This document shows positions 1-64,000 of a DNA stretch of 64,000 nucleotides, one piece after another. The stretch's first letter is position 1, and each line of letters opens with the position of its first letter. Origin of the DNA: Cinnamomum chago (Eukaryota > Streptophyta > Magnoliopsida > Laurales > Lauraceae); NCBI GenBank assembly GCA_038049695.1, contig CP142456.1, positions 45,240,001-45,304,000 on the forward strand, given 5' to 3'. A program made the position numbers and the translations under genes. Below the pieces are notes generated by a model. That model had not been told where the DNA came from, did no database searches, and worked only from the letters and a program-made list of their open reading frames with translations.

Positions 1-28
1 TAGGGGACGTCCAAGGCACTTCTCCTCT

Positions 29-36
29 TATTTATA
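29..36 (-). promoter_or_regulatory. TATA box of the minus-strand family B LTR
   Basis: On the minus strand this reads TATAAATA. The same box lies at the equivalent place in the plus-strand copy (6979-6986). It lies about 30 to 190 bases downstream (in the sense of transcription) of an array of GAAGTnnnACTTC dyads at 70-82, 117-129, 169-181 and 217-229, as expected for a U3 promoter. Confidence 0.6.
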
Positions 37-69
37 GCACTCAATCAACCTCCTCTTACTAATTGAAAT

Positions 70-229
70 AGAAGTCTTACTTCCACTACAATTAGTTGCT
101 TACTACATCACAATTAGAAGTCTTACTTCAAATATGATTAGTAACTTCCTCTTTTACTAATTAAAATAGAAGTCCTACTTCCATTAATAATTAGTAACTT
201 ACTATTACCACTATTAGAAGTCTCACTTC
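70..229 (-). promoter_or_regulatory. Phased array of GAAGTnnnACTTC dyads upstream of the LTR TATA box
   Basis: Four copies of the interrupted palindrome GAAGTnnnACTTC lie at 70-82, 117-129, 169-181 and 217-229, spaced 47, 52 and 48 bases. Each is followed by an AGTTACTAAT-like block. The plus-strand LTR has three clean copies and one degenerate copy at the matching place. Position in U3 and even spacing suggest a transcription-factor site array. The factor is not identifiable from sequence alone. Confidence 0.5.
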
Positions 230-1286
230 AAATAGAAATAGTAACTTTCTATTTCCTTTTAGAGTTCTACTATAATTAGTATCTTTCTAATATATTGGGC
301 TAGCGTGAGGACCACTAGGGATTCCTTAGAAAGCTGGCTCCAACTGGGACACGCGACCCCACATCTCATGTGCAATCCGGGCCCATAGTTAATTGCAAAT
401 AACTCCACTATATAAATGCAATTGCACTCCAGTCTTAGGAATATATTTCAATGAAGACCCTAAACTTCCCAATTACCACAAGTAGGCCCCTCCATCATTA
501 TCCATGGATCAATTGGAATAAATCTGTCTCATCCAATATTAGATCCACATCTTATTATCCTTGATCCCCAATTAATTATAGTAATCATTTGGTACCGATC
601 CAATTAACTCTTAATCGGAATGGGTGCGCACTTACCAATGATAAATCCATTAATTGGCACAAGGGGATAATGTAGATAGATTCCATCTTGATCATTGCAC
701 GTTCCCACAGTCCTACTACCACATACCCAAGACACCGAGGTGTTGACCTACAGTTGGCCTCACTCATTGGTGACTCAAAGCAAATGAATAGACAGAAACT
801 TGAGTTCATCAATGTTTCAGGATTGAGAGCCTATTGCTAGGGAATTATGAGAGCAATCCTTAAATCGAGACAGTATTTCATAAGGTGCTTCTCATGGTCC
901 TTCAATACATCCAATGTACCAGCACCGTGATCCAGAATCTTATATTCTGATGATCGAGACAAATCACACTATCTCATAGTGATCAAAGTGCTGCAACCTT
1001 GTCAGATGAGATGCCCAATCTCATCACTGGTTGTGAAGATATTTTAAGTATAAGATTTGTGACACATATCTCCCGTATGTGGATCTCATCCATATACATA
1101 TATCACATCTAATATACTAATGGGACCCGATTCATCTCATGAACCATTATGTCATATATATTGGTCATGTGCATGAAGTAATAAATCACCATTCATCTCA
1201 TGAAAGGAAAGCATGATTATATTGATAAATAAAGAAATTAATCAATCTATTCATCATATACTGGTATTGAGACCATAAAACTAACA

Positions 1287-3511
1287 ACCATAACCACCGA
1301 TTTCCTACTCAAGGCATCTGCTACAACATTCACTTTGCCTGGATGATACTTGATTGGGAAGTCATAATCCTTGATATACTCCATCCACCTTCTCTGCCTC
1401 ATATTCAAATCCTTCTGCGAGAACAAATACTGTAAACTCCTGTGGTCTGAATGGACCTCAAATTTCTCTCCATAGAGATAGTGTCTCCACATCTTCAATG
1501 TGAAAACAACTGCTGCCAACTCCAAGTCGTGAGTCGCATAATTCTTCTCATGGTCCTTCAACTGTCTCGAGCCATAAGCAATTACCTTGCCATCTTGCAT
1601 CAATACACAACCTAGTCCCACATTCGAAGCATCTGTATAAACAATAAATCCACCATTGCTCGAAGGTAACGTAAGGATTGGGGCGGTGGTTAACCTTCCT
1701 TTCAACTCCTGAAAACTGGTTTCACACTGATCGGTCCACACAAATGGGACATTCTTTCGGGTCAATTTTGTCAACGGGGCTGCAATGGACGAAAAACCTT
1801 GGACAAATCTTCTGTAATAGCCTGCTAACCCCAAAAAGCTTCTAATTTCTGTCACACTGCTGGGCCTCACCCAATTAACAACCGCTTCTATCTTGGCCGG
1901 GTCAACTGCTAAACCTTCTCTGGAGATGATATGGCCTAGAAAAGCAACTTGCTCTAACCAGAATTCACACTTACTGAGTTTTGCATAAAGCTGGTTGTCC
2001 CTCAAGAGCTGCAACGCTGTCCTCAAATGTTCTTCATGTTCCTTCTTACTCTTGGAATACACAAGGACATCATCAATGAATACTACTGCGGAGTGCTCCA
2101 AATAAGGTGCAAAGACCTTGTTCATAAGAGCCATAAAGACTGCGGGTGCATTTGTCAAACCAAAGGGCATCACTAAGAACTCAAAGTGCCCATATCTTGT
2201 TCTAAAGGCTGTCTTCTGAACATCTGAGTCTCTAACTCTCAACTGATGGTACCTTGACCTCAAGTCTATCTTGGAAAAATAGGCTGCTCCTTGCAATTGG
2301 TCAAACAATTTGTTTATCCTTGGCAAAGGATACTTGTTCTTCACGGTCACATGGTTCAACTTCCTGTAGTCTATGCACATTCTCAAACTCCCATCCTTCT
2401 TTTTCACAAACAACACCGGTGCTCCCCACGGTGAAACACTTGGCCTAATAAAACCTTTGCTCAACAAATCTTGCAATTGGAGCTTTAGCTCACCCATCTC
2501 TGCTGGAGCCATCCTGTATGGTGCAATCGAGATCGGAGCTGTCCCTGGAAGGAGTTCAATTGTGAACTCAACTTCTCTAATTGGTGGTAAACCCGGGATT
2601 TCTTCTGGAAAAACATCCAAAAATTCATACACAATGAGGATATCCTCCACCCCTTGGGACTGTTTATCCTCCGTGATAAACGCAATAAATGCCTGGCACC
2701 CACTCTGAACTAATCTGCTTGCCTTCAAAACTGAAATAAACCCTGCCTGAGTTTTTCTCCTGTTCCCCTGAAATATCAACTCTGCCTGTGGCCCTTGGAA
2801 TCTGAATGTGATGGTCTTACTAAAACAATCCATGGTGGCATGATATGCTTCTAACCAATCCATGCCTAAAATGACATCGAAATCATGCATGTCCAACACT
2901 ATGAGGTTGGCCGGTAAATTAACATCTCCAAACAAAACTGTACAGCTAGGGTAATGGGTTCTACACACAACTTGTTTCCCTACTGGAGTGGTCACTACTA
3001 AAATGTAACCCAACTCACTGCATGGTGCATCAATCAACTTTGCAAAACTAGGAGATGCAAAGGAATGTGTGGATCCAGGATCAAATAAAATCTGGGCTTC
3101 TACCCCACAGACAAGGAGTTTACCTTCCACCACGTCTCCTGCAGCTTCAACATCTGCACGGTTGAGATAATACAAACGTCCATGCATCTGTAGTCTGTTC
3201 GGTACTTGGTTCTGCCTTCCTTGGACATGTCTGTTCTGCTGTGGAGCACGAGCATTCTGATTCTGTGCTGGTGGCCTAGCCTGTTGCTGCTGCTGAGGTG
3301 GTCTAACTTGATTCTGCACTGGTGCTTGGTTCTGAGGAGCTACTTGTCTCTGCTGCTGGTTTTTGTTCCCTTGATTCTGAAGTAGTGGGCAATCCTTGAT
3401 TGCATGGTTCATAGCCCCACACTTGAAACAGGCACCCATGGCCTTACGACATTCGTGTGTTTCATGATTCTTGCCATAATGCCCACATCCCTGCCTCACA
3501 TGACCTTGTTC
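1287..3511 (-). pseudogene. gypsy-2 pro-pol: CCHC knuckle, protease, RT, RNase H
   Basis: One long open frame on the minus strand, in frame with gag but separated from it by a TAA at 3514-3512. It has no ATG at its start. In order: zinc-knuckle region with [16 protein letters not shown] (an upstream partner knuckle has Tyr where a Cys is expected), a Gln/Pro-rich linker, protease with [12 protein letters not shown] with [16 protein letters not shown] (Gly to Arg against the family's SGYHQL) and the catalytic FIDDVLVYS, then RNase H with [11 protein letters not shown] and [13 protein letters not shown]. The frame ends after ALSRKSV at the family B insertion, so integrase is absent. About 740 codons are free of stops, unusually intact for this window. 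It could be translated only by read-through or as part of a spliced RNA. Confidence 0.85.
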
Positions 3512-4396
3512 TTACCTTGGCTTCTTGCCCTGCTGTTGCCTCTGATTCTGCTGCTGATATTGCTGCTTCCTGTCCTGAACAATCATGTTGTTAATATCTT
3601 CAAATGTATAAGCCCGTTTGACTGCCTCATCATATGTAGCTGGAGGAACTACTCCTATGACATCTCTCATGATGATCGGATTCAACCCTTCCAAAAACTT
3701 AGTTATCTTCTTCCTTTCAGTGTCAATCAGTTCGGTAGCATATCTAGCCAATCTTTCAAATTTGGTGACATAGTCTAGCACCGTCATGCTACCTTGCTTA
3801 AGCTGCTGAAACTCAATAGCCTTCTGCCTCTTGACATGAGAGGGAATATATTTATCTTGAAACTGTATCTTGAATGCTGCCCATGCCTCTTCGTCAGCCA
3901 TCACTGCATATGGGTCCTTGACTGTTTGCCACCACCTATCTGCAAGCCCATAGAATAAAGAAGCTGTGAGATTAACCTTCTGTATTCCCGTGCACATGAA
4001 GACATCGAAGATCTTCTCCATATTGACTAGCTAGTCATCTGCCACTAACGGGTCCTCATTGCCCGAAAATTCCTTGGGTGCTCTCTTCCTAAACTTCTCA
4101 AACAGTGCATTAGGGTCAGGATCCCTATTTTGAATAACAATTTGCGGACCCACGGGTGGTGCTACGTTCCTGTTCTGAAGTACTTCCAAAAGTTGCCTCT
4201 GAACTTGTGCCATTTCATCATCCTTCTTAGCTAACTGTTCTTGAAATCTTGCTTGGTTCTCATTAGCCTGCCTTTGCTGTGTTATCATTGCTTGCATAAG
4301 TTCCTGAAATTGTGTGGCTGTTGGTGTATCAGATGCATCTGACTCATTCTGATTACTGCCTGAAGCATGATGGTTTGGAGCTTTTCTTGGAGGCAT
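3512..4396 (-). pseudogene. gypsy-2 gag (capsid), two stop codons
   Basis: Start chosen at the MPPRKAPNHH methionine (4396-4394), matching the MPPRR start in gypsy-3. A low-complexity, Gln-rich coiled-coil-like stretch (EQLAKKDDEMAQVQRQL) precedes the capsid region with FEKFRKRAPKEFSG, then ASLFYGLADRWW, QFQDKYIPSHVKRQKAIEFQ and LKQGSMTVLDYVTKFERL, the usual retrotransposon gag signature. A TAG at 4033-4031 replaces the Trp codon of DDWL (TGG to TAG). The frame ends at TAA 3514-3512 in the context AAG|GTAAGA; the same stop in the same context occurs in gypsy-1 at 11152-11154. Gag would assemble the virus-like particle and package element RNA in the cytoplasm; this copy is interrupted. Confidence 0.85.
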
Positions 4397-4541
4397 ATTG
4401 CTGTAAAATAAAGAGTTAGTACACAATAATCATGGTACAAGGGTTTCTAAGGTCTTATACCAACGAATCTATCAAACTCACGAATCCTCGCCACGTTCCT
4501 AAGACCTTTCTAGTTTCTTTTAAGTGCCTGAAACATGTCTC

Positions 4542-4553
4542 GCTCTGATACCA
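4542..4553 (-). other. Primer binding site of gypsy-2 (initiator tRNA-Met)
   Basis: The minus strand reads TGGTATCAGAGC, the usual plant complement to the 3' end of initiator tRNA-Met. Four bases (GGAC) separate it from the LTR end (..CGCGACA, at 4558), which fixes the LTR/internal boundary. Confidence 0.85.
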
Positions 4554-4557
4554 GTCC

Positions 4558-5705
4558 TGTCGCGACCCCGGAACGGATCCCCGGGCCCGCGACGTTGTTG
4601 TTTGCATTACTCTATTTATTAGAGATGTACCTTCCCACAGGTTCCCGCGGTGAGGATTCCCAAAGACACGCGGAATCTGACTCACATGATCAAGTATGCG
4701 GAAGCGTGTAGCAAAACACAACAAGATGAGCACCAATAAAATATTTAAGTGCCATGACAAATAGTAACAAGACATAGTATCAAAGGAAGAAGTTAAACTG
4801 GCATTCCCATCATAGTTCAAGTTATAAAACTAACACGAAAGTAAGTTAAGTTTTGTTACAACCCATAAGAGGCCAACAAAGGCCAATACAATTCTCCAAA
4901 ATAATCGAAGAAACCCCAAGACAAAAGATGACGAGACTCAAAAACCCGCTCGACGTCTAGATGACATCGTCGGGCTGCCACTCTCTCACAGGGGTTGGCT
5001 CACAAGCCTCCTCCTGATGCTCCTCCTCAAAGGCAACGTCTCCTGCACCTGGGCACCAACAAACAAGGGTCAAACACAACGGTTTGGCAGGTAATCAATT
5101 TAGGTGCAAACATGAAACAATAACATTTAAGAAAACATATAAGCAAACCTTGATTTGAAATACTATAATGACTGAGGTACAATTGCAGAAATATTTAACT
5201 GGGCTGAGATACTAAAACAAATTAGCATGAGTACATAATATATCATGAATGGTCATCATCCACAAAGAGCCCATCCTTTCTCTATCATTTATATAATGAA
5301 AAGAGCAAGCACGCACGACAAGCACGATATACATAATATAAGCACGACACGATTTCCCACAAAGACGGGAATTCCGGCCGCGGAACCGGACACGCACGAT
5401 GTGTAATAAATACACGACCAGTCTGTAGACAGTCCACATGTTTAAGGACCCCCAGACAGTGGATCAAACTGAAAGGGCGGTCCAAGCTCAGTGGTGTTTA
5501 CTTAATTCATGAATGCACAAAACACGCGAAACACTATCAAAACATGTCGAGGTAAAAGGGGGGAAATCAATTATCAAAACACGATGAACACGACTAGCAA
5601 ATGCATAATTAATATGCATAACACGCTTAGGAAGTGATCCCCTTTTTCTTGAAATAATTCTTCAAAACAAGCTTATACTTGAAATCCAAAACTAGTACAC
5701 GATGG
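4558..5705 (-). repeat. gypsy-2 5' LTR, 3' portion only
   Basis: The minus strand ends in GTCGCGACA at 4558. The sequence matches the later part of the gypsy-1 3' LTR (25270-25585 plus 28513-29308), including a GC-rich end and a CGCGGCCGGAATTCC block near 5370-5385. It is cut at 5705 by the family B LTR; the upstream 1.7 kb or so of LTR, where the palindrome array would lie, is missing. No gene in this stretch. Confidence 0.8.
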
Positions 5706-6756
5706 TGTTAGTTTTATGGTCTCAATACCAGTATATGATGAATAGATTGATTAATTTCTTTATTTATCAATATAATCATGCTTTCCTTGCATGAGATGAA
5801 TGGTGATTTATTACTTAATGCTCATGACCAATATATATGACATAATGGTTCATGAGATGAACCGGGTCCCATTAGTATATTTGATGTGATATATGTATAT
5901 GGATGAGATCCACATACGAGAGATATGTGTCACAAATCTTATACATAAAATATCTTCACAACCAGTGATGAGATTGGGCATCTCATCTGACAAGGTTGCA
6001 GCACTTTGATCACTATGAGATAGTGTGATTTGTCTCGATCATCAGAATGTAAGATTCTGGATCACGGTGCTGGTACATTGGATGTATTGAAGGACCATGA
6101 GAAACACCTTATGAAATACTGTCTCGATTTAAGGATTGCTCTCATAATTCCCTAGCAATAGGCTCTCAATCCTGAGATATTGATGAACTCAAGTTTCTGT
6201 CTATTCATTTGCTTTGAGTCACCAATGAGTGAGGCCAATTGTAGGTCAACACCTCGGTGTCTTGGGTACATGGTAGTAGGACTGTGGGAACATGCAATGA
6301 TCAAGATGGAATCTATCTACATTATCCCCTTGTGCCAATTAATGGATTTATCATTGGTAAGTGCGCACCCATTCCGATTAAGAGTTAATTGGATCGGTAC
6401 CAAATGATTACTATAATTAATTGGGGCTCAAGGATAATAAGATGTGGATCTAATATTGGATGAGACAGATTTATTCCCATTGATCCATGGATGATGATAG
6501 AGGGGCCTACTTGTGGTACTGAGGAAGTTTAGGGTCTTCATTGTAATTTATTCCTAAGACTGGAGTGCAATTGCATTTATTTAGTGGAGTTATTTGCAAT
6601 TAACTGTGGGCCTGGATTACACATGAGATGTGGGGTCACATGTCCCAGTTGGAGCCAGCTTTCTAAGGAATCCCTAGTGGTCCCCACGCTAGCCCAATAT
6701 ATTAGAAAGATACTAATTCTACTTGAACTCTAAAAGGAAGGTTACTATTTCTATTT

Positions 6757-6921
6757 GAAGTGAGACTTCTAATAGTGGTAATGGTAAGCTACTAATTATT
6801 AATGGAAGTAGGACTTCTATTTTAATTAGAAGGGAGAAAGTTACTAATGGTTGTGGAAGTGAGACTTCTATGGCAATTAGTAAGGGAGATGTTTACTAAT
6901 TAGTAAGGGAGATGTTTACTA
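6757..6921 (+). promoter_or_regulatory. U3 repeat array: GAAGTnnnACTTC dyads and a 23-bp tandem duplication
   Basis: Dyads at 6757-6769, 6805-6817 and 6856-6868 are 48 and 51 bases apart and end about 110 bases before the TATA box. A degenerate fourth lies near 6932. The 23-bp unit beginning ATTAGTAAGGG is duplicated exactly at 6876-6898 and 6899-6921; the minus copy at 1-1286 lacks this duplication. This looks like an expanding enhancer array. Confidence 0.5.
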
Positions 6922-6978
6922 ATTTGTAATGGGAGTTAGACTTATATTTCAAATAAGAAAAGAGGAGTTATGGAGGGC

Positions 6979-6986
6979 TATAAATA
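6979..6986 (+). promoter_or_regulatory. TATA box of the plus-strand family B LTR
   Basis: TATAAATA in the context GGCTATAAATAGAGG, conserved with the minus-strand copy at 29-36. It lies 1.27 kb into the LTR, placing U3 upstream and leaving about 0.5 kb for R and U5. Confidence 0.6.
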
Positions 6987-7497
6987 GAGGAATACTCCTC
7001 TCAAATTCGTGCATAAACAGAAGAGAACTTTCAGCCCCCTTGTGCAAGAGTTGTACAAGTCCTCTTCTACTAAAAGTTCCTTTCTCTTTCACCTTTGGTT
7101 CCTTAGAGTTACTAGTAGGGTTTTCTCTTGGAGATTCCACCATCTTCTTGAGAAAAGAGATCTAATATGGGACATAGCGTGGAAGATCAAAAGGAGTTGA
7201 AGATTCTGAATTGGATTGTGAAGTTGTTCATCATCAAAGTAAAGAACTCAAATCCTCCATTAGAGCACAACAAAGCTCCAAAGGTATATCTACATCCTTG
7301 TATGTTGTGGATTTCGTGGTTGCATATTTGTGTGCTATTTTCTATCTCCTAGATAGTATTTGTTGCTGTACATGGCTATGAGATTGAGGGAATTGCATCC
7401 TGGATTGGGTTTGTTGCATTCTAGACAATTGATCCCTGCATCAAGTGGGTCAAAAGTTTTGAAACCTATCTGGAAGGCCCACCTATATTCCAACAAT

Positions 7498-7510
7498 TGG
7501 TATCAGAGCC
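7498..7510 (+). other. Primer binding site of the family B element
   Basis: TGGTATCAGAGCC, complementary to initiator tRNA-Met, lies two bases after the LTR end at 7495. It shows that the LTR at 5706-7495 is a 5' LTR and that element internal sequence should follow. Confidence 0.85.
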
Positions 7511-8399
7511 TAACCTCATCTCTAATCATGTTAGACCAGCAAGCTTGCTCTGATCTTTGCATGAGATGTGAAGAAGATGAAGCAAGGGCTATGTAAGGAT
7601 CAATTTTAATGGATTTTCTTGGTTTGATAGTAAATTCATGTTTGGATAGTCACAAAAGGGTTTAATAATGATGGAAGGATCATAGGAAGCCATTGGGACA
7701 CTTTGGAAGTGATTTGGAGAAGAACATACACGAAACAGAAAACCCAAGTTGCAGAAATTCGTCAGCCGGGTCGACTTGGCAATGTGCCCGGTCGACCTGC
7801 TGACTTGCAGGCCGGTCGACCGGGCCTTCTGTGCAGAATTCTACAAAAACTGATTTTTCAGTTTCGGGTCTACTTTTACTTCCTATTTTTCCAGCATTGT
7901 TTGGCAGCCTATTTGTGATTTGTATGGTTGTATAAGATACTAACTTGCAGATGATCTTGTCCTCTCCATATGGCCCACAAGTCTTTTGCTTTCTTTTATG
8001 GTGATTGGTTTATTTAAGGCTAATTGTAAAGGGCGTCATGGTTTCCTTGGTTTCCCGTGAAAGGGCAAGGCATGATGAATTTCCCTATAGCCATTTTAAA
8101 TTCCAGTTTTAGATTACCATGTAAGTCTCATATTTGAGGCATAGGAATTTATGTAATTTTTCTAAAATTGTAAATTCTGGCGATGTCCGAGACAAAGAAG
8201 GAAAGCGATGTTGGACTCCTAATCAAAGAGTTTGAAGATTACCAAAAGAGTTCTGGAGTTTCCCAAAGAGTTTGAGGGATTCCAAATTTTTGGAAAGTCT
8301 AGAAGTCCAAGAAGTCTATTCCGCTTGGGCCATGTGGATGAGAGGACTAGTTTCTATTTTTGCTATTTCTATTTATGGATGCATGCTTAATAAGTCTAT
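7511..8399 (+). other. Unassigned noncoding stretch after the family B primer site
   Basis: No frame here encodes a recognisable protein. The first 100 bases are probably the leader of the family B element. At 7765-7824 there are three copies of a GGTCGACC-type palindrome (GGGTCGACTTGG, CCGGTCGACCTG, CCGGTCGACCGGG), the same motif class as in solo LTR F (19468-19610) and LTR D2 (50505-50640), so part of this stretch is probably a fragment of a gypsy-type LTR. The boundary between the two is not visible. The right limit at about 8400 is where similarity to LTR D6 begins. Confidence 0.4.
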
Positions 8400-9365
8400 T
8401 TCTTATAGCTTTGGATCTTGGTTTGGAAGTCTTTAGAGCTTGTTATTGATTAAGCTTGGGCCTAAGGCAAGTGGATGATTTGATATTATGAGCTTTTAAT
8501 GGTTTTCATGAGAAATATGATTATTTTTATTCATGTTTGTCCAACTTGCATTGATTGTGAAATAAATGCTCATAAAAGAATTTTTGCTAGCTCATTTATT
8601 GTCATGAAAAATGTGGTTTATAGTCCTTCGTTTATCTCTTGTTTATAATTCAAATGTGTTCTTGGGTGTAGTGGTTTCTTTTCCTTTTTTCTTTATTATT
8701 GGCTGTGATATGATTGGAAGAGGATGGAATGGATGTTGTAGGAGATTTAATGATGGTTTGGAAAGGGTTTTGAACTCCTCATTTGGTGTAGAAATGAGGC
8801 TAAAAAGGGGTTGTAAAAGGATGAGAAAGAGAGGAGAAGAACTGTCCCGGAACCAGTTTCTGGACAGTTTGCTCGAGCGAACTTGACAGGTGGCTCGAGC
8901 GAAGTGTCCAGAAAAGGGTTCGAACCATTCCAGTGGATAGTTCGCTTGAGCGGACGTTGACTCGCTCGAGCGAACCCTCCCAGAACCCATTCTAGAGAAT
9001 GGTTAGTTCGAGCAAACTGAAATCCGCTCGAGCCAACCTGAACAGGATGAGTTCACTCAAGCGACCTCAACTTCGCTCGAGCAAACTGACCTAGGAAATC
9101 GTTCCAGAGAGCTCACCGCTCGAGCAAACTCCAGGTCCGCTTGAGCGATGGGTACTGTTCACCTGAGACTACTTTGGAAGTAAAAATGAAATGTTTAAAT
9201 GATTGGGAGAGGTTTGTTGAGGGCCCCAATGAAATGGAGATATGTGGAAACGTCGTATGAAGCCCGTTTTTGAAAGGAACCACTTCACAAAGATTCATTA
9301 TAGTTTTGAAAATCTCCGAAGTGTATAAGGACCCTCGAATGTCCCCAAAACTCAAGAGTACCAAG
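8400..9365 (+). repeat. LTR D6, left half (plus orientation)
   Basis: Matches the reverse complement of the D-type LTRs at 41613-58353: a CTAAGGCAAGTGGATGA block, a CATGAAAAATGTGGTTTATA block, the CGCTCGAGCG palindrome array (8869-9149), then GTGTATAAGGAccct..AATGTCCCCAAAACTCAAGAGTA. It is interrupted after CCAAG (9361-9365) by gypsy-1 and resumes at 29309 with the same CCAAG, so the two halves rejoin into one LTR. The LTR's own start is not recognisable left of about 8400. Confidence 0.75.
8869..9149. repeat. Palindrome array, CTCGAG core (LTR D6)
   Basis: About ten copies of GCTCGAGC or one-base variants (GCTTGAGC, GTTCGAGC), several extending to TTCGCTCGAGCGAA, separated by 15-35 bases of unrelated sequence. 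Same place in the LTR as the arrays in D1 and D3, but the flanking spacers differ from theirs. Confidence 0.8.
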
Positions 9366-10419
9366 TGTTAGATCCCGACCCAGACTAATTCGATTAGTGT
9401 GCGATTAGTGTGTGTTTAGTCCTATGTGGGTTTAGTTGTTGTTGGGTTAGAAATAATTACTTTTAGTCTTGGAAATAGCTTTGGGAATTTTGAGAACGTT
9501 TAGTGTTAGCCAGACATGCTCAGGAAGGCCTGAGTGTACATGTAAGCTTGGGAGGATCGTGTTGGTTTCCCATTTTTAATTGTGATTTCGATTTCAATTG
9601 AATGGTTTTATTATTTGTTATAACTTTCGTTTTCAGCCCATTCACGTTTGAAGCCCAAAATCCAAGTTTTGACCCAAAATGGGTAAAATTGTCTTTTATA
9701 CACAAATCTGGACACAAATTTCGAGATCTCAAAACCATGTCAAAAATATACTTTTTGGAAACTAAGTTTTTCAAGGATCATTTTATCCTTCTTCGTCGGA
9801 TTCACTCGAGGCTCGCAAGATCATGTTTTTGTCAATGCAAGGTTTAGGCTCATTGGGCCCCATTTGCAAGTGTTTAAAGTCAACTCTATCTCTTTTCACT
9901 CTTTTCACTCTCAAACCCTAACCCTTGAGCACCAAGAAGAGAAAACCCTTTCCCCTTTCACTTTCTTCCTCTTGAATGCACAAGCTAGAAGACTCTAAAT
10001 GAAATTTCAAGACCATCATCTTTTTCCTCTCATCCCAAGCTTTCCATTGATACAAGTTTCTTGAAGTTTCTAGTTGGGCAAGCTCTTCATTTTCTTCCTT
10101 CCCTCTTGGTTGTGCATCTCTAGGTAAGAACTCAACCCATCTTTTTAATGGAGCCTTTTTGGTTCCTAAAGATTTAGTTTTTCATGTTTGCAAACCCCTT
10201 TTGTAAAAATGGGTTTCTTGTTTTCAAGTTTGAGTGAGTTTTGAATGGGTTTTCATGGGTTTTGTAGTCTTTGGGCTTAGCTTGAGTGGAAGTGCTTGAA
10301 GAAAGGTTTGTGGCATCTTGGACTAAGGCAAGTAACCAATCTAGGATGGATGATAGCATGTGTGCATTTGATTTGTTTTCTTTTCATTCTTCTCATTCAT
10401 TGGAAATTTAAGTCTTGAA
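9366..10419 (+). repeat. gypsy-1 5' LTR, first 1,054 bp
   Basis: Aligned to 23486-24539 with about six substitutions and no indels that I can see. The LTR then stops abruptly and joins the middle of gag at a GAA shared by both parents (LTR ..AGTCTTGAA, gag ..CAAGAACAA). The deletion removed roughly 1.8 kb of LTR, the primer site and the start of gag. Without the primer site this copy could not be reverse-transcribed again. Confidence 0.9.
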
Positions 10420-11154
10420 CAATTAGCTAAGAAAGATGAGGAAATGGCTCAAGTTCAGAGACAACTTCTGGAAGTTCTTTAGAGTAGGCCTCAAGCTCCA
10501 CCAGCTCAACCTTTGGGTTCGCAGATTGTCATCCACAATAGGGATCATGACCCTAATATGCTAATTGAGAGGTTTAGGAAGAGGGCACCAAAGGAATTCT
10601 CAGGCCTTGAGGACCCGTTAGTTGCAGATGGCTGGTTGACAAACACCGAGAAAATCTTTGATGTCTTCACATGCATAGGGAGGCAGAAGGTCAACCTCAT
10701 AGCTTCACTATTCTATGGGCTTGCAGATCGGTGGTGGCAAATGGTCAAGGACCCATATTTGACGATGGCTAATGAAAACGCATGGGTAGCATTCAAGACA
10801 CAGTTTAAGGATAAGTACATTCCCTCCCACGTCAAGAGGCAGAAAGCTATAGAGTTCCAGCAGCTCAAGCAAGGCAGTATGACCGTACTAGACTATGTCA
10901 CCAAGTTCGAAAGGTTGGCTAGATATGCTACCGAGTTGATTGACACTGAGCAGAAAAAGATAACAAAGTTCTTGGAAGGGTTGAATCCGATTATCATGAG
11001 AGATGCCATAGGAGTAGTTCCACTAGCTACATATGATGAGGCTGTCAAACAAGCATATAAGTTTGAAGACATTAACAACATGATCATTCAAGACAGGAAG
11101 CAGCACTACCAGCAGCAGAATCAAAAGCAGCAGCACAACAAGAAACCAAGGTAA
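10420..11154 (+). pseudogene. gypsy-1 gag, N-terminally deleted
   Basis: Starts within the Gln-rich stretch (EQLAKKDEEMAQVQRQLLEVL) that lies about 60 codons into the gypsy-2 gag. A TAG at 10480-10482 replaces CAG. The capsid region then reads through ERFRKRAPKEFSG, ASLFYGLADRWW, KYIPSHVKRQKAIEFQ, LKQGSMTVLDYVTKFERL and FLEGLNPIIMRDAIG. It ends at TAA 11152-11154 in the context AAG|GTAAGA, exactly as in gypsy-2. The CCHC knuckle comes after this stop in the same frame. Confidence 0.85.
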
Positions 11155-14100
11155 GAACAAAGTCAAGTGAGGCAAGGTTGTGGCCACTATGGCAAGAACC
11201 ACGAAACTCATGAATGTCGTAAGGCCACAGGTGCCTGTTTCAAATGTGGGGCTATGAACCATGCAATCAAGGATTGCCCACAACTTCAGAACTAAGGAAG
11301 TAGAAACCAACAACAGAGACAAGCAGCTCCTCAGAATTAAGCACCAGTTCAGAATCGAGTTAGGCCACCTCAGCAGTAACAGTAGGCTAGACCACCAGCA
11401 CAGAATCAGAATGCTCGTCCTCCACAACAGAACAGACATGGCCAAGGAAGGCAAAATCAAGCACCGAATAGACTACAAATGCATGGACGTTTATATTATC
11501 TCAACCATGCGGATACTGAAGCTGCAGGAGACATGGTGGAAGGTAAACTTCTTGTTTGTGGGGTAGAAGCTCAGATTTTATTTGATCCTGAATCCACACA
11601 TTCATTTTCATCTCCTAGTTTTGCTAAGATGATTGATGCACCACATAGTGAATTGGATTACATTCTAATAGTAACCACACCAGTAGGGAAACAAGTTGTG
11701 TGTAGAACCTATTACCCTAGCTGTACAGTTTTGTTAGGAGATGTTAACTTACAGGCCAACCTCATTGTTTTGGACATGCATGATTTTGATGTCATCTTAG
11801 GCATGGATTGGTTAGAAGCATATCATGCCACCATGGATTGTTTTAGTAAAACCATAACATTCAGATTCCAAGGACCACAGGCAGAATTGATATTTCAGGG
11901 GAGCAAGAGGAAAACTCAGGCAGGGTTTATTTCAGTGTTGAAGGCAAGCAGATTAGTTCAGAGTGGGTGTCAGGCCTTTATTGCGTTTATCACGGAGGAT
12001 AAACAGTCCCAAGGGGTGGAGGATATCCCTATTGTGTGTGAATTTCCGGATGTTTTTCCAGAAGAAATCCCGGGATTACCACCAATCAGAGAAGTTGAGT
12101 TCACAATTGAGCTCCTACCAGGGACGGCTCCGATCTCCATTGCGCCATACAGAATGGCTCCCGCAGAAATGGGTGAACTAAAACTCCAATTGCAGGAATT
12201 ATTGAGTAAAGGCTTCATTAGGCCAAGTGTTTCACCTTGGGGTGCACCAGTGTTGTTTGTGAAAAAGAAGGATGGAAGTTTGAGAATGTGCATTGACTTC
12301 AGGAAATTGAACCATGTGACCGTGAAGAACAAGTATCCATTGCCAAGGATAGACGAATTATTTGATCAATTGCAAGGAGCAACCTATTTTTCAAAGATAG
12401 ACCTGAGATCAGGGTACCATCAGTTGAGAGTTAGAGACCCAGATGTTCAGAAAATGGCCTTTAGAACAAGATATTGGCACTACGAGTTCTTAGTGATGCC
12501 CTTTGGTTTGACAAATGCACCCGCATTCTTTATGGCTCTTATGAACAAAGTCTTTGCACAATACTTGGATGACTCTACAGTGGTATTTATTGATGACGCC
12601 CTGGTGTATTCCAAGAGTAAGAAGGAGCATGAAGAACATTTGAGGACAACGTTACAACTTTTGAGGGACAACCAGCTTTATTCAAAACTCAGTAAGTGCA
12701 AGTTGCTTTTCTAGGCCACATCATCTCCAGAGAAGGCTTGGTAGTCGATCCAGCCAAGATAGAGGCAGTTGTTAATTGGGTGAGGCCAAGCAGTGTGACA
12801 GAAGTCAGAAGCTTTTTGGGGTTAGCAGGCTACTACGGAAGATTTGTCCAAGGTTTTTCATCCATTGCAGCACCATTGACGAAGTTGACCAAGAAGAATG
12901 TCCAATTTGTTTGGACTGAACAATGTGAAACAAGTTTTCAAGAGTTGAAAGGAAGGTTAACCACAACTCCAATCCTTACATTATCATCGGGCAGCGGCGG
13001 ATTTATTGTTTATATAGATGCTTCGAATGTGGGACTAGGTTGTGTATTGATGCAGGATGGCAAGGTGATTGCTTATGGCTCGAGACAGTTGAAGGACCAT
13101 GAGAAGAACTATGCGACTCATGACTTGGAATTGGCGGCAGTTGTTTTTACTTTGAAGATGTGGAGACACTACCTCTATGGAGAGAAATTTGAAGTCCATT
13201 CGGATCACCGAACTTTACAATACTTATTCTCGCAGAAGGACTTAAATATGAGACAGAGACGGTGGATGGAGTATATCAAGGATTATGATTTCCCAATATA
13301 GTATCATCCAAGCAAAGTGAATGTTGTAGCTGATGCGTTGAGCAGAAAGTCAGTGGGCATGATCAGTTTGAGAGGAATTGGTGTTTTACAGCAGATTGAA
13401 AAATTGGGTGTGGAAGTGCAAACCCTGAAATTGGGTGCAATGTTAGCAAACATGACAGTATCAGAACCTACCTTCATTCAGAAGATCAAGGAAAGTCAGT
13501 TGCAAGACCCAGACTTGGCAAAGATAGTAGAACATATCACAGAATGTCCAGATTTCAAGATGGTGAATGGAGTACTGTATTTCCGTGATCGATTTTGTGT
13601 ACCAAATGTGGATGACTTGAAGAGTGAAATAATGAATGAAGCTCACAACACAAGGTACTCGATGCATTCGTGTAGCACGAAGATGTACCACATTTTGAAG
13701 AATAGATTTTGGTGGAACAACATGAAGAGAGAGATATCAGCTTTTGTGTTTTGTTGTCTGACTTGTCAGTTGATTAAAGCAGACCATCAGAAGCCCCCGG
13801 GTTTGTTACAACCGTTGGAGATTCCGGAGTGGAAGTGGGAGCACATCACCATGGATTTCGTTTCCAGTTTGCCGAATACCAAGAAGGGAAATAATGCAAT
13901 TTGGATTATTGTAGATCGTCTGACAAAGTCTGCTCATTTCATTCCGATGAAGACAAAGAATATGATGCACATGGCACCACTTGCAAAGTTATTTGTTGAT
14001 GAGATTGTTAGTAAACATGGTTAGCCCGTCTCCATCACTTCAGACAGAGACAGCAGATTCGTTTCAAAGTTTTGGAAAACTCTTCATGAGTCTATGGGTA

Positions 14101-14763
14101 CCAAACTTCAGCTCAGTACAACTTATCATCCTCAGACCGATGGTCAGTCAGAAAGGACGATACAGACTCTCGAAGACATGTTATGTGCTTGTGTATTGGA
14201 TTTCAAGGTTTAGTGGGATGAGTGCTTACCGCTTTGTGAATTTGCTTATAACAATAACTACCACTCTAGCATCAGTATGATACCTTTTGAGGCACTCTAT
14301 GGTAGAAGATGCAAAACTCCGGTTTGCTGGGAAGAAGTCGGTGAGCATAGTTTTCATGGACCGACGATAGTTGGAGAGACAAGTGACAAGGTCAAACTGA
14401 TTCATGAACGTTTGAAGATCGCCCGAAGTAGGCAGAAGAGTTATGCAGACACTCGTCGAAGAGAATTGCAGTTTCAAGTGGGTGACAAAGTGTTCTTGAA
14501 AATCTCACCAGTTAGAGGAGCTTTGAGATTCAGACAGAAGGGCAAATTATCTAGACGGGTTTTTGGTCCGTATGAAATTTTGAGCAAGATTGGTGATGTC
14601 TCTTATAGACTTGCGTTACCGCCGGAACTCTCTCGGGTACACAACGTATTTCATGTTTCTATGCTCAAGAAATATGTTTCTAGTCCTTCACATATACTAC
14701 AACACGAACCTTTGGAGATTCGAGAAGACGCCTCGTATGTGGAAAAGCCGATCATGATCATTG
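11155..14763 (+). pseudogene. gypsy-1 pol: knuckle, protease, RT, RNase H, integrase (broken)
   Basis: In order: knuckle region with [16 protein letters not shown]; Gln-rich linker with TAA/TAG at 11293, 11338, 11377 and 11383; protease with [10 protein letters not shown] (Glu replaces the active-site Gly of gypsy-2); RT with [16 protein letters not shown] and FIDDALVYS (12.2-12.7 kb); a 16-bp deletion near 12699 relative to gypsy-2 that shifts the frame; RNase H with [11 protein letters not shown] (Asp kept); TAG at 13299; integrase with the HHCC region (MKREISAFVFCCLTCQ), the first Asp in TMDFVSSLP, then TAG at 14022 and 14211 and [13 protein letters not shown]. Interrupted after the codons for KPIMI at the copia-1 target site CATTG (14759-14763); the C-terminus continues at 23303. 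Most stops are C-to-T changes of Gln codons. Confidence 0.85.
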
Positions 14764-16634
14764 TGAAAGAATATGCATTAAAGATCTTAGAGGACTAATA
14801 CCTTGCTGATTTGAAGGTCTCAAGTCTTTGAAAAGAATGCTCCAAAGGTCTGATATCAGCCAGCAGTAAGCTATGCTAGTTGCAGGAATTTTCTGCAGTA
14901 GCTTCTCCTTTGGTCTTCTCTTCTATTCCACTTCCCAATCTGATTGGTGTTGATGGTGGGATCAAACTATGGAATCCTAAGAAGGGTTTTCTGAACTTCT
15001 CTTTGTGGAAACAACCCAAGACCTGATCTCCTCTCCTATGAAGAAGAAGAGGGCAGCAATGGGGTGGGCGTGTGTGTTCTTCTCTCTTGCTTTGGGCGGC
15101 CAATGGATCACTATGGTAATTCACGCCCCTAGGGTTTAATTTCAGCCACTTGATCTCTTCTCTTGTGTGTTGCACGCCCAAAGGAGACTCCCATATATAT
15201 ATAAAGATTTGATTCCTTTAAGGAATACTCTTTCCAATAGGAATGTCAATCCCTAAAAAGGATAGCAACCTTCCCCTTTAGTTGTGCAACACTTACTAAT
15301 TAAAGACACTAAAATTAGTAACCTTTAATCAATGGAATTCTTACCCAAAGAGGAGTCTTTCCTTCCAAGTAAAGATACTTAATCAAACTTGGAAACCTCA
15401 CACAAGGGGCTCCACTTATGGCTGGCCCACAAGATAGCTAAACACACCATGGCCCACTAGTCAATAATTTAGCTAGAGTTAAATTCATGTATGCCATCAA
15501 GAGCCTATTAGAATTTAAACTCAAAATTATTCTTCCACAAAATAATTCAACCACATATCATCTAATTAAATTAGGAAACCATGCCAATATAGGAAAGTGG
15601 CTAGAAGAGGGACCAAAAGACATATTTGCCCTTGGCTCCCAAAATGACCAAAATGTCCATGCTAACCCCATAGCAACATTAAGATCATTTTAACCCTAAC
15701 TCATTCCACTAGAGAGTTATGGTTGCACTCCAGGGACAAATATTAAATTGCAAATAAAGCTCATCATAAATAGACGATTGTCTTTGACCTACCAAGTACA
15801 ATGACCACAATGCCCCTCTATGTAACATCCATAATCAAGTAGGTTAACCGATGTACTATCTACCTTCTTGATTACATCTCAACCTTAGAACTTCATACCC
15901 TTGACTTAATCATCATCCGGATATCATTCTCTTGATCCAGGGGGCGACCCACAAGTTCAATATCCATATGGAACATCCATATACTAAGATCTTAGATTCT
16001 GATGATTAATCGGATAATTCTAAGAGGACGATCATTCCATCACACGATGGCATAGATTCCATATTGCATTTGCACGTCCCAACTAATCAAGCCCGAGTAC
16101 CCAAAACACAGAGCTGTTGACCCATGAACAGGATCTCACCCATAGTGAATTAAAGCACAAGAACTTGACTTCGTCAGTTCATCCACAAATGCTCAAGATT
16201 AAGAGCACTGGTCACTTAGTAGCAAGAGGTGATTTGATCTCTCTCTGTGATAGTACTATTTCAGAGATCACACCTACAAGTGGTCCTGTTCAATGCATGA
16301 CACATGCACTAATGAGATAAATCCGGAAAGTCCTCCTTGACTAAGGTAAGTCACCCTGAATACAGGAGAGTATCTCATTATAACTTATACCAAGATGAAG
16401 TGCCCAACTCCATCTCTCAGTTATGAACATGTTTATTGTTTCAAGTGTCCATGACTCAGACCTTACTGTGTGTAGCCACTACACACCTGAGTCATTTACT
16501 AGAAAACAATGGGCATTATACAACCATACATATACACAAGTATAAAGAGAAAGATGTCATTCCATTAAATAACCAATAAATATCCAGTTACAGAGATGTG
16601 AGTGCAGTCAGTGGGCTTTAGGGCATACACCAAT
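14764..16634 (-). repeat. copia-1 3' LTR, 1,871 bp (134-bp and 7-bp deletions)
   Basis: Positions 14787-16634 match 21443-23290 at a constant offset of 6,656 with about three substitutions. Relative to the 5' LTR it lacks 134 bp after AAAGATCT near its 3' end and the terminal 7 bases CCCAACA at the gag junction. The minus strand carries a TATATATATA promoter element at about 15193-15204. Short conserved reading frames inside are LTR sequence, not genes. Confidence 0.9.
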
Positions 16635-17474
16635 GTAGTAGGAAAGAGATATACCTTTCTTATCTGAGCCTAGGAGCTTGGGACAATCTTTCTTCCAGTG
16701 ACCTTTGAGGCCGCACTTAAGGCATTTCCCTTTGGGTTTTTCACCTGTGCCTTTGTCCTTTTTCCCAGCATTGCCATTTTTCTGTCCTTTTCCCTTACCC
16801 TGCTTCTTCTTGAACTTTTTCCCTTTCGGGTTGAGTTTAGAGGAAAACTGGGAAAAGTGAAGTTGGCCTTTAGGCTTCATGATGGCCTCTGTCGCCTGGA
16901 GTTCTTTCATTAACTCAGAGAGAGTCATGTCCATCTTGCTCATGTTGAAGTTGAGCTTGAACTGATTGAAAGACCCCGGCAGAGTTTCTAGAATCATATC
17001 AGTCTGACTCCCTGCATCAATCTCAGCCCCTAGGATCTCAGCTTCATTGAAACAATCCATCATTTTGAGCATGTGCTCTCTGACAGGTGTTCCCTCAGCC
17101 ATCCTAGAATTCATGATTGTCCTTAAAGCAGCTTGCCTAGCTGGCCTGCTTCTGTCTGCGAACATCTCAGACAAGGACAACATGATATCTGAAGCTGTGT
17201 CCATTTGCTCATGCTGCGTTTGCAACACGTTGGACATGGAAGCAAGCATGTAGCATTTGGCCATGCTATTCGCCTTTTTCCATTTCCTTTCAGCCTCTAG
17301 CTGGTCATCTGTAGAATAATCATCAATGGTAGGACAGGGTTCCGACAAAACATACTTGTACTCTTCAGCGGTGAGTACTATGTTAAGGTTTCTTTTCCAG
17401 TCTACGTAATTTGGGCCAGTCAATTTGTTCTCACGCAGAATACTCATCAACGGGCTAAAGGAATCCTTCCCCAT
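16635..17474 (-). pseudogene. copia-1 gag with one CCHC zinc knuckle, fused into LTR
   Basis: Start chosen at the methionine of MGKDSFSPLMSILRENKL (17474-17472); upstream in-frame codons lack gag character. The copia gag hallmarks LTGPNYVDWKRNLNIVL, RKWKKANSMAKCYMLASM and LPGSFNQFKLNF are followed by a Lys/Gly-rich basic tract and the knuckle CLKCGLKGHWKKDC (C-x2-C-x4-H-x4-C). About 280 codons are uninterrupted, but the frame then reads 10-odd residues into the LTR and stops at 16608. Protease and everything downstream are absent. It could still make a Gag protein with an aberrant C-terminus, hence the unusual case of an otherwise intact frame in a truncated element. Confidence 0.88.
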
Positions 17475-18210
17475 CTCTCTGGATATATATAACAGGTTAT
17501 AATTAGATAGGCAGTATATATGTAACATGTATATTGTGCTTGTAGTAAAAGGAAAAAACATGCACAAGACTTTTTACATTATTTAACCCTAATAATAATG
17601 TATCAGTGTCTCAACCTCCTCATAGACCCTCCATCGAAGGGATGGCCGAGCCTACAGTTACGTTGAGTTAAGGTCTGCTTATTTGGATCATCACTGTCTG
17701 GATACGCATATCCAGTGGTAGTCCAATCACTGATTGGTTTGGCCTCATATGACAAACAACTCTAACTCCTAGGGAGAGGTCATTACCGTCTTATGTCAAG
17801 TGTATTACCATCTTTTATGAACGTTCCCAGAATGTCTATGACTTGAGTCCTTCGAAGGGAAGTGACTCCAATCAACCCTTGAAGTGAACCTTAGTAAAGA
17901 GCTCCACCGAAGGGATGGTCGCTCCCACCAACACTTCATTGACATTCTATAAGAAGTGATCTTTAGTAAAGAACTCCACCGAAAGGATGGTTGCTCCCAC
18001 TAACACCTCATTACGAATATTCACATTAGTTCACCCACTAACCCATCGAAGCGATCTTTAGTAAAGAACTCCATCGAAGGGATGGCCGCTCCCACTAACA
18101 CTCTAATGAGATAGCATGAACCTAAAATGGAAGGCCATGGGGTTTTCCCAAACCCCTCTCCCACTTGATTATTTCACACTAGGGTTTAAAGGTCTTGGGA
18201 CTTGAGGGTT
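17475..18210 (-). other. copia-1 leader, distal part, with short repeats
   Basis: Untranslated leader between primer site and gag, aligned with copia-2 at 30802-31500. It contains a CCGAAGGGATGGCCGCTCCC-type repeat: near 17634, 17908, 17975 and 18073 in plus-strand reading, each preceded (except the first) by GATCTTTAGTAAAGA, itself a near-palindrome (TCTTTAGTAAAGA). No coding potential seen. The leader is split by solo LTR F at 18216. Confidence 0.6.
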
Positions 18211-18482
18211 ATGGGTGAAAGTCCGCTATGGATCCTAACCCTAGAGGGGGGGGGGTGAATAGGGTGAGCTACAATTATGACCAATTTACACCAATTTTAA
18301 TTTCTCAAACTAAACTAGTCAAATGTGATGATTAAACAATCAATATGCGGAAGCTAATAAACAATCACCACACAAACAATCACCACAACACAATATTTAT
18401 AGTGGTTCGGCCAACGTGCCTACATCCACTACCGGCTTGTGTCTCCAACACCCCACCGGATTCCACTAAGTATGCTTTTTAC

Positions 18483-18635
18483 TAGGCTAAGCAATAACCC
18501 TTACAATGTGCTTTTCTAGGCTAAGCAATAACCTTACAAGATGCTTTTCAAAGGCTAAGCAATAACCTTACAAGATGCTTTTCAAAGGCTAAGCAATAAC
18601 CTTACAAGTTGCTTTTCTTAGGCTTAGCAATAACC
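18483..18635. repeat. About 40-bp tandem repeat with AGGCTAAGCAATAACC
   Basis: Four to five imperfect units, each roughly TTACAAgATGCTTTTCaAAGGCTAAGCAATAACC, are arranged head to tail inside solo LTR F. Local tandem expansion; function unknown. Confidence 0.7.
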
Positions 18636-19467
18636 TTTACAAATATAGTTTTCTCAAAGAAAGTGTCTTAACAAAAGAACACTCTAAGAGATTACAATTT
18701 AAGCTCAATGGAATTGCCTCTTGAATAGGCTAATATGAAAGTGAAATACAAACTCACACAAACACTCTATGTATGCAAAAGTGTATGCTCATGATGTGTG
18801 TGTGTGATGACTTCAATCAATTTTAAAATGAAGGCTCATTCATATGTATGCTCAAAGCATTTCAAAGTTTAAGACATATAAAAGATTTGAATGAAGTCTA
18901 ATGCAAATCACATGTATGTTTAATAACTTGTTTATGATATGAAAATCAAGAATCACAAGTTGTAAGAAAAAAGACTAACTTAGAACATGTGATGCATGTG
19001 CAATGTTGTTTTCAAAAACAAATAGATTTTACTAATGTTTAAATGAATGAAAACAACAAGCAAGTTTCAACCAAGACAAAGAATCATGCATTAAAGGAAA
19101 TCAAAGACTTTGGCTAAGCATGATTAAATAAGTTTTAAAAACAACTTGGATTGAAACCTAATGTGAAGAATCCAATCTTAATTAGACCAAAGATTAGAAG
19201 AAGAAAGGATTCTACACATCATAGTTATCATGTACAAAACCATTTACCAATAGCTTAAGCAAAACATGAAAACTATGATTAACAAAAGGTAGAGCTTACT
19301 TGGTTGTTTAACTCATTGATCCAAGCTTTAGCTCTCCTAATGACCTTCTAGCCTTTCCAACTTTATCCCCTTTCAATGGCTCCAAAATGCTCTCAAAGGT
19401 TCATGGTTCAAGCCTTGAAAAAGGTTGGAAATGAATGGACTTTATAGCCAAAAAGTTGCCAACGGCT

Positions 19468-19610
19468 AGTCCTCGGTCGACCGGCAAAGAGGTCTCGGTC
19501 GACCGAGAAGGCACAACGGTCATATTTCTGACCGTTGGGGCTTCAGAACAGGATTCTGTCCATTTGCCCTGCAGTGGTCTCGGTCGACCGAGACCCAGGT
19601 CTCGGTCGAC
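19468..19610. repeat. Palindrome array, GTCGAC core (solo LTR F)
   Basis: Four copies of CGGTCGACCG, in contexts CTCGGTCGACCGGC, CTCGGTCGACCGAG (twice) and CTCGGTCGACCGGC, in two pairs about 95 bases apart. The middle two extend to the 14-base perfect palindrome CTCGGTCGACCGAG. Position is about 500-645 bases from the LTR 5' end. Confidence 0.85.
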
Positions 19611-20117
19611 CGGCGACACTGCCGGGACACCCCAAAAATTCCAACTTTTGCATTTTGAAGATTTTCTTTGTGGAATTTTGTGGGTCACTAAACCAAGCTT
19701 AAAAACATGTTTTAAAACATTTAAAAACATGAAACACACAAAGCCTAAAATGATTCAAAGGTTTAAAACCAAAGGCAAGCTTGATTAGTAAAAACTCTTT
19801 TCAAATCAAATTGCATACAAAACTGATTCTAAAGGTGCTGAAAGTATGCAAACCTCAAACCTAAATACCTAACATGATTTTCCAAAAGTAGTGCACAAGG
19901 AAATAGGTTTTCAAAAAGAGTTTGGGTTTCAAAACCAATGCATCCAACTTAAAAACCAAAACATGCATAAAGCAAAGACTTTTCCAAATCTTAAAAGCTA
20001 TGCATGTATAAAACTAGATTTCAAGGTTTTCTAAAACAATGCTAGTGTGTGAATCCAAATGATGCTAAAGTGCAAATGCATCCATCAAATTGCAAAAACA
20101 AAAGACCTAACAATGGG

Positions 20118-21272
20118 CCCACTAGGGTAGCAACATATTAGATTTTAGTTTGGCCTCTCTTGGAAACTTAGGGTACCAAGATAAACTAAACCCTATCCAA
20201 TTTTAAACCTTAGACAAATAGAAGGTGCTGGTCTAAGATCCGTTTAAAACAATTTGCCAAACAAAAACAATCCAATATAGAAAGATGCCAATTTTAAGAA
20301 CCTAGTGGTGGCCATGTTACTAGGTGATAAACATAGCAATTATATAAAGCATTCAACCATGCATTCCATATATAAAAGCAAATTAAAGAATGCAATCCTT
20401 GATGGCTCCCTGCTATTTTTGGACTTCAAATCCTTTTCCAACTAGGATTCCTTATCCAACTAGGAAACTTGGTTAAGAGTCCTTTTCGCACTAGGAAACC
20501 TTCGTTGCCTCCACCACCATGGGATCCTCCTCTAATTGCAACCATGCAATCTTTGAAGCTTTCTTCTCCTTGCTTGTTACAATAAATTAATTTATACAAG
20601 CAAACCCATGAAAAGCAAAAACCAAAAATTACATTGGAGATCCCTATGCTTTTCAAGAAAGCTTACATCAAGACTAGTTGAAATCAAATTAAGGAAAAAT
20701 TACAATCTCCTATGGTTGCTAACCGCGCAACCGTACAATTTCCAACTAATTAAAAAACATCCAAATCCACACACATACATGCGAACCATCAAGGATGCAA
20801 TTATATGGCTGCAAACAAAGAGGTTAGTGCATTCATTGTGCTATGTACAGCACTATATAGTGATCTGAAATAATTCCAGCACCCTGGAAAAAATTCCTGC
20901 ACTTCAAACATATAGAAAACAGAATTCTGGAATTATTCCACCAGCATGGAAACAATTCCTGCACTTCATACATGTAGTAAACAGCATTCTGGAATTATTC
21001 CAGCAGCATGGAAATAATTCCTGCACTTCATACATGTAGTAAAAAGCATTCTGGAATTATTCCAGCAGCATGGAAACAATTCCTGCACTTCATACATGTA
21101 GTAAAAAGCATTCTGGAATTATTCCAGCAGCATGGAAACAATTCCTGCAGCCTAGAAAAAATTCCTGCACACTATTAATGCAGGAAATAACAACCTAAAG
21201 GGCGCCACCATGCCCTTAATTAATCTAGGAATGAAAACCACACAACATGGGATCATGATTAATCATGGAGTG
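20118..21272 (-). other. copia-1 leader, proximal part
   Basis: Untranslated sequence just downstream of the primer site on the minus strand, aligned with copia-2 at about 31640-32627. It contains the 62-bp tandem repeat at 20865-21175. No convincing coding sequence. Confidence 0.65.
20865..21175 (-). repeat. 62-bp tandem repeat with CTGGAATTATTCCAG palindrome
   Basis: Five units begin at 20865, 20927, 20989, 21051 and 21113, exactly 62 bases apart. Each contains CTGGAATTATTCCAG or a one- or two-base variant (a 15-base palindrome with central T), followed by a weaker inverted pair TGGAAA..ATTCCTGCA. Copia-2 has three units at 32366, 32427 and 32489. The array lies within 400 bases downstream of the primer site, in the genomic RNA leader. 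Confidence 0.85.
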
Positions 21273-21284
21273 GCTCTGATACCA
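21273..21284 (-). other. Primer binding site of copia-1
   Basis: Minus strand TGGTATCAGAGC, one base after the 5' LTR end at 21286. Matches initiator tRNA-Met. Identical spacing in copia-2. Confidence 0.85.
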
Positions 21285-21285
21285 T

Positions 21286-23297
21286 TGAAAGAATATGCAT
21301 TAAAGATCTGAAATCAGATACAAGTAGACGTCCATGGCTGATCTTGTTTTTAAAACTTGAAACTAATCTGATTTTCCAGCCATGAATCATGCATAAAAAC
21401 TCCATGAAACCATGATCAACATGTGTATAAAGTAAGGAGATGTTAGAGGACTAATACCTTGCTGATTTGAAGGTCTCAAGTCTTTGAAAAGAATGCTCCA
21501 AAGGTCTGATATCAGCCAGCAGTAAGCTATGCTAGTTGCAGGAATTTTTTGCAGTAGCTTCTCCTTTGGTCTTCTCTTCTATTCCACTTCCCAATCTGAT
21601 TGGTGTTGATGGTGGGATCAAACTATGGAATCCTAAGAAGGGTTTTCTGAACTTCTCTTTGTGGAAACAACCCAAGACCTGATCTCCTCTCCTATGAAGA
21701 AGAAGAGGGCAGCAATGGGGTGGGCGTGTGTGTTCTTCTCTCTTGCTTTGGGCGGCCAATGGATCACTATGGTAATTCACGCCCCTAGGGTTTAATTTCA
21801 GCCACTTGATCTCTTCTCTTGTGTGTTGCACGCCCAAAGGAGACTCCCATATATATATAAAGATTTGATTCCTTTAAGGAATACTCTTTCCAATAGGAAT
21901 GTCAATCCCTAAAAAGGATAGCAACCTTCCCCTTTAGTTGTGCAACACTTACTAATTAAAGACACTAAAATTAGTAACCTTTAATCAATGGAATTCTTAC
22001 CCAAAGAGGAGTCTTTCCTTCCAAGTAAAGATACTTAATCAAACTTGGAAACCTCACACAAGGGGCTCCACTTATGGCTGGCCCACAAGATAGCTAAACA
22101 CACCATGGCCCACTAGTCAATAATTTAGCTAGAGTTAAATTCATGTATGCCATCAAGAGCCTATTAGAATTTAAACTCAAAATTATTCTTCCACAAAATA
22201 ATTCAACCACATATCATCTAATTAAATTAGGAAACCATGCCAATATAGGAAAGTGGCTAGAAGAGGGACCAAAAGACATATTTGCCCTTGGCTCCCAAAA
22301 TGACCAAAATGTCCATGCTAACCCCATAGCAACATTAAGATCATTTTAACCCTAACTCATTCCACTAGAGAGTTATGGTTGCACTCCAGGGACAAATATT
22401 AAATTGCAAATAAAGCTCATCATAAATAGACGATTGTCTTTGACCTACCAAGTACAATGACCACAATGCCCCTCTATGTAACATCCATAATCAAGTAGGT
22501 TAACCGATGTACTATCTACCTTCTTGATTACATCTCAACCTTAGAACTTCATACCCTTGACTTAATCATCATCCGGATATCATTCTCTTGATCCAGGGAG
22601 CGACCCACAAGTTCAATATCCATATGGAACATCCATATACTAAGATCTTAGATTCTGATGATTAATCGGATAATTCTAAGAGGACGATCATTCCATCACA
22701 CGATGGCATAGATTCCATATTGCATTTGCACGTCCCAACTAATCAAGCCCGAGTACCCAAAACACAGAGCTGTTGACCCATGAACAAGATCTCACCCATA
22801 GTGAATTAAAGCACAAGAACTTGACTTCGTCAGTTCATCCACAAATGCTCAAGATTAAGAGCACTGGTCACTTAGTAGCAAGAGGTGATTTGATCTCTCT
22901 CTGTGATAGTACTATTTCAGAGATCACACCTACAAGTGGTCCTGTTCAATGCATGACACATGCACTAATGAGATAAATCCGGAAAGTCCTCCTTGACTAA
23001 GGTAAGTCACCCTGAATACAGGAGAGTATCTCATTATAACTTATACCAAGATGAAGTGCCCAACTCCATCTCTCAGTTATGAACATGTTTATTGTTTCAA
23101 GTGTCCATGACTCAGACCTTACTGTGTGTAGCCACTACACACCTGAGTCATTTACTAGAAAACAATGGGCATTATACAACCATACATATACACAAGTATA
23201 AAGAGAAAGATGTCATTCCATTAAATAACCAATAAATATCCAGTTACAGAGATGTGAGTGCAGTCAGTGGGCTTTAGGGCATACACCAATCCCAACA
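21286..23297 (-). repeat. copia-1 5' LTR, complete, 2,012 bp
   Basis: On the minus strand it runs from TGTTGGGATTGG (23297) to ATTCTTTCA (21286), and is then followed by the primer site. It is the reference copy for the 3' LTR at 14764-16634. The minus-strand TATATATATA near 21849-21860 lies about 1.44 kb into the LTR and is the likely core promoter; a similar element is in copia-2 (33235-33247). Confidence 0.92.
21849..21860 (-). promoter_or_regulatory. TATA element of copia-1 5' LTR
   Basis: Alternating TA run reading TTATATATATATGGG on the minus strand, conserved in position in the 3' LTR (15193-15204) and in copia-2 (33235-33247, TTTATATATAGC). The conservation between diverged LTR copies supports a promoter role. 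Confidence 0.5.
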
Positions 23298-23485
23298 CAT
23301 TGATACCAAAGAGCAAGAATTGAGAAATTGGACTATTCAATGGGTCAAGGTACTTTGGAAAAATCACGAGCCGGAGGAAGCCACATGGGAATTGAGAGAT
23401 CAAGTGCAGAGGAAGTATCCACAGTTTTTACCAGAGGTAAATGTTTGTTTTATTTGGTGGACCAAATATCTTAAGGGGTGGAGGA
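23298..23485 (+). pseudogene. gypsy-1 pol C-terminus (chromodomain-like) and polypurine tract
   Basis: Resumes the gypsy-1 frame after copia-1: joining across the CATTG duplication gives IDTKEQELRNW, then QWVKVLWKNHEPEEATWE and RKYPQFLPE. This KVLW..H..EEATWE..YP pattern is the degenerate chromodomain-like tail of Tekay/Del-type chromoviruses, thought to help direct integration to heterochromatin. It is followed by the polypurine tract AAGGGGTGGAGGA (23473-23485), which primes plus-strand DNA synthesis and directly abuts the 3' LTR. The same tail and tract occur in gypsy-4 at 58354-58560. Confidence 0.85.
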
Positions 23486-24722
23486 TGTTAGACCCCGACC
23501 CAGACTAATTCGATTAGTGTGCGATTAGTGTGTGTTTAGTCCTATGTGGGTTTAGTTGTTGTTGGGTTAGAAATAATTACTTTTAGTCTTGGACATAGCT
23601 TTGGGAATTTTGAGAACGTTTAGTGTTAGCCAGACATGCTCAGGAAGGCCTGAGTGTACGTGTAAGCTTGGGAGGATCGTGTTGGTTTCCCATTTTTAAT
23701 TTTGATTTCGATTTCAATTGAATGGTTTTATTATTTGTTATAACTTTCGTTTTCAGCCCATTCACGTTTGAAGCCCAAAATCCAAGTTTTGACCCAAAAT
23801 GGGTAAAATTGTCTTTTATACACAAATCTGGACACAAATTTCGAGATCTCAAAACCATGTCAAAAATATACTTTTTGGAAACTAAGTTTTTCAAGGATCA
23901 TTTTATCCTTCTTCGTCGGATTCACTCGAGGCTCGCAAGATCATGTTTTTGTCAATGCAAGGTTTAGGCTCATTGGGCCCCATTTGCAAGTGTTTAAAGT
24001 CAACTCTATCTCTTTTCACTCTTTTCACTCTCAAACCCTAACCCTTGAGCACCAAGAAGAGAAAACCCTTTCCCCTTTCACTTTCTTCCTCTTGAATGCA
24101 CAAGCTAGAAGACTCTAAATGAAATTTCAAGACCATCATCTTTTTCCTCTCATCCCAAGCTTTCCATTGATACAAGTTTCTTGAAGTTTCTAGTTGGGCA
24201 AGCTCTTCATTTTCTTCCTTCCCTCTTGGTTGTGCATCTCTAGGTAAGAACTCAACCCATCTTTTTAATGGAGCCTTTTTGGTTCCTAAAGATTTAGTTT
24301 TTCATGTTTGCAAACCCCTTTTGTGAAAATGGGTTTCTTGTTTTCAAGTTTGAGTGAGTTTTGAATGGGTTTTCATGGGTTTTGTAGTCTTTGGGCTTAG
24401 CTTGAGTGGAAGTACTTGAAGAAAGGTTTGTGGCATCTTGGACTAAGGCAAGTAACCAATCTAGGATGGATGATAGCATGTGTGCATTTGATTTGTTTTC
24501 TTTTCATTCTTCTCATTCATTGGAAATTTAAGTCTTGAATGGAAAATTTGGAGATTTTGTGTTAGATTGGAGAATGGGACTGTAATGTCTCAATTTGTGC
24601 TATGAAATGTGTGTTTTACCCCTTGGAGAGCATGTAGGCTCAGGGAAGTGTAGGTTGAATGAGAAACAAGAAGAAGGGGAAAAAATGTGAAAATCTGAAT
24701 TGAAATGTACTTTCCGTGCAGT

Positions 24723-25033
24723 TTCGGTCAACCGCTGGTCAGCGGGCGCCTAGCCGAAATCGAGATTTTGGCTAACCGCGAGCTGACCGAGCTCGGCGGT
24801 TCCTTTTTCTGAAGCTGGCATGTGCATCAGGGTTCAGCGGTCAGCCCTACGGTCAGCTTACGGCTAGCCGCCAGGTCCCATTTCGGCTAACCGCAAGCCA
24901 ACCGACGTCAGTTAGGTTTCTTTTCCAGGGAGCTGTGTTTGGACCTGGGTTTCCAGTGGTCGGCCTATCAGTCAGCTGGCGGCTAGCGGCCAGATCCTAG
25001 TTCGGCTAGCCGACATCTGACCGAGAGCTAACC
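24723..25033. repeat. Palindrome array, GGCTAGCCG / GGTTAGCCG type (gypsy-1 3' LTR)
   Basis: Many copies of CGGCTAGCCG-like or CGGCTAACCG-like sequence (TTCGGCTAGCCG, ACGGCTAGCCGCC, GGCGGCTAGCGG, TTTTGGCTAACCGCGAG), mixed with GGTCAGC units and both orientations of AGCCAACCG/CGGTTAGC. It occupies 1,240-1,550 bases from the LTR start, the same slot as the TCGA-type arrays in other LTRs. The only other array of this type is in LTR D4 (56600-57000). Confidence 0.75.
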
Positions 25034-25585
25034 GAATTTGACACCATTGCCCATTTTGAAGAATATTTGTAAGAATGAAAACTAGAACATGTTAAGTGAC
25101 CTTTAGCCTGATATTGTGCATTCGAAACCTGAGATGTCTTTTTACTTTGGGGGCATCGATTCTCTTTTAAATTCCAACATTTGGGTTTCAATTACACAAT
25201 GATCAATCAAAGGTCCTTACATGTGCTTGATAGACCTTGCGTTCGTACTTTAGTTTTAATACAATGAATATCATTGTGTACTCGTTTTGAAGTTTAAGTA
25301 CAAGCTCGTTTTGAAGATTTATTTCAAGAAAAAGGGGACCACTTCCTAAGCTTGTTATGCATATTAATTATCTCTCTTGTTAGCCGTGTTTGTCTCGTTT
25401 TGATAAGTGATTCCCCTCTTAAGTTCGACTTGTTTAAGCCGTGTTTTGTTGTGTTTTATGCATTCATGAATTTAAGTGAACACCACTGAGCTTGGACTGC
25501 CCTTTCAGTTTGATCCACCGTCTGGGGGTCCTTAAACATGCGGACTGTCTGCAGACTGGTCATATATTTTATTACACATCGTGCG

Positions 25586-28512
25586 TGTCACGTCCCCCGA
25601 ACCCAATTAGAAAATAAACCGGATCCGGGGTGTGAAATTTAAGACTAATTAAAATTTGTCCTTTAGGCCCAAGGATCGTAACTCCGCTGTGAGGATATAA
25701 TATTTCAAGCCTCAAATAAAATAAGAATTTACGGAACTCATACAATTCTAGGCATATTTGGATATCAACAAGGAATAATGAATCTCAATATAGATTAAAG
25801 TTGAACAAAGAATAAAATAAAACTTAAACAAGGAAATTGATTTATTCAATGGCCATCCCACTAATCAAGGCCATTTAAAACAATAGTGAAGTCAATAGTG
25901 TAAAAGTTCAACAAGAGATAATAAATGAAGAAATAAAATATAGGGAAGTCCCGACGAATCGCTCTTGTGCCGGGAATGATGACGCTACTCTACGTCATCG
26001 GCACGCCACTCTCGTTCCTCCTCAACTGGTTGGAGATCCTCTGGGATCTCCTCACCTGAGGAGTCTGCACACCAAGGAACAGAGTCAACGACATGTTGAG
26101 CAATAGATAAGCAAGATATAAATAATCATGACATGCATCAAATATAAGAGTAATGACAAGTACAAGATCGTAGGAATACAAGGAATAATATTAGGCATGT
26201 AGCAGGAGTAAATAACCATCAGAATCATAAATAGAAATCCTAGCCATATTGACAATCACCACTACCAATGTAATGCAATGCACAAGAGGGAGACTCCGTG
26301 GATGTCCAAGCCACCTCACGGGGTACCAGTAACAATCCTATCCGGACTACTGATACCAAAGTCCGGCTCCAGGGGGATCCTAGCTCCCGGTCCTGGGAAT
26401 AGTAGCACGGTCCCAGCCCGCTCCTAACTATTCAACGCCATGGACGCCGTCCAAAGCCGACTGCCCACCCTGATGTCCGAGTAACCGGTCCATCAATAAT
26501 ACCCCAAACTGCAGATGGCTATAACATGCAAATAATAATAATAATAAAGTGGTGTTGACACGAGAATAGACCAAGACAAGCAGGTCTGGCTAGCTCAATA
26601 TACAAGACATGTTCATAGGGATTAACTCATTCAAGTCAATATAAGACAAATCCAATCACGTGATAATCCCTTCAGTCTAGCCAGTCATTTTTATTAATTA
26701 TATAACACGGGGTCCTAAGGTACACTCTAAGTCAGGTCCAAGTCCTAATTCTACAAGAGATTATGTTTCATAATTAATTAGGTGTATTATGCCGAGAGTG
26801 AGTGTACAAGGATTTATAACAACGGATACGATTAAATAAATCAAGGAGGAATTACAATCCAAACCTAGGCAAGTGGTGTCATCCATGTATCCTACATGTT
26901 CTATTGGAGTACGTGTGGAATTGGATCAACGATGCTTCTAAGGAAATCCCTTGGTGTACAATCATGTTAAGCATCCATTAATTCAGTTCCATACGCATTC
27001 GGTTACCCATGTTTAATACACGAATACCTAGACACTTAATCGAAGCACACCAAGCCACGTGCTACGATTTATTCCCCATTAATGGTCAACTGATAGTAGG
27101 TTCATGGTTTCCAACATCTAAGGCCCAAACCTAAGTTACTGGTCTCATTTCTAATAAAATATAGGTTGCGTAAATAATCTGAGTTTTTACATCACTTCTT
27201 GACCTCCGATCGTGATGAAACTAGAACCATTGGATTCTACATCTCAAGGGCTTTCCAACGGTATATAATATGTTGAAATCCGACGTACGGATTAAAAGTT
27301 ACAAGTATTTTAAGTATTTTTCCAAAGTTGTCAAAATTTACGAAACTGCCATCCGATCGATCGGACAAGAGGTCCGATCGATCGGTCTGAGATTCGTCTC
27401 AGTTAACTGAGACCAAATTAGTCCGATCGATCGGCTTGCTGGCCCGATCGATCGACACTGTAGCCTGAGCCCGAAAATGAGTTTTTTGTTTCTTTTTCCT
27501 ACAGAAAACGAGCCTCCATGCTCCCCAATCATTACAATCATCATCATTCCCATCCATTCTATCAAATTAAAAACCTCCAAAGCTACCATTTAATAATTAA
27601 TCCAATCCAAACCACAAATCTAACCTAACATGTCAATCCCAATGCAATACCAACAATAAGCTTGGAATTTGGGTAATCTTACAAGGATATCATTGCAATC
27701 AAAAGAAAACAATACACACATGATTAAATATAAAATGCATATCTACTTGCCTCAACCAAGAAGATGATTAAAAATTGGAAAAGCTTGAGGAGAAGCTTTC
27801 TACCACGAAGACCACAATCTACCCCGCTCAAAAGTAATCTAGATCACCCAGAAGAAGAAAGAAAGGAAAAGATCATGATCCAACCTATTCTAAACAAAAG
27901 AGAAAACGAATGGAAAAGTTGATGATGAGAAAAGACTTACCAACTAGTATCAATGGAGAGAGGAGATCGAAAGGAAGAAGATGTGCGGTTCGGATCACGG
28001 AGGTGATCTCTCCCGGAGGGAGATCTGGGCTTGAGAAGATGAAGAGGGAGAAGGAGGGCTGCTGTAGCTTCGTTGCAGAAGTGAGAATGAGATTAGGGCT
28101 AATCCCTGTTTAAGAAGAAGAGAGGGAGGAAAAGACCGAATTGCCCTTTAAGTGGGTCCGGTGAAAGAATGGACCATTTGAAGGGTTTCTGATTGTCGGA
28201 TCGCAATGAACCGGAAGACAAAAATGATCAGCGCGACAAGACATTTCCAACGAACCCAAAATCACGGAGATAAGAATTTTTCCGGAAAAACACTCAATTT
28301 TCCCTAATTTGCAAACTACCCCCTTCTAGGATCAAACGAACTCGAAATCAAACGAAACTTCGCAGACACTATCCTAACACTAAAAGAAACTCACTCAAAG
28401 CCTAAACCCACTTAAATATCTAAAATACAAATAATTATAATAATAATAAAATAAATGGGTCAACGAGCCTGCTATTGGGCCCAATTGACCCAGTAAAGTT
28501 GCGGACCTTACA
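25586..28512 (-). repeat. Solo LTR E, 2,927 bp, TSD GTGCG
   Basis: GTGCG at 25581-25585 and 28513-28517 flanks ends TGTCACGTCC (25586) and GGACCTTACA (28512). Removing it restores CATCGTGCGTGTTCGG, matching gypsy-2's LTR. Minus orientation is inferred because the minus strand starts TGTAAGG like other gypsy LTRs here. No primer site or coding region. Contains a GATCGATC array (27352-27462) and AAT-type microsatellites (about 26529-26548 and 28430-28452). Confidence 0.9.
27352..27462. repeat. Palindrome array, ATCGAT core (solo LTR E)
   Basis: Four copies of CCGATCGATCGG (the last CCCGATCGATCGAC), at spacings of about 23, 50 and 20 bases, 1,050-1,160 bases from the LTR 5' end. An additional dyad GTCTCAGTTAACTGAGAC (18 bases, perfect) lies between the second and third. 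Confidence 0.85.
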
Positions 28513-29308
28513 GTGCGTGTTCGGTTCCGCGGCCGGAATTCCCGTATTTGTGGGAATCATGTCGTGATTATATTATGTATATCGTGCTTGTCATGCGTGC
28601 TTGCTCTTTTCATTATAAATGATAGAGAAAGGATGGGCTCATTGTGGATTGTAACTATTCATAATATTATAAGTATTCATGTCAGTTTTGCTCGTATTTT
28701 GAAATGTACCTTAGTCATGTAACTATTTACAATTCAGCAAAATGTCTTTAAATGTTTCCTTAAACATTTACTACTTATATGCTCATGCCTAAATTGATTA
28801 CCTGCTAAACCGTTGTGTTTGACTCTTGTATGTTGGTGCCTAGGTGCAGGTGAAGTTGCCTTTGAGGAGGAGCGTCCGGAGGAGGCTCTTGCACCACCCC
28901 TAGTCCGAGAGTGGCAACCCGACAATGTCAACTAGACGTCGGGCGGGTTCTTGAGTTGCGCTACATTTTGTTATGGGTTTCCTTTGTCATTTTGAGAATT
29001 GTATTGGCCTCTATTGGCCTCTTATGGGATGTAACTAAACTTAACTTACTTTTGTGTTAGTCTCTTAACTTGAATTATGAGGGGAATGCCATGTTAACTC
29101 CTTTCTTGTGATACTATGTCTTGATATTATTTTGTCATAGCACTTAAAGTTTTATTGGTGCTTATCTTGATGTGACTTGCTACATGCTTCTGCAAACTTG
29201 ATCGTGTGAGACAGATTCTGCGTGTTTCGGGAATCTTCACCGCGGGAACCTGTGGGAAAACAACAAAACAATCGTCGCGGGCCCGGGATTCGTTTCGGGG
29301 TCGCGGCA

Positions 29309-30424
29309 CCAAGTCTTTATTGATCTAGACATACGGGAACCCTATTCACTTTGAGCTAGTTTTGAACCCCGATACTTGTCTTGAGATTTCAAAAGCTCAT
29401 TTGTGCTTCATTATCCCCGAATTTCCTATGCACTCCCGAAAATATTGAAATTACAATTGTAGCATTTTTGTTAGCCCCGAAGTGCATTGCCCGAAATGAA
29501 ATGATAGTTGTGCCTTTGAGCATCCCCGTCCCGCTTGTTTACATACTTGCACTTGATGTATTTTACACATGTCTTGATTTCTGTTATTTAACCTATGAGT
29601 CAGCACCACTAAGCTTGTATAACCTTGTCGGTTTGATCCACTGACTTGAAGATCCCCCTCTTGTCCCACCAGTTGCAGTTTGGATCCCGCTACCTGGTTA
29701 TTACCGTGGTTTTGTCCCAATACCCTGGATTGCTACCGTGGTTCCTAATGCATGGCTCGCTACCGTGGTCATGTCCCGTATATTATATGTATATGTATTT
29801 ATTTCGTTGAATCTCCTCACCTCGTGTGACTGAGATCAACGCCTTGATATGCTCTTGTCACTTCGGTGATAGAGGACTTAACTTCGTGTGGTTGCCATCT
29901 TGCTTGTTTCCCATTTCCTTGGTTACCTTTACATGATTTACATTGCATACTTGTTTTTAAATAAATGATTTATCTCTTTTATGGAAATTATCACCTAAAC
30001 ATGTTTAAATGCTTTTGAAGGTAAATTCATTTATTATTATATTTTTATGTCTTTTCACCCACCTGCTAGACCGTCGTGTCTGATCCATTTCTTTGGTACT
30101 CAAGTCCAGATGTTGTCTATACCGAGGTGGAGCTTGAGGAGGCGGTCGGAGAACCGCAACGTCTAGTTGAGTGGCATGCCGATGATGTCATTTAGACATT
30201 CGGTAGTCGGAGATGTGTAACATTTTGAGTTGTGGATAACCATTCTTTTGGGGTTTTATATTTTGTTTTTATTGGCCTTTGTTGGCCTCTATTTTTTGGG
30301 AATGTAATTAAATGATCTTTTGTTTAAACACTTAACATTATTTTTGGAAAGTGCTAATGATCATTGCTCATTCTAATACCTTGTTATACATGTTTCATCG
30401 TCTTGTGACTAGAGTTGAAACCTA
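29309..30424 (+). repeat. LTR D6, right part
   Basis: Continues D6 after gypsy-1, repeating CCAAG. It contains the GCTACCGTGGT repeat block (29690-29775), CTCACCTCGTGTGACTGAGATCAACG, and the TGAGTGGCATGCCGATGATGTCATTTAGAC block shared with D3-D5. It breaks near 30424, where copia-2 gag begins in mid-gene. The LTR end is missing, so a deletion joined the two. Confidence 0.75.
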
Positions 30425-30801
30425 GCCATCCTAGTATTCATGATTGTCCTTAAAGCAGCTTGCCTAGCTGGCCTGCTTTTGTCTGCGAACATCTCAGACA
30501 AGGACAACATGATATCAGAAGCTGTGTCCATCTGCTCATGCTGCGTTTGCAACACGTTGGACATGGAAGCAAGCATGTAGCATTTGGCCATGCTATTCGC
30601 CTTTTTCCATTTCCTTTCAGCCTCTAGCTGGTCATCTGTAGAATAATCATCAATGGTAGGACAGGGTTCCGACAAAACATACTTGTACTCCTCAGCGGTG
30701 AGTACTATGTTAAGGTTTCTTTTCCAGTCTACGTAATTTGGGCCAGTCAATTTGTTCTCACGCAAAATACTCATCAACGGGCTAAAAAAGTCCTTCCCCA
30801 T
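30425..30801 (-). pseudogene. copia-2 gag N-terminal fragment
   Basis: Start at MGKDFFSPLMSILRENKL (30801-30799). Nearly identical to copia-1 gag to about codon 125 (ALRTIMNTRMA) and then enters LTR D6 sequence and stops. Zinc knuckle absent. Not functional. Confidence 0.85.
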
Positions 30802-32627
30802 CTCTCTGGATATATAACAGGTTATAATTAGACAGGCAGTATATATGTAACATGTATATGGTGCTTGTAATAAAAGGAAAAACATGCACAAGACTTTTTA
30901 CATTATTTAACCCTAATAATAATGTATCAGTGTCTCAACCTCCTCATAGACCCTCCATCGAAGGGATGGCCGAGCCTACAGTCACGTTGAGTTAAGGTCT
31001 GCTTATTTGGATCATCACTGTCTGGATACACATACCCAGTGATAGTCCAATCACTGATTGGTTTGGCCTCATATGACAAATAACACTAACTCCTAGGGAG
31101 AGACCGTCTTATGTCAAGTGTATTACCATCTCTTATGAACGTTCCCAGAATGTCTATGACTTAAGTCCTCCGAAGGGAATTGACTTTAATCCAATCTTGA
31201 AGTGATCTTTAGTAAAGAGCTCCACCGAAGGGATGGCCGCTCCCACCAACGCTTCATTGACATTCTATAGAAGTGATCTTTAGTAAAGAACTCCACCGAA
31301 GGGATGGCCGCTCCCACTAACACCTCATTACGAATATTCACATTAGTTCACCCACTAACCCATCAAAGCAATCTTTAGTAAAGAACTCCACCGAAGGGAT
31401 GGCCGCTCCCACTAACACTCCAATGAGATAGCATGAACCGAAATTGGAAGGCCGTGGGGTTTTTCCAAACCCCTCTCCCACTTGATTATTTAACACTTTT
31501 GATCGTTACTCAAACCTTGTTTAAATCTAGCAAACTTGGTTAACAATTTTCATGACTCAATTGCTTAAGTCATCAAAAAATAACCTTTGCTTTAAAACAT
31601 ATTGAGTAGAGATCTTGGGACCAATGGGTTATGGGCCCACTATGGTATCAACATATTAGATTTTAGTTTGGCCTCTTTTGGAAACTTAGGGTACCAAGGT
31701 AAACTAAACCCTATCCAATTTTAAACCTTAGACAAATAGAAGGTGCTGGTCTAAGATCCGTTTAAAAACAATTTGCCAAACAAAAAACAATCCAATATAG
31801 AAAGATGCCAATTTTAAGAACCTAGTGGTGGCCATGTTACTAGGTGATAAACATAGCAATTATATAAAGCATTCAACCATGCATTCCATATATAAAAGCT
31901 AATTAAAAAGAATGAAATCCTTGATGGCTCCCTGCTCTTCGGACTTCAAATCCTTTTCCAATTAGGAAACCTGGTAAAGAGTCCTTCTTGCGCTAGGAAA
32001 CCTCCGTTGCCTTCGTCACCATGGGACCCGGTTTGTTGCAACCTTCCTTGCTTGAAACTTTCTTTTTGTTGCTTGTTACAATAAATTAAATTTATACAAG
32101 CAAACCCATGAAAAAACAAAAACCCAAAAATACATTGGAGATACCTATGATTTTCAAGAAAACTTACATCAAGACTAGTTGAAATATAAACAAGGAAATA
32201 ATTACAACTTCCTATGATTGCTAACCGCGCAATCGTACACTTTCCAACTAATAAAAAACATCCAAATCCACACACATACATGCGAACCATCAAGGATGCA
32301 ATTATATGGCTGCAAACAAAGAGGTTAGTGCATACAAAGTGCTATGTACAGCAGTATATAGTGATCTGAAATTATTCCAGCACCTTGGAAAAAATTCCTG
32401 CACACTTTCATGTAGTAATCAGCAATCTGAAATTGTTCCAGCAACATGGAAACAATTTCTGCACTCCTAACATGTAGTGGACAGCAATCTGGAATTATTC
32501 CAGCAGCATGGAAAAATTTCTGCACTATTTTTATGCAGTAAAAACCATCCTAAAGGGTGCCACCATGCCCTTTTCCAATCTAGGAATGATATCCACACAA
32601 CATGGGATCATGATTAATCATGGTGTG
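30802..32627 (-). other. copia-2 leader with two repeat arrays
   Basis: Untranslated leader, about 1.8 kb. The CCGAAGGGATGGCCGCTCCC repeat occurs near 30957, 31226, 31297 and 31390. The 62-bp palindrome repeat occurs at 32366-32520 (three units). It lacks solo LTR F and shows the undisturbed site TTATGGGCCCACTATGG (about 31629). It also has about 130 bases (31493-31615) absent from copia-1. Confidence 0.65.
32366..32520 (-). repeat. 62-bp tandem repeat, three units (copia-2 leader)
   Basis: Units start at 32366, 32427 and 32489. Palindrome forms are CTGAAATTATTCCAG, CTGAAATTGTTCCAG and CTGGAATTATTCCAG. Same location as the five-unit array of copia-1, so copy number varies between copies. Confidence 0.8.
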
Positions 32628-32639
32628 GCTCTGATACCA
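32628..32639 (-). other. Primer binding site of copia-2
   Basis: Minus strand TGGTATCAGAGC, one base from the LTR end at 32641. Same spacing as copia-1. Confidence 0.85.
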
Positions 32640-32640
32640 T

Positions 32641-34667
32641 TGAAAGAATGTGTGATTCAGATCTGAACTCCTTTTGGGAAAAGAATTCTATGGCTGGAAT
32701 TTTAAAACTTTTTAGCCAGGATCCGAATTAGAAAGCAAACCAGCCATGTAAATCACACCATAACACCATGCAATCATAATCAACTTGTGTGAAAACAAAT
32801 AAGATACATAGGAGAACATATACCTGATGATATAAAGGCCTCAAATCAATGAAAAGAATGCTCCAAAGGTCTGATTGCAGCCAGCAGTAAACAATGCTAG
32901 TTGCAGGAATTTTCTGCAGCAATTATCCTTTCAATCTTCTCCTCTATTCCCCTTTCTACTAATCTGATTGGTTAGTGTTGGTGGGAACACAACCAGGTTT
33001 CCTTCTTCTTGTTTTCCTTGATTTTATGTGAGAAGACCAGACCTGATATGGTCTTTCTCCAAGAGGAAAAACGTGCACCAGCAAGAAGGTTTTTCATGCA
33101 ATGGACGTCCAACACTAATAGGAAGTTTTTCCTTTTGGGCTGCTCCTCTTTTGCTCTCCAATCAGTTGCACGCCCAAGGGAAAGTCTTTTCTCTCTTGTT
33201 TCTATCTTATATCCACGCCCAAGGGAAACTATCAGCTATATATAAAGAGCTGAAACCCTTTTAGAATATGTTTCCATAAAGAATAAGGAAACCAAGAGAG
33301 ACTATCCAAAAAGGAAACCACCACCTTATGGACGTCCAGCCCCTTTCTATCTAGTTTAGTTTCTAAATAAACTTAGAAGGCTACTAAACTTAAGGAGAAC
33401 TTGCACAAAAAAGAAATCCTTCCAAGTGATAGGACCTACACAAACTTGGGACCCACATACTAGGGACCACATTGGCTAGCCCACACATACTATGGTCCAT
33501 GCACCAAATAATTTTTCTAGAGTTGTAATTCATGTATGCCATCATGGGCCTATTTGAATTTACACTCAAAATTATTTCTCCACACATTTAAACAATTTAG
33601 GAAACCTTGCCAATCTAGGAAAGTGGCTAGAGAAGGGACCAAAAGACATATTTGCCCTTGTCTCCCAAAATGACCAAAATGTCCATGCTAACCCCATAGC
33701 AACATCAAGATCATTTTAACCCTAACTCATTCCACTAAAGAGTTATGGTTGCACTCCAGGGACAAATATTAAATTGCAATTAAAGCTCATCATAGACTGA
33801 CGATTGTCTTTGACCTACCAAGTACAATGACCATAATGCCCCTCTATGTAACATCCATAATCAAGTAGGTTAACCGATGTACTATCTACCTTCTTGATTA
33901 CATCTTAACCTTAGAACTTCATACCCTTGACTTAATCATCATCCGGATATCATTCTCTTGATCCAGGGAGCGACCCACAAGTTCAATATCCATATGGAAC
34001 ATCCATATACTAAGATCTTAGATTCTGATGATTAATCGGATAATTCTAAGGGGACGATCATTCCATCATATGATGGCATAGATTCCATATTGCATTTGCA
34101 CGTCCCAACTAATCAAGCCCGAGCACCCAAAACACAGAGCTGTTGACCCATGAACAGGATCTCACCCATAGTGAATTAAAGCACAAGAACTTGACTTCAT
34201 CAGTTCATCCACAAATGCTCAAGATTAAGAGCACCGGTCACTCAGTAGCAAGAGGTGAGTTGATCTCTCTCTGTGATAGTACTATTTTAGAGATCACACC
34301 TACAAGTGGTCCTGTTCAATGCATGACACATGCACTAATGAGATAAATCCGGAAAGACCTCCGTGACTAAGGTAAGTCACCCTGAATACAGGAGAGTATC
34401 TCATTATAACTTATACCAAGATGAAGTGCCCAACTCCATCTCTCAGTTATGAACAAGTTCATTGTTTCAAGTGTCCATGACTCAGACCTTACTGTGTGTA
34501 GCCACTACACACCTGAGTCATTTACTAGAAAACAATGGGCCTTACACAACCATACATATACACAAGTATAAAGAGAAAGATGTCATTTCATTAAATAACC
34601 AATAAATATCCAGTTACAGAGATGAGAGTGCAGTCAGTGGGCTTTAGGGCATACACCAATCCCAACA
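32641..34667 (-). repeat. copia-2 5' LTR, 2,027 bp
   Basis: From TGTTGGGATTGG (34667) to CATTCTTTCA (32641) on the minus strand. The right 1 kb is close to the copia-1 LTR; the left part (32641-33600) is more diverged, with several substitutions and indels. The TATA element is at 33235-33247. The base after 34667 is gypsy-3 integrase coding sequence. Confidence 0.9.
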
Positions 34668-36151
34668 ATATGTCCTCCAACGTCTGAATGGTCCTTTCTG
34701 ACTGTCCATCGGTCTGAGGGTGATGCCCTGTGCTGAATTGAAGCTTCGTACCCATATACTCATGCAAAGTCTTCCAAAATCTTGAAATAAATCTGTTATC
34801 CCGGTCTGAAGTGATAGGCACTGGTTGACCATGACGACTAACAATCTCTTTCACAAATGCTTCTGCAAGAGGTAGCATACGCATCGTTTTCCCGATTTTC
34901 AATGGAATAAAGTGTGCAGACTTTGTGAGACGGTCAACTTTAACCCAAATGGCATTGTTTCCTCTCCTGGTAGTAGGTAATCCTGAGACAAAATCCATCG
35001 TGAGATGTTCCCATTTCCATTCCGGGATCTCTAACGGTTGCAAAAGACCAGGTGGTTTCTGATGTTCAGCCTTCACTAGTTGACAAGTCATGCATCGGGA
35101 CACAAAAGCTGCAATTTCTCTCTTCATATTGTTCCACCAAAAACGGTTTTTCAAATTGTGATACATCTTCGTACTCCCTGGGTGCATAGAATAGCTCGTG
35201 TTGTGAGCATCCACCATGATGTCATTCCTCAAATTATCTATCTTCGGAACACAGAGTTGATCGTGAAAGTAAAGTACTCCATCCACGATTTGAAAATCTG
35301 GACGTTCTGAGATGTGTTCAGCAATTTTAGCCAAATCTGGATCTTGCAACCGACTATCCTTGATCTTCTGAATGAAGATAGGCTCAGACACCGACATATT
35401 TGCTAGCATAACACCTTTCCTCAAGGGTTGAAATTCAACCTCCAAGTCTTCGAACTACTGGAAATTACAAAATCCCTGCAAACTGGCCACACTAACCGAC
35501 TTTCTACTCAATACATCTGCCACTACATTCACTTACCCCGGATGATAAATGATTGGAAAATCATAGTCTTTGATGTACTCCATTCATCTTCTTTGTCTCA
35601 TGTTCAATTACTTCTAAGAAAATAAATATTGGAGACTGCAGTGGTCTGAATGGACTTCAAATTTCTCTCCATAAAGATAATGTCTCCACATCTTTAATGC
35701 AAAGACCACTGCTGCCAACTCTAAGTCATGCGTTGTATAGTTTTCTCGTGCTCCTTCAATTGTCTGGAGCCGTATGCTATGACTTTGCCATCTTGCATCA
35801 ACACACAATAAAGTCCCACATTCGAAGCATCGGTATAAATCACAAAACCACCACTGCCTGAAGGTAAAGTGAGAATAGGTGCTGAGGTTAACTTCTTTTC
35901 TCGATTCTTCAAAACTGACTTCACACTGTTTTGACCACACAAAAGGCACATTTTCCCGGGTTAATTTGGTCAAAGGCGCTGTAATAGAAGAAAATCCATG
36001 CACAAACCTTCTATAGTAGCCTGCTAAACCCAGAAAACTTTTGATTTCGGTCACATTCTTCAGTCTTTCGCACTTGATCACTGTCTCAATTTTTATTGGA
36101 TCGACTGCCAAACCTTCTTTGGAGATAATATGGCCTAGGAAAGTAACTTTT
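34668..36151 (-). pseudogene. gypsy-3 RNase H and integrase
   Basis: Follows a one-base deletion near 36152 relative to the expected frame (KCEFWLEK then [11 protein letters not shown]). RNase H ([27 protein letters not shown]) is split by a pair of compensating frameshifts flanking about 35740-35920. An in-frame stop falls after QYLFS (35614). The integrase section, 35445-34668, is intact: zinc-binding HPGSTKMYHNLKNRFWW and MTCQ, catalytic Asp in TMDFVSGLP, Asp in ITSDRDNRF, and Glu in [13 protein letters not shown], after which it is cut. The chromodomain-like tail is missing. Confidence 0.85.
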
Positions 36152-37616
36152 CTAGCCAAAATTCGCACTTCCCAAGCTTAGCATACAATTGATTGTCTCT
36201 TAGAAGCTGCAGTGACGTTCTCAGATGCTGCTCATGATCTTCTTTTGACTTGGAATACACCAATATGTCATCAATGAAGACGACTGTGAACTGATCTAAG
36301 TGAGGTGCAAAAATTTTATCTATTAGTGCCATAAACACTGCTGGTTCATTCGTCAGTCCAAAAGGCATTACCAAAAATTCATAGTGACCATATCTAGTCC
36401 GGAAAGCGGTCTTCGGTACATCCGATTCTCTGACTCTCAACTGATGGTATCCGGATCTCAAATCTATCTTCGAAAAATACTCTGCTCCTTGCAACTGATC
36501 AAACAATTCATCTATCCTTGGCAATGGATATTTATTTTTTATGGTCACTTGATTCAATCTTATGTAATCTATGCACATTCTCAAGCTTCCATCCTTCTTC
36601 TTAACAAACAATGCTGGGGCTCCCCAAGGTGAGATGCTTGGTCTAATAAAACCTTTTTCTAACAACTCTTGCAACTGAAGTTTTAATTCACCTAACTCTG
36701 CTGGAGCCATTCTGTACGGAGCAATGGAGATTGGAGCAGTTCCTGACATCAACTCAATTGTGAATTCAACTTCCCTAACAGGTGGCAAACCTAGAATTTC
36801 TTCCGAAAATACATCTGGGAATTCACATACAACGGGGATTTCCTCCACCCCTTGGGATTGTTTATTCTCCGTGATAAACGCTATGAATCCCTCACATCCA
36901 CTCCTTAATAATTTTGCTACTGACAAAGTTGAAATAAAGTTAGTCTGTGATATCCTTTTCTCTCCTTGAAATTCTACTCCAGAGTGCATTCCCTCTAATG
37001 TGAAAGATATAGTTTTGTTAAAACAGTCCATAGTGGGATGGTGACCTGCTAACCAATCCATCCCTAATATAACATCGAAGTCATGCATGTCCAACAGGAT
37101 AAGGTTTGTTGGAAAAGTGACATCTCCTATCTTAACTGTGCAACTAGGGTGATAAGTGCTACAAACAACTTGTTGTCTGCCCGTGCATCTGAAGAGATCA
37201 AAGATATTCTCTGTATGTGCAAGCCAGTCATCAGCTGTTAGGGGGTCTTCCACCCCTATAAATTCTTTTGGGCCTCTCTTTCTGAATCTCTCAAAGAGCA
37301 TGTTAAGATCATGCTCCCTGTTCTGAATGATTATCTGTGCTCCCACATTTGGTGCTGGCACCGGTTCTGGCCTTCTTCCCAAAACCTCCAACAGTTGCCT
37401 CTACACTTGAGTTAATTCTTCATCCTTCTTAGCCATCTGCTCTTGCAATCTGGCTTGTTGTTCCTGGAATCTGACTTGGTTTTCATTTGCCTTTTGTTGT
37501 TGTTCAACCATCATTTGCATGAGTTGTTGGAATTGATTTGACATGGTAATATTAACTCCAGTGCCACTATTACTGCCAGATGTGTTTGCATTTGATGGGT
37601 CTCTGCGGGGAGGCAT
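36152..37616 (-). pseudogene. gypsy-3 gag-protease-RT fusion by in-frame deletion
   Basis: Begins MPPRRDPSNANTSGSN (37616). TAG at 37403-37401 replaces CAG in the VQRQL motif. The frame then continues for 400-odd codons: capsid N-terminal part ([34 protein letters not shown]) joined directly to the protease C-terminal half ([27 protein letters not shown]), then linker and RT ([25 protein letters not shown]). About 1 kb encoding the capsid C-terminus, the zinc knuckle and the protease active site is missing, with the reading frame kept. The RT motifs are all intact; protease activity should be lost. Confidence 0.88.
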
Positions 37617-37765
37617 AGTGCTGCAAAACCACTTGTTAATACAACAAAATATAGTAAAAAGAACATACGCCAAATCCCAATCGATACTAACTAACGAACA
37701 TTCTAATGGATCCTTGCCACGTCCCTATGCTTCTAATCCATTTTTAATTGCCCAAAACATTTCTC

Positions 37766-37777
37766 GCTCTGATACCA
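37766..37777 (-). other. Primer binding site of gypsy-3
   Basis: Minus strand TGGTATCAGAGC, four bases (AGCT in plus reading) from the LTR end TGTCCCG at 37782. Confidence 0.85.
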
Positions 37778-39227
37778 AGCTTGTCCCGAATTCGGGGCCG
37801 CGGCGAGGCGGGCCAGAAAATTCCGCCCGCACACGCTGGCTTCCCACAGGTTTTTGCGGATAGGATCCTCAAAATCAATCCATCACGGTACAAAATTTCT
37901 TTCATCATGTATAAACTTCGCGGAAGCAATGTAGCAAACATGTATTTCAATAAATAACATAAAATGGGTGATGAAGTCTTGTATCAAAATGAGAAATATA
38001 TCATTAATAAGCCCATAATAATTCAAGTTTAGTACAATAACAAAAGTTAGTTAAGATTTACAATTGTCTCAACAAAAAGCCAACAAAGGCTATAACAAGT
38101 TCCCAAAATGAAACATCTATCCCAAAAAGTGATTCGTCTCATAACCCAACCCGACGTCTAGACGACATTGTTGGGTTGCCACTCTCGTCCAATCAGCGGC
38201 TCGCCCGCCTCCTCCTCTCGCTCTGCCTCAAAGGGGGCGGGGTCGAAATCTAGCACCAAACAATAAAATATCAGACGTGACAGTCTGGCAAGCAATTAAA
38301 CAGATAACAAAAGACATAGTTTATAAAACATTAATAATTTCAAGAAACATAATAAATCGAATAAATCAATGACAATCGAGTAAAAAAATGGCGATCCACA
38401 TCTGCAATATTCTCCTATTACCGAGGTAACAAGAGCACTCAATCAATAACATACCGCATTATTAAAATAACAAGAGTATTCAATCAATAACGTACTTTAT
38501 CACCGAAGTAATAAAAGTACTCGATCAATTACCGAATCATATTAAATGGACGGAACGATCTAACCGTAGCCATGGCCGGAACAATCAATGGGGACCCAAA
38601 CTGCAGTTGGCAATAATTTTTAAGGATTCCAAGTCAGGTGATCAATCCAACAAGGATCCCATGCTTAGTGGTGCCGATCAAAATTTTAAATCAATAAATC
38701 AAATCATTTCAATACATTTTCATCAATAAAAATAACTACTCTGAGCAATAACAAACGAACAATAGCGAACAAATCAAACGAGTAGTCTTATCGATATTTC
38801 CAAACGTGGCGAACCACTCAATCCATTTCAAATCAAATTATAAAAGAAAAACATATAAACTTTATAACTTGGAATGAATTTGTGTATAATGGTTCATTGG
38901 CTTACCACGGGTCATCTCAATATACACTTAGGTTCCTAATGTCGATAATAAATGAGGAGTTTGGTGCCACTAAAGATCTCCGACAATTAAGGGTTTAAAG
39001 TGTATATTAAGACTTTAATAAGTTCCCGGGTAATTCTAACATCAAGCAATTCCATCACTTTTCCCCTTTAAATTTCACAATTCAAAATTATTCAATTCAA
39101 TGTATTCATTCCGAACTTCCATACGACAATAGGGGCTAAGTGGACTTCAAACAATGGAGGAAATGAGCTGGAAAAAGGGCTTGAAACAGGCCTGAAAATG
39201 GCCCAGAAAATAGGCTTGGACCCTGCC

Positions 39228-39300
39228 CAGGGCCCGCTTGAGCGGCCCAAGGCCCACTTGAGCGGGCTGGGTTGCTGCCCGGGTCCGCTCGAGCGGGCCG
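39228..39300. repeat. Palindrome array, CTCGAG/CTTGAG core (gypsy-3 LTR)
   Basis: Three units: CCCGCTTGAGCGG, CCCACTTGAGCGG and TCCGCTCGAGCGGG, between GGGCC-rich spacers. Small array but in the standard slot, 1,440-1,512 bases from the LTR 5' end. Confidence 0.7.
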
Positions 39301-40115
39301 GGCTGCTACCTGGGCTTGTTTTAAGTGCAGAAATTGCTTTTTTTTGTGATTCTTTTTCCACTTCTTCTCTCCCACAATCAATTTCACACATTTTGGGCTT
39401 CTCCTTGCCACGACAACTCCATTAAAACATCCATACACTAATTTATTCCATCTTTCCAAACAAAATTTTGATACAAACGAGGCATTTTCATTCACCACAA
39501 ATACACTAACATTAAAATGTTTAGGACTAACTCAAGAAGATTCATTGCCAAAGAGTTTCAAATTGTTGAAACAACACTTAGAAACAAAAATGTAGATATC
39601 AACAAATCATTTAAACAACCTAAGAATTAGTCCATAAATTGAAAGAAGAAAAACAACATGAGAGAGAGAAAGAGATTCAGAAATTTTAAGAAATGAAACC
39701 ACTAATCTCTATAAATAGTATGTAAACATATTATCTGAATAGTTACTTGCCTTGGCTAAGAAGAGAAATAAATCACTCCAAGATGATCTCTCAACAGCCC
39801 AAGCTCCAATCTACAAAAACCCCCAAAGCACCCCATGAAAACACCCTAGAAATCCAACATTTTTGCAAATGAAGGAAGCTCTTCAAGAAGCCCTTTGCAT
39901 GTATGAAAAAGAAACTCTAAAAGTAAAGAAAACCATGATTTTTAAGAAGGGAAGCCTTTGCTAACCTTTTTACAGCTCAAATCAAGAAGAAGGGCTTGGA
40001 GAAGAGGGTTGTTCCAACTCAATGTTCTTGAAATAGGTATCATTGGAATGCTTGAGAGATGAGGAAGAAGAGTATGAGATCAAATCTCTATTTGGCACTC
40101 AAGAAGTAGTCATGC

Positions 40116-40120
<5 letters not shown>

Positions 40121-40147
<27 letters not shown>
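40121..40147. repeat. (GA)n microsatellite
   Basis: 27 bases of perfect GA repeat in the gypsy-3 LTR. Confidence 0.95.
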
Positions 40148-40740
40148 GCTGGAAGAGAGGAATAGTAACCCTTGTCTCAGCCAAAAGATTGCAGGAACAA
40201 TGAAATGGAGAAGAAAGAACCCATCTTGGGTTTGTTTAAGTGGGCATGTGGGTCCCAAAACTTCAAGTGGCTGAAACTAACACTTGTGGGTCCTGGACGA
40301 AATCGATGAAGAAGACAAAATCGATCATCGGAATATCTAGTTTTCAAAAAGTATATTTTCCCCAATTTTTGCAAATTTCAAAATTCATGCACAGATTTAG
40401 TGTGAAAGTTGTTTTTGCCCTTTTTCTCGAAAAATGCGATTTCTGAGTCTCAAATCCAGTCGGATAAAACATGAAAGTTGTTAAGAGATCCATAAAACAA
40501 ATCAAAAGGAGTAGAAATTGGGATTTTTTTGAAATGAAGAACAAATTCCCCAATTCAACACACGTCACATGGGCGCCCCGGCCTGTGTCAAACTAAGTCC
40601 AATGGCTCTCAAAATTCCCCAAAGCTATTGAAAAGTTTGATCTAACTAAAAACTAAGCTAATCGTCCTCTAATCCCACTTAGAGACTAATCACGGCTCAA
40701 ACAATAATTAATCATACTAAACCTGGGTCGGGGTCTAACA

Positions 40741-41612
40741 GATTTAGATTTGGGTTTTTGGATTTTGGATTTTGGGTTTTTGTTTTTCGTTTTGACCTTG
40801 TGAACCTAAAGGCTTTATGTGGCGCATTAGGCAGTCAAGAGGAGGTTTTACTTTTGGGGATTTTTGCCTTTTACCTTGTGACATAACAAGCTGTATTTGG
40901 CAGGTTAGGGTTTAGAGGAAAAGATTTTTATTGTTTTTTACATTGTGACCTAACAAGCTCTATGTGGCAAGCTAGGGGGTCGGGATTTGGATTTTGGTCA
41001 CTCTTTGGGACTATTTTGGCTCCATTAGAGTGGTTTGGATTTTTGTGGAATGTCAATTTCAAGGTTTTAGCTTAATCTGCTGCATGAGGTTGGATGGTTT
41101 GAATTTTGGAAGCTCATAAGGCTTGAATTTTTTTTATGGTCCAATCAACTCAAAAGAGTTATGGGACCATTTTGTATGCTCTTGGTAGGAGGGCTTTCGG
41201 TTGGAAAAGGATTTCCAAAATTTTGGGTGGGGCTCAATTAGTAGAAAGCCCATTTTAGTGCCTACGTGGTCAAACCTGGCTCATATGGGCTAACCCATGG
41301 GACCTTAAACCTTTAATGATGGCTTAGATCTCATGTGGTGTCACTTTGTAGAGAATATCTTAAAATATCTCCTTTTGGGTAGAGAATATCTCAAAATATC
41401 CTTTCAGTCACATCCACGCATTTAATCATGTTTTCATATTCAATTAGTATCAATTGGTATCATTTTCGATTGGTCTTATCTTGACAATGTGATAGACCAT
41501 GGATTGAACTTGATAGTAATATTTTTTTTACTCCATGTCACATTGCATTAGCATCACAACCTTCTTGTTTGCCAACTATCATGCTCATATAGTTAAATTT
41601 CTTAACCACCAT
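40741..41612. other. Orphan sequence between gypsy-3 and LTR D1
   Basis: I see no match to any LTR in the window, no primer site and no coding sequence. It opens with a G/T-rich run of GGGTTTTTGGATTTTGG-like repeats, then has three imperfect copies of TTTTACcTTGTGAccTAACAAGCT.TATGTGGCA.G.TAGGG near 40791, 40869 and 40936. AGAGAATATCTcAAAATATC is repeated at 41350 and 41381. This may be a piece of original low-copy DNA or of an element not otherwise present here. Confidence 0.5.
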
Positions 41613-42169
41613 TGTCACGCCCCCCAACCAAAACCCCGGGGCGCGAATGGGATTAAGGGTAATTATATTTTTCTTTCTCCCAAGACCCACGTGAGTGAAG
41701 ACGACACATTCCAACACACTCTGAATATTTTGTGGAAGCTTTCGTGGCGTTACAACCCGGAGTCCGTGGCCATCGGATTCCGCGTCGCACTCAACCTCTA
41801 GCATATATCTATTATGTCAAGAACCATATCAGACTGGAGTAACCATCGCAACAAAGTACAGAGCTGACTGTAACAGGATATTACATTCCCATATGTGTTC
41901 AAGTTACAATTATCAATGTACACTCAATGTCTCCACGACATAGCCGACAAAACAACCTGCAAAACATGGCTCCACAGCCAAAGAAAGCACTCATCTCGGG
42001 ACGAAGAACTCTGGACCTGAGTACCAAAAGTAGTAGGTGAGACACGACGGTCTGGCAGGTGGATGAAAAGATACTAAATATGCTGAGAATTAAAACATAT
42101 GATAATTCATGTCATTTAATCAAAGGCTGCATATAATCAAACGGGTGGAAAATCGTGGATCTCTGACAA

Positions 42170-42755
42170 AACATGTATTCGTTTAAAGTATGAGTTAAAC
42201 ATGGAGATCTAACAAAACATATGTTCATTTACATCATCTATCAAAGCATAGATATTTGACAATCGGGTGTTCGTTTAAAACATGTGTAAATATAGAGGTC
42301 TGACAAAACAAACGTTCATTTGAAACATATGTAAAAGCATGAGTATTCGACAAACCGGGTATTCATTTAAAGCGTGTGTAACCATAGAAATCTGACAAAA
42401 CAAATGTTCATTTGAAACATATATAAGAGCATGAGTATTTAACAAATCGGGCGTTCATTTAAAGCATGGGTAAACATAGGGATCTGGCCAAAACAAGTGT
42501 CATTTAAAACATATTTGAAAGCACGGATATTTAACAGATCGGGTATTCATTTAAAACATGTAAAAACATAGGGATCTGGCAAAACAAGTGTCATGTAAAA
42601 CATATTTAAAAGCACGGATATTTAACAAATTGGGTATTCATTTAAAACACGTGTAAACATAGGGATATGGCAAAACAAGTGTTCATTTGAAACATATTTA
42701 AAAGCATGGATATTTAACAAATCGGGTATTCATTTAAAACACGTGTGTGTACAAA
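42170..42755. repeat. About 92-bp minisatellite in LTR D1, roughly six units
   Basis: The marker GGCAAAACAAgTGTTCATTTg recurs near 42300, 42393, 42484, 42577 and 42669, with a more diverged unit before 42300. Each unit also holds a TTTAACAAATCGGGTATTCATTTAAAAC segment. D2 has three to four units at 49000-49365. Confidence 0.85.
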
Positions 42756-43754
42756 GAACGGGAAACAACATAACAATAACTGAATTTACCATGGAAAATG
42801 TTAACACCTATTTAAATAATAACTTTCATAAAAGAAATGAATCATTTACCGGAAAACAAATAAGCAATATAAAACATGTAGGGTATCCAAGGAATCGGGA
42901 ACTAGCAAGAAGCTAAGTCCTCTATCACTAAAGTGACAGAGCAATAACTAGGCACTGATCTCAGTCACTCGAGGTGAGGAGAAACAGTGGATCTCATAAA
43001 TACATATACATATACTAGGCACTAATCTCAGTCACTCGAGGTGAGGAGAAACAGTGGATCTCATAAATACATATACTATACATGATCACGGTAGCGAGCT
43101 GGGCATCGGGAACCACAGTAGCAATCTGCGGCACGGGACAAGACCACGGTAATAACCGGGTAGCGGGATCTAAACTGCTGGTGGCGGGACAAGACGGGGA
43201 TCTCCAAGTCGGTGGATCAGACCAACATGGTTATCCAAGCTTAGTGGTGCCAACTAATAGGTCAAATAACAATTCGAGACATGTGCAAGTAAATCAAGTA
43301 CAAATAAATAAACGGGCAGTATGGGGGTGCTCAAGGGCACACTGTCATTTCATGTCGAGCAATACATTTCGGGACAAGTAACTGTTACCAGTGTAACTTC
43401 GATGCTTTCGGGAAAACAAGTCATGTAATATAAATCTCGGGAACAGCGAAATACAATAAACAATTAAGATTTCGGGAAAGTGTCGGTTCAAGATTTATTT
43501 GAAGTGAATAGGGATCCCCGTATGTCAATCTAATAACAATTTGGTACTCTTTGAGTTTGGGGACATTCCGGGCTCCTTATACACTTTGAATTTTCAAAAC
43601 TTCAATTGACATCTTTGTGATGTGGTTTCTTTCTCCAATGGCCTCATACATTTCTTAGTAAATCTCCCTAACATAGAGGCGTTCTCAGTGAATAGTCCCA
43701 AAACGTTTAAATAGTTCATCATTGTCCCAACATAGCCTTTGACCGACAAAGCTC

Positions 43755-44025
43755 ATCGCTCGAGCGAACCGGAGAGTTCGCTCGAGCGAGGAGCTCTCTA
43801 GAATGGTTGTCTGGGTGGGTTCGCTCGAGTGAAGTTAAGGTAGCTCGAGTGAACTCATTGGCTCGAGTGAATTATTAAGTGCGCTCGAACTAGCGACTCT
43901 CTGGAACAAGTTCTGGGATGTCCGCTCGAGCGACCAAGCTACTGGAATGCTCCGAACCCTTTTCTGGACACTTCGCTCGAGCGAAGTGTCATGTTCGCTC
44001 GAGCGAACTGTCCAAAAACTGATTC
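43755..44025. repeat. Palindrome array, CTCGAG core (LTR D1)
   Basis: Five exact CGCTCGAGCG copies plus about five degenerate ones (GCTCGAGTG). Longest: GTTCGCTCGAGCGAAC and ACTTCGCTCGAGCGAAGT, 16- and 18-base perfect palindromes near 43975-44010. Ordered spacers are shared with D3, so D1 and D3 arrays are homologous. Confidence 0.85.
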
Positions 44026-46937
44026 CGGACCAGTTCAGCTCCTCTCTATCTCTTCCTTCTACAACCTCTTTTTAACCCCTTTATATACACCACAAGAGGG
44101 GCTCAAAACTTCATCCAAATCAACATAATTTTTCCAACAACATCCATTCTAACCTCCTTTAACAATATCATACTCAAATACAATAAATAGAGGGAAGGAA
44201 ACCACTACACACAAGAGTACATTTGAGATAAAACAAGGGAAAGTTAAATGCTATGAACCAATACATCTCTATGACAATAAATGCACTATCAAGGCTCTTC
44301 ATGAGCATTCATTTCAAGTCACAGTAATAAATAAGCATGTATGGAAAAACAATAAAATCAACCACATTTCTATAAAACCATATGAATAAACTTTGACCAA
44401 ATAAAATGCATACCTTTCCAAGAGATTTAACAAGAGGGAAAGACCCATTAATATGCATTTTCGAAATCAATAAAAATGTGGCAAGAAGCATATGTGAAAC
44501 GTGTATCAAATTATCAAGAACAAGTAACAAAATTTAGGATTTTCTCATAAAACTTGATGACATTCAAACCATCCATTCATCCACTTGCCTTGGGTTCCAA
44601 TTAGCTAATCAAGCTCTCCAAACATTCTCAAGCAACCATACAAGCATAGCCAAAAACCCCCAAAAACAAACCCATTTAGAATCCTAAAATGGCAATTCAA
44701 GAAAGACAAGGAAAGGGCTCAAACCAAACTAGGAAATAGAACTTAAGGGAAAGCCATAGCTCAACAATAGAAGATGGAAAGAAGTCCTTACCTCTAGGGC
44801 CATTAATCAACAAGAAGAAGCTTGAAATAGGGGCTGCCCACCTTGGTTTTTCACAAAAATAGCATCCATGGGAAGCTAGAGAGATGGGGAAGAAGATGGT
44901 ATGGTTGGGTTTCCAAATGGCAAGGGTTTCCTCCATGAATGGGGAGGAGAAAACAAGAAGAAAAGGGAGGGGAGGCTCAGTTACAGAGCTCCCCCTTTGG
45001 GCTGTAACAAATGAGGGAGAAGAGGGGAGAGTTATCTTTTTATAATGGGTGGGAGTGGGCCCCACCACACTTAAAACTTGCCAAGGGTAAAACATCAATT
45101 TCTGGGCCTCGGATGCGATCGACGAAGAAGAGGAAAATGTTTCTCATAAAGTCTAGTTTTCAAAAAGTATAATTTTGGCATGGTTCTGTGTCACGCCCCC
45201 AAACCGGAACCGCGGGGGCGCGAATGGGATTAAGGATAATTATATTTTTCTTTCTCCCAAGATCCGCGTGTGTGAAGACAACACATTTCAATACACTCTG
45301 AATATTTTTGCAGAAGCTTTCGGGGCGTTGCGACCCAGAGTCCGTGGTCATCGGATTCTGTGTCGTACTCAGCCTCTAGCATATAGCTATTATATCAAGA
45401 ACCATATCAGACTGGATTAAACCATCACAACTGTCGCGACCTCGGACCGGGCCCCCACGTGACTGATCCGGGATCGGGACATTTATTGATGATGATGAGA
45501 ACCTTACATCTGTTTAAATGAAAACATACATTTATTTAATTTCCCACAGGTGTCCGCGGTGAGGATATCACAACCATCAATGAATATGTCTTTTTAAGTG
45601 CGGAAGCGCGTAGCAAATCAAATAGTCAAACTATCCTTAGTCACGAAGATAACATCAAGTATCAAATACTGTATCAGAATGAGCAATGATCATAAGCATG
45701 CTACCTAAAAGTAAGTTAAAGTTTATACAAATATCATTTAATTACATTTCCCCAAAAATAGAGGCCAACAAGGCCAATATAGACAAAACACCAATCCAAA
45801 GAATGGTTAAACAGTTTCCCAAAATATTAAGTCTCTCATAGCAACCAAACGTCTAAATGACGTCATCAGCACACCACTCAACTAACTATTGCGGTTCTCC
45901 GACCGCCTCCTCATGCTCCTCCTCGGGATAACCAACAATGGGACCTGAGTACCAAAGAGTAGGTCAAACACGACGGTTTGGCAAATGGATAAAACACAAT
46001 GACAATATGAAAATACATGAATTTACCTCCGAAACATTTGAACCTGTTTAAATGACAATTTCTCTAAACAAGATAAAACATGTATTCAAATATGAGTATG
46101 CATCATAAAACATGTAAAGGTAACCAAGGGAACAGGAAACAATCAAGATGGCAACCACACGAAGCTAAGTCCTCTATCACCAAAGTGATAGAGCAATAAC
46201 TAGACACTGATCTCAGTCACTCGAGGTGAGGAGAAACAGTGGATCTTATAAATACATATACATATACTATACTATACATGACTACGGTAGCGAGTCGGGC
46301 ATCGGGGACCAAAGTAGCAATCTGTGGCATCGGGACAAGACCACGGTAATAACCGGGTAGCGGGATCCAAACTGCAGCTGGCGGGACAAGAGGGGGATCT
46401 CCAAGTCGGTGGATCAGACCAACAGGGTTATCCAAGCTTAGTGATGCCGACTCATAGGTCAAATACAATCGAGACATATGCAATTAAATCAAGTACAATA
46501 AATAACCGAGCAAGACGGGGGTGCTCAAGGGTACATTATCATTTCACGTGGTGCAATGCACTTCAAGACAAGTAACTATGTCAAGTGTACATCAATGCTT
46601 TCAGGAAAACAAGACATGTAGTATAAATCTCGGGATCGATAAAGTATAGTAAACAATTGACATTTCGGGTGAAGTATCTATTTGAAGTGAATAGGGACTC
46701 TGTATGTCAGTCTACTAACAATTTGGTACTCTTTGAGTTTGGGGACATTCCGGACTCCTTATACACTCCGGATTTTCAAAACCTCAAATGACACCCTCGT
46801 GATATGGTTTCTTTCACGAATAGCCTCATACATTGCTTAACAAATCTCCTTGACATAGAGGGGTTCCCAAAGAATAGTCCTAATACGTTGAAATAGTTAA
46901 ACATTGTCCCAAAGATAGCCCTGCCCAACAGGGCCCA

Positions 46938-47213
46938 TCGCTCGAGCGAACTGGAGAGTTCGCTCGAGCGAGTGGCTCTTTGGAATGGTTGTCTGGGTGG
47001 GTTCGCTCGAGCGAAGTGGAGGTCGCTTGAGCGAACTCATTGGGTCGAGCGAATTTTTAAGTGCGTTCGAACGAACAACTCTCTGGGACAGGTTCTGGGA
47101 TGTCCGCTCGAGCGACCAAGGTGTCCGCTCGAGCGGCCAAGCTACTGGACTGCTCCGAACCCTTTTCTAGACAGGTCGCTCGAGCGAAGTGTCATGTTCG
47201 CTCGAGCGAACTG
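46938..47213. repeat. Palindrome array, CTCGAG core (LTR D3)
   Basis: Seven exact GCTCGAGCG copies with three degenerate ones, including the unit CCGCTCGAGCG.CCAAG duplicated in tandem near 47103-47130 (D1 has it once). 1,350-1,625 bases from the LTR 5' end. Confidence 0.85.
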
Positions 47214-48055
47214 TCCAGGAACTGATTTCGGACCAATTCAGCTCCTCTTAATCTCTTCCTTCTACAACTTCCTTTTTGCCCCTTGTTATACATCAAATGA
47301 GGAGTCTAATACTTCATTCAAACTTCATCAAATCCTTCATCACTTCCATCCCATTCTCCTCCATCAGTGTCACACTTAATATCAAGAAGGGAAGAAAGAA
47401 AGAAACCATCTCACATAAGATACATTTGGAACAAAACAAGGAGAAATTAAATGCTATGAACCAACACTTTCCTATGACCATAAATGCACTAACAAGGCTC
47501 TTCATGAGCATTTATTTCAAAGCAAGACAATAAATAGGCATGAGTGAAAATTTATGAAACCAACCACATTTCTCATAAGATATTGAAAACTCTTAAAAGA
47601 TCATATTATCCACTTGCCTTAGGTCTCTACTCAAGCAAATCAAGCTCTAACAAGTCCTTCAAATCAAAGGTCCAAGCTACAAGGAAAATCCCAAAATAAA
47701 ACCCTAAAGAGTCAAAACATAGAATAGGAGGAAAGAAGCTTCAATAACAAGGAGGGAGATTCCCTTAAGCTAGGAGAATACCAATCTAGAAGAAGAGAAG
47801 GGTCACTTACTTGCAAGGTCCTCCAATGGACAAGGTGAGCTCAAAGGAAGTCTTGGAATGGAGGTTTTCCCCACAAAAGCTATTGGAAGAAAGCTCTCAA
47901 GGAGGTGAAGAAGGTGATGGCCTCAAATCTCTTATTGGTGCAAGCTTGGGAGTGGATTGAGGATGGAGAAGCAAGAAGAAGAAGAAGAAGAAGAAAGCGA
48001 AAACCCTAGCTTAGGCTTGTGTTGGAAAAAGGGCAATGGAAGGGAAAGGGTCCCC

Positions 48056-48062
48056 TTATAAA
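48056..48062 (-). promoter_or_regulatory. TATA box of LTR D3
   Basis: Minus strand TTTATAA in CTTGTTTATAAGGGGACCC, 502 bases into the LTR. LTR D4 has TTATATAAG at 57844-57853, 503 bases into its LTR. The equal spacing in two diverged LTRs supports a core promoter, and puts the palindrome arrays 0.85-1.3 kb downstream of the transcription start. Confidence 0.5.
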
Positions 48063-48999
48063 CAAGTGGGGAGTGGGCTCCACTACTAACCATCTAATTG
48101 GCTGAAATCATGGCTTTCGGGGCTTCTAATGAATTCGACGAAGAAGAGAAAAGTGATCGTCGAAATATCTAGTTTCCAAAAAGTATATGTTTCACTGGTT
48201 TCGGGAATATCAAGTTTTGGGTACAGATTTTGTGCACAATGACCGTTTTGCCCTCAAGGCTATGAAATCGGGTTTCGGGATCTCGAACGGGGACGAGATC
48301 AACATAAAAGTTGTAGGGATTAACAATACGAATAAGACGGGATTAAAACCATGAATGAAAAATCTCTGATAAATCCCTAAACGCATGCAAGGTCATAAAA
48401 AGGAACCCCCAAAGGGCCCTACTAACACAAAGCACTCAAAATTCCCCAAAACTATTTCAAAAGCTATTCCAAACCCAACTTAGCCAAAATCACTAATCAA
48501 GCTTAGAACTAACACGCAACTTAATTAACACTAATCGAGTTCTCTCGGGTCGGGGTCTTACAACAACAAAGTACAGAGATGACAGTAACAGGATATTACA
48601 TTCCCATATATGTTCAAGTTACAATTATCAATGTACATTAATTAAGAATCCCAAGAAAAGGCTAAAAAAGGAAAAAAAAACAAACTAATAACCACTATCC
48701 AAATGTGACGCAACTCCGATGTCACGCTCAATGTCTACATGACATAGCCGACAAAACAACCTGCAAAACATGGCTCCACAACCAACAAAGGCACTCATCT
48801 CGGGACGAAGAAGTCTGGACCTGAGTACCAAAAGTAGTGGGTCAGACACGACGGTCTGGCAGGTGGGTGAAAAGATAATAAATATACTGAAGAATAAAAC
48901 ATATGATAAATCATGTTATTTTGACCAAATGCTGCATATAATTAAGCGGGTGCAAAATCGTGGATCTCGGACAAAACATGTATTCGTTTCAAGCATGGG

Positions 49000-49365
49000 T
49001 AAAACATGAAGATCTAATAAAACATATGTTCATTTACATCATTTATAAAAGCATAGATATTTGACAATCGGGTGTTCGTCTAAAACATGTATAAATATAG
49101 TGGTCTGGCAAAACAAACGTTCATTTGAGACTTTGGTAAAAGCATAAGTATTCAACAAACCGGGTATTCATTTAAAACATGTGTAACCAAAGGAATCTGA
49201 CAAAACTAATGTTCATTTATACATATTTCAAAGCATGGATATTTAACAAATCGGGTATTCATTTAAAACAGGTATAAACATAGGGATCTGGCAAAACAAG
49301 TGCCATTTAAGACATATTTCAAAGCATGGATATTTAACCAATCGGGCATTCATTTAAAACATGCG
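49000..49365. repeat. About 92-bp minisatellite in LTR D2, three to four units
   Basis: Same unit as in D1; the GGCAAAACAAaCGTTCATTTg marker recurs near 49107, 49199 and 49287. Confidence 0.8.
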
Positions 49366-49607
49366 CGTGTACAAGGAACGGAAAACAATATAACAATAAC
49401 TTTCATAAAAGAAATGAATCATTTATCGGAAAACAAATAAGCAATATAAAACATGTCAGGTATCCAAGGAATCGGGAACTAACAAGATGGCAACCACAGA
49501 AAGCTAAGTCCTCTGTCACCAAGGTGACAAGAGTATAACGGGACGTTGGTCTCAGTCACACAAGGTGAGGAGAATCAACGCAAAGCATATATACAATATA
49601 AATATAT

Positions 49608-49701
49608 GGGACGGGACCACGGTAGCGAACCGGGTATCGGGACGGGACCACGGTAGCGAACCGGGTATCGGGACGGGACCACGGTAATAAACCGGGCATC
49701 G
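49608..49701. repeat. 31-bp triple tandem repeat (GGGACCACGGTAGCGAACCGGG)
   Basis: Two exact 31-bp units (49608-49638 and 49639-49669) and a third with small changes (to 49701). Other D LTRs have one or two diverged units at the same place (43085-43170, 46285-46370, 53515-53580, 55930-56030, and 29690-29775 in D6). Confidence 0.85.
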
Positions 49702-50504
49702 GGATCCAAACTGCAGCTGGCGGGGCGGGAGGAGGATCTCCAAGTCAGTGGATCAGACCGACAAGGTTATCCAAGCTTAGTGGTGCCGACTCATAGGTCA
49801 AATAACAAATCGAGACATATGCAAGTAAATCAAGTACAATAAATAAATGGCAAGGCGGGGGTGCTCAAAGGCACACTATCGTTTCATGTCGGGCAATACA
49901 GTTCGGGACAAGTAGCTGTTACTAGTGTAACTTCAATGTTTTCGGGAAAACAAGTCATGTAATGTAAATCTCAGAAATAAGGGAATACAATGAACTATTA
50001 CAATTTCGGGTAAAAATATCGGTTTCAAGATCTATTTAAGTGAATAGGGGTCCCGTATGTCGATTATAATAACCACTTGGTACTCCTTGAGTTTGAAGAC
50101 ATTCCGGGCTCCTTATGCACTTTACGATTTTCAAAACTTAAAATGAGCTTATGGATAGTACTAGATGCTACGATAGAAAAATCAAGACTATAAACAGTCC
50201 ATCCTAGGCATAATGTTAATCCTGAAGCGTCGTACAATCTACTCAGTCACTGAAAGGGATAGGATTTGCGATAACCAAGGAAATAGACTTCGCGTATAGA
50301 TATAAGAAGGATATCGCGTTGTCCCATACCATTCGAGATTGAAATGGATGGATTGGACTCCGATGCAACCGAACCAACCATGAGGACGTTGGCTCAAGAC
50401 ATCCTCACATATAGTCCAATGAGTCCAAAAGGGGTAGCCAAGGTCCCACCTAAGTCCATCTTAAACAGGTTGAAAATTCATTCCAGCAGGAATTTTCCCA
50501 GTTG

Positions 50505-50640
50505 TCCCGGTCGACTTGGCCTCTGTGTGCCCGGTCGATCGGCCATGGGCCCGATCGACCGGGAGTTGTAACTTAAAATGGTCACAGTATTTTTGGTTAG
50601 TGTGTCCCAGGTCGACCGGGCACACTGCGGAACAGAACCC
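50505..50640. repeat. Palindrome array with hybrid GTCGAC/ATCGAT cores (LTR D2)
   Basis: Four units: CCCGGTCGACTTGG, CCCGGTCGATCGGCC, CCCGATCGACCGGG and CAGGTCGACCGGGC. The second and third are half of one core type and half of the other; they are also reverse complements of each other over CCGGTCGATCGG. 1,554-1,690 bases from the LTR 5' end. Confidence 0.85.
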
Positions 50641-52199
50641 ATGTTCTGTTCTGCAGTGGCCTGGTCCTCCTTTTTTTCCCTCCTTCTCCAAGACATTCCT
50701 CTTGCAATAAAAAGGCCTCCTTGCCTCCCAATAACAACCATCAAATTTCTTCAACAATCACTTAAGACCCTCATCAAAACTCCAATGAACATTAAATCTA
50801 AACATCTCCTTCTTCACATTTGACACCAAACAAGGAGAAGAGTCCCAACATATACAAAGGATCATTTGAGCCAAAAATCTAGAGAAAAATAAAGACTATT
50901 GATCACATTTCCATAAAAATAGATTAGTTAGCAAAACTCTTTAAATGAGCATTTATGTCAAATCAATGCAAGCTAATAAACATAGTTATGAATGGCAAAA
51001 CCAACCCCATTCCTTATAAAACCATATGAACAAACTTTGACCAAATGAAATGCATACATTCCCAAGAGATTTAACAAGAGAGCAAGACCCATTAATATGC
51101 ATTTTCGAAATCAATAGAAATGTGGCAAGAAGCATATGTGAAAACATATATCAAATTATCAAGAACAAGTAATAAAATTTAGGATTTTCTCATAAAACTT
51201 GATGACATTCAAACCATCCATTCATCCACTTGCCTTAGGTCCAAACTAGCCAAACCAAGCCTCTAATCACACTCTCAAGCTCAAGATCAACAATCTCTAC
51301 AAAAACCCCCAAAACAAACCCTAAAATGGGTTAAACAATGAAAGACAAGGAATGAGCTCAAACCAAACTAGGAAATAGAACCTAAGGGAAAGCCATTGCA
51401 CATCAAAGGAAAATGGGAAGGGGTCTTTACCTTTAGGGTCATCAATCAACAAGAAGAAGCTTGAAATAGGGGCTGCCCACCTTTGTTTTGCACAAAAATA
51501 ACATCAATGGAAAACTAGAGAGATGGGGAAGAAGATGGCATGGTGGGGTTTCCAAATGGCAAGGTTTCCTCCATGAATGGGGAGGAGAAAACAAGAAGAA
51601 ATGGAAGGGGAAGCTCAGTTGCAGAGCTCCCCTTTTGGCTGCAACGAATGAGTGAGGGGAGAGGGGAGAGTCATCTATTAAAATGGGTGGGTGTGGGCCC
51701 CACTACACTCAAAACTTGCCAAGGGTAAAACATCTATTTGTGGGCATTGATCGACGAAGAAGAGAAAAATGCTTCTCATAAAATCTAGTTTTCAAAAAGT
51801 ATAATTTTGGCATGGTTCTGAGATCTCGAAATTTGGGTCCAGATTCAATGTGAAAAGACCGATTTTGCCCCCTCAGCGCTGGAAAACTGATTTTTCGGAG
51901 CTTCGAATGGGTACGGAGTGAACACGAAAGTTGTAGAGATTTACAAAATAAGTCAAATGAGACTAAAACAAGAATTATCGGAAGTTTCGAATAATCTCCC
52001 AATCACGCGCAAAGTCACTAAAAGAACCCCCAAAGGGTCCCACTAATCACAAAGGCACTCAAAACTCCCCAAAACTAGTGAAAAAAACCATTCTAACTCA
52101 CAAACTCAACCCAACAAACACTAATCCCACTAAAATAAACTAATCCACAATTAAAACAATACTAATCCAGGAAATTAGGGGTCGGGTTCTCACATTTTG

Positions 52200-52568
52200 G
52201 GATCTCGAAATTTGGGTCCAGATTTGGTGTGAAAAGACTGTTTTGCCCCTAACATTAGGAAAGTAGGGTTTCGGGGTCTCGAACGGGAATGAAATCAACA
52301 TGAAAGTTGTAGAGATTAACAAAATAAGGTCAAACGAGACCAAAACAAGAATTATCGGAAATTCAAATTATCTCCCAATCACGCGCAAGGTCACTAAAAG
52401 AACCCCCAAATGGTCCCACTAATCACAAAGGCACTCAAAACTCCCCAAAACTAGTGAAAAACCGTTCGAGCTCACAAACTCAACCCAACAAACACTAATC
52501 CCACTAAAAGAAACTAATCCACAAATAAAACAACACTAATCCAGGAAATTAGGGGTTGGGTTCTCACA
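52200..52568 (-). repeat. Solo LTR D1, right part
   Basis: Resumes D1 after D2, ending GGTTCTCACA at 52568, followed by ACCAT (52569-52573), the partner of ACCAT at 41608-41612. The next base begins LTR D4, so D1 landed exactly at the D4 boundary. Confidence 0.9.
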
Positions 52569-52687
52569 ACCATTGTTGCGACCCTGGACCAGGCCCGAAG
52601 GACTAATCCGGGATCGGGACACTAATGATGATAGTGTGGTGAGTAAATGGTTAATGATGTACCACATCGGTTTAATGCCATACATTC

Positions 52688-55182
52688 TGTCGCGACCCCG
52701 GACCGGGAATCCCAATCCGGGATCGGGACATTAGTGTGTAATGATTAATCAAGATGATTACCTACATCCTCCATATACAATTTATTTAATTTCCCACAGG
52801 TGTCCGCGGTGAGGATATCACAACCTTGCATGAATGTTTCTTTTTAATGCGGAAGCGTGTAGCAAATCAAATAGTTAGACTATATCTAGTCATGCAAGCA
52901 TTAACATCAATATCAAACTGTATCAGAAAGAGCAATGATCTATAGCATGTTTCCCAAAGGTTGTTAAAGTTAGACAAAATATCATTTAGTTACATTCCCC
53001 AAAATTAGAGGCCAACAAAGGCCAATATTACAAAATAATAACCCAAAGAATAGTTAACAAGTTCTCCCCAAAATGTTACGCCTCTTGGCAACCCGATGTC
53101 TACATGACATCGTCAGCACGCCACTCAACTAGAGGCTGCAGCTCACCTACCGCCTCCTCCGGCTCCTCCTCAAGGAAACCGGCAACGGGACCTGAGTACC
53201 AAAGCAAAGGATCGGACACGACGGTCTGGCAAGAGAATGACAAGATACAACAACAATAATATAGAGGAAATCTCTTGAAAAGCATATAAATCTGTTTAAG
53301 CAAGAACTCTCATAAAGCAGGTAAATCATTTGCTATAAAACAATTAAACAAGATAAAACATATGAGGTAACCAAGGAAATCGGGAATAACAAGGTGGCAA
53401 TCACATAAAGCTAAGTCCTCTGTCACTAAAGTGACAACAGTATCACGGGACGTTGATCTCAGTCACACAAGGTGAGGAGAAACAACGTATACATATATAC
53501 AATATAATTATACGGGAACGGGACCACGGTAGCGAACCGGGTATCGGGACGGGACCACGGTAATAACCGGGTATCGGGATCCAAACTGCAGCTGGCGGGA
53601 CGGGAGAGGGATATCCAAGTCAGTGGATCAGACTGACGAGGTATCCAAGCTTAGTGATGCCGACTCATAGGATAAAACCAATCAAGACATATACAAGTAA
53701 ATCAAGTACAGTAAATAAACGGGGAAAACGAGGGTGCTCAAGGCACACTGTCATTTCATGTCGGGCAATACATATCTGGACAAGTCAATGCTATTATCAT
53801 GCTTTCGGGAATTTTCTGAAGCGGATCCGATCGATCGGCCGAAATTTCTACACAGGGCCCGATCGATCGGCCCAAAAACCCTTACAGTTACTGACAGTCC
53901 GATCGATCGGTCTGCACGTCCGATCGATCGGTCTGCACGTCCGATCGATCGGACCTGGGCGCAGTGCAGGTCCGGGACTTGGATTTTTCTCCTTTTTGTT
54001 CCTTTCTTTCCAACACCTCAACCACCACATAGAACTATGATCAAGATGACTTAATTACATGCTTCCAAGACATTCAATGAGGCTATCAAGAGGTATAAAT
54101 ACCATTTATTGCAATCATGGAAAATCAATAAATGAAATCAATGAGAGCATAAAAATCCATCAATGCTACACTAAATCATTTGAAACTTAAAAAAAAAACC
54201 TCCAAACATTCACTTGCCTCAAGTCTTCAATTAATGATATTAAGCTCTATCAAGTCCTCCAAGAAATGGTCCAAGCTACAATGCAAAATCCCCAAAAACA
54301 ACCCTAAAATGGGTTACACAAAGAATGAAAATGAAAGAGCTTTCAATAATGCAAATGTAGCTTCCCTAAGGCTAGATGAACACTAATCTAGGAGATGGGA
54401 AGAATCACTTACTTGGAAAGTCCTCTAATGGCAAGAGTAAGCTTAATGGAAGTCTTGTGATGGAGGGTTCTCTTCACAAATGGTAGCAATGGAATGCTTG
54501 CAAGATGAGGAAGAAGAAGATGATCTCCACTTTGAGTTTGGTGCAAGATTTGTGGGGATTTGAGATGGAGAAGCAAGAAGAAGAAGAGAAAACCAAGGGA
54601 AACCCTAGACTCTTCTCTTGTGCTGGAAAATGATAAATGAAGTGAATGGCTAATGGCTTCTCTTGTTAGCTAAAGAGTTGGGTTGGATTGGGTCCCACAA
54701 CTAATGAAACTAAATGGGCTGATATCATCTCTCTCGGGTCCTCGGATGAATTCGACGAAGAAGGAAGAATTGTTCGTTGAAATATCTAATTTCCAAAAAG
54801 TCTATGTTTCGCGGTTTTCGAGAATATCGAGTTTTGGGTACAGATTTGGTGTGCAATGACTGTTTTGCCCTCCGGGCTATGAAAATCGGGTCTCGGGGCC
54901 TCGAATGGACACGGGATCAACATGAAAGTTGTAAGAATCCACAAGATGAATGCAACGGGCCAAAAACACAATTCACAACCAATCCGGAAAATCTCGCAAG
55001 AAAACGCAAAGCCGAAAAGGGAAACCCCCAAAGGGCCCCACAAGCTACCAATCACTCTAAAAAGCTCAAAACTAGAAACAAGGTTATTCCAAACCCAACT
55101 AGATCAAAAACACTAATCAAGCTTAGCACTAACACGCAACTTAATTAGCACTAATCGGGTTCACTCGGGTCGGGGTCTTACA
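52688..55182 (-). repeat. Solo LTR D5, 2,495 bp, TSD CATTC
   Basis: CATTC at 52683-52687 and 55183-55187 flanks TGTCGCGACCCC (52688) and GGGGTCTTACA (55182). Minus orientation. The shortest D-type LTR. Contains the GATCGATC array (53828-53955). No coding or primer site. Confidence 0.92.
53828..53955. repeat. Palindrome array, ATCGAT core (LTR D5)
   Basis: Five exact CCGATCGATCGG copies. The last three lie in a 21-bp tandem repeat (GTCCGATCGATCGGTCTGCAC). Position 1,227-1,355 bases from the LTR 5' end. The closest array by core type is in solo LTR E, not in the neighbouring D LTRs. Confidence 0.85.
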
Positions 55183-56533
55183 CATTCCTTTAATTTCCCA
55201 CAGGTGTCTGTGGTGAGGATATCACAACCATATATGAACATTTCTATTAAGTGCGGAAGCTTGTAGCAAATCAAATATTCAATTTATCTCTAATCATAAA
55301 GATCATAACACAAGTATAGTACTGTATCAGAATGAGCAATGATCATTAGCATGTTACCCAAAAGTAAATTAAAGTTTATACAAAGATCATTTAATTACAT
55401 TTTCCAAAAATAGAGGCCAACAAGGCCAATATGAACAAAATACCAATCCCCAAAAGAATGGTTAAAAGTTTTCCCAAAATGTTATCTCTCTCTCTAGCAA
55501 TCCAATGTCTAAATGACATCATCAGCACGCCACTCAACTAACTGTTGCGGTTCTCCGACCGCCTCCTCGTGCTCCTCCTCGAGATAACCAACAACGGGAC
55601 CTGAGTACCAAAGAGTGGGTCAAACACGACGGTTTGGCAAATGGGTAAAATACAAGGACAATATAATGATAAATGAATTTACCTTCAAAAGCATTTAAAC
55701 CTGTTTAAATAACAATTTTTATAAACGAGATAAAACATTTATTCAAGTACAAGTAGGCATTGTAAAACATGTAAGGTAACCAAGGAAACTGGAAACAAGC
55801 AAGATGGCAACCACACGAAGCTAAGTCCTCTATCACTAAAGTGACAGAGCAATAACTAGGCACTAATCTCAGTCACTCAAGGTGAGGAGAAACGATGGAT
55901 CTTATAAATACATATACATATACTATACATGACCACGATAGCGAGCCGGGCATCGGGAACCACAGTAGCAATTTGCAGCATCGGGACAAGACCACAGTAA
56001 TAACCAGGTAGCGGGATCCAAACTGCAGCTGGCGGGACAAGAGGTGGATCTCCAAGTCGGTGGATCAAACTAACAAGGTTATCCAAGCTTAGTGGTGCCG
56101 ACTAATAGGTCAAATAACAAATCGAGACATGTGCAAGTAAATCAAGTACAATTAAACGAACGGGCAGGACGGGGGTGCTCAAGGGCACACTGTCGTTTCA
56201 TGTGGTGCAATGCACTTCAAGACAAGTAACCATTATAAGTGTACTTCAATGCTATCGGGAAAACAAGGCATGTAGTATAAATCTCGGGATAGATAAAGTA
56301 CAATACATAATTGAAATTTCAGGTAAAGTATCGGGTTCAAGATTTATTTGAAGTGAATAGGGATCCCGTATGTCGATCTAATAATAATTTGGTACTCTTT
56401 GAGTTTGGGAACATTCCGGGCTCCTTATACACTTTGAATTTTCAAATCTTCAAATGAAATCTTCGTGATATGGTTTCTTTCTCAAATGGACTCATACATT
56501 TCTTAGTAAGTCTCCTTTGACCGACAAAGCTCA

Positions 56534-57000
56534 TCGCTCGAGCGAACATGAGAGTTTGCTCGAGCGAGGAGCTCGCTGGAATGGTTGTCTGGGTGATTTC
56601 GGTTACCTAGCGGTCAGATGGCGGTTAGCCGTCGTTGGGTTAGGCGGTCAGCCACTGACAGAAAGACAGGTTACTGGAAATGTAACCGAAATGGTTCGGT
56701 TGGCTGGCGGTTAGCCGCCGATGGGGTAGGCGGTTAGCCGCTTGCTAACCGTGAGGTTGACCGTGTTTTCAGGTGGAAAATGTTGCTCTCTGGAGAAGTA
56801 ACCGCAATGGATCGGTTGGCTGGCGGTTAGCAGCCGATGGGTTAGGCGGTTAGCCGCTTGCTAACCGTGAGGCTGACCTTGCTTTCAGGAGGAAAATGTT
56901 GCTCTCTGGAAAAGTAACCGCGACTCTTCGGCTAGCTGGCGGTTAGCCACCAGTCACCAGACGGCTAGCCGACAGGTGACCGCTGGCTGACCGCCAAGTG
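56534..57000. repeat. Mosaic palindrome array: CTCGAG then TAGCC type (LTR D4)
   Basis: At 56534-56575 there are two CTCGAG units (ATCGCTCGAGCGAAC, TTGCTCGAGCGAGG) with the same spacers as D1. After GGAATGGTTGTCTGGGTG, where D1 and D3 continue with TTCGCTCGAGC, D4 changes to GGCGGTTAGCCG, CGGTTAGCCGC, GGCTAGCTGGCGG and similar units to about 57000. An internal segment of about 120 bases (56695-56885) is itself tandemly duplicated. Confidence 0.85.
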
Positions 57001-57843
57001 CGGGAAACGCCCACTGTGTTCAGATTTGAGACCTTTTTCCTCCTCAAAACCACTCTCCTCACTTCCATTTAATCCCTGCAAAAAAACTGAGCTAAGAGCT
57101 CCTCCAATACATCTATCTACACTTCTCCAAAACCCCAATGTGTGTTCATTCCACACCTCCTTCTTAACCACAACAACCACAAGAGGAAAGAGAAACCCAA
57201 ATCACAAACATTCATTTAAGATATATCCAAAAGACAACAAATACCAAACCAATAGGTTTCCAAAAACAATAAATGACCTAGCAAGGTTCATTCAAAGCAT
57301 TTATTTCAAAATCAATGCAAGCTAATAAATATGAATGAAAATGACAATCAACCACATTCCTCATGAAAACCATTGAAAGCTCATAATATTAACTCATCCA
57401 CTTGCCTTGGGTCTTCTAATCAAGGAAATCAAACTCTTATGCTCTTCTAAGCCAAAGATCCAAGCTATGAACAAAATCCCCAAAAACAAACCCTAAAATG
57501 GTCAAACAATGAAATAAAAAGGGAAACCTTACAATAATGAGAATGGGAATTCTTCAAGATCAAAGAAACACAAATCTAAGAGATGGGGAAGGTTGCTTAC
57601 TTGTAGGTTCTCTAAATGGGCAAGGTGAGCTCAAAGGAAGTCTCAAAGTTGATAGGTTTCTCAACAAATGGTATCAACAGATAGCCTTCAAGATGAGGAA
57701 GAGAATGATGACCTCCATTTTAATGTTTGTGCAAGATTAGTAGGAGATTGAGATGGAGAGAGAAAGAAGAAGAAGAAAAGTTGCCAAAGCAAACCCTAGG
57801 TTCTTTTTGTGCAGTAAAAGGGAAATGAGGAAGATGGGTTCTC

Positions 57844-57853
57844 CTTATATAAG
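57844..57853 (-). promoter_or_regulatory. TATA box of LTR D4
   Basis: CTTATATAAG reads the same on both strands; in the minus orientation of the LTR it is 503 bases from the LTR start, matching D3. Confidence 0.5.
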
Positions 57854-58353
57854 CAAATGGGAATGGGTCCCACTACTTAAGACATTCAAGGACTGAAATC
57901 TTGGCTTTCGGGGCTTCTAATGAATTCGATTAAGAAGGAAGAAATGATCGCCGAAATATCTAGTTTCCAAAAAGTATATGTTTCGCGGGTTTCGGGGATA
58001 TCAAGTTTTGGGTACAGATTTAGTGCACAATGACTGTTTTGCCCTCAAGGCTATGAAATCGGGTTTCGGGGTCTCGAATGGGCACGGGATCAACATACAA
58101 GTCGTAGGGATTAACAATACAAATAAAACAGGAATAAAACGATGAATCTAAGAATCTCCGATAAATCCTCAAGCGCATGTAAGGTCATAAAAAGGAACCC
58201 CTAAAGGCCCCACTATCACAAAGCAATCAAAATCCCCAAAACTATATCAAAAGCTATTCCAAACCCAACTTAACCAAAATCCACTAAACACGCTTAAAAC
58301 TAAAACACAACTTAATTAACACTAATCGGGTTCACTCGGGTCGGGGTCTTACA

Positions 58354-58366
58354 TCCTCCACCCCTT
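58354..58366 (-). other. Polypurine tract of gypsy-4
   Basis: Minus strand AAGGGGTGGAGGA, identical to gypsy-1's tract (23473-23485), directly abutting the LTR start at 58353. Confidence 0.85.
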
Positions 58367-61300
58367 AGGACATTTGGTCCTCCAAATGAAATATAAAACT
58401 CACCTCAGGTAGTAGATGTGGGTATTTCTTCTGTATTCGGTCTTGTAATTCCCACGTTGCCTCTTCCGATCCATGATTCTCCCATAGTACCTTTACCCAC
58501 TGAATAGTCCGGGTCCTCAACTCTTATTCCTTCGTATCGATGATCTGAACGGGCTTCTCAATATGGGTAGCATCCTCTCTGATCTCCAATGGCTCGTGCC
58601 GGAGTACATGTGAAGGATCAGGGACATACTTCTTCAACATAGACACATGGAAGACGTTGTGTACGCTGGATAGCTCAGGTGGTAAGGCTAACCTATAAGC
58701 CACATCACCAATTTGTTCACAATGTCGTAGGGTCCAATGTATCTCTATGATAACTTGCCCTTCTGTCCAAACTCAAAGTTCCTCTCGTAGGTGACACCTT
58801 CAGGAAAACCTTGTCTCCTTCTTTGAACTGTAAATCTCTGCGGTGGGAGTTTGCATAGCTCTTCTGTCTACTCCGGGCTACTTTCAGGCGTTCTTGGATC
58901 AACTTCACTTTGTCGCTGGTTTCACTTACTATAGTCGGCCCAAGGAAACTGGGAATTCCGACCTCTTCCCAACAAACTGGTGTCCTACACCTTCTGCCAT
59001 ACAAAGCCTCAAAAGGCGTCATTCCAATGCTCGAGTGGTAACTATTGTTGTAAGCAAACTCACACAACGGTAGAGTCTCGTCCCATTGAGTCTTGAAGTC
59101 TAACACACAAGCACGGAGCATATCCTCAAGAGTCTGAATTGTCCTCTCTGATTGACCATCTGTCTGCGGGTGATAAGCCGTGCTAAATTGTAGTTTCGTA
59201 CCCATAGACTCATGCAATGTCTTTCAGAACCTCGAGACAAATCTGCTGTCTCTGTCAGATGTGATAGAAACTGGTTGTCCATGTCGACTGACAATCTCAT
59301 TGACAAATAACTCTGCTAAAGGTAGCATGTGCATCTTCTTCCCTGTCCTCATAAGAATAAAATGAGCCGATTTGGTGAGTCGGTCCACAATGACCCATAT
59401 CGCATCGTTGCCTCTGCTCGTCCTCGGTAGACTCAAAATAAAGTCCATGGTAATGTGCTCCCACTTCCATTCTGGGATCTCTAACGGTTGTAATAATCCT
59501 GGAGACCTCTGATGTTCTGCCTTTATCAACTGACAAGTCATGCAACGGGATACAAACGCTGCAATTTCTCTCTTCATGTTGTTCCACCAAAATCTGCCCT
59601 TCAAGTTCTGATACATCTTTGTGCTGCCTGGATGCATAGAATACTTCGTACTGTGAGCTTTGGTCATAATGTCATTCCTCAAGTCTTCAATGTTAGGCAC
59701 GCATAGACGGTCACGGTAGTACAAAACTCCATCAACAATACAGAAATCGGGACGGCCTGCTATATGCTCTGAAATCCTAGCGAACTCTGGATCTTACAAC
59801 TGACTATCCTTGATCTTTTGAATAAAAGAAGGCTCTGACACAGTCATGTTAGCTAACAAAACACCCTTCCTTAGTGGCTGCAGGTCTATACTCAATTCTT
59901 CAAATTGCTCAAAGATACAAGTGCCACTTAGATTTGTCAAGCCTACTGACTTTCTGCTCAAGGCATCGACAACTACATTAGCTTTCCCTGGGTGGTACTT
60001 GATTGGAAAATCTTAGTCCTTGATATATTCCATCCATCTCCTCTGCCTCATGTTCAATTCCTTTTAAGAAAATAAATATTGTAAGCTGCAGTGGTCGGAG
60101 TGGACTTCGAACTTCTCTCCATAGAGGTAATGTCTCCACATTTTCAACACGAAAACAACCGCTGCTAACTCAAGATCATGGGTGGCATAGTTCTTCTCGT
60201 GATATTTCAACTGTCGGGATCCATATGCAATCACTTTTCCTTCTTGCATCAACACACAACCAAGTCCAACATTTGAAGCATCGGTAAAAATGGTAAAACC
60301 GCCGCTTTCGGATGGTAAAGTAAGGACTGGTGTTGTAGTCAATCTCTTCTTTAGCTCTTAAAAACTATCTTCACACTGATCTGTCCACACATGTCACATT
60401 CTTCCTTGTTAACTTCGTCAAAGGTGATGCAATCGACGAGAATCCCTGCACAAACCTCCTGAATAACCTGCTAAACCCAGAAAACTTCTGATTTCTGACG
60501 CATTCTTCGGTCTTTCCCAACTCATAACTGCTTCAATCTTGGACGGATCCACTGATAATCCTTCTTTGGAGATGATGTGCCCCAAAAATGCTACTTGCTC
60601 CAACCAAAATTCACACTTGTTGAGCTTCGCATACAGCTGGTTCTCTCTCAAAAGTTGCAGTGTTATCCTCAAATGCTCTTCATGCTCTTCTCTGGTCTTG
60701 GAGTACACCAAAATGTCATCTGTGAATACTACAACAAACTGATCCAGATGCTCTGCAAATATCTTGTTCATCAACGCCATGAACACTGCCGGTGCATTAG
60801 TAAACCCAAATGGCATCACTAGGAACTCATAGTGGCCATATCTTGTCCGGAAAGTTGTTTTCAACACATCTGATTCTCTAACTCTCAGCTGATGGTAACT
60901 GGATCTCAAATCAATCTTCGAAAAGTATGATGCACATTACAATTGATCAAATAATTCATCTATCCTTGGCAATGGGTATTTGTTCTTGATGGTCACTTGA
61001 TTCAATCTTCTATAATCTATACACATTCTCATCGAACCATCTTTCTTCTTGACAAACAAGACTGGAGCTCCCCATGGTGAAATGCTCGGTCTCACAAAAC
61101 CTTTGTCTAACAATTCTTGCAACTGAGTCTTCAACTCTCCCAATTCTGCTGGAGCCATTCTATATGGTGCAATAGATATCGGAGCGGTCCCTGGTAACAA
61201 CTCAATAGTGAAATCGATCTCTCTGATGGGTGGTAAACCTGTGATCTCCTCCGAAAAAACATCCGGGAATTCCCAAACAATTGGGATCTCCTCCACCCCT

Positions 61301-62215
61301 TGGGACAGTTTATCCTCCGTGATAAATGCCAAATATGCTTCACAACCACTTCTCAAAAGTCTATCAGCCTTCAATGCTGAGACCAACCCTGTACGAGGAC
61401 TCCTCCTCTCTCTATGAAACAACACCCCTGCTGGTGTCTCATCTAACTTAAAAGTCAGGGTTTTATGGAATCAATCCATTGTGGCATGGTATCCTGCCAG
61501 CTAATCCATTCCTAGGATGACATCAAAATCAAACATCTCTAATAGAATGAGATCTGCGGTTAAAACCACTTCTCCTATCTGAATTGTGCAACTAGAGTAA
61601 TATGTTCTACAGATAACTTGTTTGCCTACTGGGGTTGCCACAGTCAAAATGAACTCAAGTTCTCTAGCATGCATATCAATCAACTTAGAAAATTCATGGG
61701 ATCAGAATGAATGTGTAGAGCCAGGGTCAAATAAAATCCTAGCTTTTATCCCACAAACAAGAAGTGTACCTTCCACTACATTTCCCGCTGCTTCTGCATT
61801 AGCTCTATTGACCGCAAAGATTTGCCCTCGATGTCGTGGCCTATTTGGAGCTTGCTGTGGCCTGCCTTGTTGTGCATTCCTATGCTGTTGCGGTGCACGC
61901 TGATTTTGGTTCTGTCCCTGCTGAAGACCCTGTTGTTGTTGCTACTGTGGTCTATGTTGTTGCTGTTGTGGTGGTTGTTGCTGAAGTGGCCTTGCATGAT
62001 TCTGGACAATGATTGCATTCTGTGGTGCTGCTGGACGCTGTGCCCCTTGTTGCTGCTGCTGATTCTGACTATTCTGCCTTGGACAGTCTCTCATTTGATG
62101 GGTCATGGAACCACATTTGAAGCATGCTCCTGTCAGTGTACGACACTGTGCACTCTCATGGTTCTTCCCACAGTGGGTACAAACCAATGGATTCTGAGTA
62201 TTCGGTTATGTCCTC
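58367..62215 (-). pseudogene. gypsy-4 pro-pol, multiple stops and frameshifts
   Basis: Minus strand, in order: two knuckles, CTHCGKNHESAQC and CFKCGSMTHQMRDC (both Cys sets present, unlike gypsy-1 and -2); Gln-rich linker; protease C-terminal part (DFDVILGMD then TAG for Trp near 61501); linker; RT (61425-60418) with TAA for Gln near 60937 and catalytic FTDDILVYS; RNase H ([13 protein letters not shown], 60342-60064); integrase (59724-58717) with [36 protein letters not shown] for Trp near 59224, [13 protein letters not shown] and LYGRRCRTPVCWEEVG; a frameshift near 58760; and a chromodomain-like tail (about 58380-58560) with VKVLW.NHGSEEATWE. Disabled by at least eight lesions. Confidence 0.85.
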
Positions 62216-62797
62216 TGATTCTTGTTCTGATGATTCCTGTGCTGGTAGTTCTACTGATGAGCTTGTCCCTTGCCTTGGACTCTAAGGATCTTGTTGTGGA
62301 AGTTCTCAAACTTATAGACCCTCTTGACCGCTTCATCGAAAGTTGCAGGTGGTACTACTTCGGTAGCATCTCTCTCAATGAAAGGGTTAAGTCCCTCTAG
62401 GAACTTTGCAATTTTCTTCTCCACTGTATCCACCAATTCCGGAGCATATCTAGACAATCTCTCGAACTTAGTGAGGTATTCGAGGACCGTCATACTCCCT
62501 TGCACAAGCTGCTGAAATTCTATTACCTTCTGTCTCTTGATGTGGGCGGGTACATACTTATCATGGAATTGCCTCTTGAAGTTTGCCCAAACCTCTGCAT
62601 CAGCCAGAGTCTTGTATTCCTCCCTAACCGTCTTCCACCATCTCTCCGAGCCAGTCATCTGCAGCTAATGGATCTTCTATCCCAAGAAACTCTTTCGGAG
62701 CCCTCTTCCGAAACCACTCAAATAATGCATTTGAGTCATGTTGCCTCTGATTGATAACAATAGCGGGTTGAGGTTGAACCGGTTCAGGCATTCTTTG
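62216..62797 (-). pseudogene. gypsy-4 gag, truncated and deleted
   Basis: Starts mid-gene at the LTR A2 insertion (62797). Capsid motif WFRKRAPKEFLGIEDPL is followed at DDW by a deletion of about 75 bases relative to gypsy-1, joining to RWWKTV in a shifted frame. Then KYVPAHIKRQKVIEFQ, QGSMTVLEYLTKFERL and FLEGLNPFIERDATE run uninterrupted to TAG near 62251 (probably CAG to TAG). TAA near 62205 is another Gln codon changed. Confidence 0.82.
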
Positions 62798-63589
62798 TGT
62801 AAGGCCCCGACCCAGGTTTAGTATATATTATTATTTTTTTAACTGTGATTAGTCTCTAAGTGGGATTCGGGGATGATTAGCTTGGGTTTTTAGTTAGATT
62901 AGACTTTTAGATAACATTGGGGAATTTTGAGCGCGTTGAGTTTGGTTTGACCGGGCCCGGGGTGCCCCGTGTGTCACGTGTTAGTATGGGAATTTGATTT
63001 ATGAAAAATATGGATTTTGACATTTTTGAATTTTTTATTTTGATCCCAATAACTTTCATGTTTGTTCCGTTTGCATTTGAAACCCAGAAATCACGTTTTT
63101 AGAGAAAAATGGGCAAAACAGTCTTTTCACACCCAAATCTGTGCATAAATTTTGAAATTTGAAAATCATGAGGAAAATATACTTTTTGAAAACTAGATTT
63201 TTCAACGATCATTTTTGTCTTCTTTGTCGTTTCCATTCGGGACCCACAAATGATCGATCCAGTCACTTGAAACTTTGGGGCCAATGGGGCCACAAATGGA
63301 CTTAAACCCATTTAAAAACCAACCCACGTCAGTCCACTTCTTCTCCTTCTTCATTTCCTGCAACAAACCTGAGAAGACTCCCTTCTTCCTCTCATCTTCA
63401 CTCCTCTTGCATGTATTGCTTTTGATGCCTAAATTCAAGAACAAATCACACCATTGTTTTCCTCATCTCTCAAGCTTTCCAACTATACCATTTTCAAGAG
63501 ATTTCAGTTGTGTTCATCATCCTCTTCAAGGTCTCCTTCTTCTTTAGAGCTTCTCAAGGTTAGCAATGGCTATTTCTTTCTCAAATCTT

Positions 63590-63840
63590 GGTTTTATTAT
63601 TTTTATTGACCAATCAGAATTGCCCTCCAGGACCTATAATTGTCTCAAAAGGTCCAATATACATACATTATTGGACCTTTTGAATAACAGTCAAGAAGAT
63701 CTTATGAGAATTGAACATCTTCGCATAGAAGATGTAAAACAGATATTGGACATTCTACAGAAGCATTTTGCAATTTATTTACCTAAGAATAAGTTTTAAA
63801 TCCATTGGTATTATTTCATCTTTTTTGAAAGAAAGAAAAG
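63590..63840 (+). other. Nuclear plastid DNA (NUPT): rpoA 3' end inside an LTR
   Basis: This about 250-base stretch is absent from the related LTR of gypsy-3 and encodes the C-terminus of the plastid RNA polymerase alpha subunit. AT-rich bases after the stop (63800-63840, TTATTTCATCTTTTTTGAAAG) may be plastid 3' flank. Exact junctions are uncertain by 10-20 bases because LTR and insert are both AT-rich. No target duplication is obvious. Confidence 0.8.
63596..63799 (+). pseudogene. rpoA: Plastid rpoA fragment (alpha subunit C-terminal domain)
   Basis: Reads [52 protein letters not shown], ending PKNKF and TAA (63797-63799). This is the helix-hairpin-helix alpha-CTD of plastid-encoded RNA polymerase, which in bacteria and plastids contacts upstream promoter DNA. 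The roughly 66 codons are uninterrupted, suggesting a recent transfer. About four fifths of rpoA (N-terminal assembly domain) is missing, so it is not a functional gene. An ATG at 63566 in LTR sequence is in frame, giving a 77-residue chimera, but nothing supports expression. Confidence 0.85.
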
Positions 63841-64000
63841 AAGAAAATGGCTTTTGAATCAATAGAAGCTCTTCTTCTTGCATGCAAGGAGGCTCTATGA
63901 GAGCTCCTTCTCTTTTCAAAATATTGAGTTTTTGAATGGGTTTTTCCCATGGGTTTTGGTGTAGGTTTGCAGCTGGTTGTAGGAGTTCCTTTTGGTGTGT

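Follow-up and report, generated by a model that had tools for sequence, protein, structure and literature searches.

The window, by which we mean the whole 64,000-nt stretch of Cinnamomum chago contig CP142456.1 analysed here, holds LTR retrotransposons and solo LTRs, many of them nested, that carry arrays of short palindromes (Table 1). A domain search of nine ORFs, two of which gave no family, identified Retrotrans_gag, RT_RNaseH and Tf2-type integrase SH3 domains in element A and an Integrase_H2C2 domain in the C and U5 elements, which share 72–75% DNA similarity with the coding part of A. With these gypsy-type domains, elements A, C and U5 are not Ty1/copia Sireviruses; the gypsy assignment of the solo LTRs rests on LTR similarity only. 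The first-pass annotation of this DNA had placed all palindrome clusters in gypsy LTRs, which is supported for most arrays but not for the one that lies upstream of a TATA box in a solo LTR nested within a copia element.

Table 1. Palindrome arrays, the LTRs that bear them and predicted promoter and splice sites in the window.
Feature	Position	Strand	Remarks
Array H	7765..7824	+	three GTCGAC cores, two in palindromes of 8 or more; LTR-like stretch
Array E	8869..9149	+	CTCGAG core; LTR related to U1/U2
LTR bearing array E			interrupted at 9365/29308 by element A, TSD CCAAG
Nested solo LTR	18216..20112	-	TG..CA, TSD ATGGG; inside copia element; Sirevirus-like by layout
Array in nested solo LTR	19468..19610	-	GTCGAC core; two palindrome pairs 22 bp apart
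TATA box of nested solo LTR			GGCTATAAAGTCC; array upstream of it; sense strand assigned from this box
3′ LTR of element A	23486..29306	+	PPT immediately upstream; interrupted by solo LTR B
Array A	24723..25033	+	TAGC type (CGGCTAGCCG); in 3′ LTR of gypsy element A
Solo LTR B	25586-28511 (28511..25586)	-	TSD GTGCG
Array B	27352..27462	-	ATCGAT core; within solo LTR B
Array C	39228..39300	-	one CTCGAG and two CTTGAG-type units; 5′ LTR from 40740
Composite D	41613-52568		TSD ACCAT
U1 LTR	41613..45188	-	5′-truncated; left half of composite D
Array U1	43755..44025	-	CTCGAG core; 24-base perfect palindrome; two strong hairpins
Second TATA box of U1	44076..44088	-	GTATATAAAGGGG; ~80 nt before first U1 palindrome
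U2 solo LTR	48562..45433	-	TSD ACAAC; holds array U2
Array U2	46938..47213	-	CTCGAG core; 10 near-palindromic units
Array U3	50505..50640	-	GTCGAC core; LTR from 52568 (composite D)
U4 solo LTR	55182..52690	-	TSD CATTC; nested in U5
Array U4	53828..53955	-	ATCGAT core
U5 3′ LTR	from 58353	-	PPT adjacent
Array U5	56534..57000	-	hybrid: TAGC-type inverted repeats, then (sense) two CTCGAG units
U2 splice-donor-like site	47805..47810	-	CAA|GTAAGT
Equivalent donor-like sites	A 24244, B 27940, U1 44791, U3 51430, U4 54412, U5 57600, C 39965, F 63559	+ (A, F)	
U2 acceptor-like AG	45945..45946	-	TTTGGTACTCAG|GTCC; conserved, downstream of slot
Equivalent acceptor-like AGs	G 5049, A 28843, B 26065, C 38250, U1 42017, U4 53192, U5 55601	+ (A)	
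Acceptor-like CAG	4401..4402	-	4 nt before gag ATG; element with gag at 3512-4021
Acceptor-like CAG of C element	37621		

Re-reading the sequence confirmed the reported kinds of palindrome, at the positions given, in all 11 clusters, a number that the first-pass annotation had given as ten while listing eleven. The window contains 51 perfect palindromes of at least 12 bases, compared with a mean of 17 in 20 window shuffles, and 25 of the 51 fall within the 2,257 bases of the 11 clusters, for which 200 dinucleotide shuffles yielded 0.8 on average and never more than 3. The longest in the LTR pieces is the perfect 24-mer of U1. Genome-wide, the three palindromes searched for occurred 16,000–49,000 times, their reversed controls 5–368 times. 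In each LTR a single palindromic motif is repeated many times, most weakly in C and H, and the claim of one core per cluster generally holds, the exception being U5 with its TAGC units and two CTCGAG units. The three TCGA cores described before (CTCGAG, ATCGAT and GTCGAC) and the TAGC type are all present, but TTCGAA has to be added as a further TCGA core, and the TAGC-type arrays are largely looped inverted repeats, not perfect palindromes. In seven of the eight LTRs compared, the CpG observed/expected ratio of the array-bearing stretch (hereafter, the slot) exceeded that of the LTR as a whole.

The spacers had been considered unrelated, but they are not arbitrary: neighbouring palindromes tend to occur as pairs 20–25 bp apart, with outer flanks that on average show more complementarity than chance predicts. 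All 37 intervals below 30 bp between the sites listed first for each of the three cores (about 50 per core, from one contig, some perhaps related) measured 20–23 bp. In 29 palindrome pairs, of which nine arrays of the window supplied 16 and six loci 13, some of them related, the outer flanks were complementary at a mean of 4.93 of 9 positions against an expected 3.72 ± 0.22, a value reached in none of 5,000 permutations. Flank complementarity was nevertheless at chance level (4 or fewer of 9) in 14 of the 29 pairs, and five of the 29, all from the window, were 24–25 bp apart. Intervals above 30 bp showed no 10.5-bp periodicity (p = 0.43 for 28 listed intervals; p = 0.09 for 43 including the window), leaving helical phasing across the whole array unsupported; narrow spacing is found only within pairs, where it reads more like two turns of the DNA helix than like a free RNA loop.

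Within families, the type of array is stable: 99 of 102 copies, picked by their flanks from five families, kept it. The observation of the first-pass annotation that related LTRs can have different cores was confirmed by U1 (CTCGAG) and U3 (GTCGAC). As these two LTRs are mostly 80–95% alike on either side of slots that cannot be aligned, such mosaics imply that the slot is exchanged as a cassette. A slot swap within the U2 family (L033) was rejected, since that array is broken by a nested LTR. In both U1 versus U3 and U2 versus U5, the slot and the stretch upstream of it were the least alignable part. This would suit a silencing arena, in which small RNAs and methylation concentrate on the structured, CpG-rich slot and swapping allows escape from homology-based silencing, a role with a precedent in maize Sirevirus palindromes, as cited in PMC5311732 and PMC10760457. 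We regard this as rather unlikely, given the constancy of cores among the sampled copies and because it accounts for variation but not for the upkeep of the palindromes.

Whether palindromes are better conserved than spacers depends on the columns considered. Among 29 copies of the U2 family, non-CpG variation was 0.038 in palindrome columns (n = 62) and 0.078 in spacer columns (n = 149), whereas with CpG columns included the values were 0.070 and 0.078. Copies also differ by gains and losses of units of about 20–22 bp and, in copy L156, the spacer between two palindromes is inverted. Both features would fit a mutational by-product, in which hairpins provoke template switching and units are duplicated or inverted, so that palindromes arise and are tidied without having a function. 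This seems very doubtful to us: diverged families have the slot at a similar position, different families share the same few cores, pairs are narrowly spaced and non-CpG variation is two-fold lower in palindromes.

With orientation taken from TSDs, the PPT and the coding strand, the reported position of the slot, 1.05–1.8 kb from the LTR 5′ end, was mainly correct. Around LTR position 500, a TATA box matched at 7/7 bases in U1 and U5 and at 6/7 in U2 and F, but only at 5/7 in A, B, C, U3 and U4, where its place is not always the same. The second TATA box of U1 is present in 19 of 20 copies of its family. Gypsy-type LTRs have the slot downstream of a TATA-like site, as claimed before, so that the 5′ RNA would include it; the array lies just upstream of TATA only in the copia-nested solo LTR and in L155, one of four further GTCGAC loci read. 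In all eight gypsy-type LTRs that have both, the slot follows a splice-donor-like site by 457–790 nt, and this site ranks first or second among all GTs in nine of nine LTR pieces in a weight-based scoring. The slot in these eight LTRs is therefore probably transcribed and perhaps intronic, judging from sequence. An acceptor-like site downstream of the slot aligned in eight of eight LTRs but is weak (rank 2–28). A coding exon 1 in frame with a conserved tail was rejected as a candidate: several families have stops and no shared start was seen. Primer-binding sites of the tRNA-iMet type occur in the G and C elements; at U4-family LTR ends, none was found in the 15 readable of 16 loci, and hence no 5′ LTR of this young family was among those read.

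In retroviruses, packaging signals are frequently located downstream of the splice donor. By analogy, the slot might be an RNA element kept only in unspliced full-length RNA, its self-complementary hairpins aiding dimerisation, packaging or export and its cores influencing the choice of RNA partner only in a few broad classes. We judge this unlikely. In its favour are the donor- and acceptor-like sites, the complementary outer flanks and folding predictions. The RNA of 11 slots had folding z-scores of −3.1 to −11.9, with 14 strong hairpins predicted in 2,917 slot nt and none in 52,000 other nt. The U3 arms GGTCGATCGG and CCGATCGACC pair with each other, although neither is self-palindromic. 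Like cores cofolded more strongly than unlike ones (means of 11.6 and 5.1 kcal/mol for 13 and 23 pairs), a difference that palindromy all but guarantees. The position of the slot downstream of the likely promoter, its predicted RNA structure and this like-with-like pairing in silico are what stands of the earlier proposal of dimerisation or packaging tags.

Its other parts fared less well. Stem mismatches in the sense RNA were not enriched for G.U (25 unique G.U versus 39 A.C contexts, p = 0.10), nor was there a G.U excess at the palindrome level in the U2 family (20 G.U versus 24 A.C events). Compensatory change was scarce: both hairpin pairs survived in only 4 of 211 unique cases, and 25 of these had changes in both arms, including the 4; both tests are weak, as most copies drift neutrally. 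Nor do cores mark an element's own kind: a few cores are common to many families, CTCGAG to U1, U2, E and C, GTCGAC to U3, H, the copia-nested solo LTR and loci L152–L155, and ATCGAT to B and U4. An RNA element is further disfavoured by the array upstream of TATA in the Sirevirus-like solo LTR and by composite D, which carries LTRs of two core types, so that RNAs of different cores may have been co-packaged. Transcription and splicing are themselves predictions, and no spliced retrocopy was found among 40 scored matches of 6,962 candidates. Quite improbable, in our estimate, is a swappable cassette of self-complementary hairpins inside an LTR leader intron of plant gypsy elements, such that spliced RNA loses it and is translated while unspliced RNA keeps it and is chosen by core class for pairing and copying, with a small set of pairing codes common to unrelated element classes.

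We tentatively favour, at somewhat less than even confidence, the reading that the slot serves LTR retrotransposons as a modular DNA cassette acting in cis on regulation, its array being bound by a dimeric host factor. Its basic unit would be a pair of dyad sites with centres mostly 20–23 bp (two helical turns) apart, often within a longer inverted repeat. Each dyad may be bound by a dimeric host DNA-binding protein, adjacent dimers could cooperate on one face of the DNA, and the bound array would enhance (or insulate) transcription from the LTR promoter. In gypsy LTRs it would do so from within the leader, or from an intron of the leader, downstream of the promoter, a location open to enhancers, and in the Sirevirus-like solo LTR from immediately upstream of the TATA box. 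Whole cassettes would be gained or swapped by recombination or reverse-transcriptase template switching, so that closely similar LTRs can bear unrelated arrays. This DNA reading is consistent with the use of the same few cores by different LTR families and on opposite sides of TATA, the uniform short intervals, the flank complementarity of the 29 pairs, the halved non-CpG variation of palindrome columns, the CpG enrichment of slots and the missing G.U bias, as expected of a function at the DNA level; a regulatory role has also been proposed for Sirevirus repeated motifs in the available text of PMC2829016. It is less easily reconciled with the missing periodicity beyond 30 bp, the 24–25 bp pairs, the 14 pairs with chance-level flanks, the near-equal variation once CpG columns are included and the looped inverted repeats of TAGC arrays, and the complementary flanks and strong predicted folds would also fit an RNA element.

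If the array is regulatory, a single small set of paired dyad codes serves several families in this genome (gypsy and probably copia); this predicts one class of host factor and offers a handle on what wakes these elements. An RNA element within an intron would instead bear on how plant retrotransposons keep RNA for translation apart from RNA for copying. Cassette exchange amounts to a natural swap experiment, in which sister subfamilies with closely similar LTRs carry different arrays.

Outside plants, two-copy patterns of the three cores matched 6, 0 and 2 contigs of a viral collection, in which no gypsy relative was found. The six CTCGAG matches came from contigs of 58–68% GC (320-nt stretches viewed); one of the viral matches, L004, has some further CTCGAG-like words. 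Among the matches listed, we found no palindrome arrays in gypsy LTRs in the open-licence PMC literature.

Retroviral dimerisation sites consist of a short palindrome near the 5′ end of the genomic RNA, and the intron of Ogre lies in or near coding sequence. The arrays resemble such sites, and PAL6 of yeast Ty3, a single 6-nt palindrome in a short hairpin that serves as dimerisation site (PMC11381356), in their short palindromes, with a putative 5′-RNA placement judged here from promoter-like and donor-like sites; as far as the available text on PAL6 goes, they differ in being arrays of paired dyads without G.U tolerance. Introns are described for transcripts of Ogre, EVADE and BARE1, those of EVADE and BARE1 being in or near coding sequence in the accessible parts of PMC12786077 and PMC3735527, whereas the intron predicted here lies in the LTR leader around the palindrome slot. 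Maize Sirevirus LTR palindromes are reported to be small-RNA hot spots (Bousios et al. 2016, as summarised in PMC5311732 and PMC10760457) and, like the present slots, belong to a palindrome-rich, fast-changing LTR region, although the maize case is copia. The nearest known counterpart, going by the available text of PMC2829016 (Bousios et al. 2010), is found in Sirevirus (Ty1/copia) LTRs, whose palindromic repeated motifs number 3–14 copies per 3′ LTR with one motif per element, are associated with CpG islands, include CGGTCGACCG (Vitis) and an ATCGAT-centred motif (Tnd-1), and were called Sirevirus-specific by the authors. The present arrays share the many palindromic copies, the single motif per LTR, the exact CGGTCGACCG motif and an ATCGAT-centred one, and the copia-nested solo LTR has the same layout of array then TATA. 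The CGG-CCG signature described for Sireviruses is present in the GTCGAC and TAGC types and absent from the CTCGAG and ATCGAT types. Unlike the Sirevirus motifs as described there, the window arrays are mostly found in Ty3/gypsy-type LTRs, past promoter-like and donor-like sites, are often paired about 21 bp apart and are exchanged as cassettes.

The palindrome clusters that the first-pass annotation described inside the LTRs of the window, here called slots, exceed chance: 25 of the 51 perfect palindromes of at least 12 bases fell within 2,257 cluster bases, and 200 shuffles of the clusters gave a mean of 0.8 and a maximum of 3. Genome-wide, TCGCTCGAGCGA occurred at 20,150 sites versus 5 for its reversed control, CGGTCGACCG at 48,732 versus 368, and CCGATCGATCGG at 15,936 versus 24.

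Nested plant LTR retrotransposons fill the window, which lies on contig 6 of the 14-contig, 1.06-Gb genome. Coding pieces of element A comprised Ty3/gypsy gag, RNase H and integrase domains, and those of the elements to which the LTRs C and U5 belong held an integrase zinc domain, with a DNA similarity to A of 72–75%. A copia gag was found in the element around 15–23 kb, and the domain search of the window's coding pieces assigned no family to two of nine ORFs. Named gag matches were Persea americana (avocado) proteins in 10 of 11 cases and labelled Streptomyces in one. The composite element D, whose two LTRs come from different subfamilies with different cores within one TSD, may be a hybrid formed by template switching or the product of DNA recombination.

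Features of the window; elements were mapped from TSDs, PPTs and coding strands
Feature	Coordinates	Strand	Remarks
Element A, LTRs	9366–10419 (cut short) and 23486–29306	+	
Solo LTR B	25586–28511		within element A
Composite D	41613–52568		TSD ACCAT; LTR pieces U3 and U1
U2, U4		−	solo LTRs
U5	element at 58.4–62.8 kb	−	3′ LTR
C	element at 34.6–37.4 kb		5′ LTR
Copia element	14782–23290		LTRs 99.8% identical; nested array-bearing solo LTR in its internal region
Copia gag open frame	16608–17567		adjoins 3′ LTR
Inverted pair, 1.3 kb	23–1291 and 5702–6991		92% alike; flanks gypsy fragment
Post-acceptor open frame of U5	55509–55600	−	
Other tandem repeats (~31-bp and ~91-bp units)	49608–49704, 53513–53579, 42162–42746		in array-bearing LTRs, downstream of slot

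Copies of five families were retrieved by searching with LTR flanks, the array being excluded from the query; 99 of the 102 copies, best-scoring ones only and thus near relatives, kept the array type of their family. Of 30 loci reached with the U2 flank, among them the one in the window, 29 had CTCGAG arrays (at the exception, L033, the array is split by a nested LTR), as did 19 of 20 reached with the U1 flank (none at L175). At least two GTCGAC palindromes accompanied the U3 flank in all 20 copies fetched from 39 besides the window, and ATCGAT the U4 flank in 12 of 12 fetched; no array showed in the first ten 421-bp slices of the U4 family, owing to a loss of ~0.5 kb next to the slot in U4 itself. 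With the U5 flank, the TAGC type was present in 19 of 20 copies (not L128), at least one CTCGAG in 19 (not L119) and both in 18, so the hybrid array is a trait of this family. A search with the exon-1 block found a CTCGAG palindrome within reach in 26 of 30 cases and none within reach at L054, L055, L065 and L069. U4-family genome copies were 97–99% identical, and a tRNA-iMet-type PBS followed none of their 15 readable LTR ends, which are therefore solo or 3′ LTRs. Further GTCGAC arrays with pairs were seen on contig 1 at ~9 kb, 1.33 Mb, 0.78 Mb and 2.06 Mb (L152–L155), several of them bounded by CAGTGT..ACACTG.

The unit of the array is often a pair of palindromes. Among the first ~50 sites listed on contig 1 for each of three patterns, all 37 intervals below 30 bp measured 20–23 bp; longer intervals showed no 10.5-bp phase (p = 0.43 for the sites listed, 0.09 with the window's added). 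Ten window arrays and six other loci served as input for a set of 29 pairs (array A yielded none and C was left out), with distances of 20–22 in 24 pairs and 24–25 in five. The outer flanks, nine bases beyond the two palindromes, were complementary (mean 4.93 versus 3.72 in the permutation null, 0 of 5,000), with 14 of the 29 pairs near the null (≤4) and an effective number below 29, since some pairs are related (E/U1/U2; U3/L076/L089). Ungapped hairpins scoring at least 12 numbered 14 in 2,917 nt of slots and none in 52,000 nt of the remaining window, taken in 500-nt pieces; 10 of the 11 slots, all but C, held at least one scoring at least 10. The spacer between the two palindromes was inverted at L156, one of eight U1-family copies scored, and in none of 19 in the U2 and five in the U5 family.

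Related LTRs do carry different cores, as had been noticed. U1 and U3 were mostly 80–95% alike on either side of the slot, and the slot with the ~200 bp preceding it was unalignable (38–53%). U1 and U2 differed at both ends but agreed at 77–93% over the greater part of the slot region and through the following kilobase. Between U2 and U5 the similarity was 87–95% over the first 400 nt, 65–69% at 500–1100, 49–56% in the slot and the stretch leading up to it, and for the most part 81–94% past it. Cassette exchange accounts for these mosaic patterns of sequence similarity.

Nine LTR pieces share a common block in which a TATA-like site near position 500 is followed by a CT-rich stretch and a donor-like GT. 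The TATA box proposed there was well matched in part of the set (7/7 in U1 and U5, 6/7 in U2 and F) and weak in five pieces. Scored with plant splice-site weights, the donor-like GT ranked first in seven pieces and second in U2 and U5, among 56–264 GTs; it was intact in 29 of 29 U2-type genome copies, where other 8-base words were equally conserved (11th percentile). The slot starts 457–790 nt past this GT in eight LTRs, and downstream of it, behind a conserved stretch, an acceptor-like AG of modest score (rank 2–28) was aligned in 8 of 8 LTRs compared and intact in 27 of 28 copies. Both gag starts seen have a CAG 4 nt upstream of the ATG (ranks 2 of 62 and 18 of 156). Judging from its position relative to the TATA-like, donor-like and acceptor-like sites, the slot is probably transcribed, and it may be intronic. 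The U1 cassette has a second TATA box ~80 nt before the first palindrome in 19 of 20 copies, and most U2-family copies have a similar TATA-like site. An open frame follows the acceptor-like AG in six of eight LTRs (U5 and, at equivalent places, G, A, B, C and U4), with third-position-like changes and the shared tail EW(R/Q)(A/P)(D/N)(D/N)V(x)-stop; the frame may encode a small protein within the LTR or mark a stretch conserved as RNA.

The slot could act as an RNA element, the reading we rank second. Its hairpins have complementary flanks, like cores bind like in silico, and strong predicted folds lay mostly in slots (z −3.1 to −11.9), although non-slot 150-nt LTR windows (B 2401, U3 451, U4 1) also reached −3.7 to −4.0. 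Among stem mismatches, however, G·U accounted for 25 unique contexts versus 39 for A·C (33 versus 83 cells; 81 copies, four families). Compensatory change, proposed earlier as a check on palindromy, was rare: both hairpin pairs were kept in 4 of 211 unique broken-palindrome cases, and in 4 of the 25 in which both arms had changed. This test of mismatches and compensation is weak, dead copies being under neutral drift, but it does nothing to strengthen the RNA reading. Palindromes were not conserved above spacers overall (variation 0.070 versus 0.078), but at non-CpG sites their variation was half that of spacers (0.038 versus 0.078). A few cores recur in several families; this speaks against their being family tags and in favour of a shared host partner. 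On these grounds we place first, tentatively and at somewhat under even odds, a paired-dyad regulatory array acting at the DNA level. The pairs 24–25 bp apart and the only putative copia class of the nested solo LTR weaken this reading slightly.

No earlier description of palindrome arrays in Ty3/gypsy-type LTRs appeared among the open-licence papers listed by our searches; to that extent these arrays are new, as are the paired unit, the placement of the array past the promoter-like and donor-like sites, fixation across whole families, and cassette exchange. Palindromic arrays are known from Sirevirus LTRs, including the motif CGGTCGACCG in Vitis (PMC2829016).
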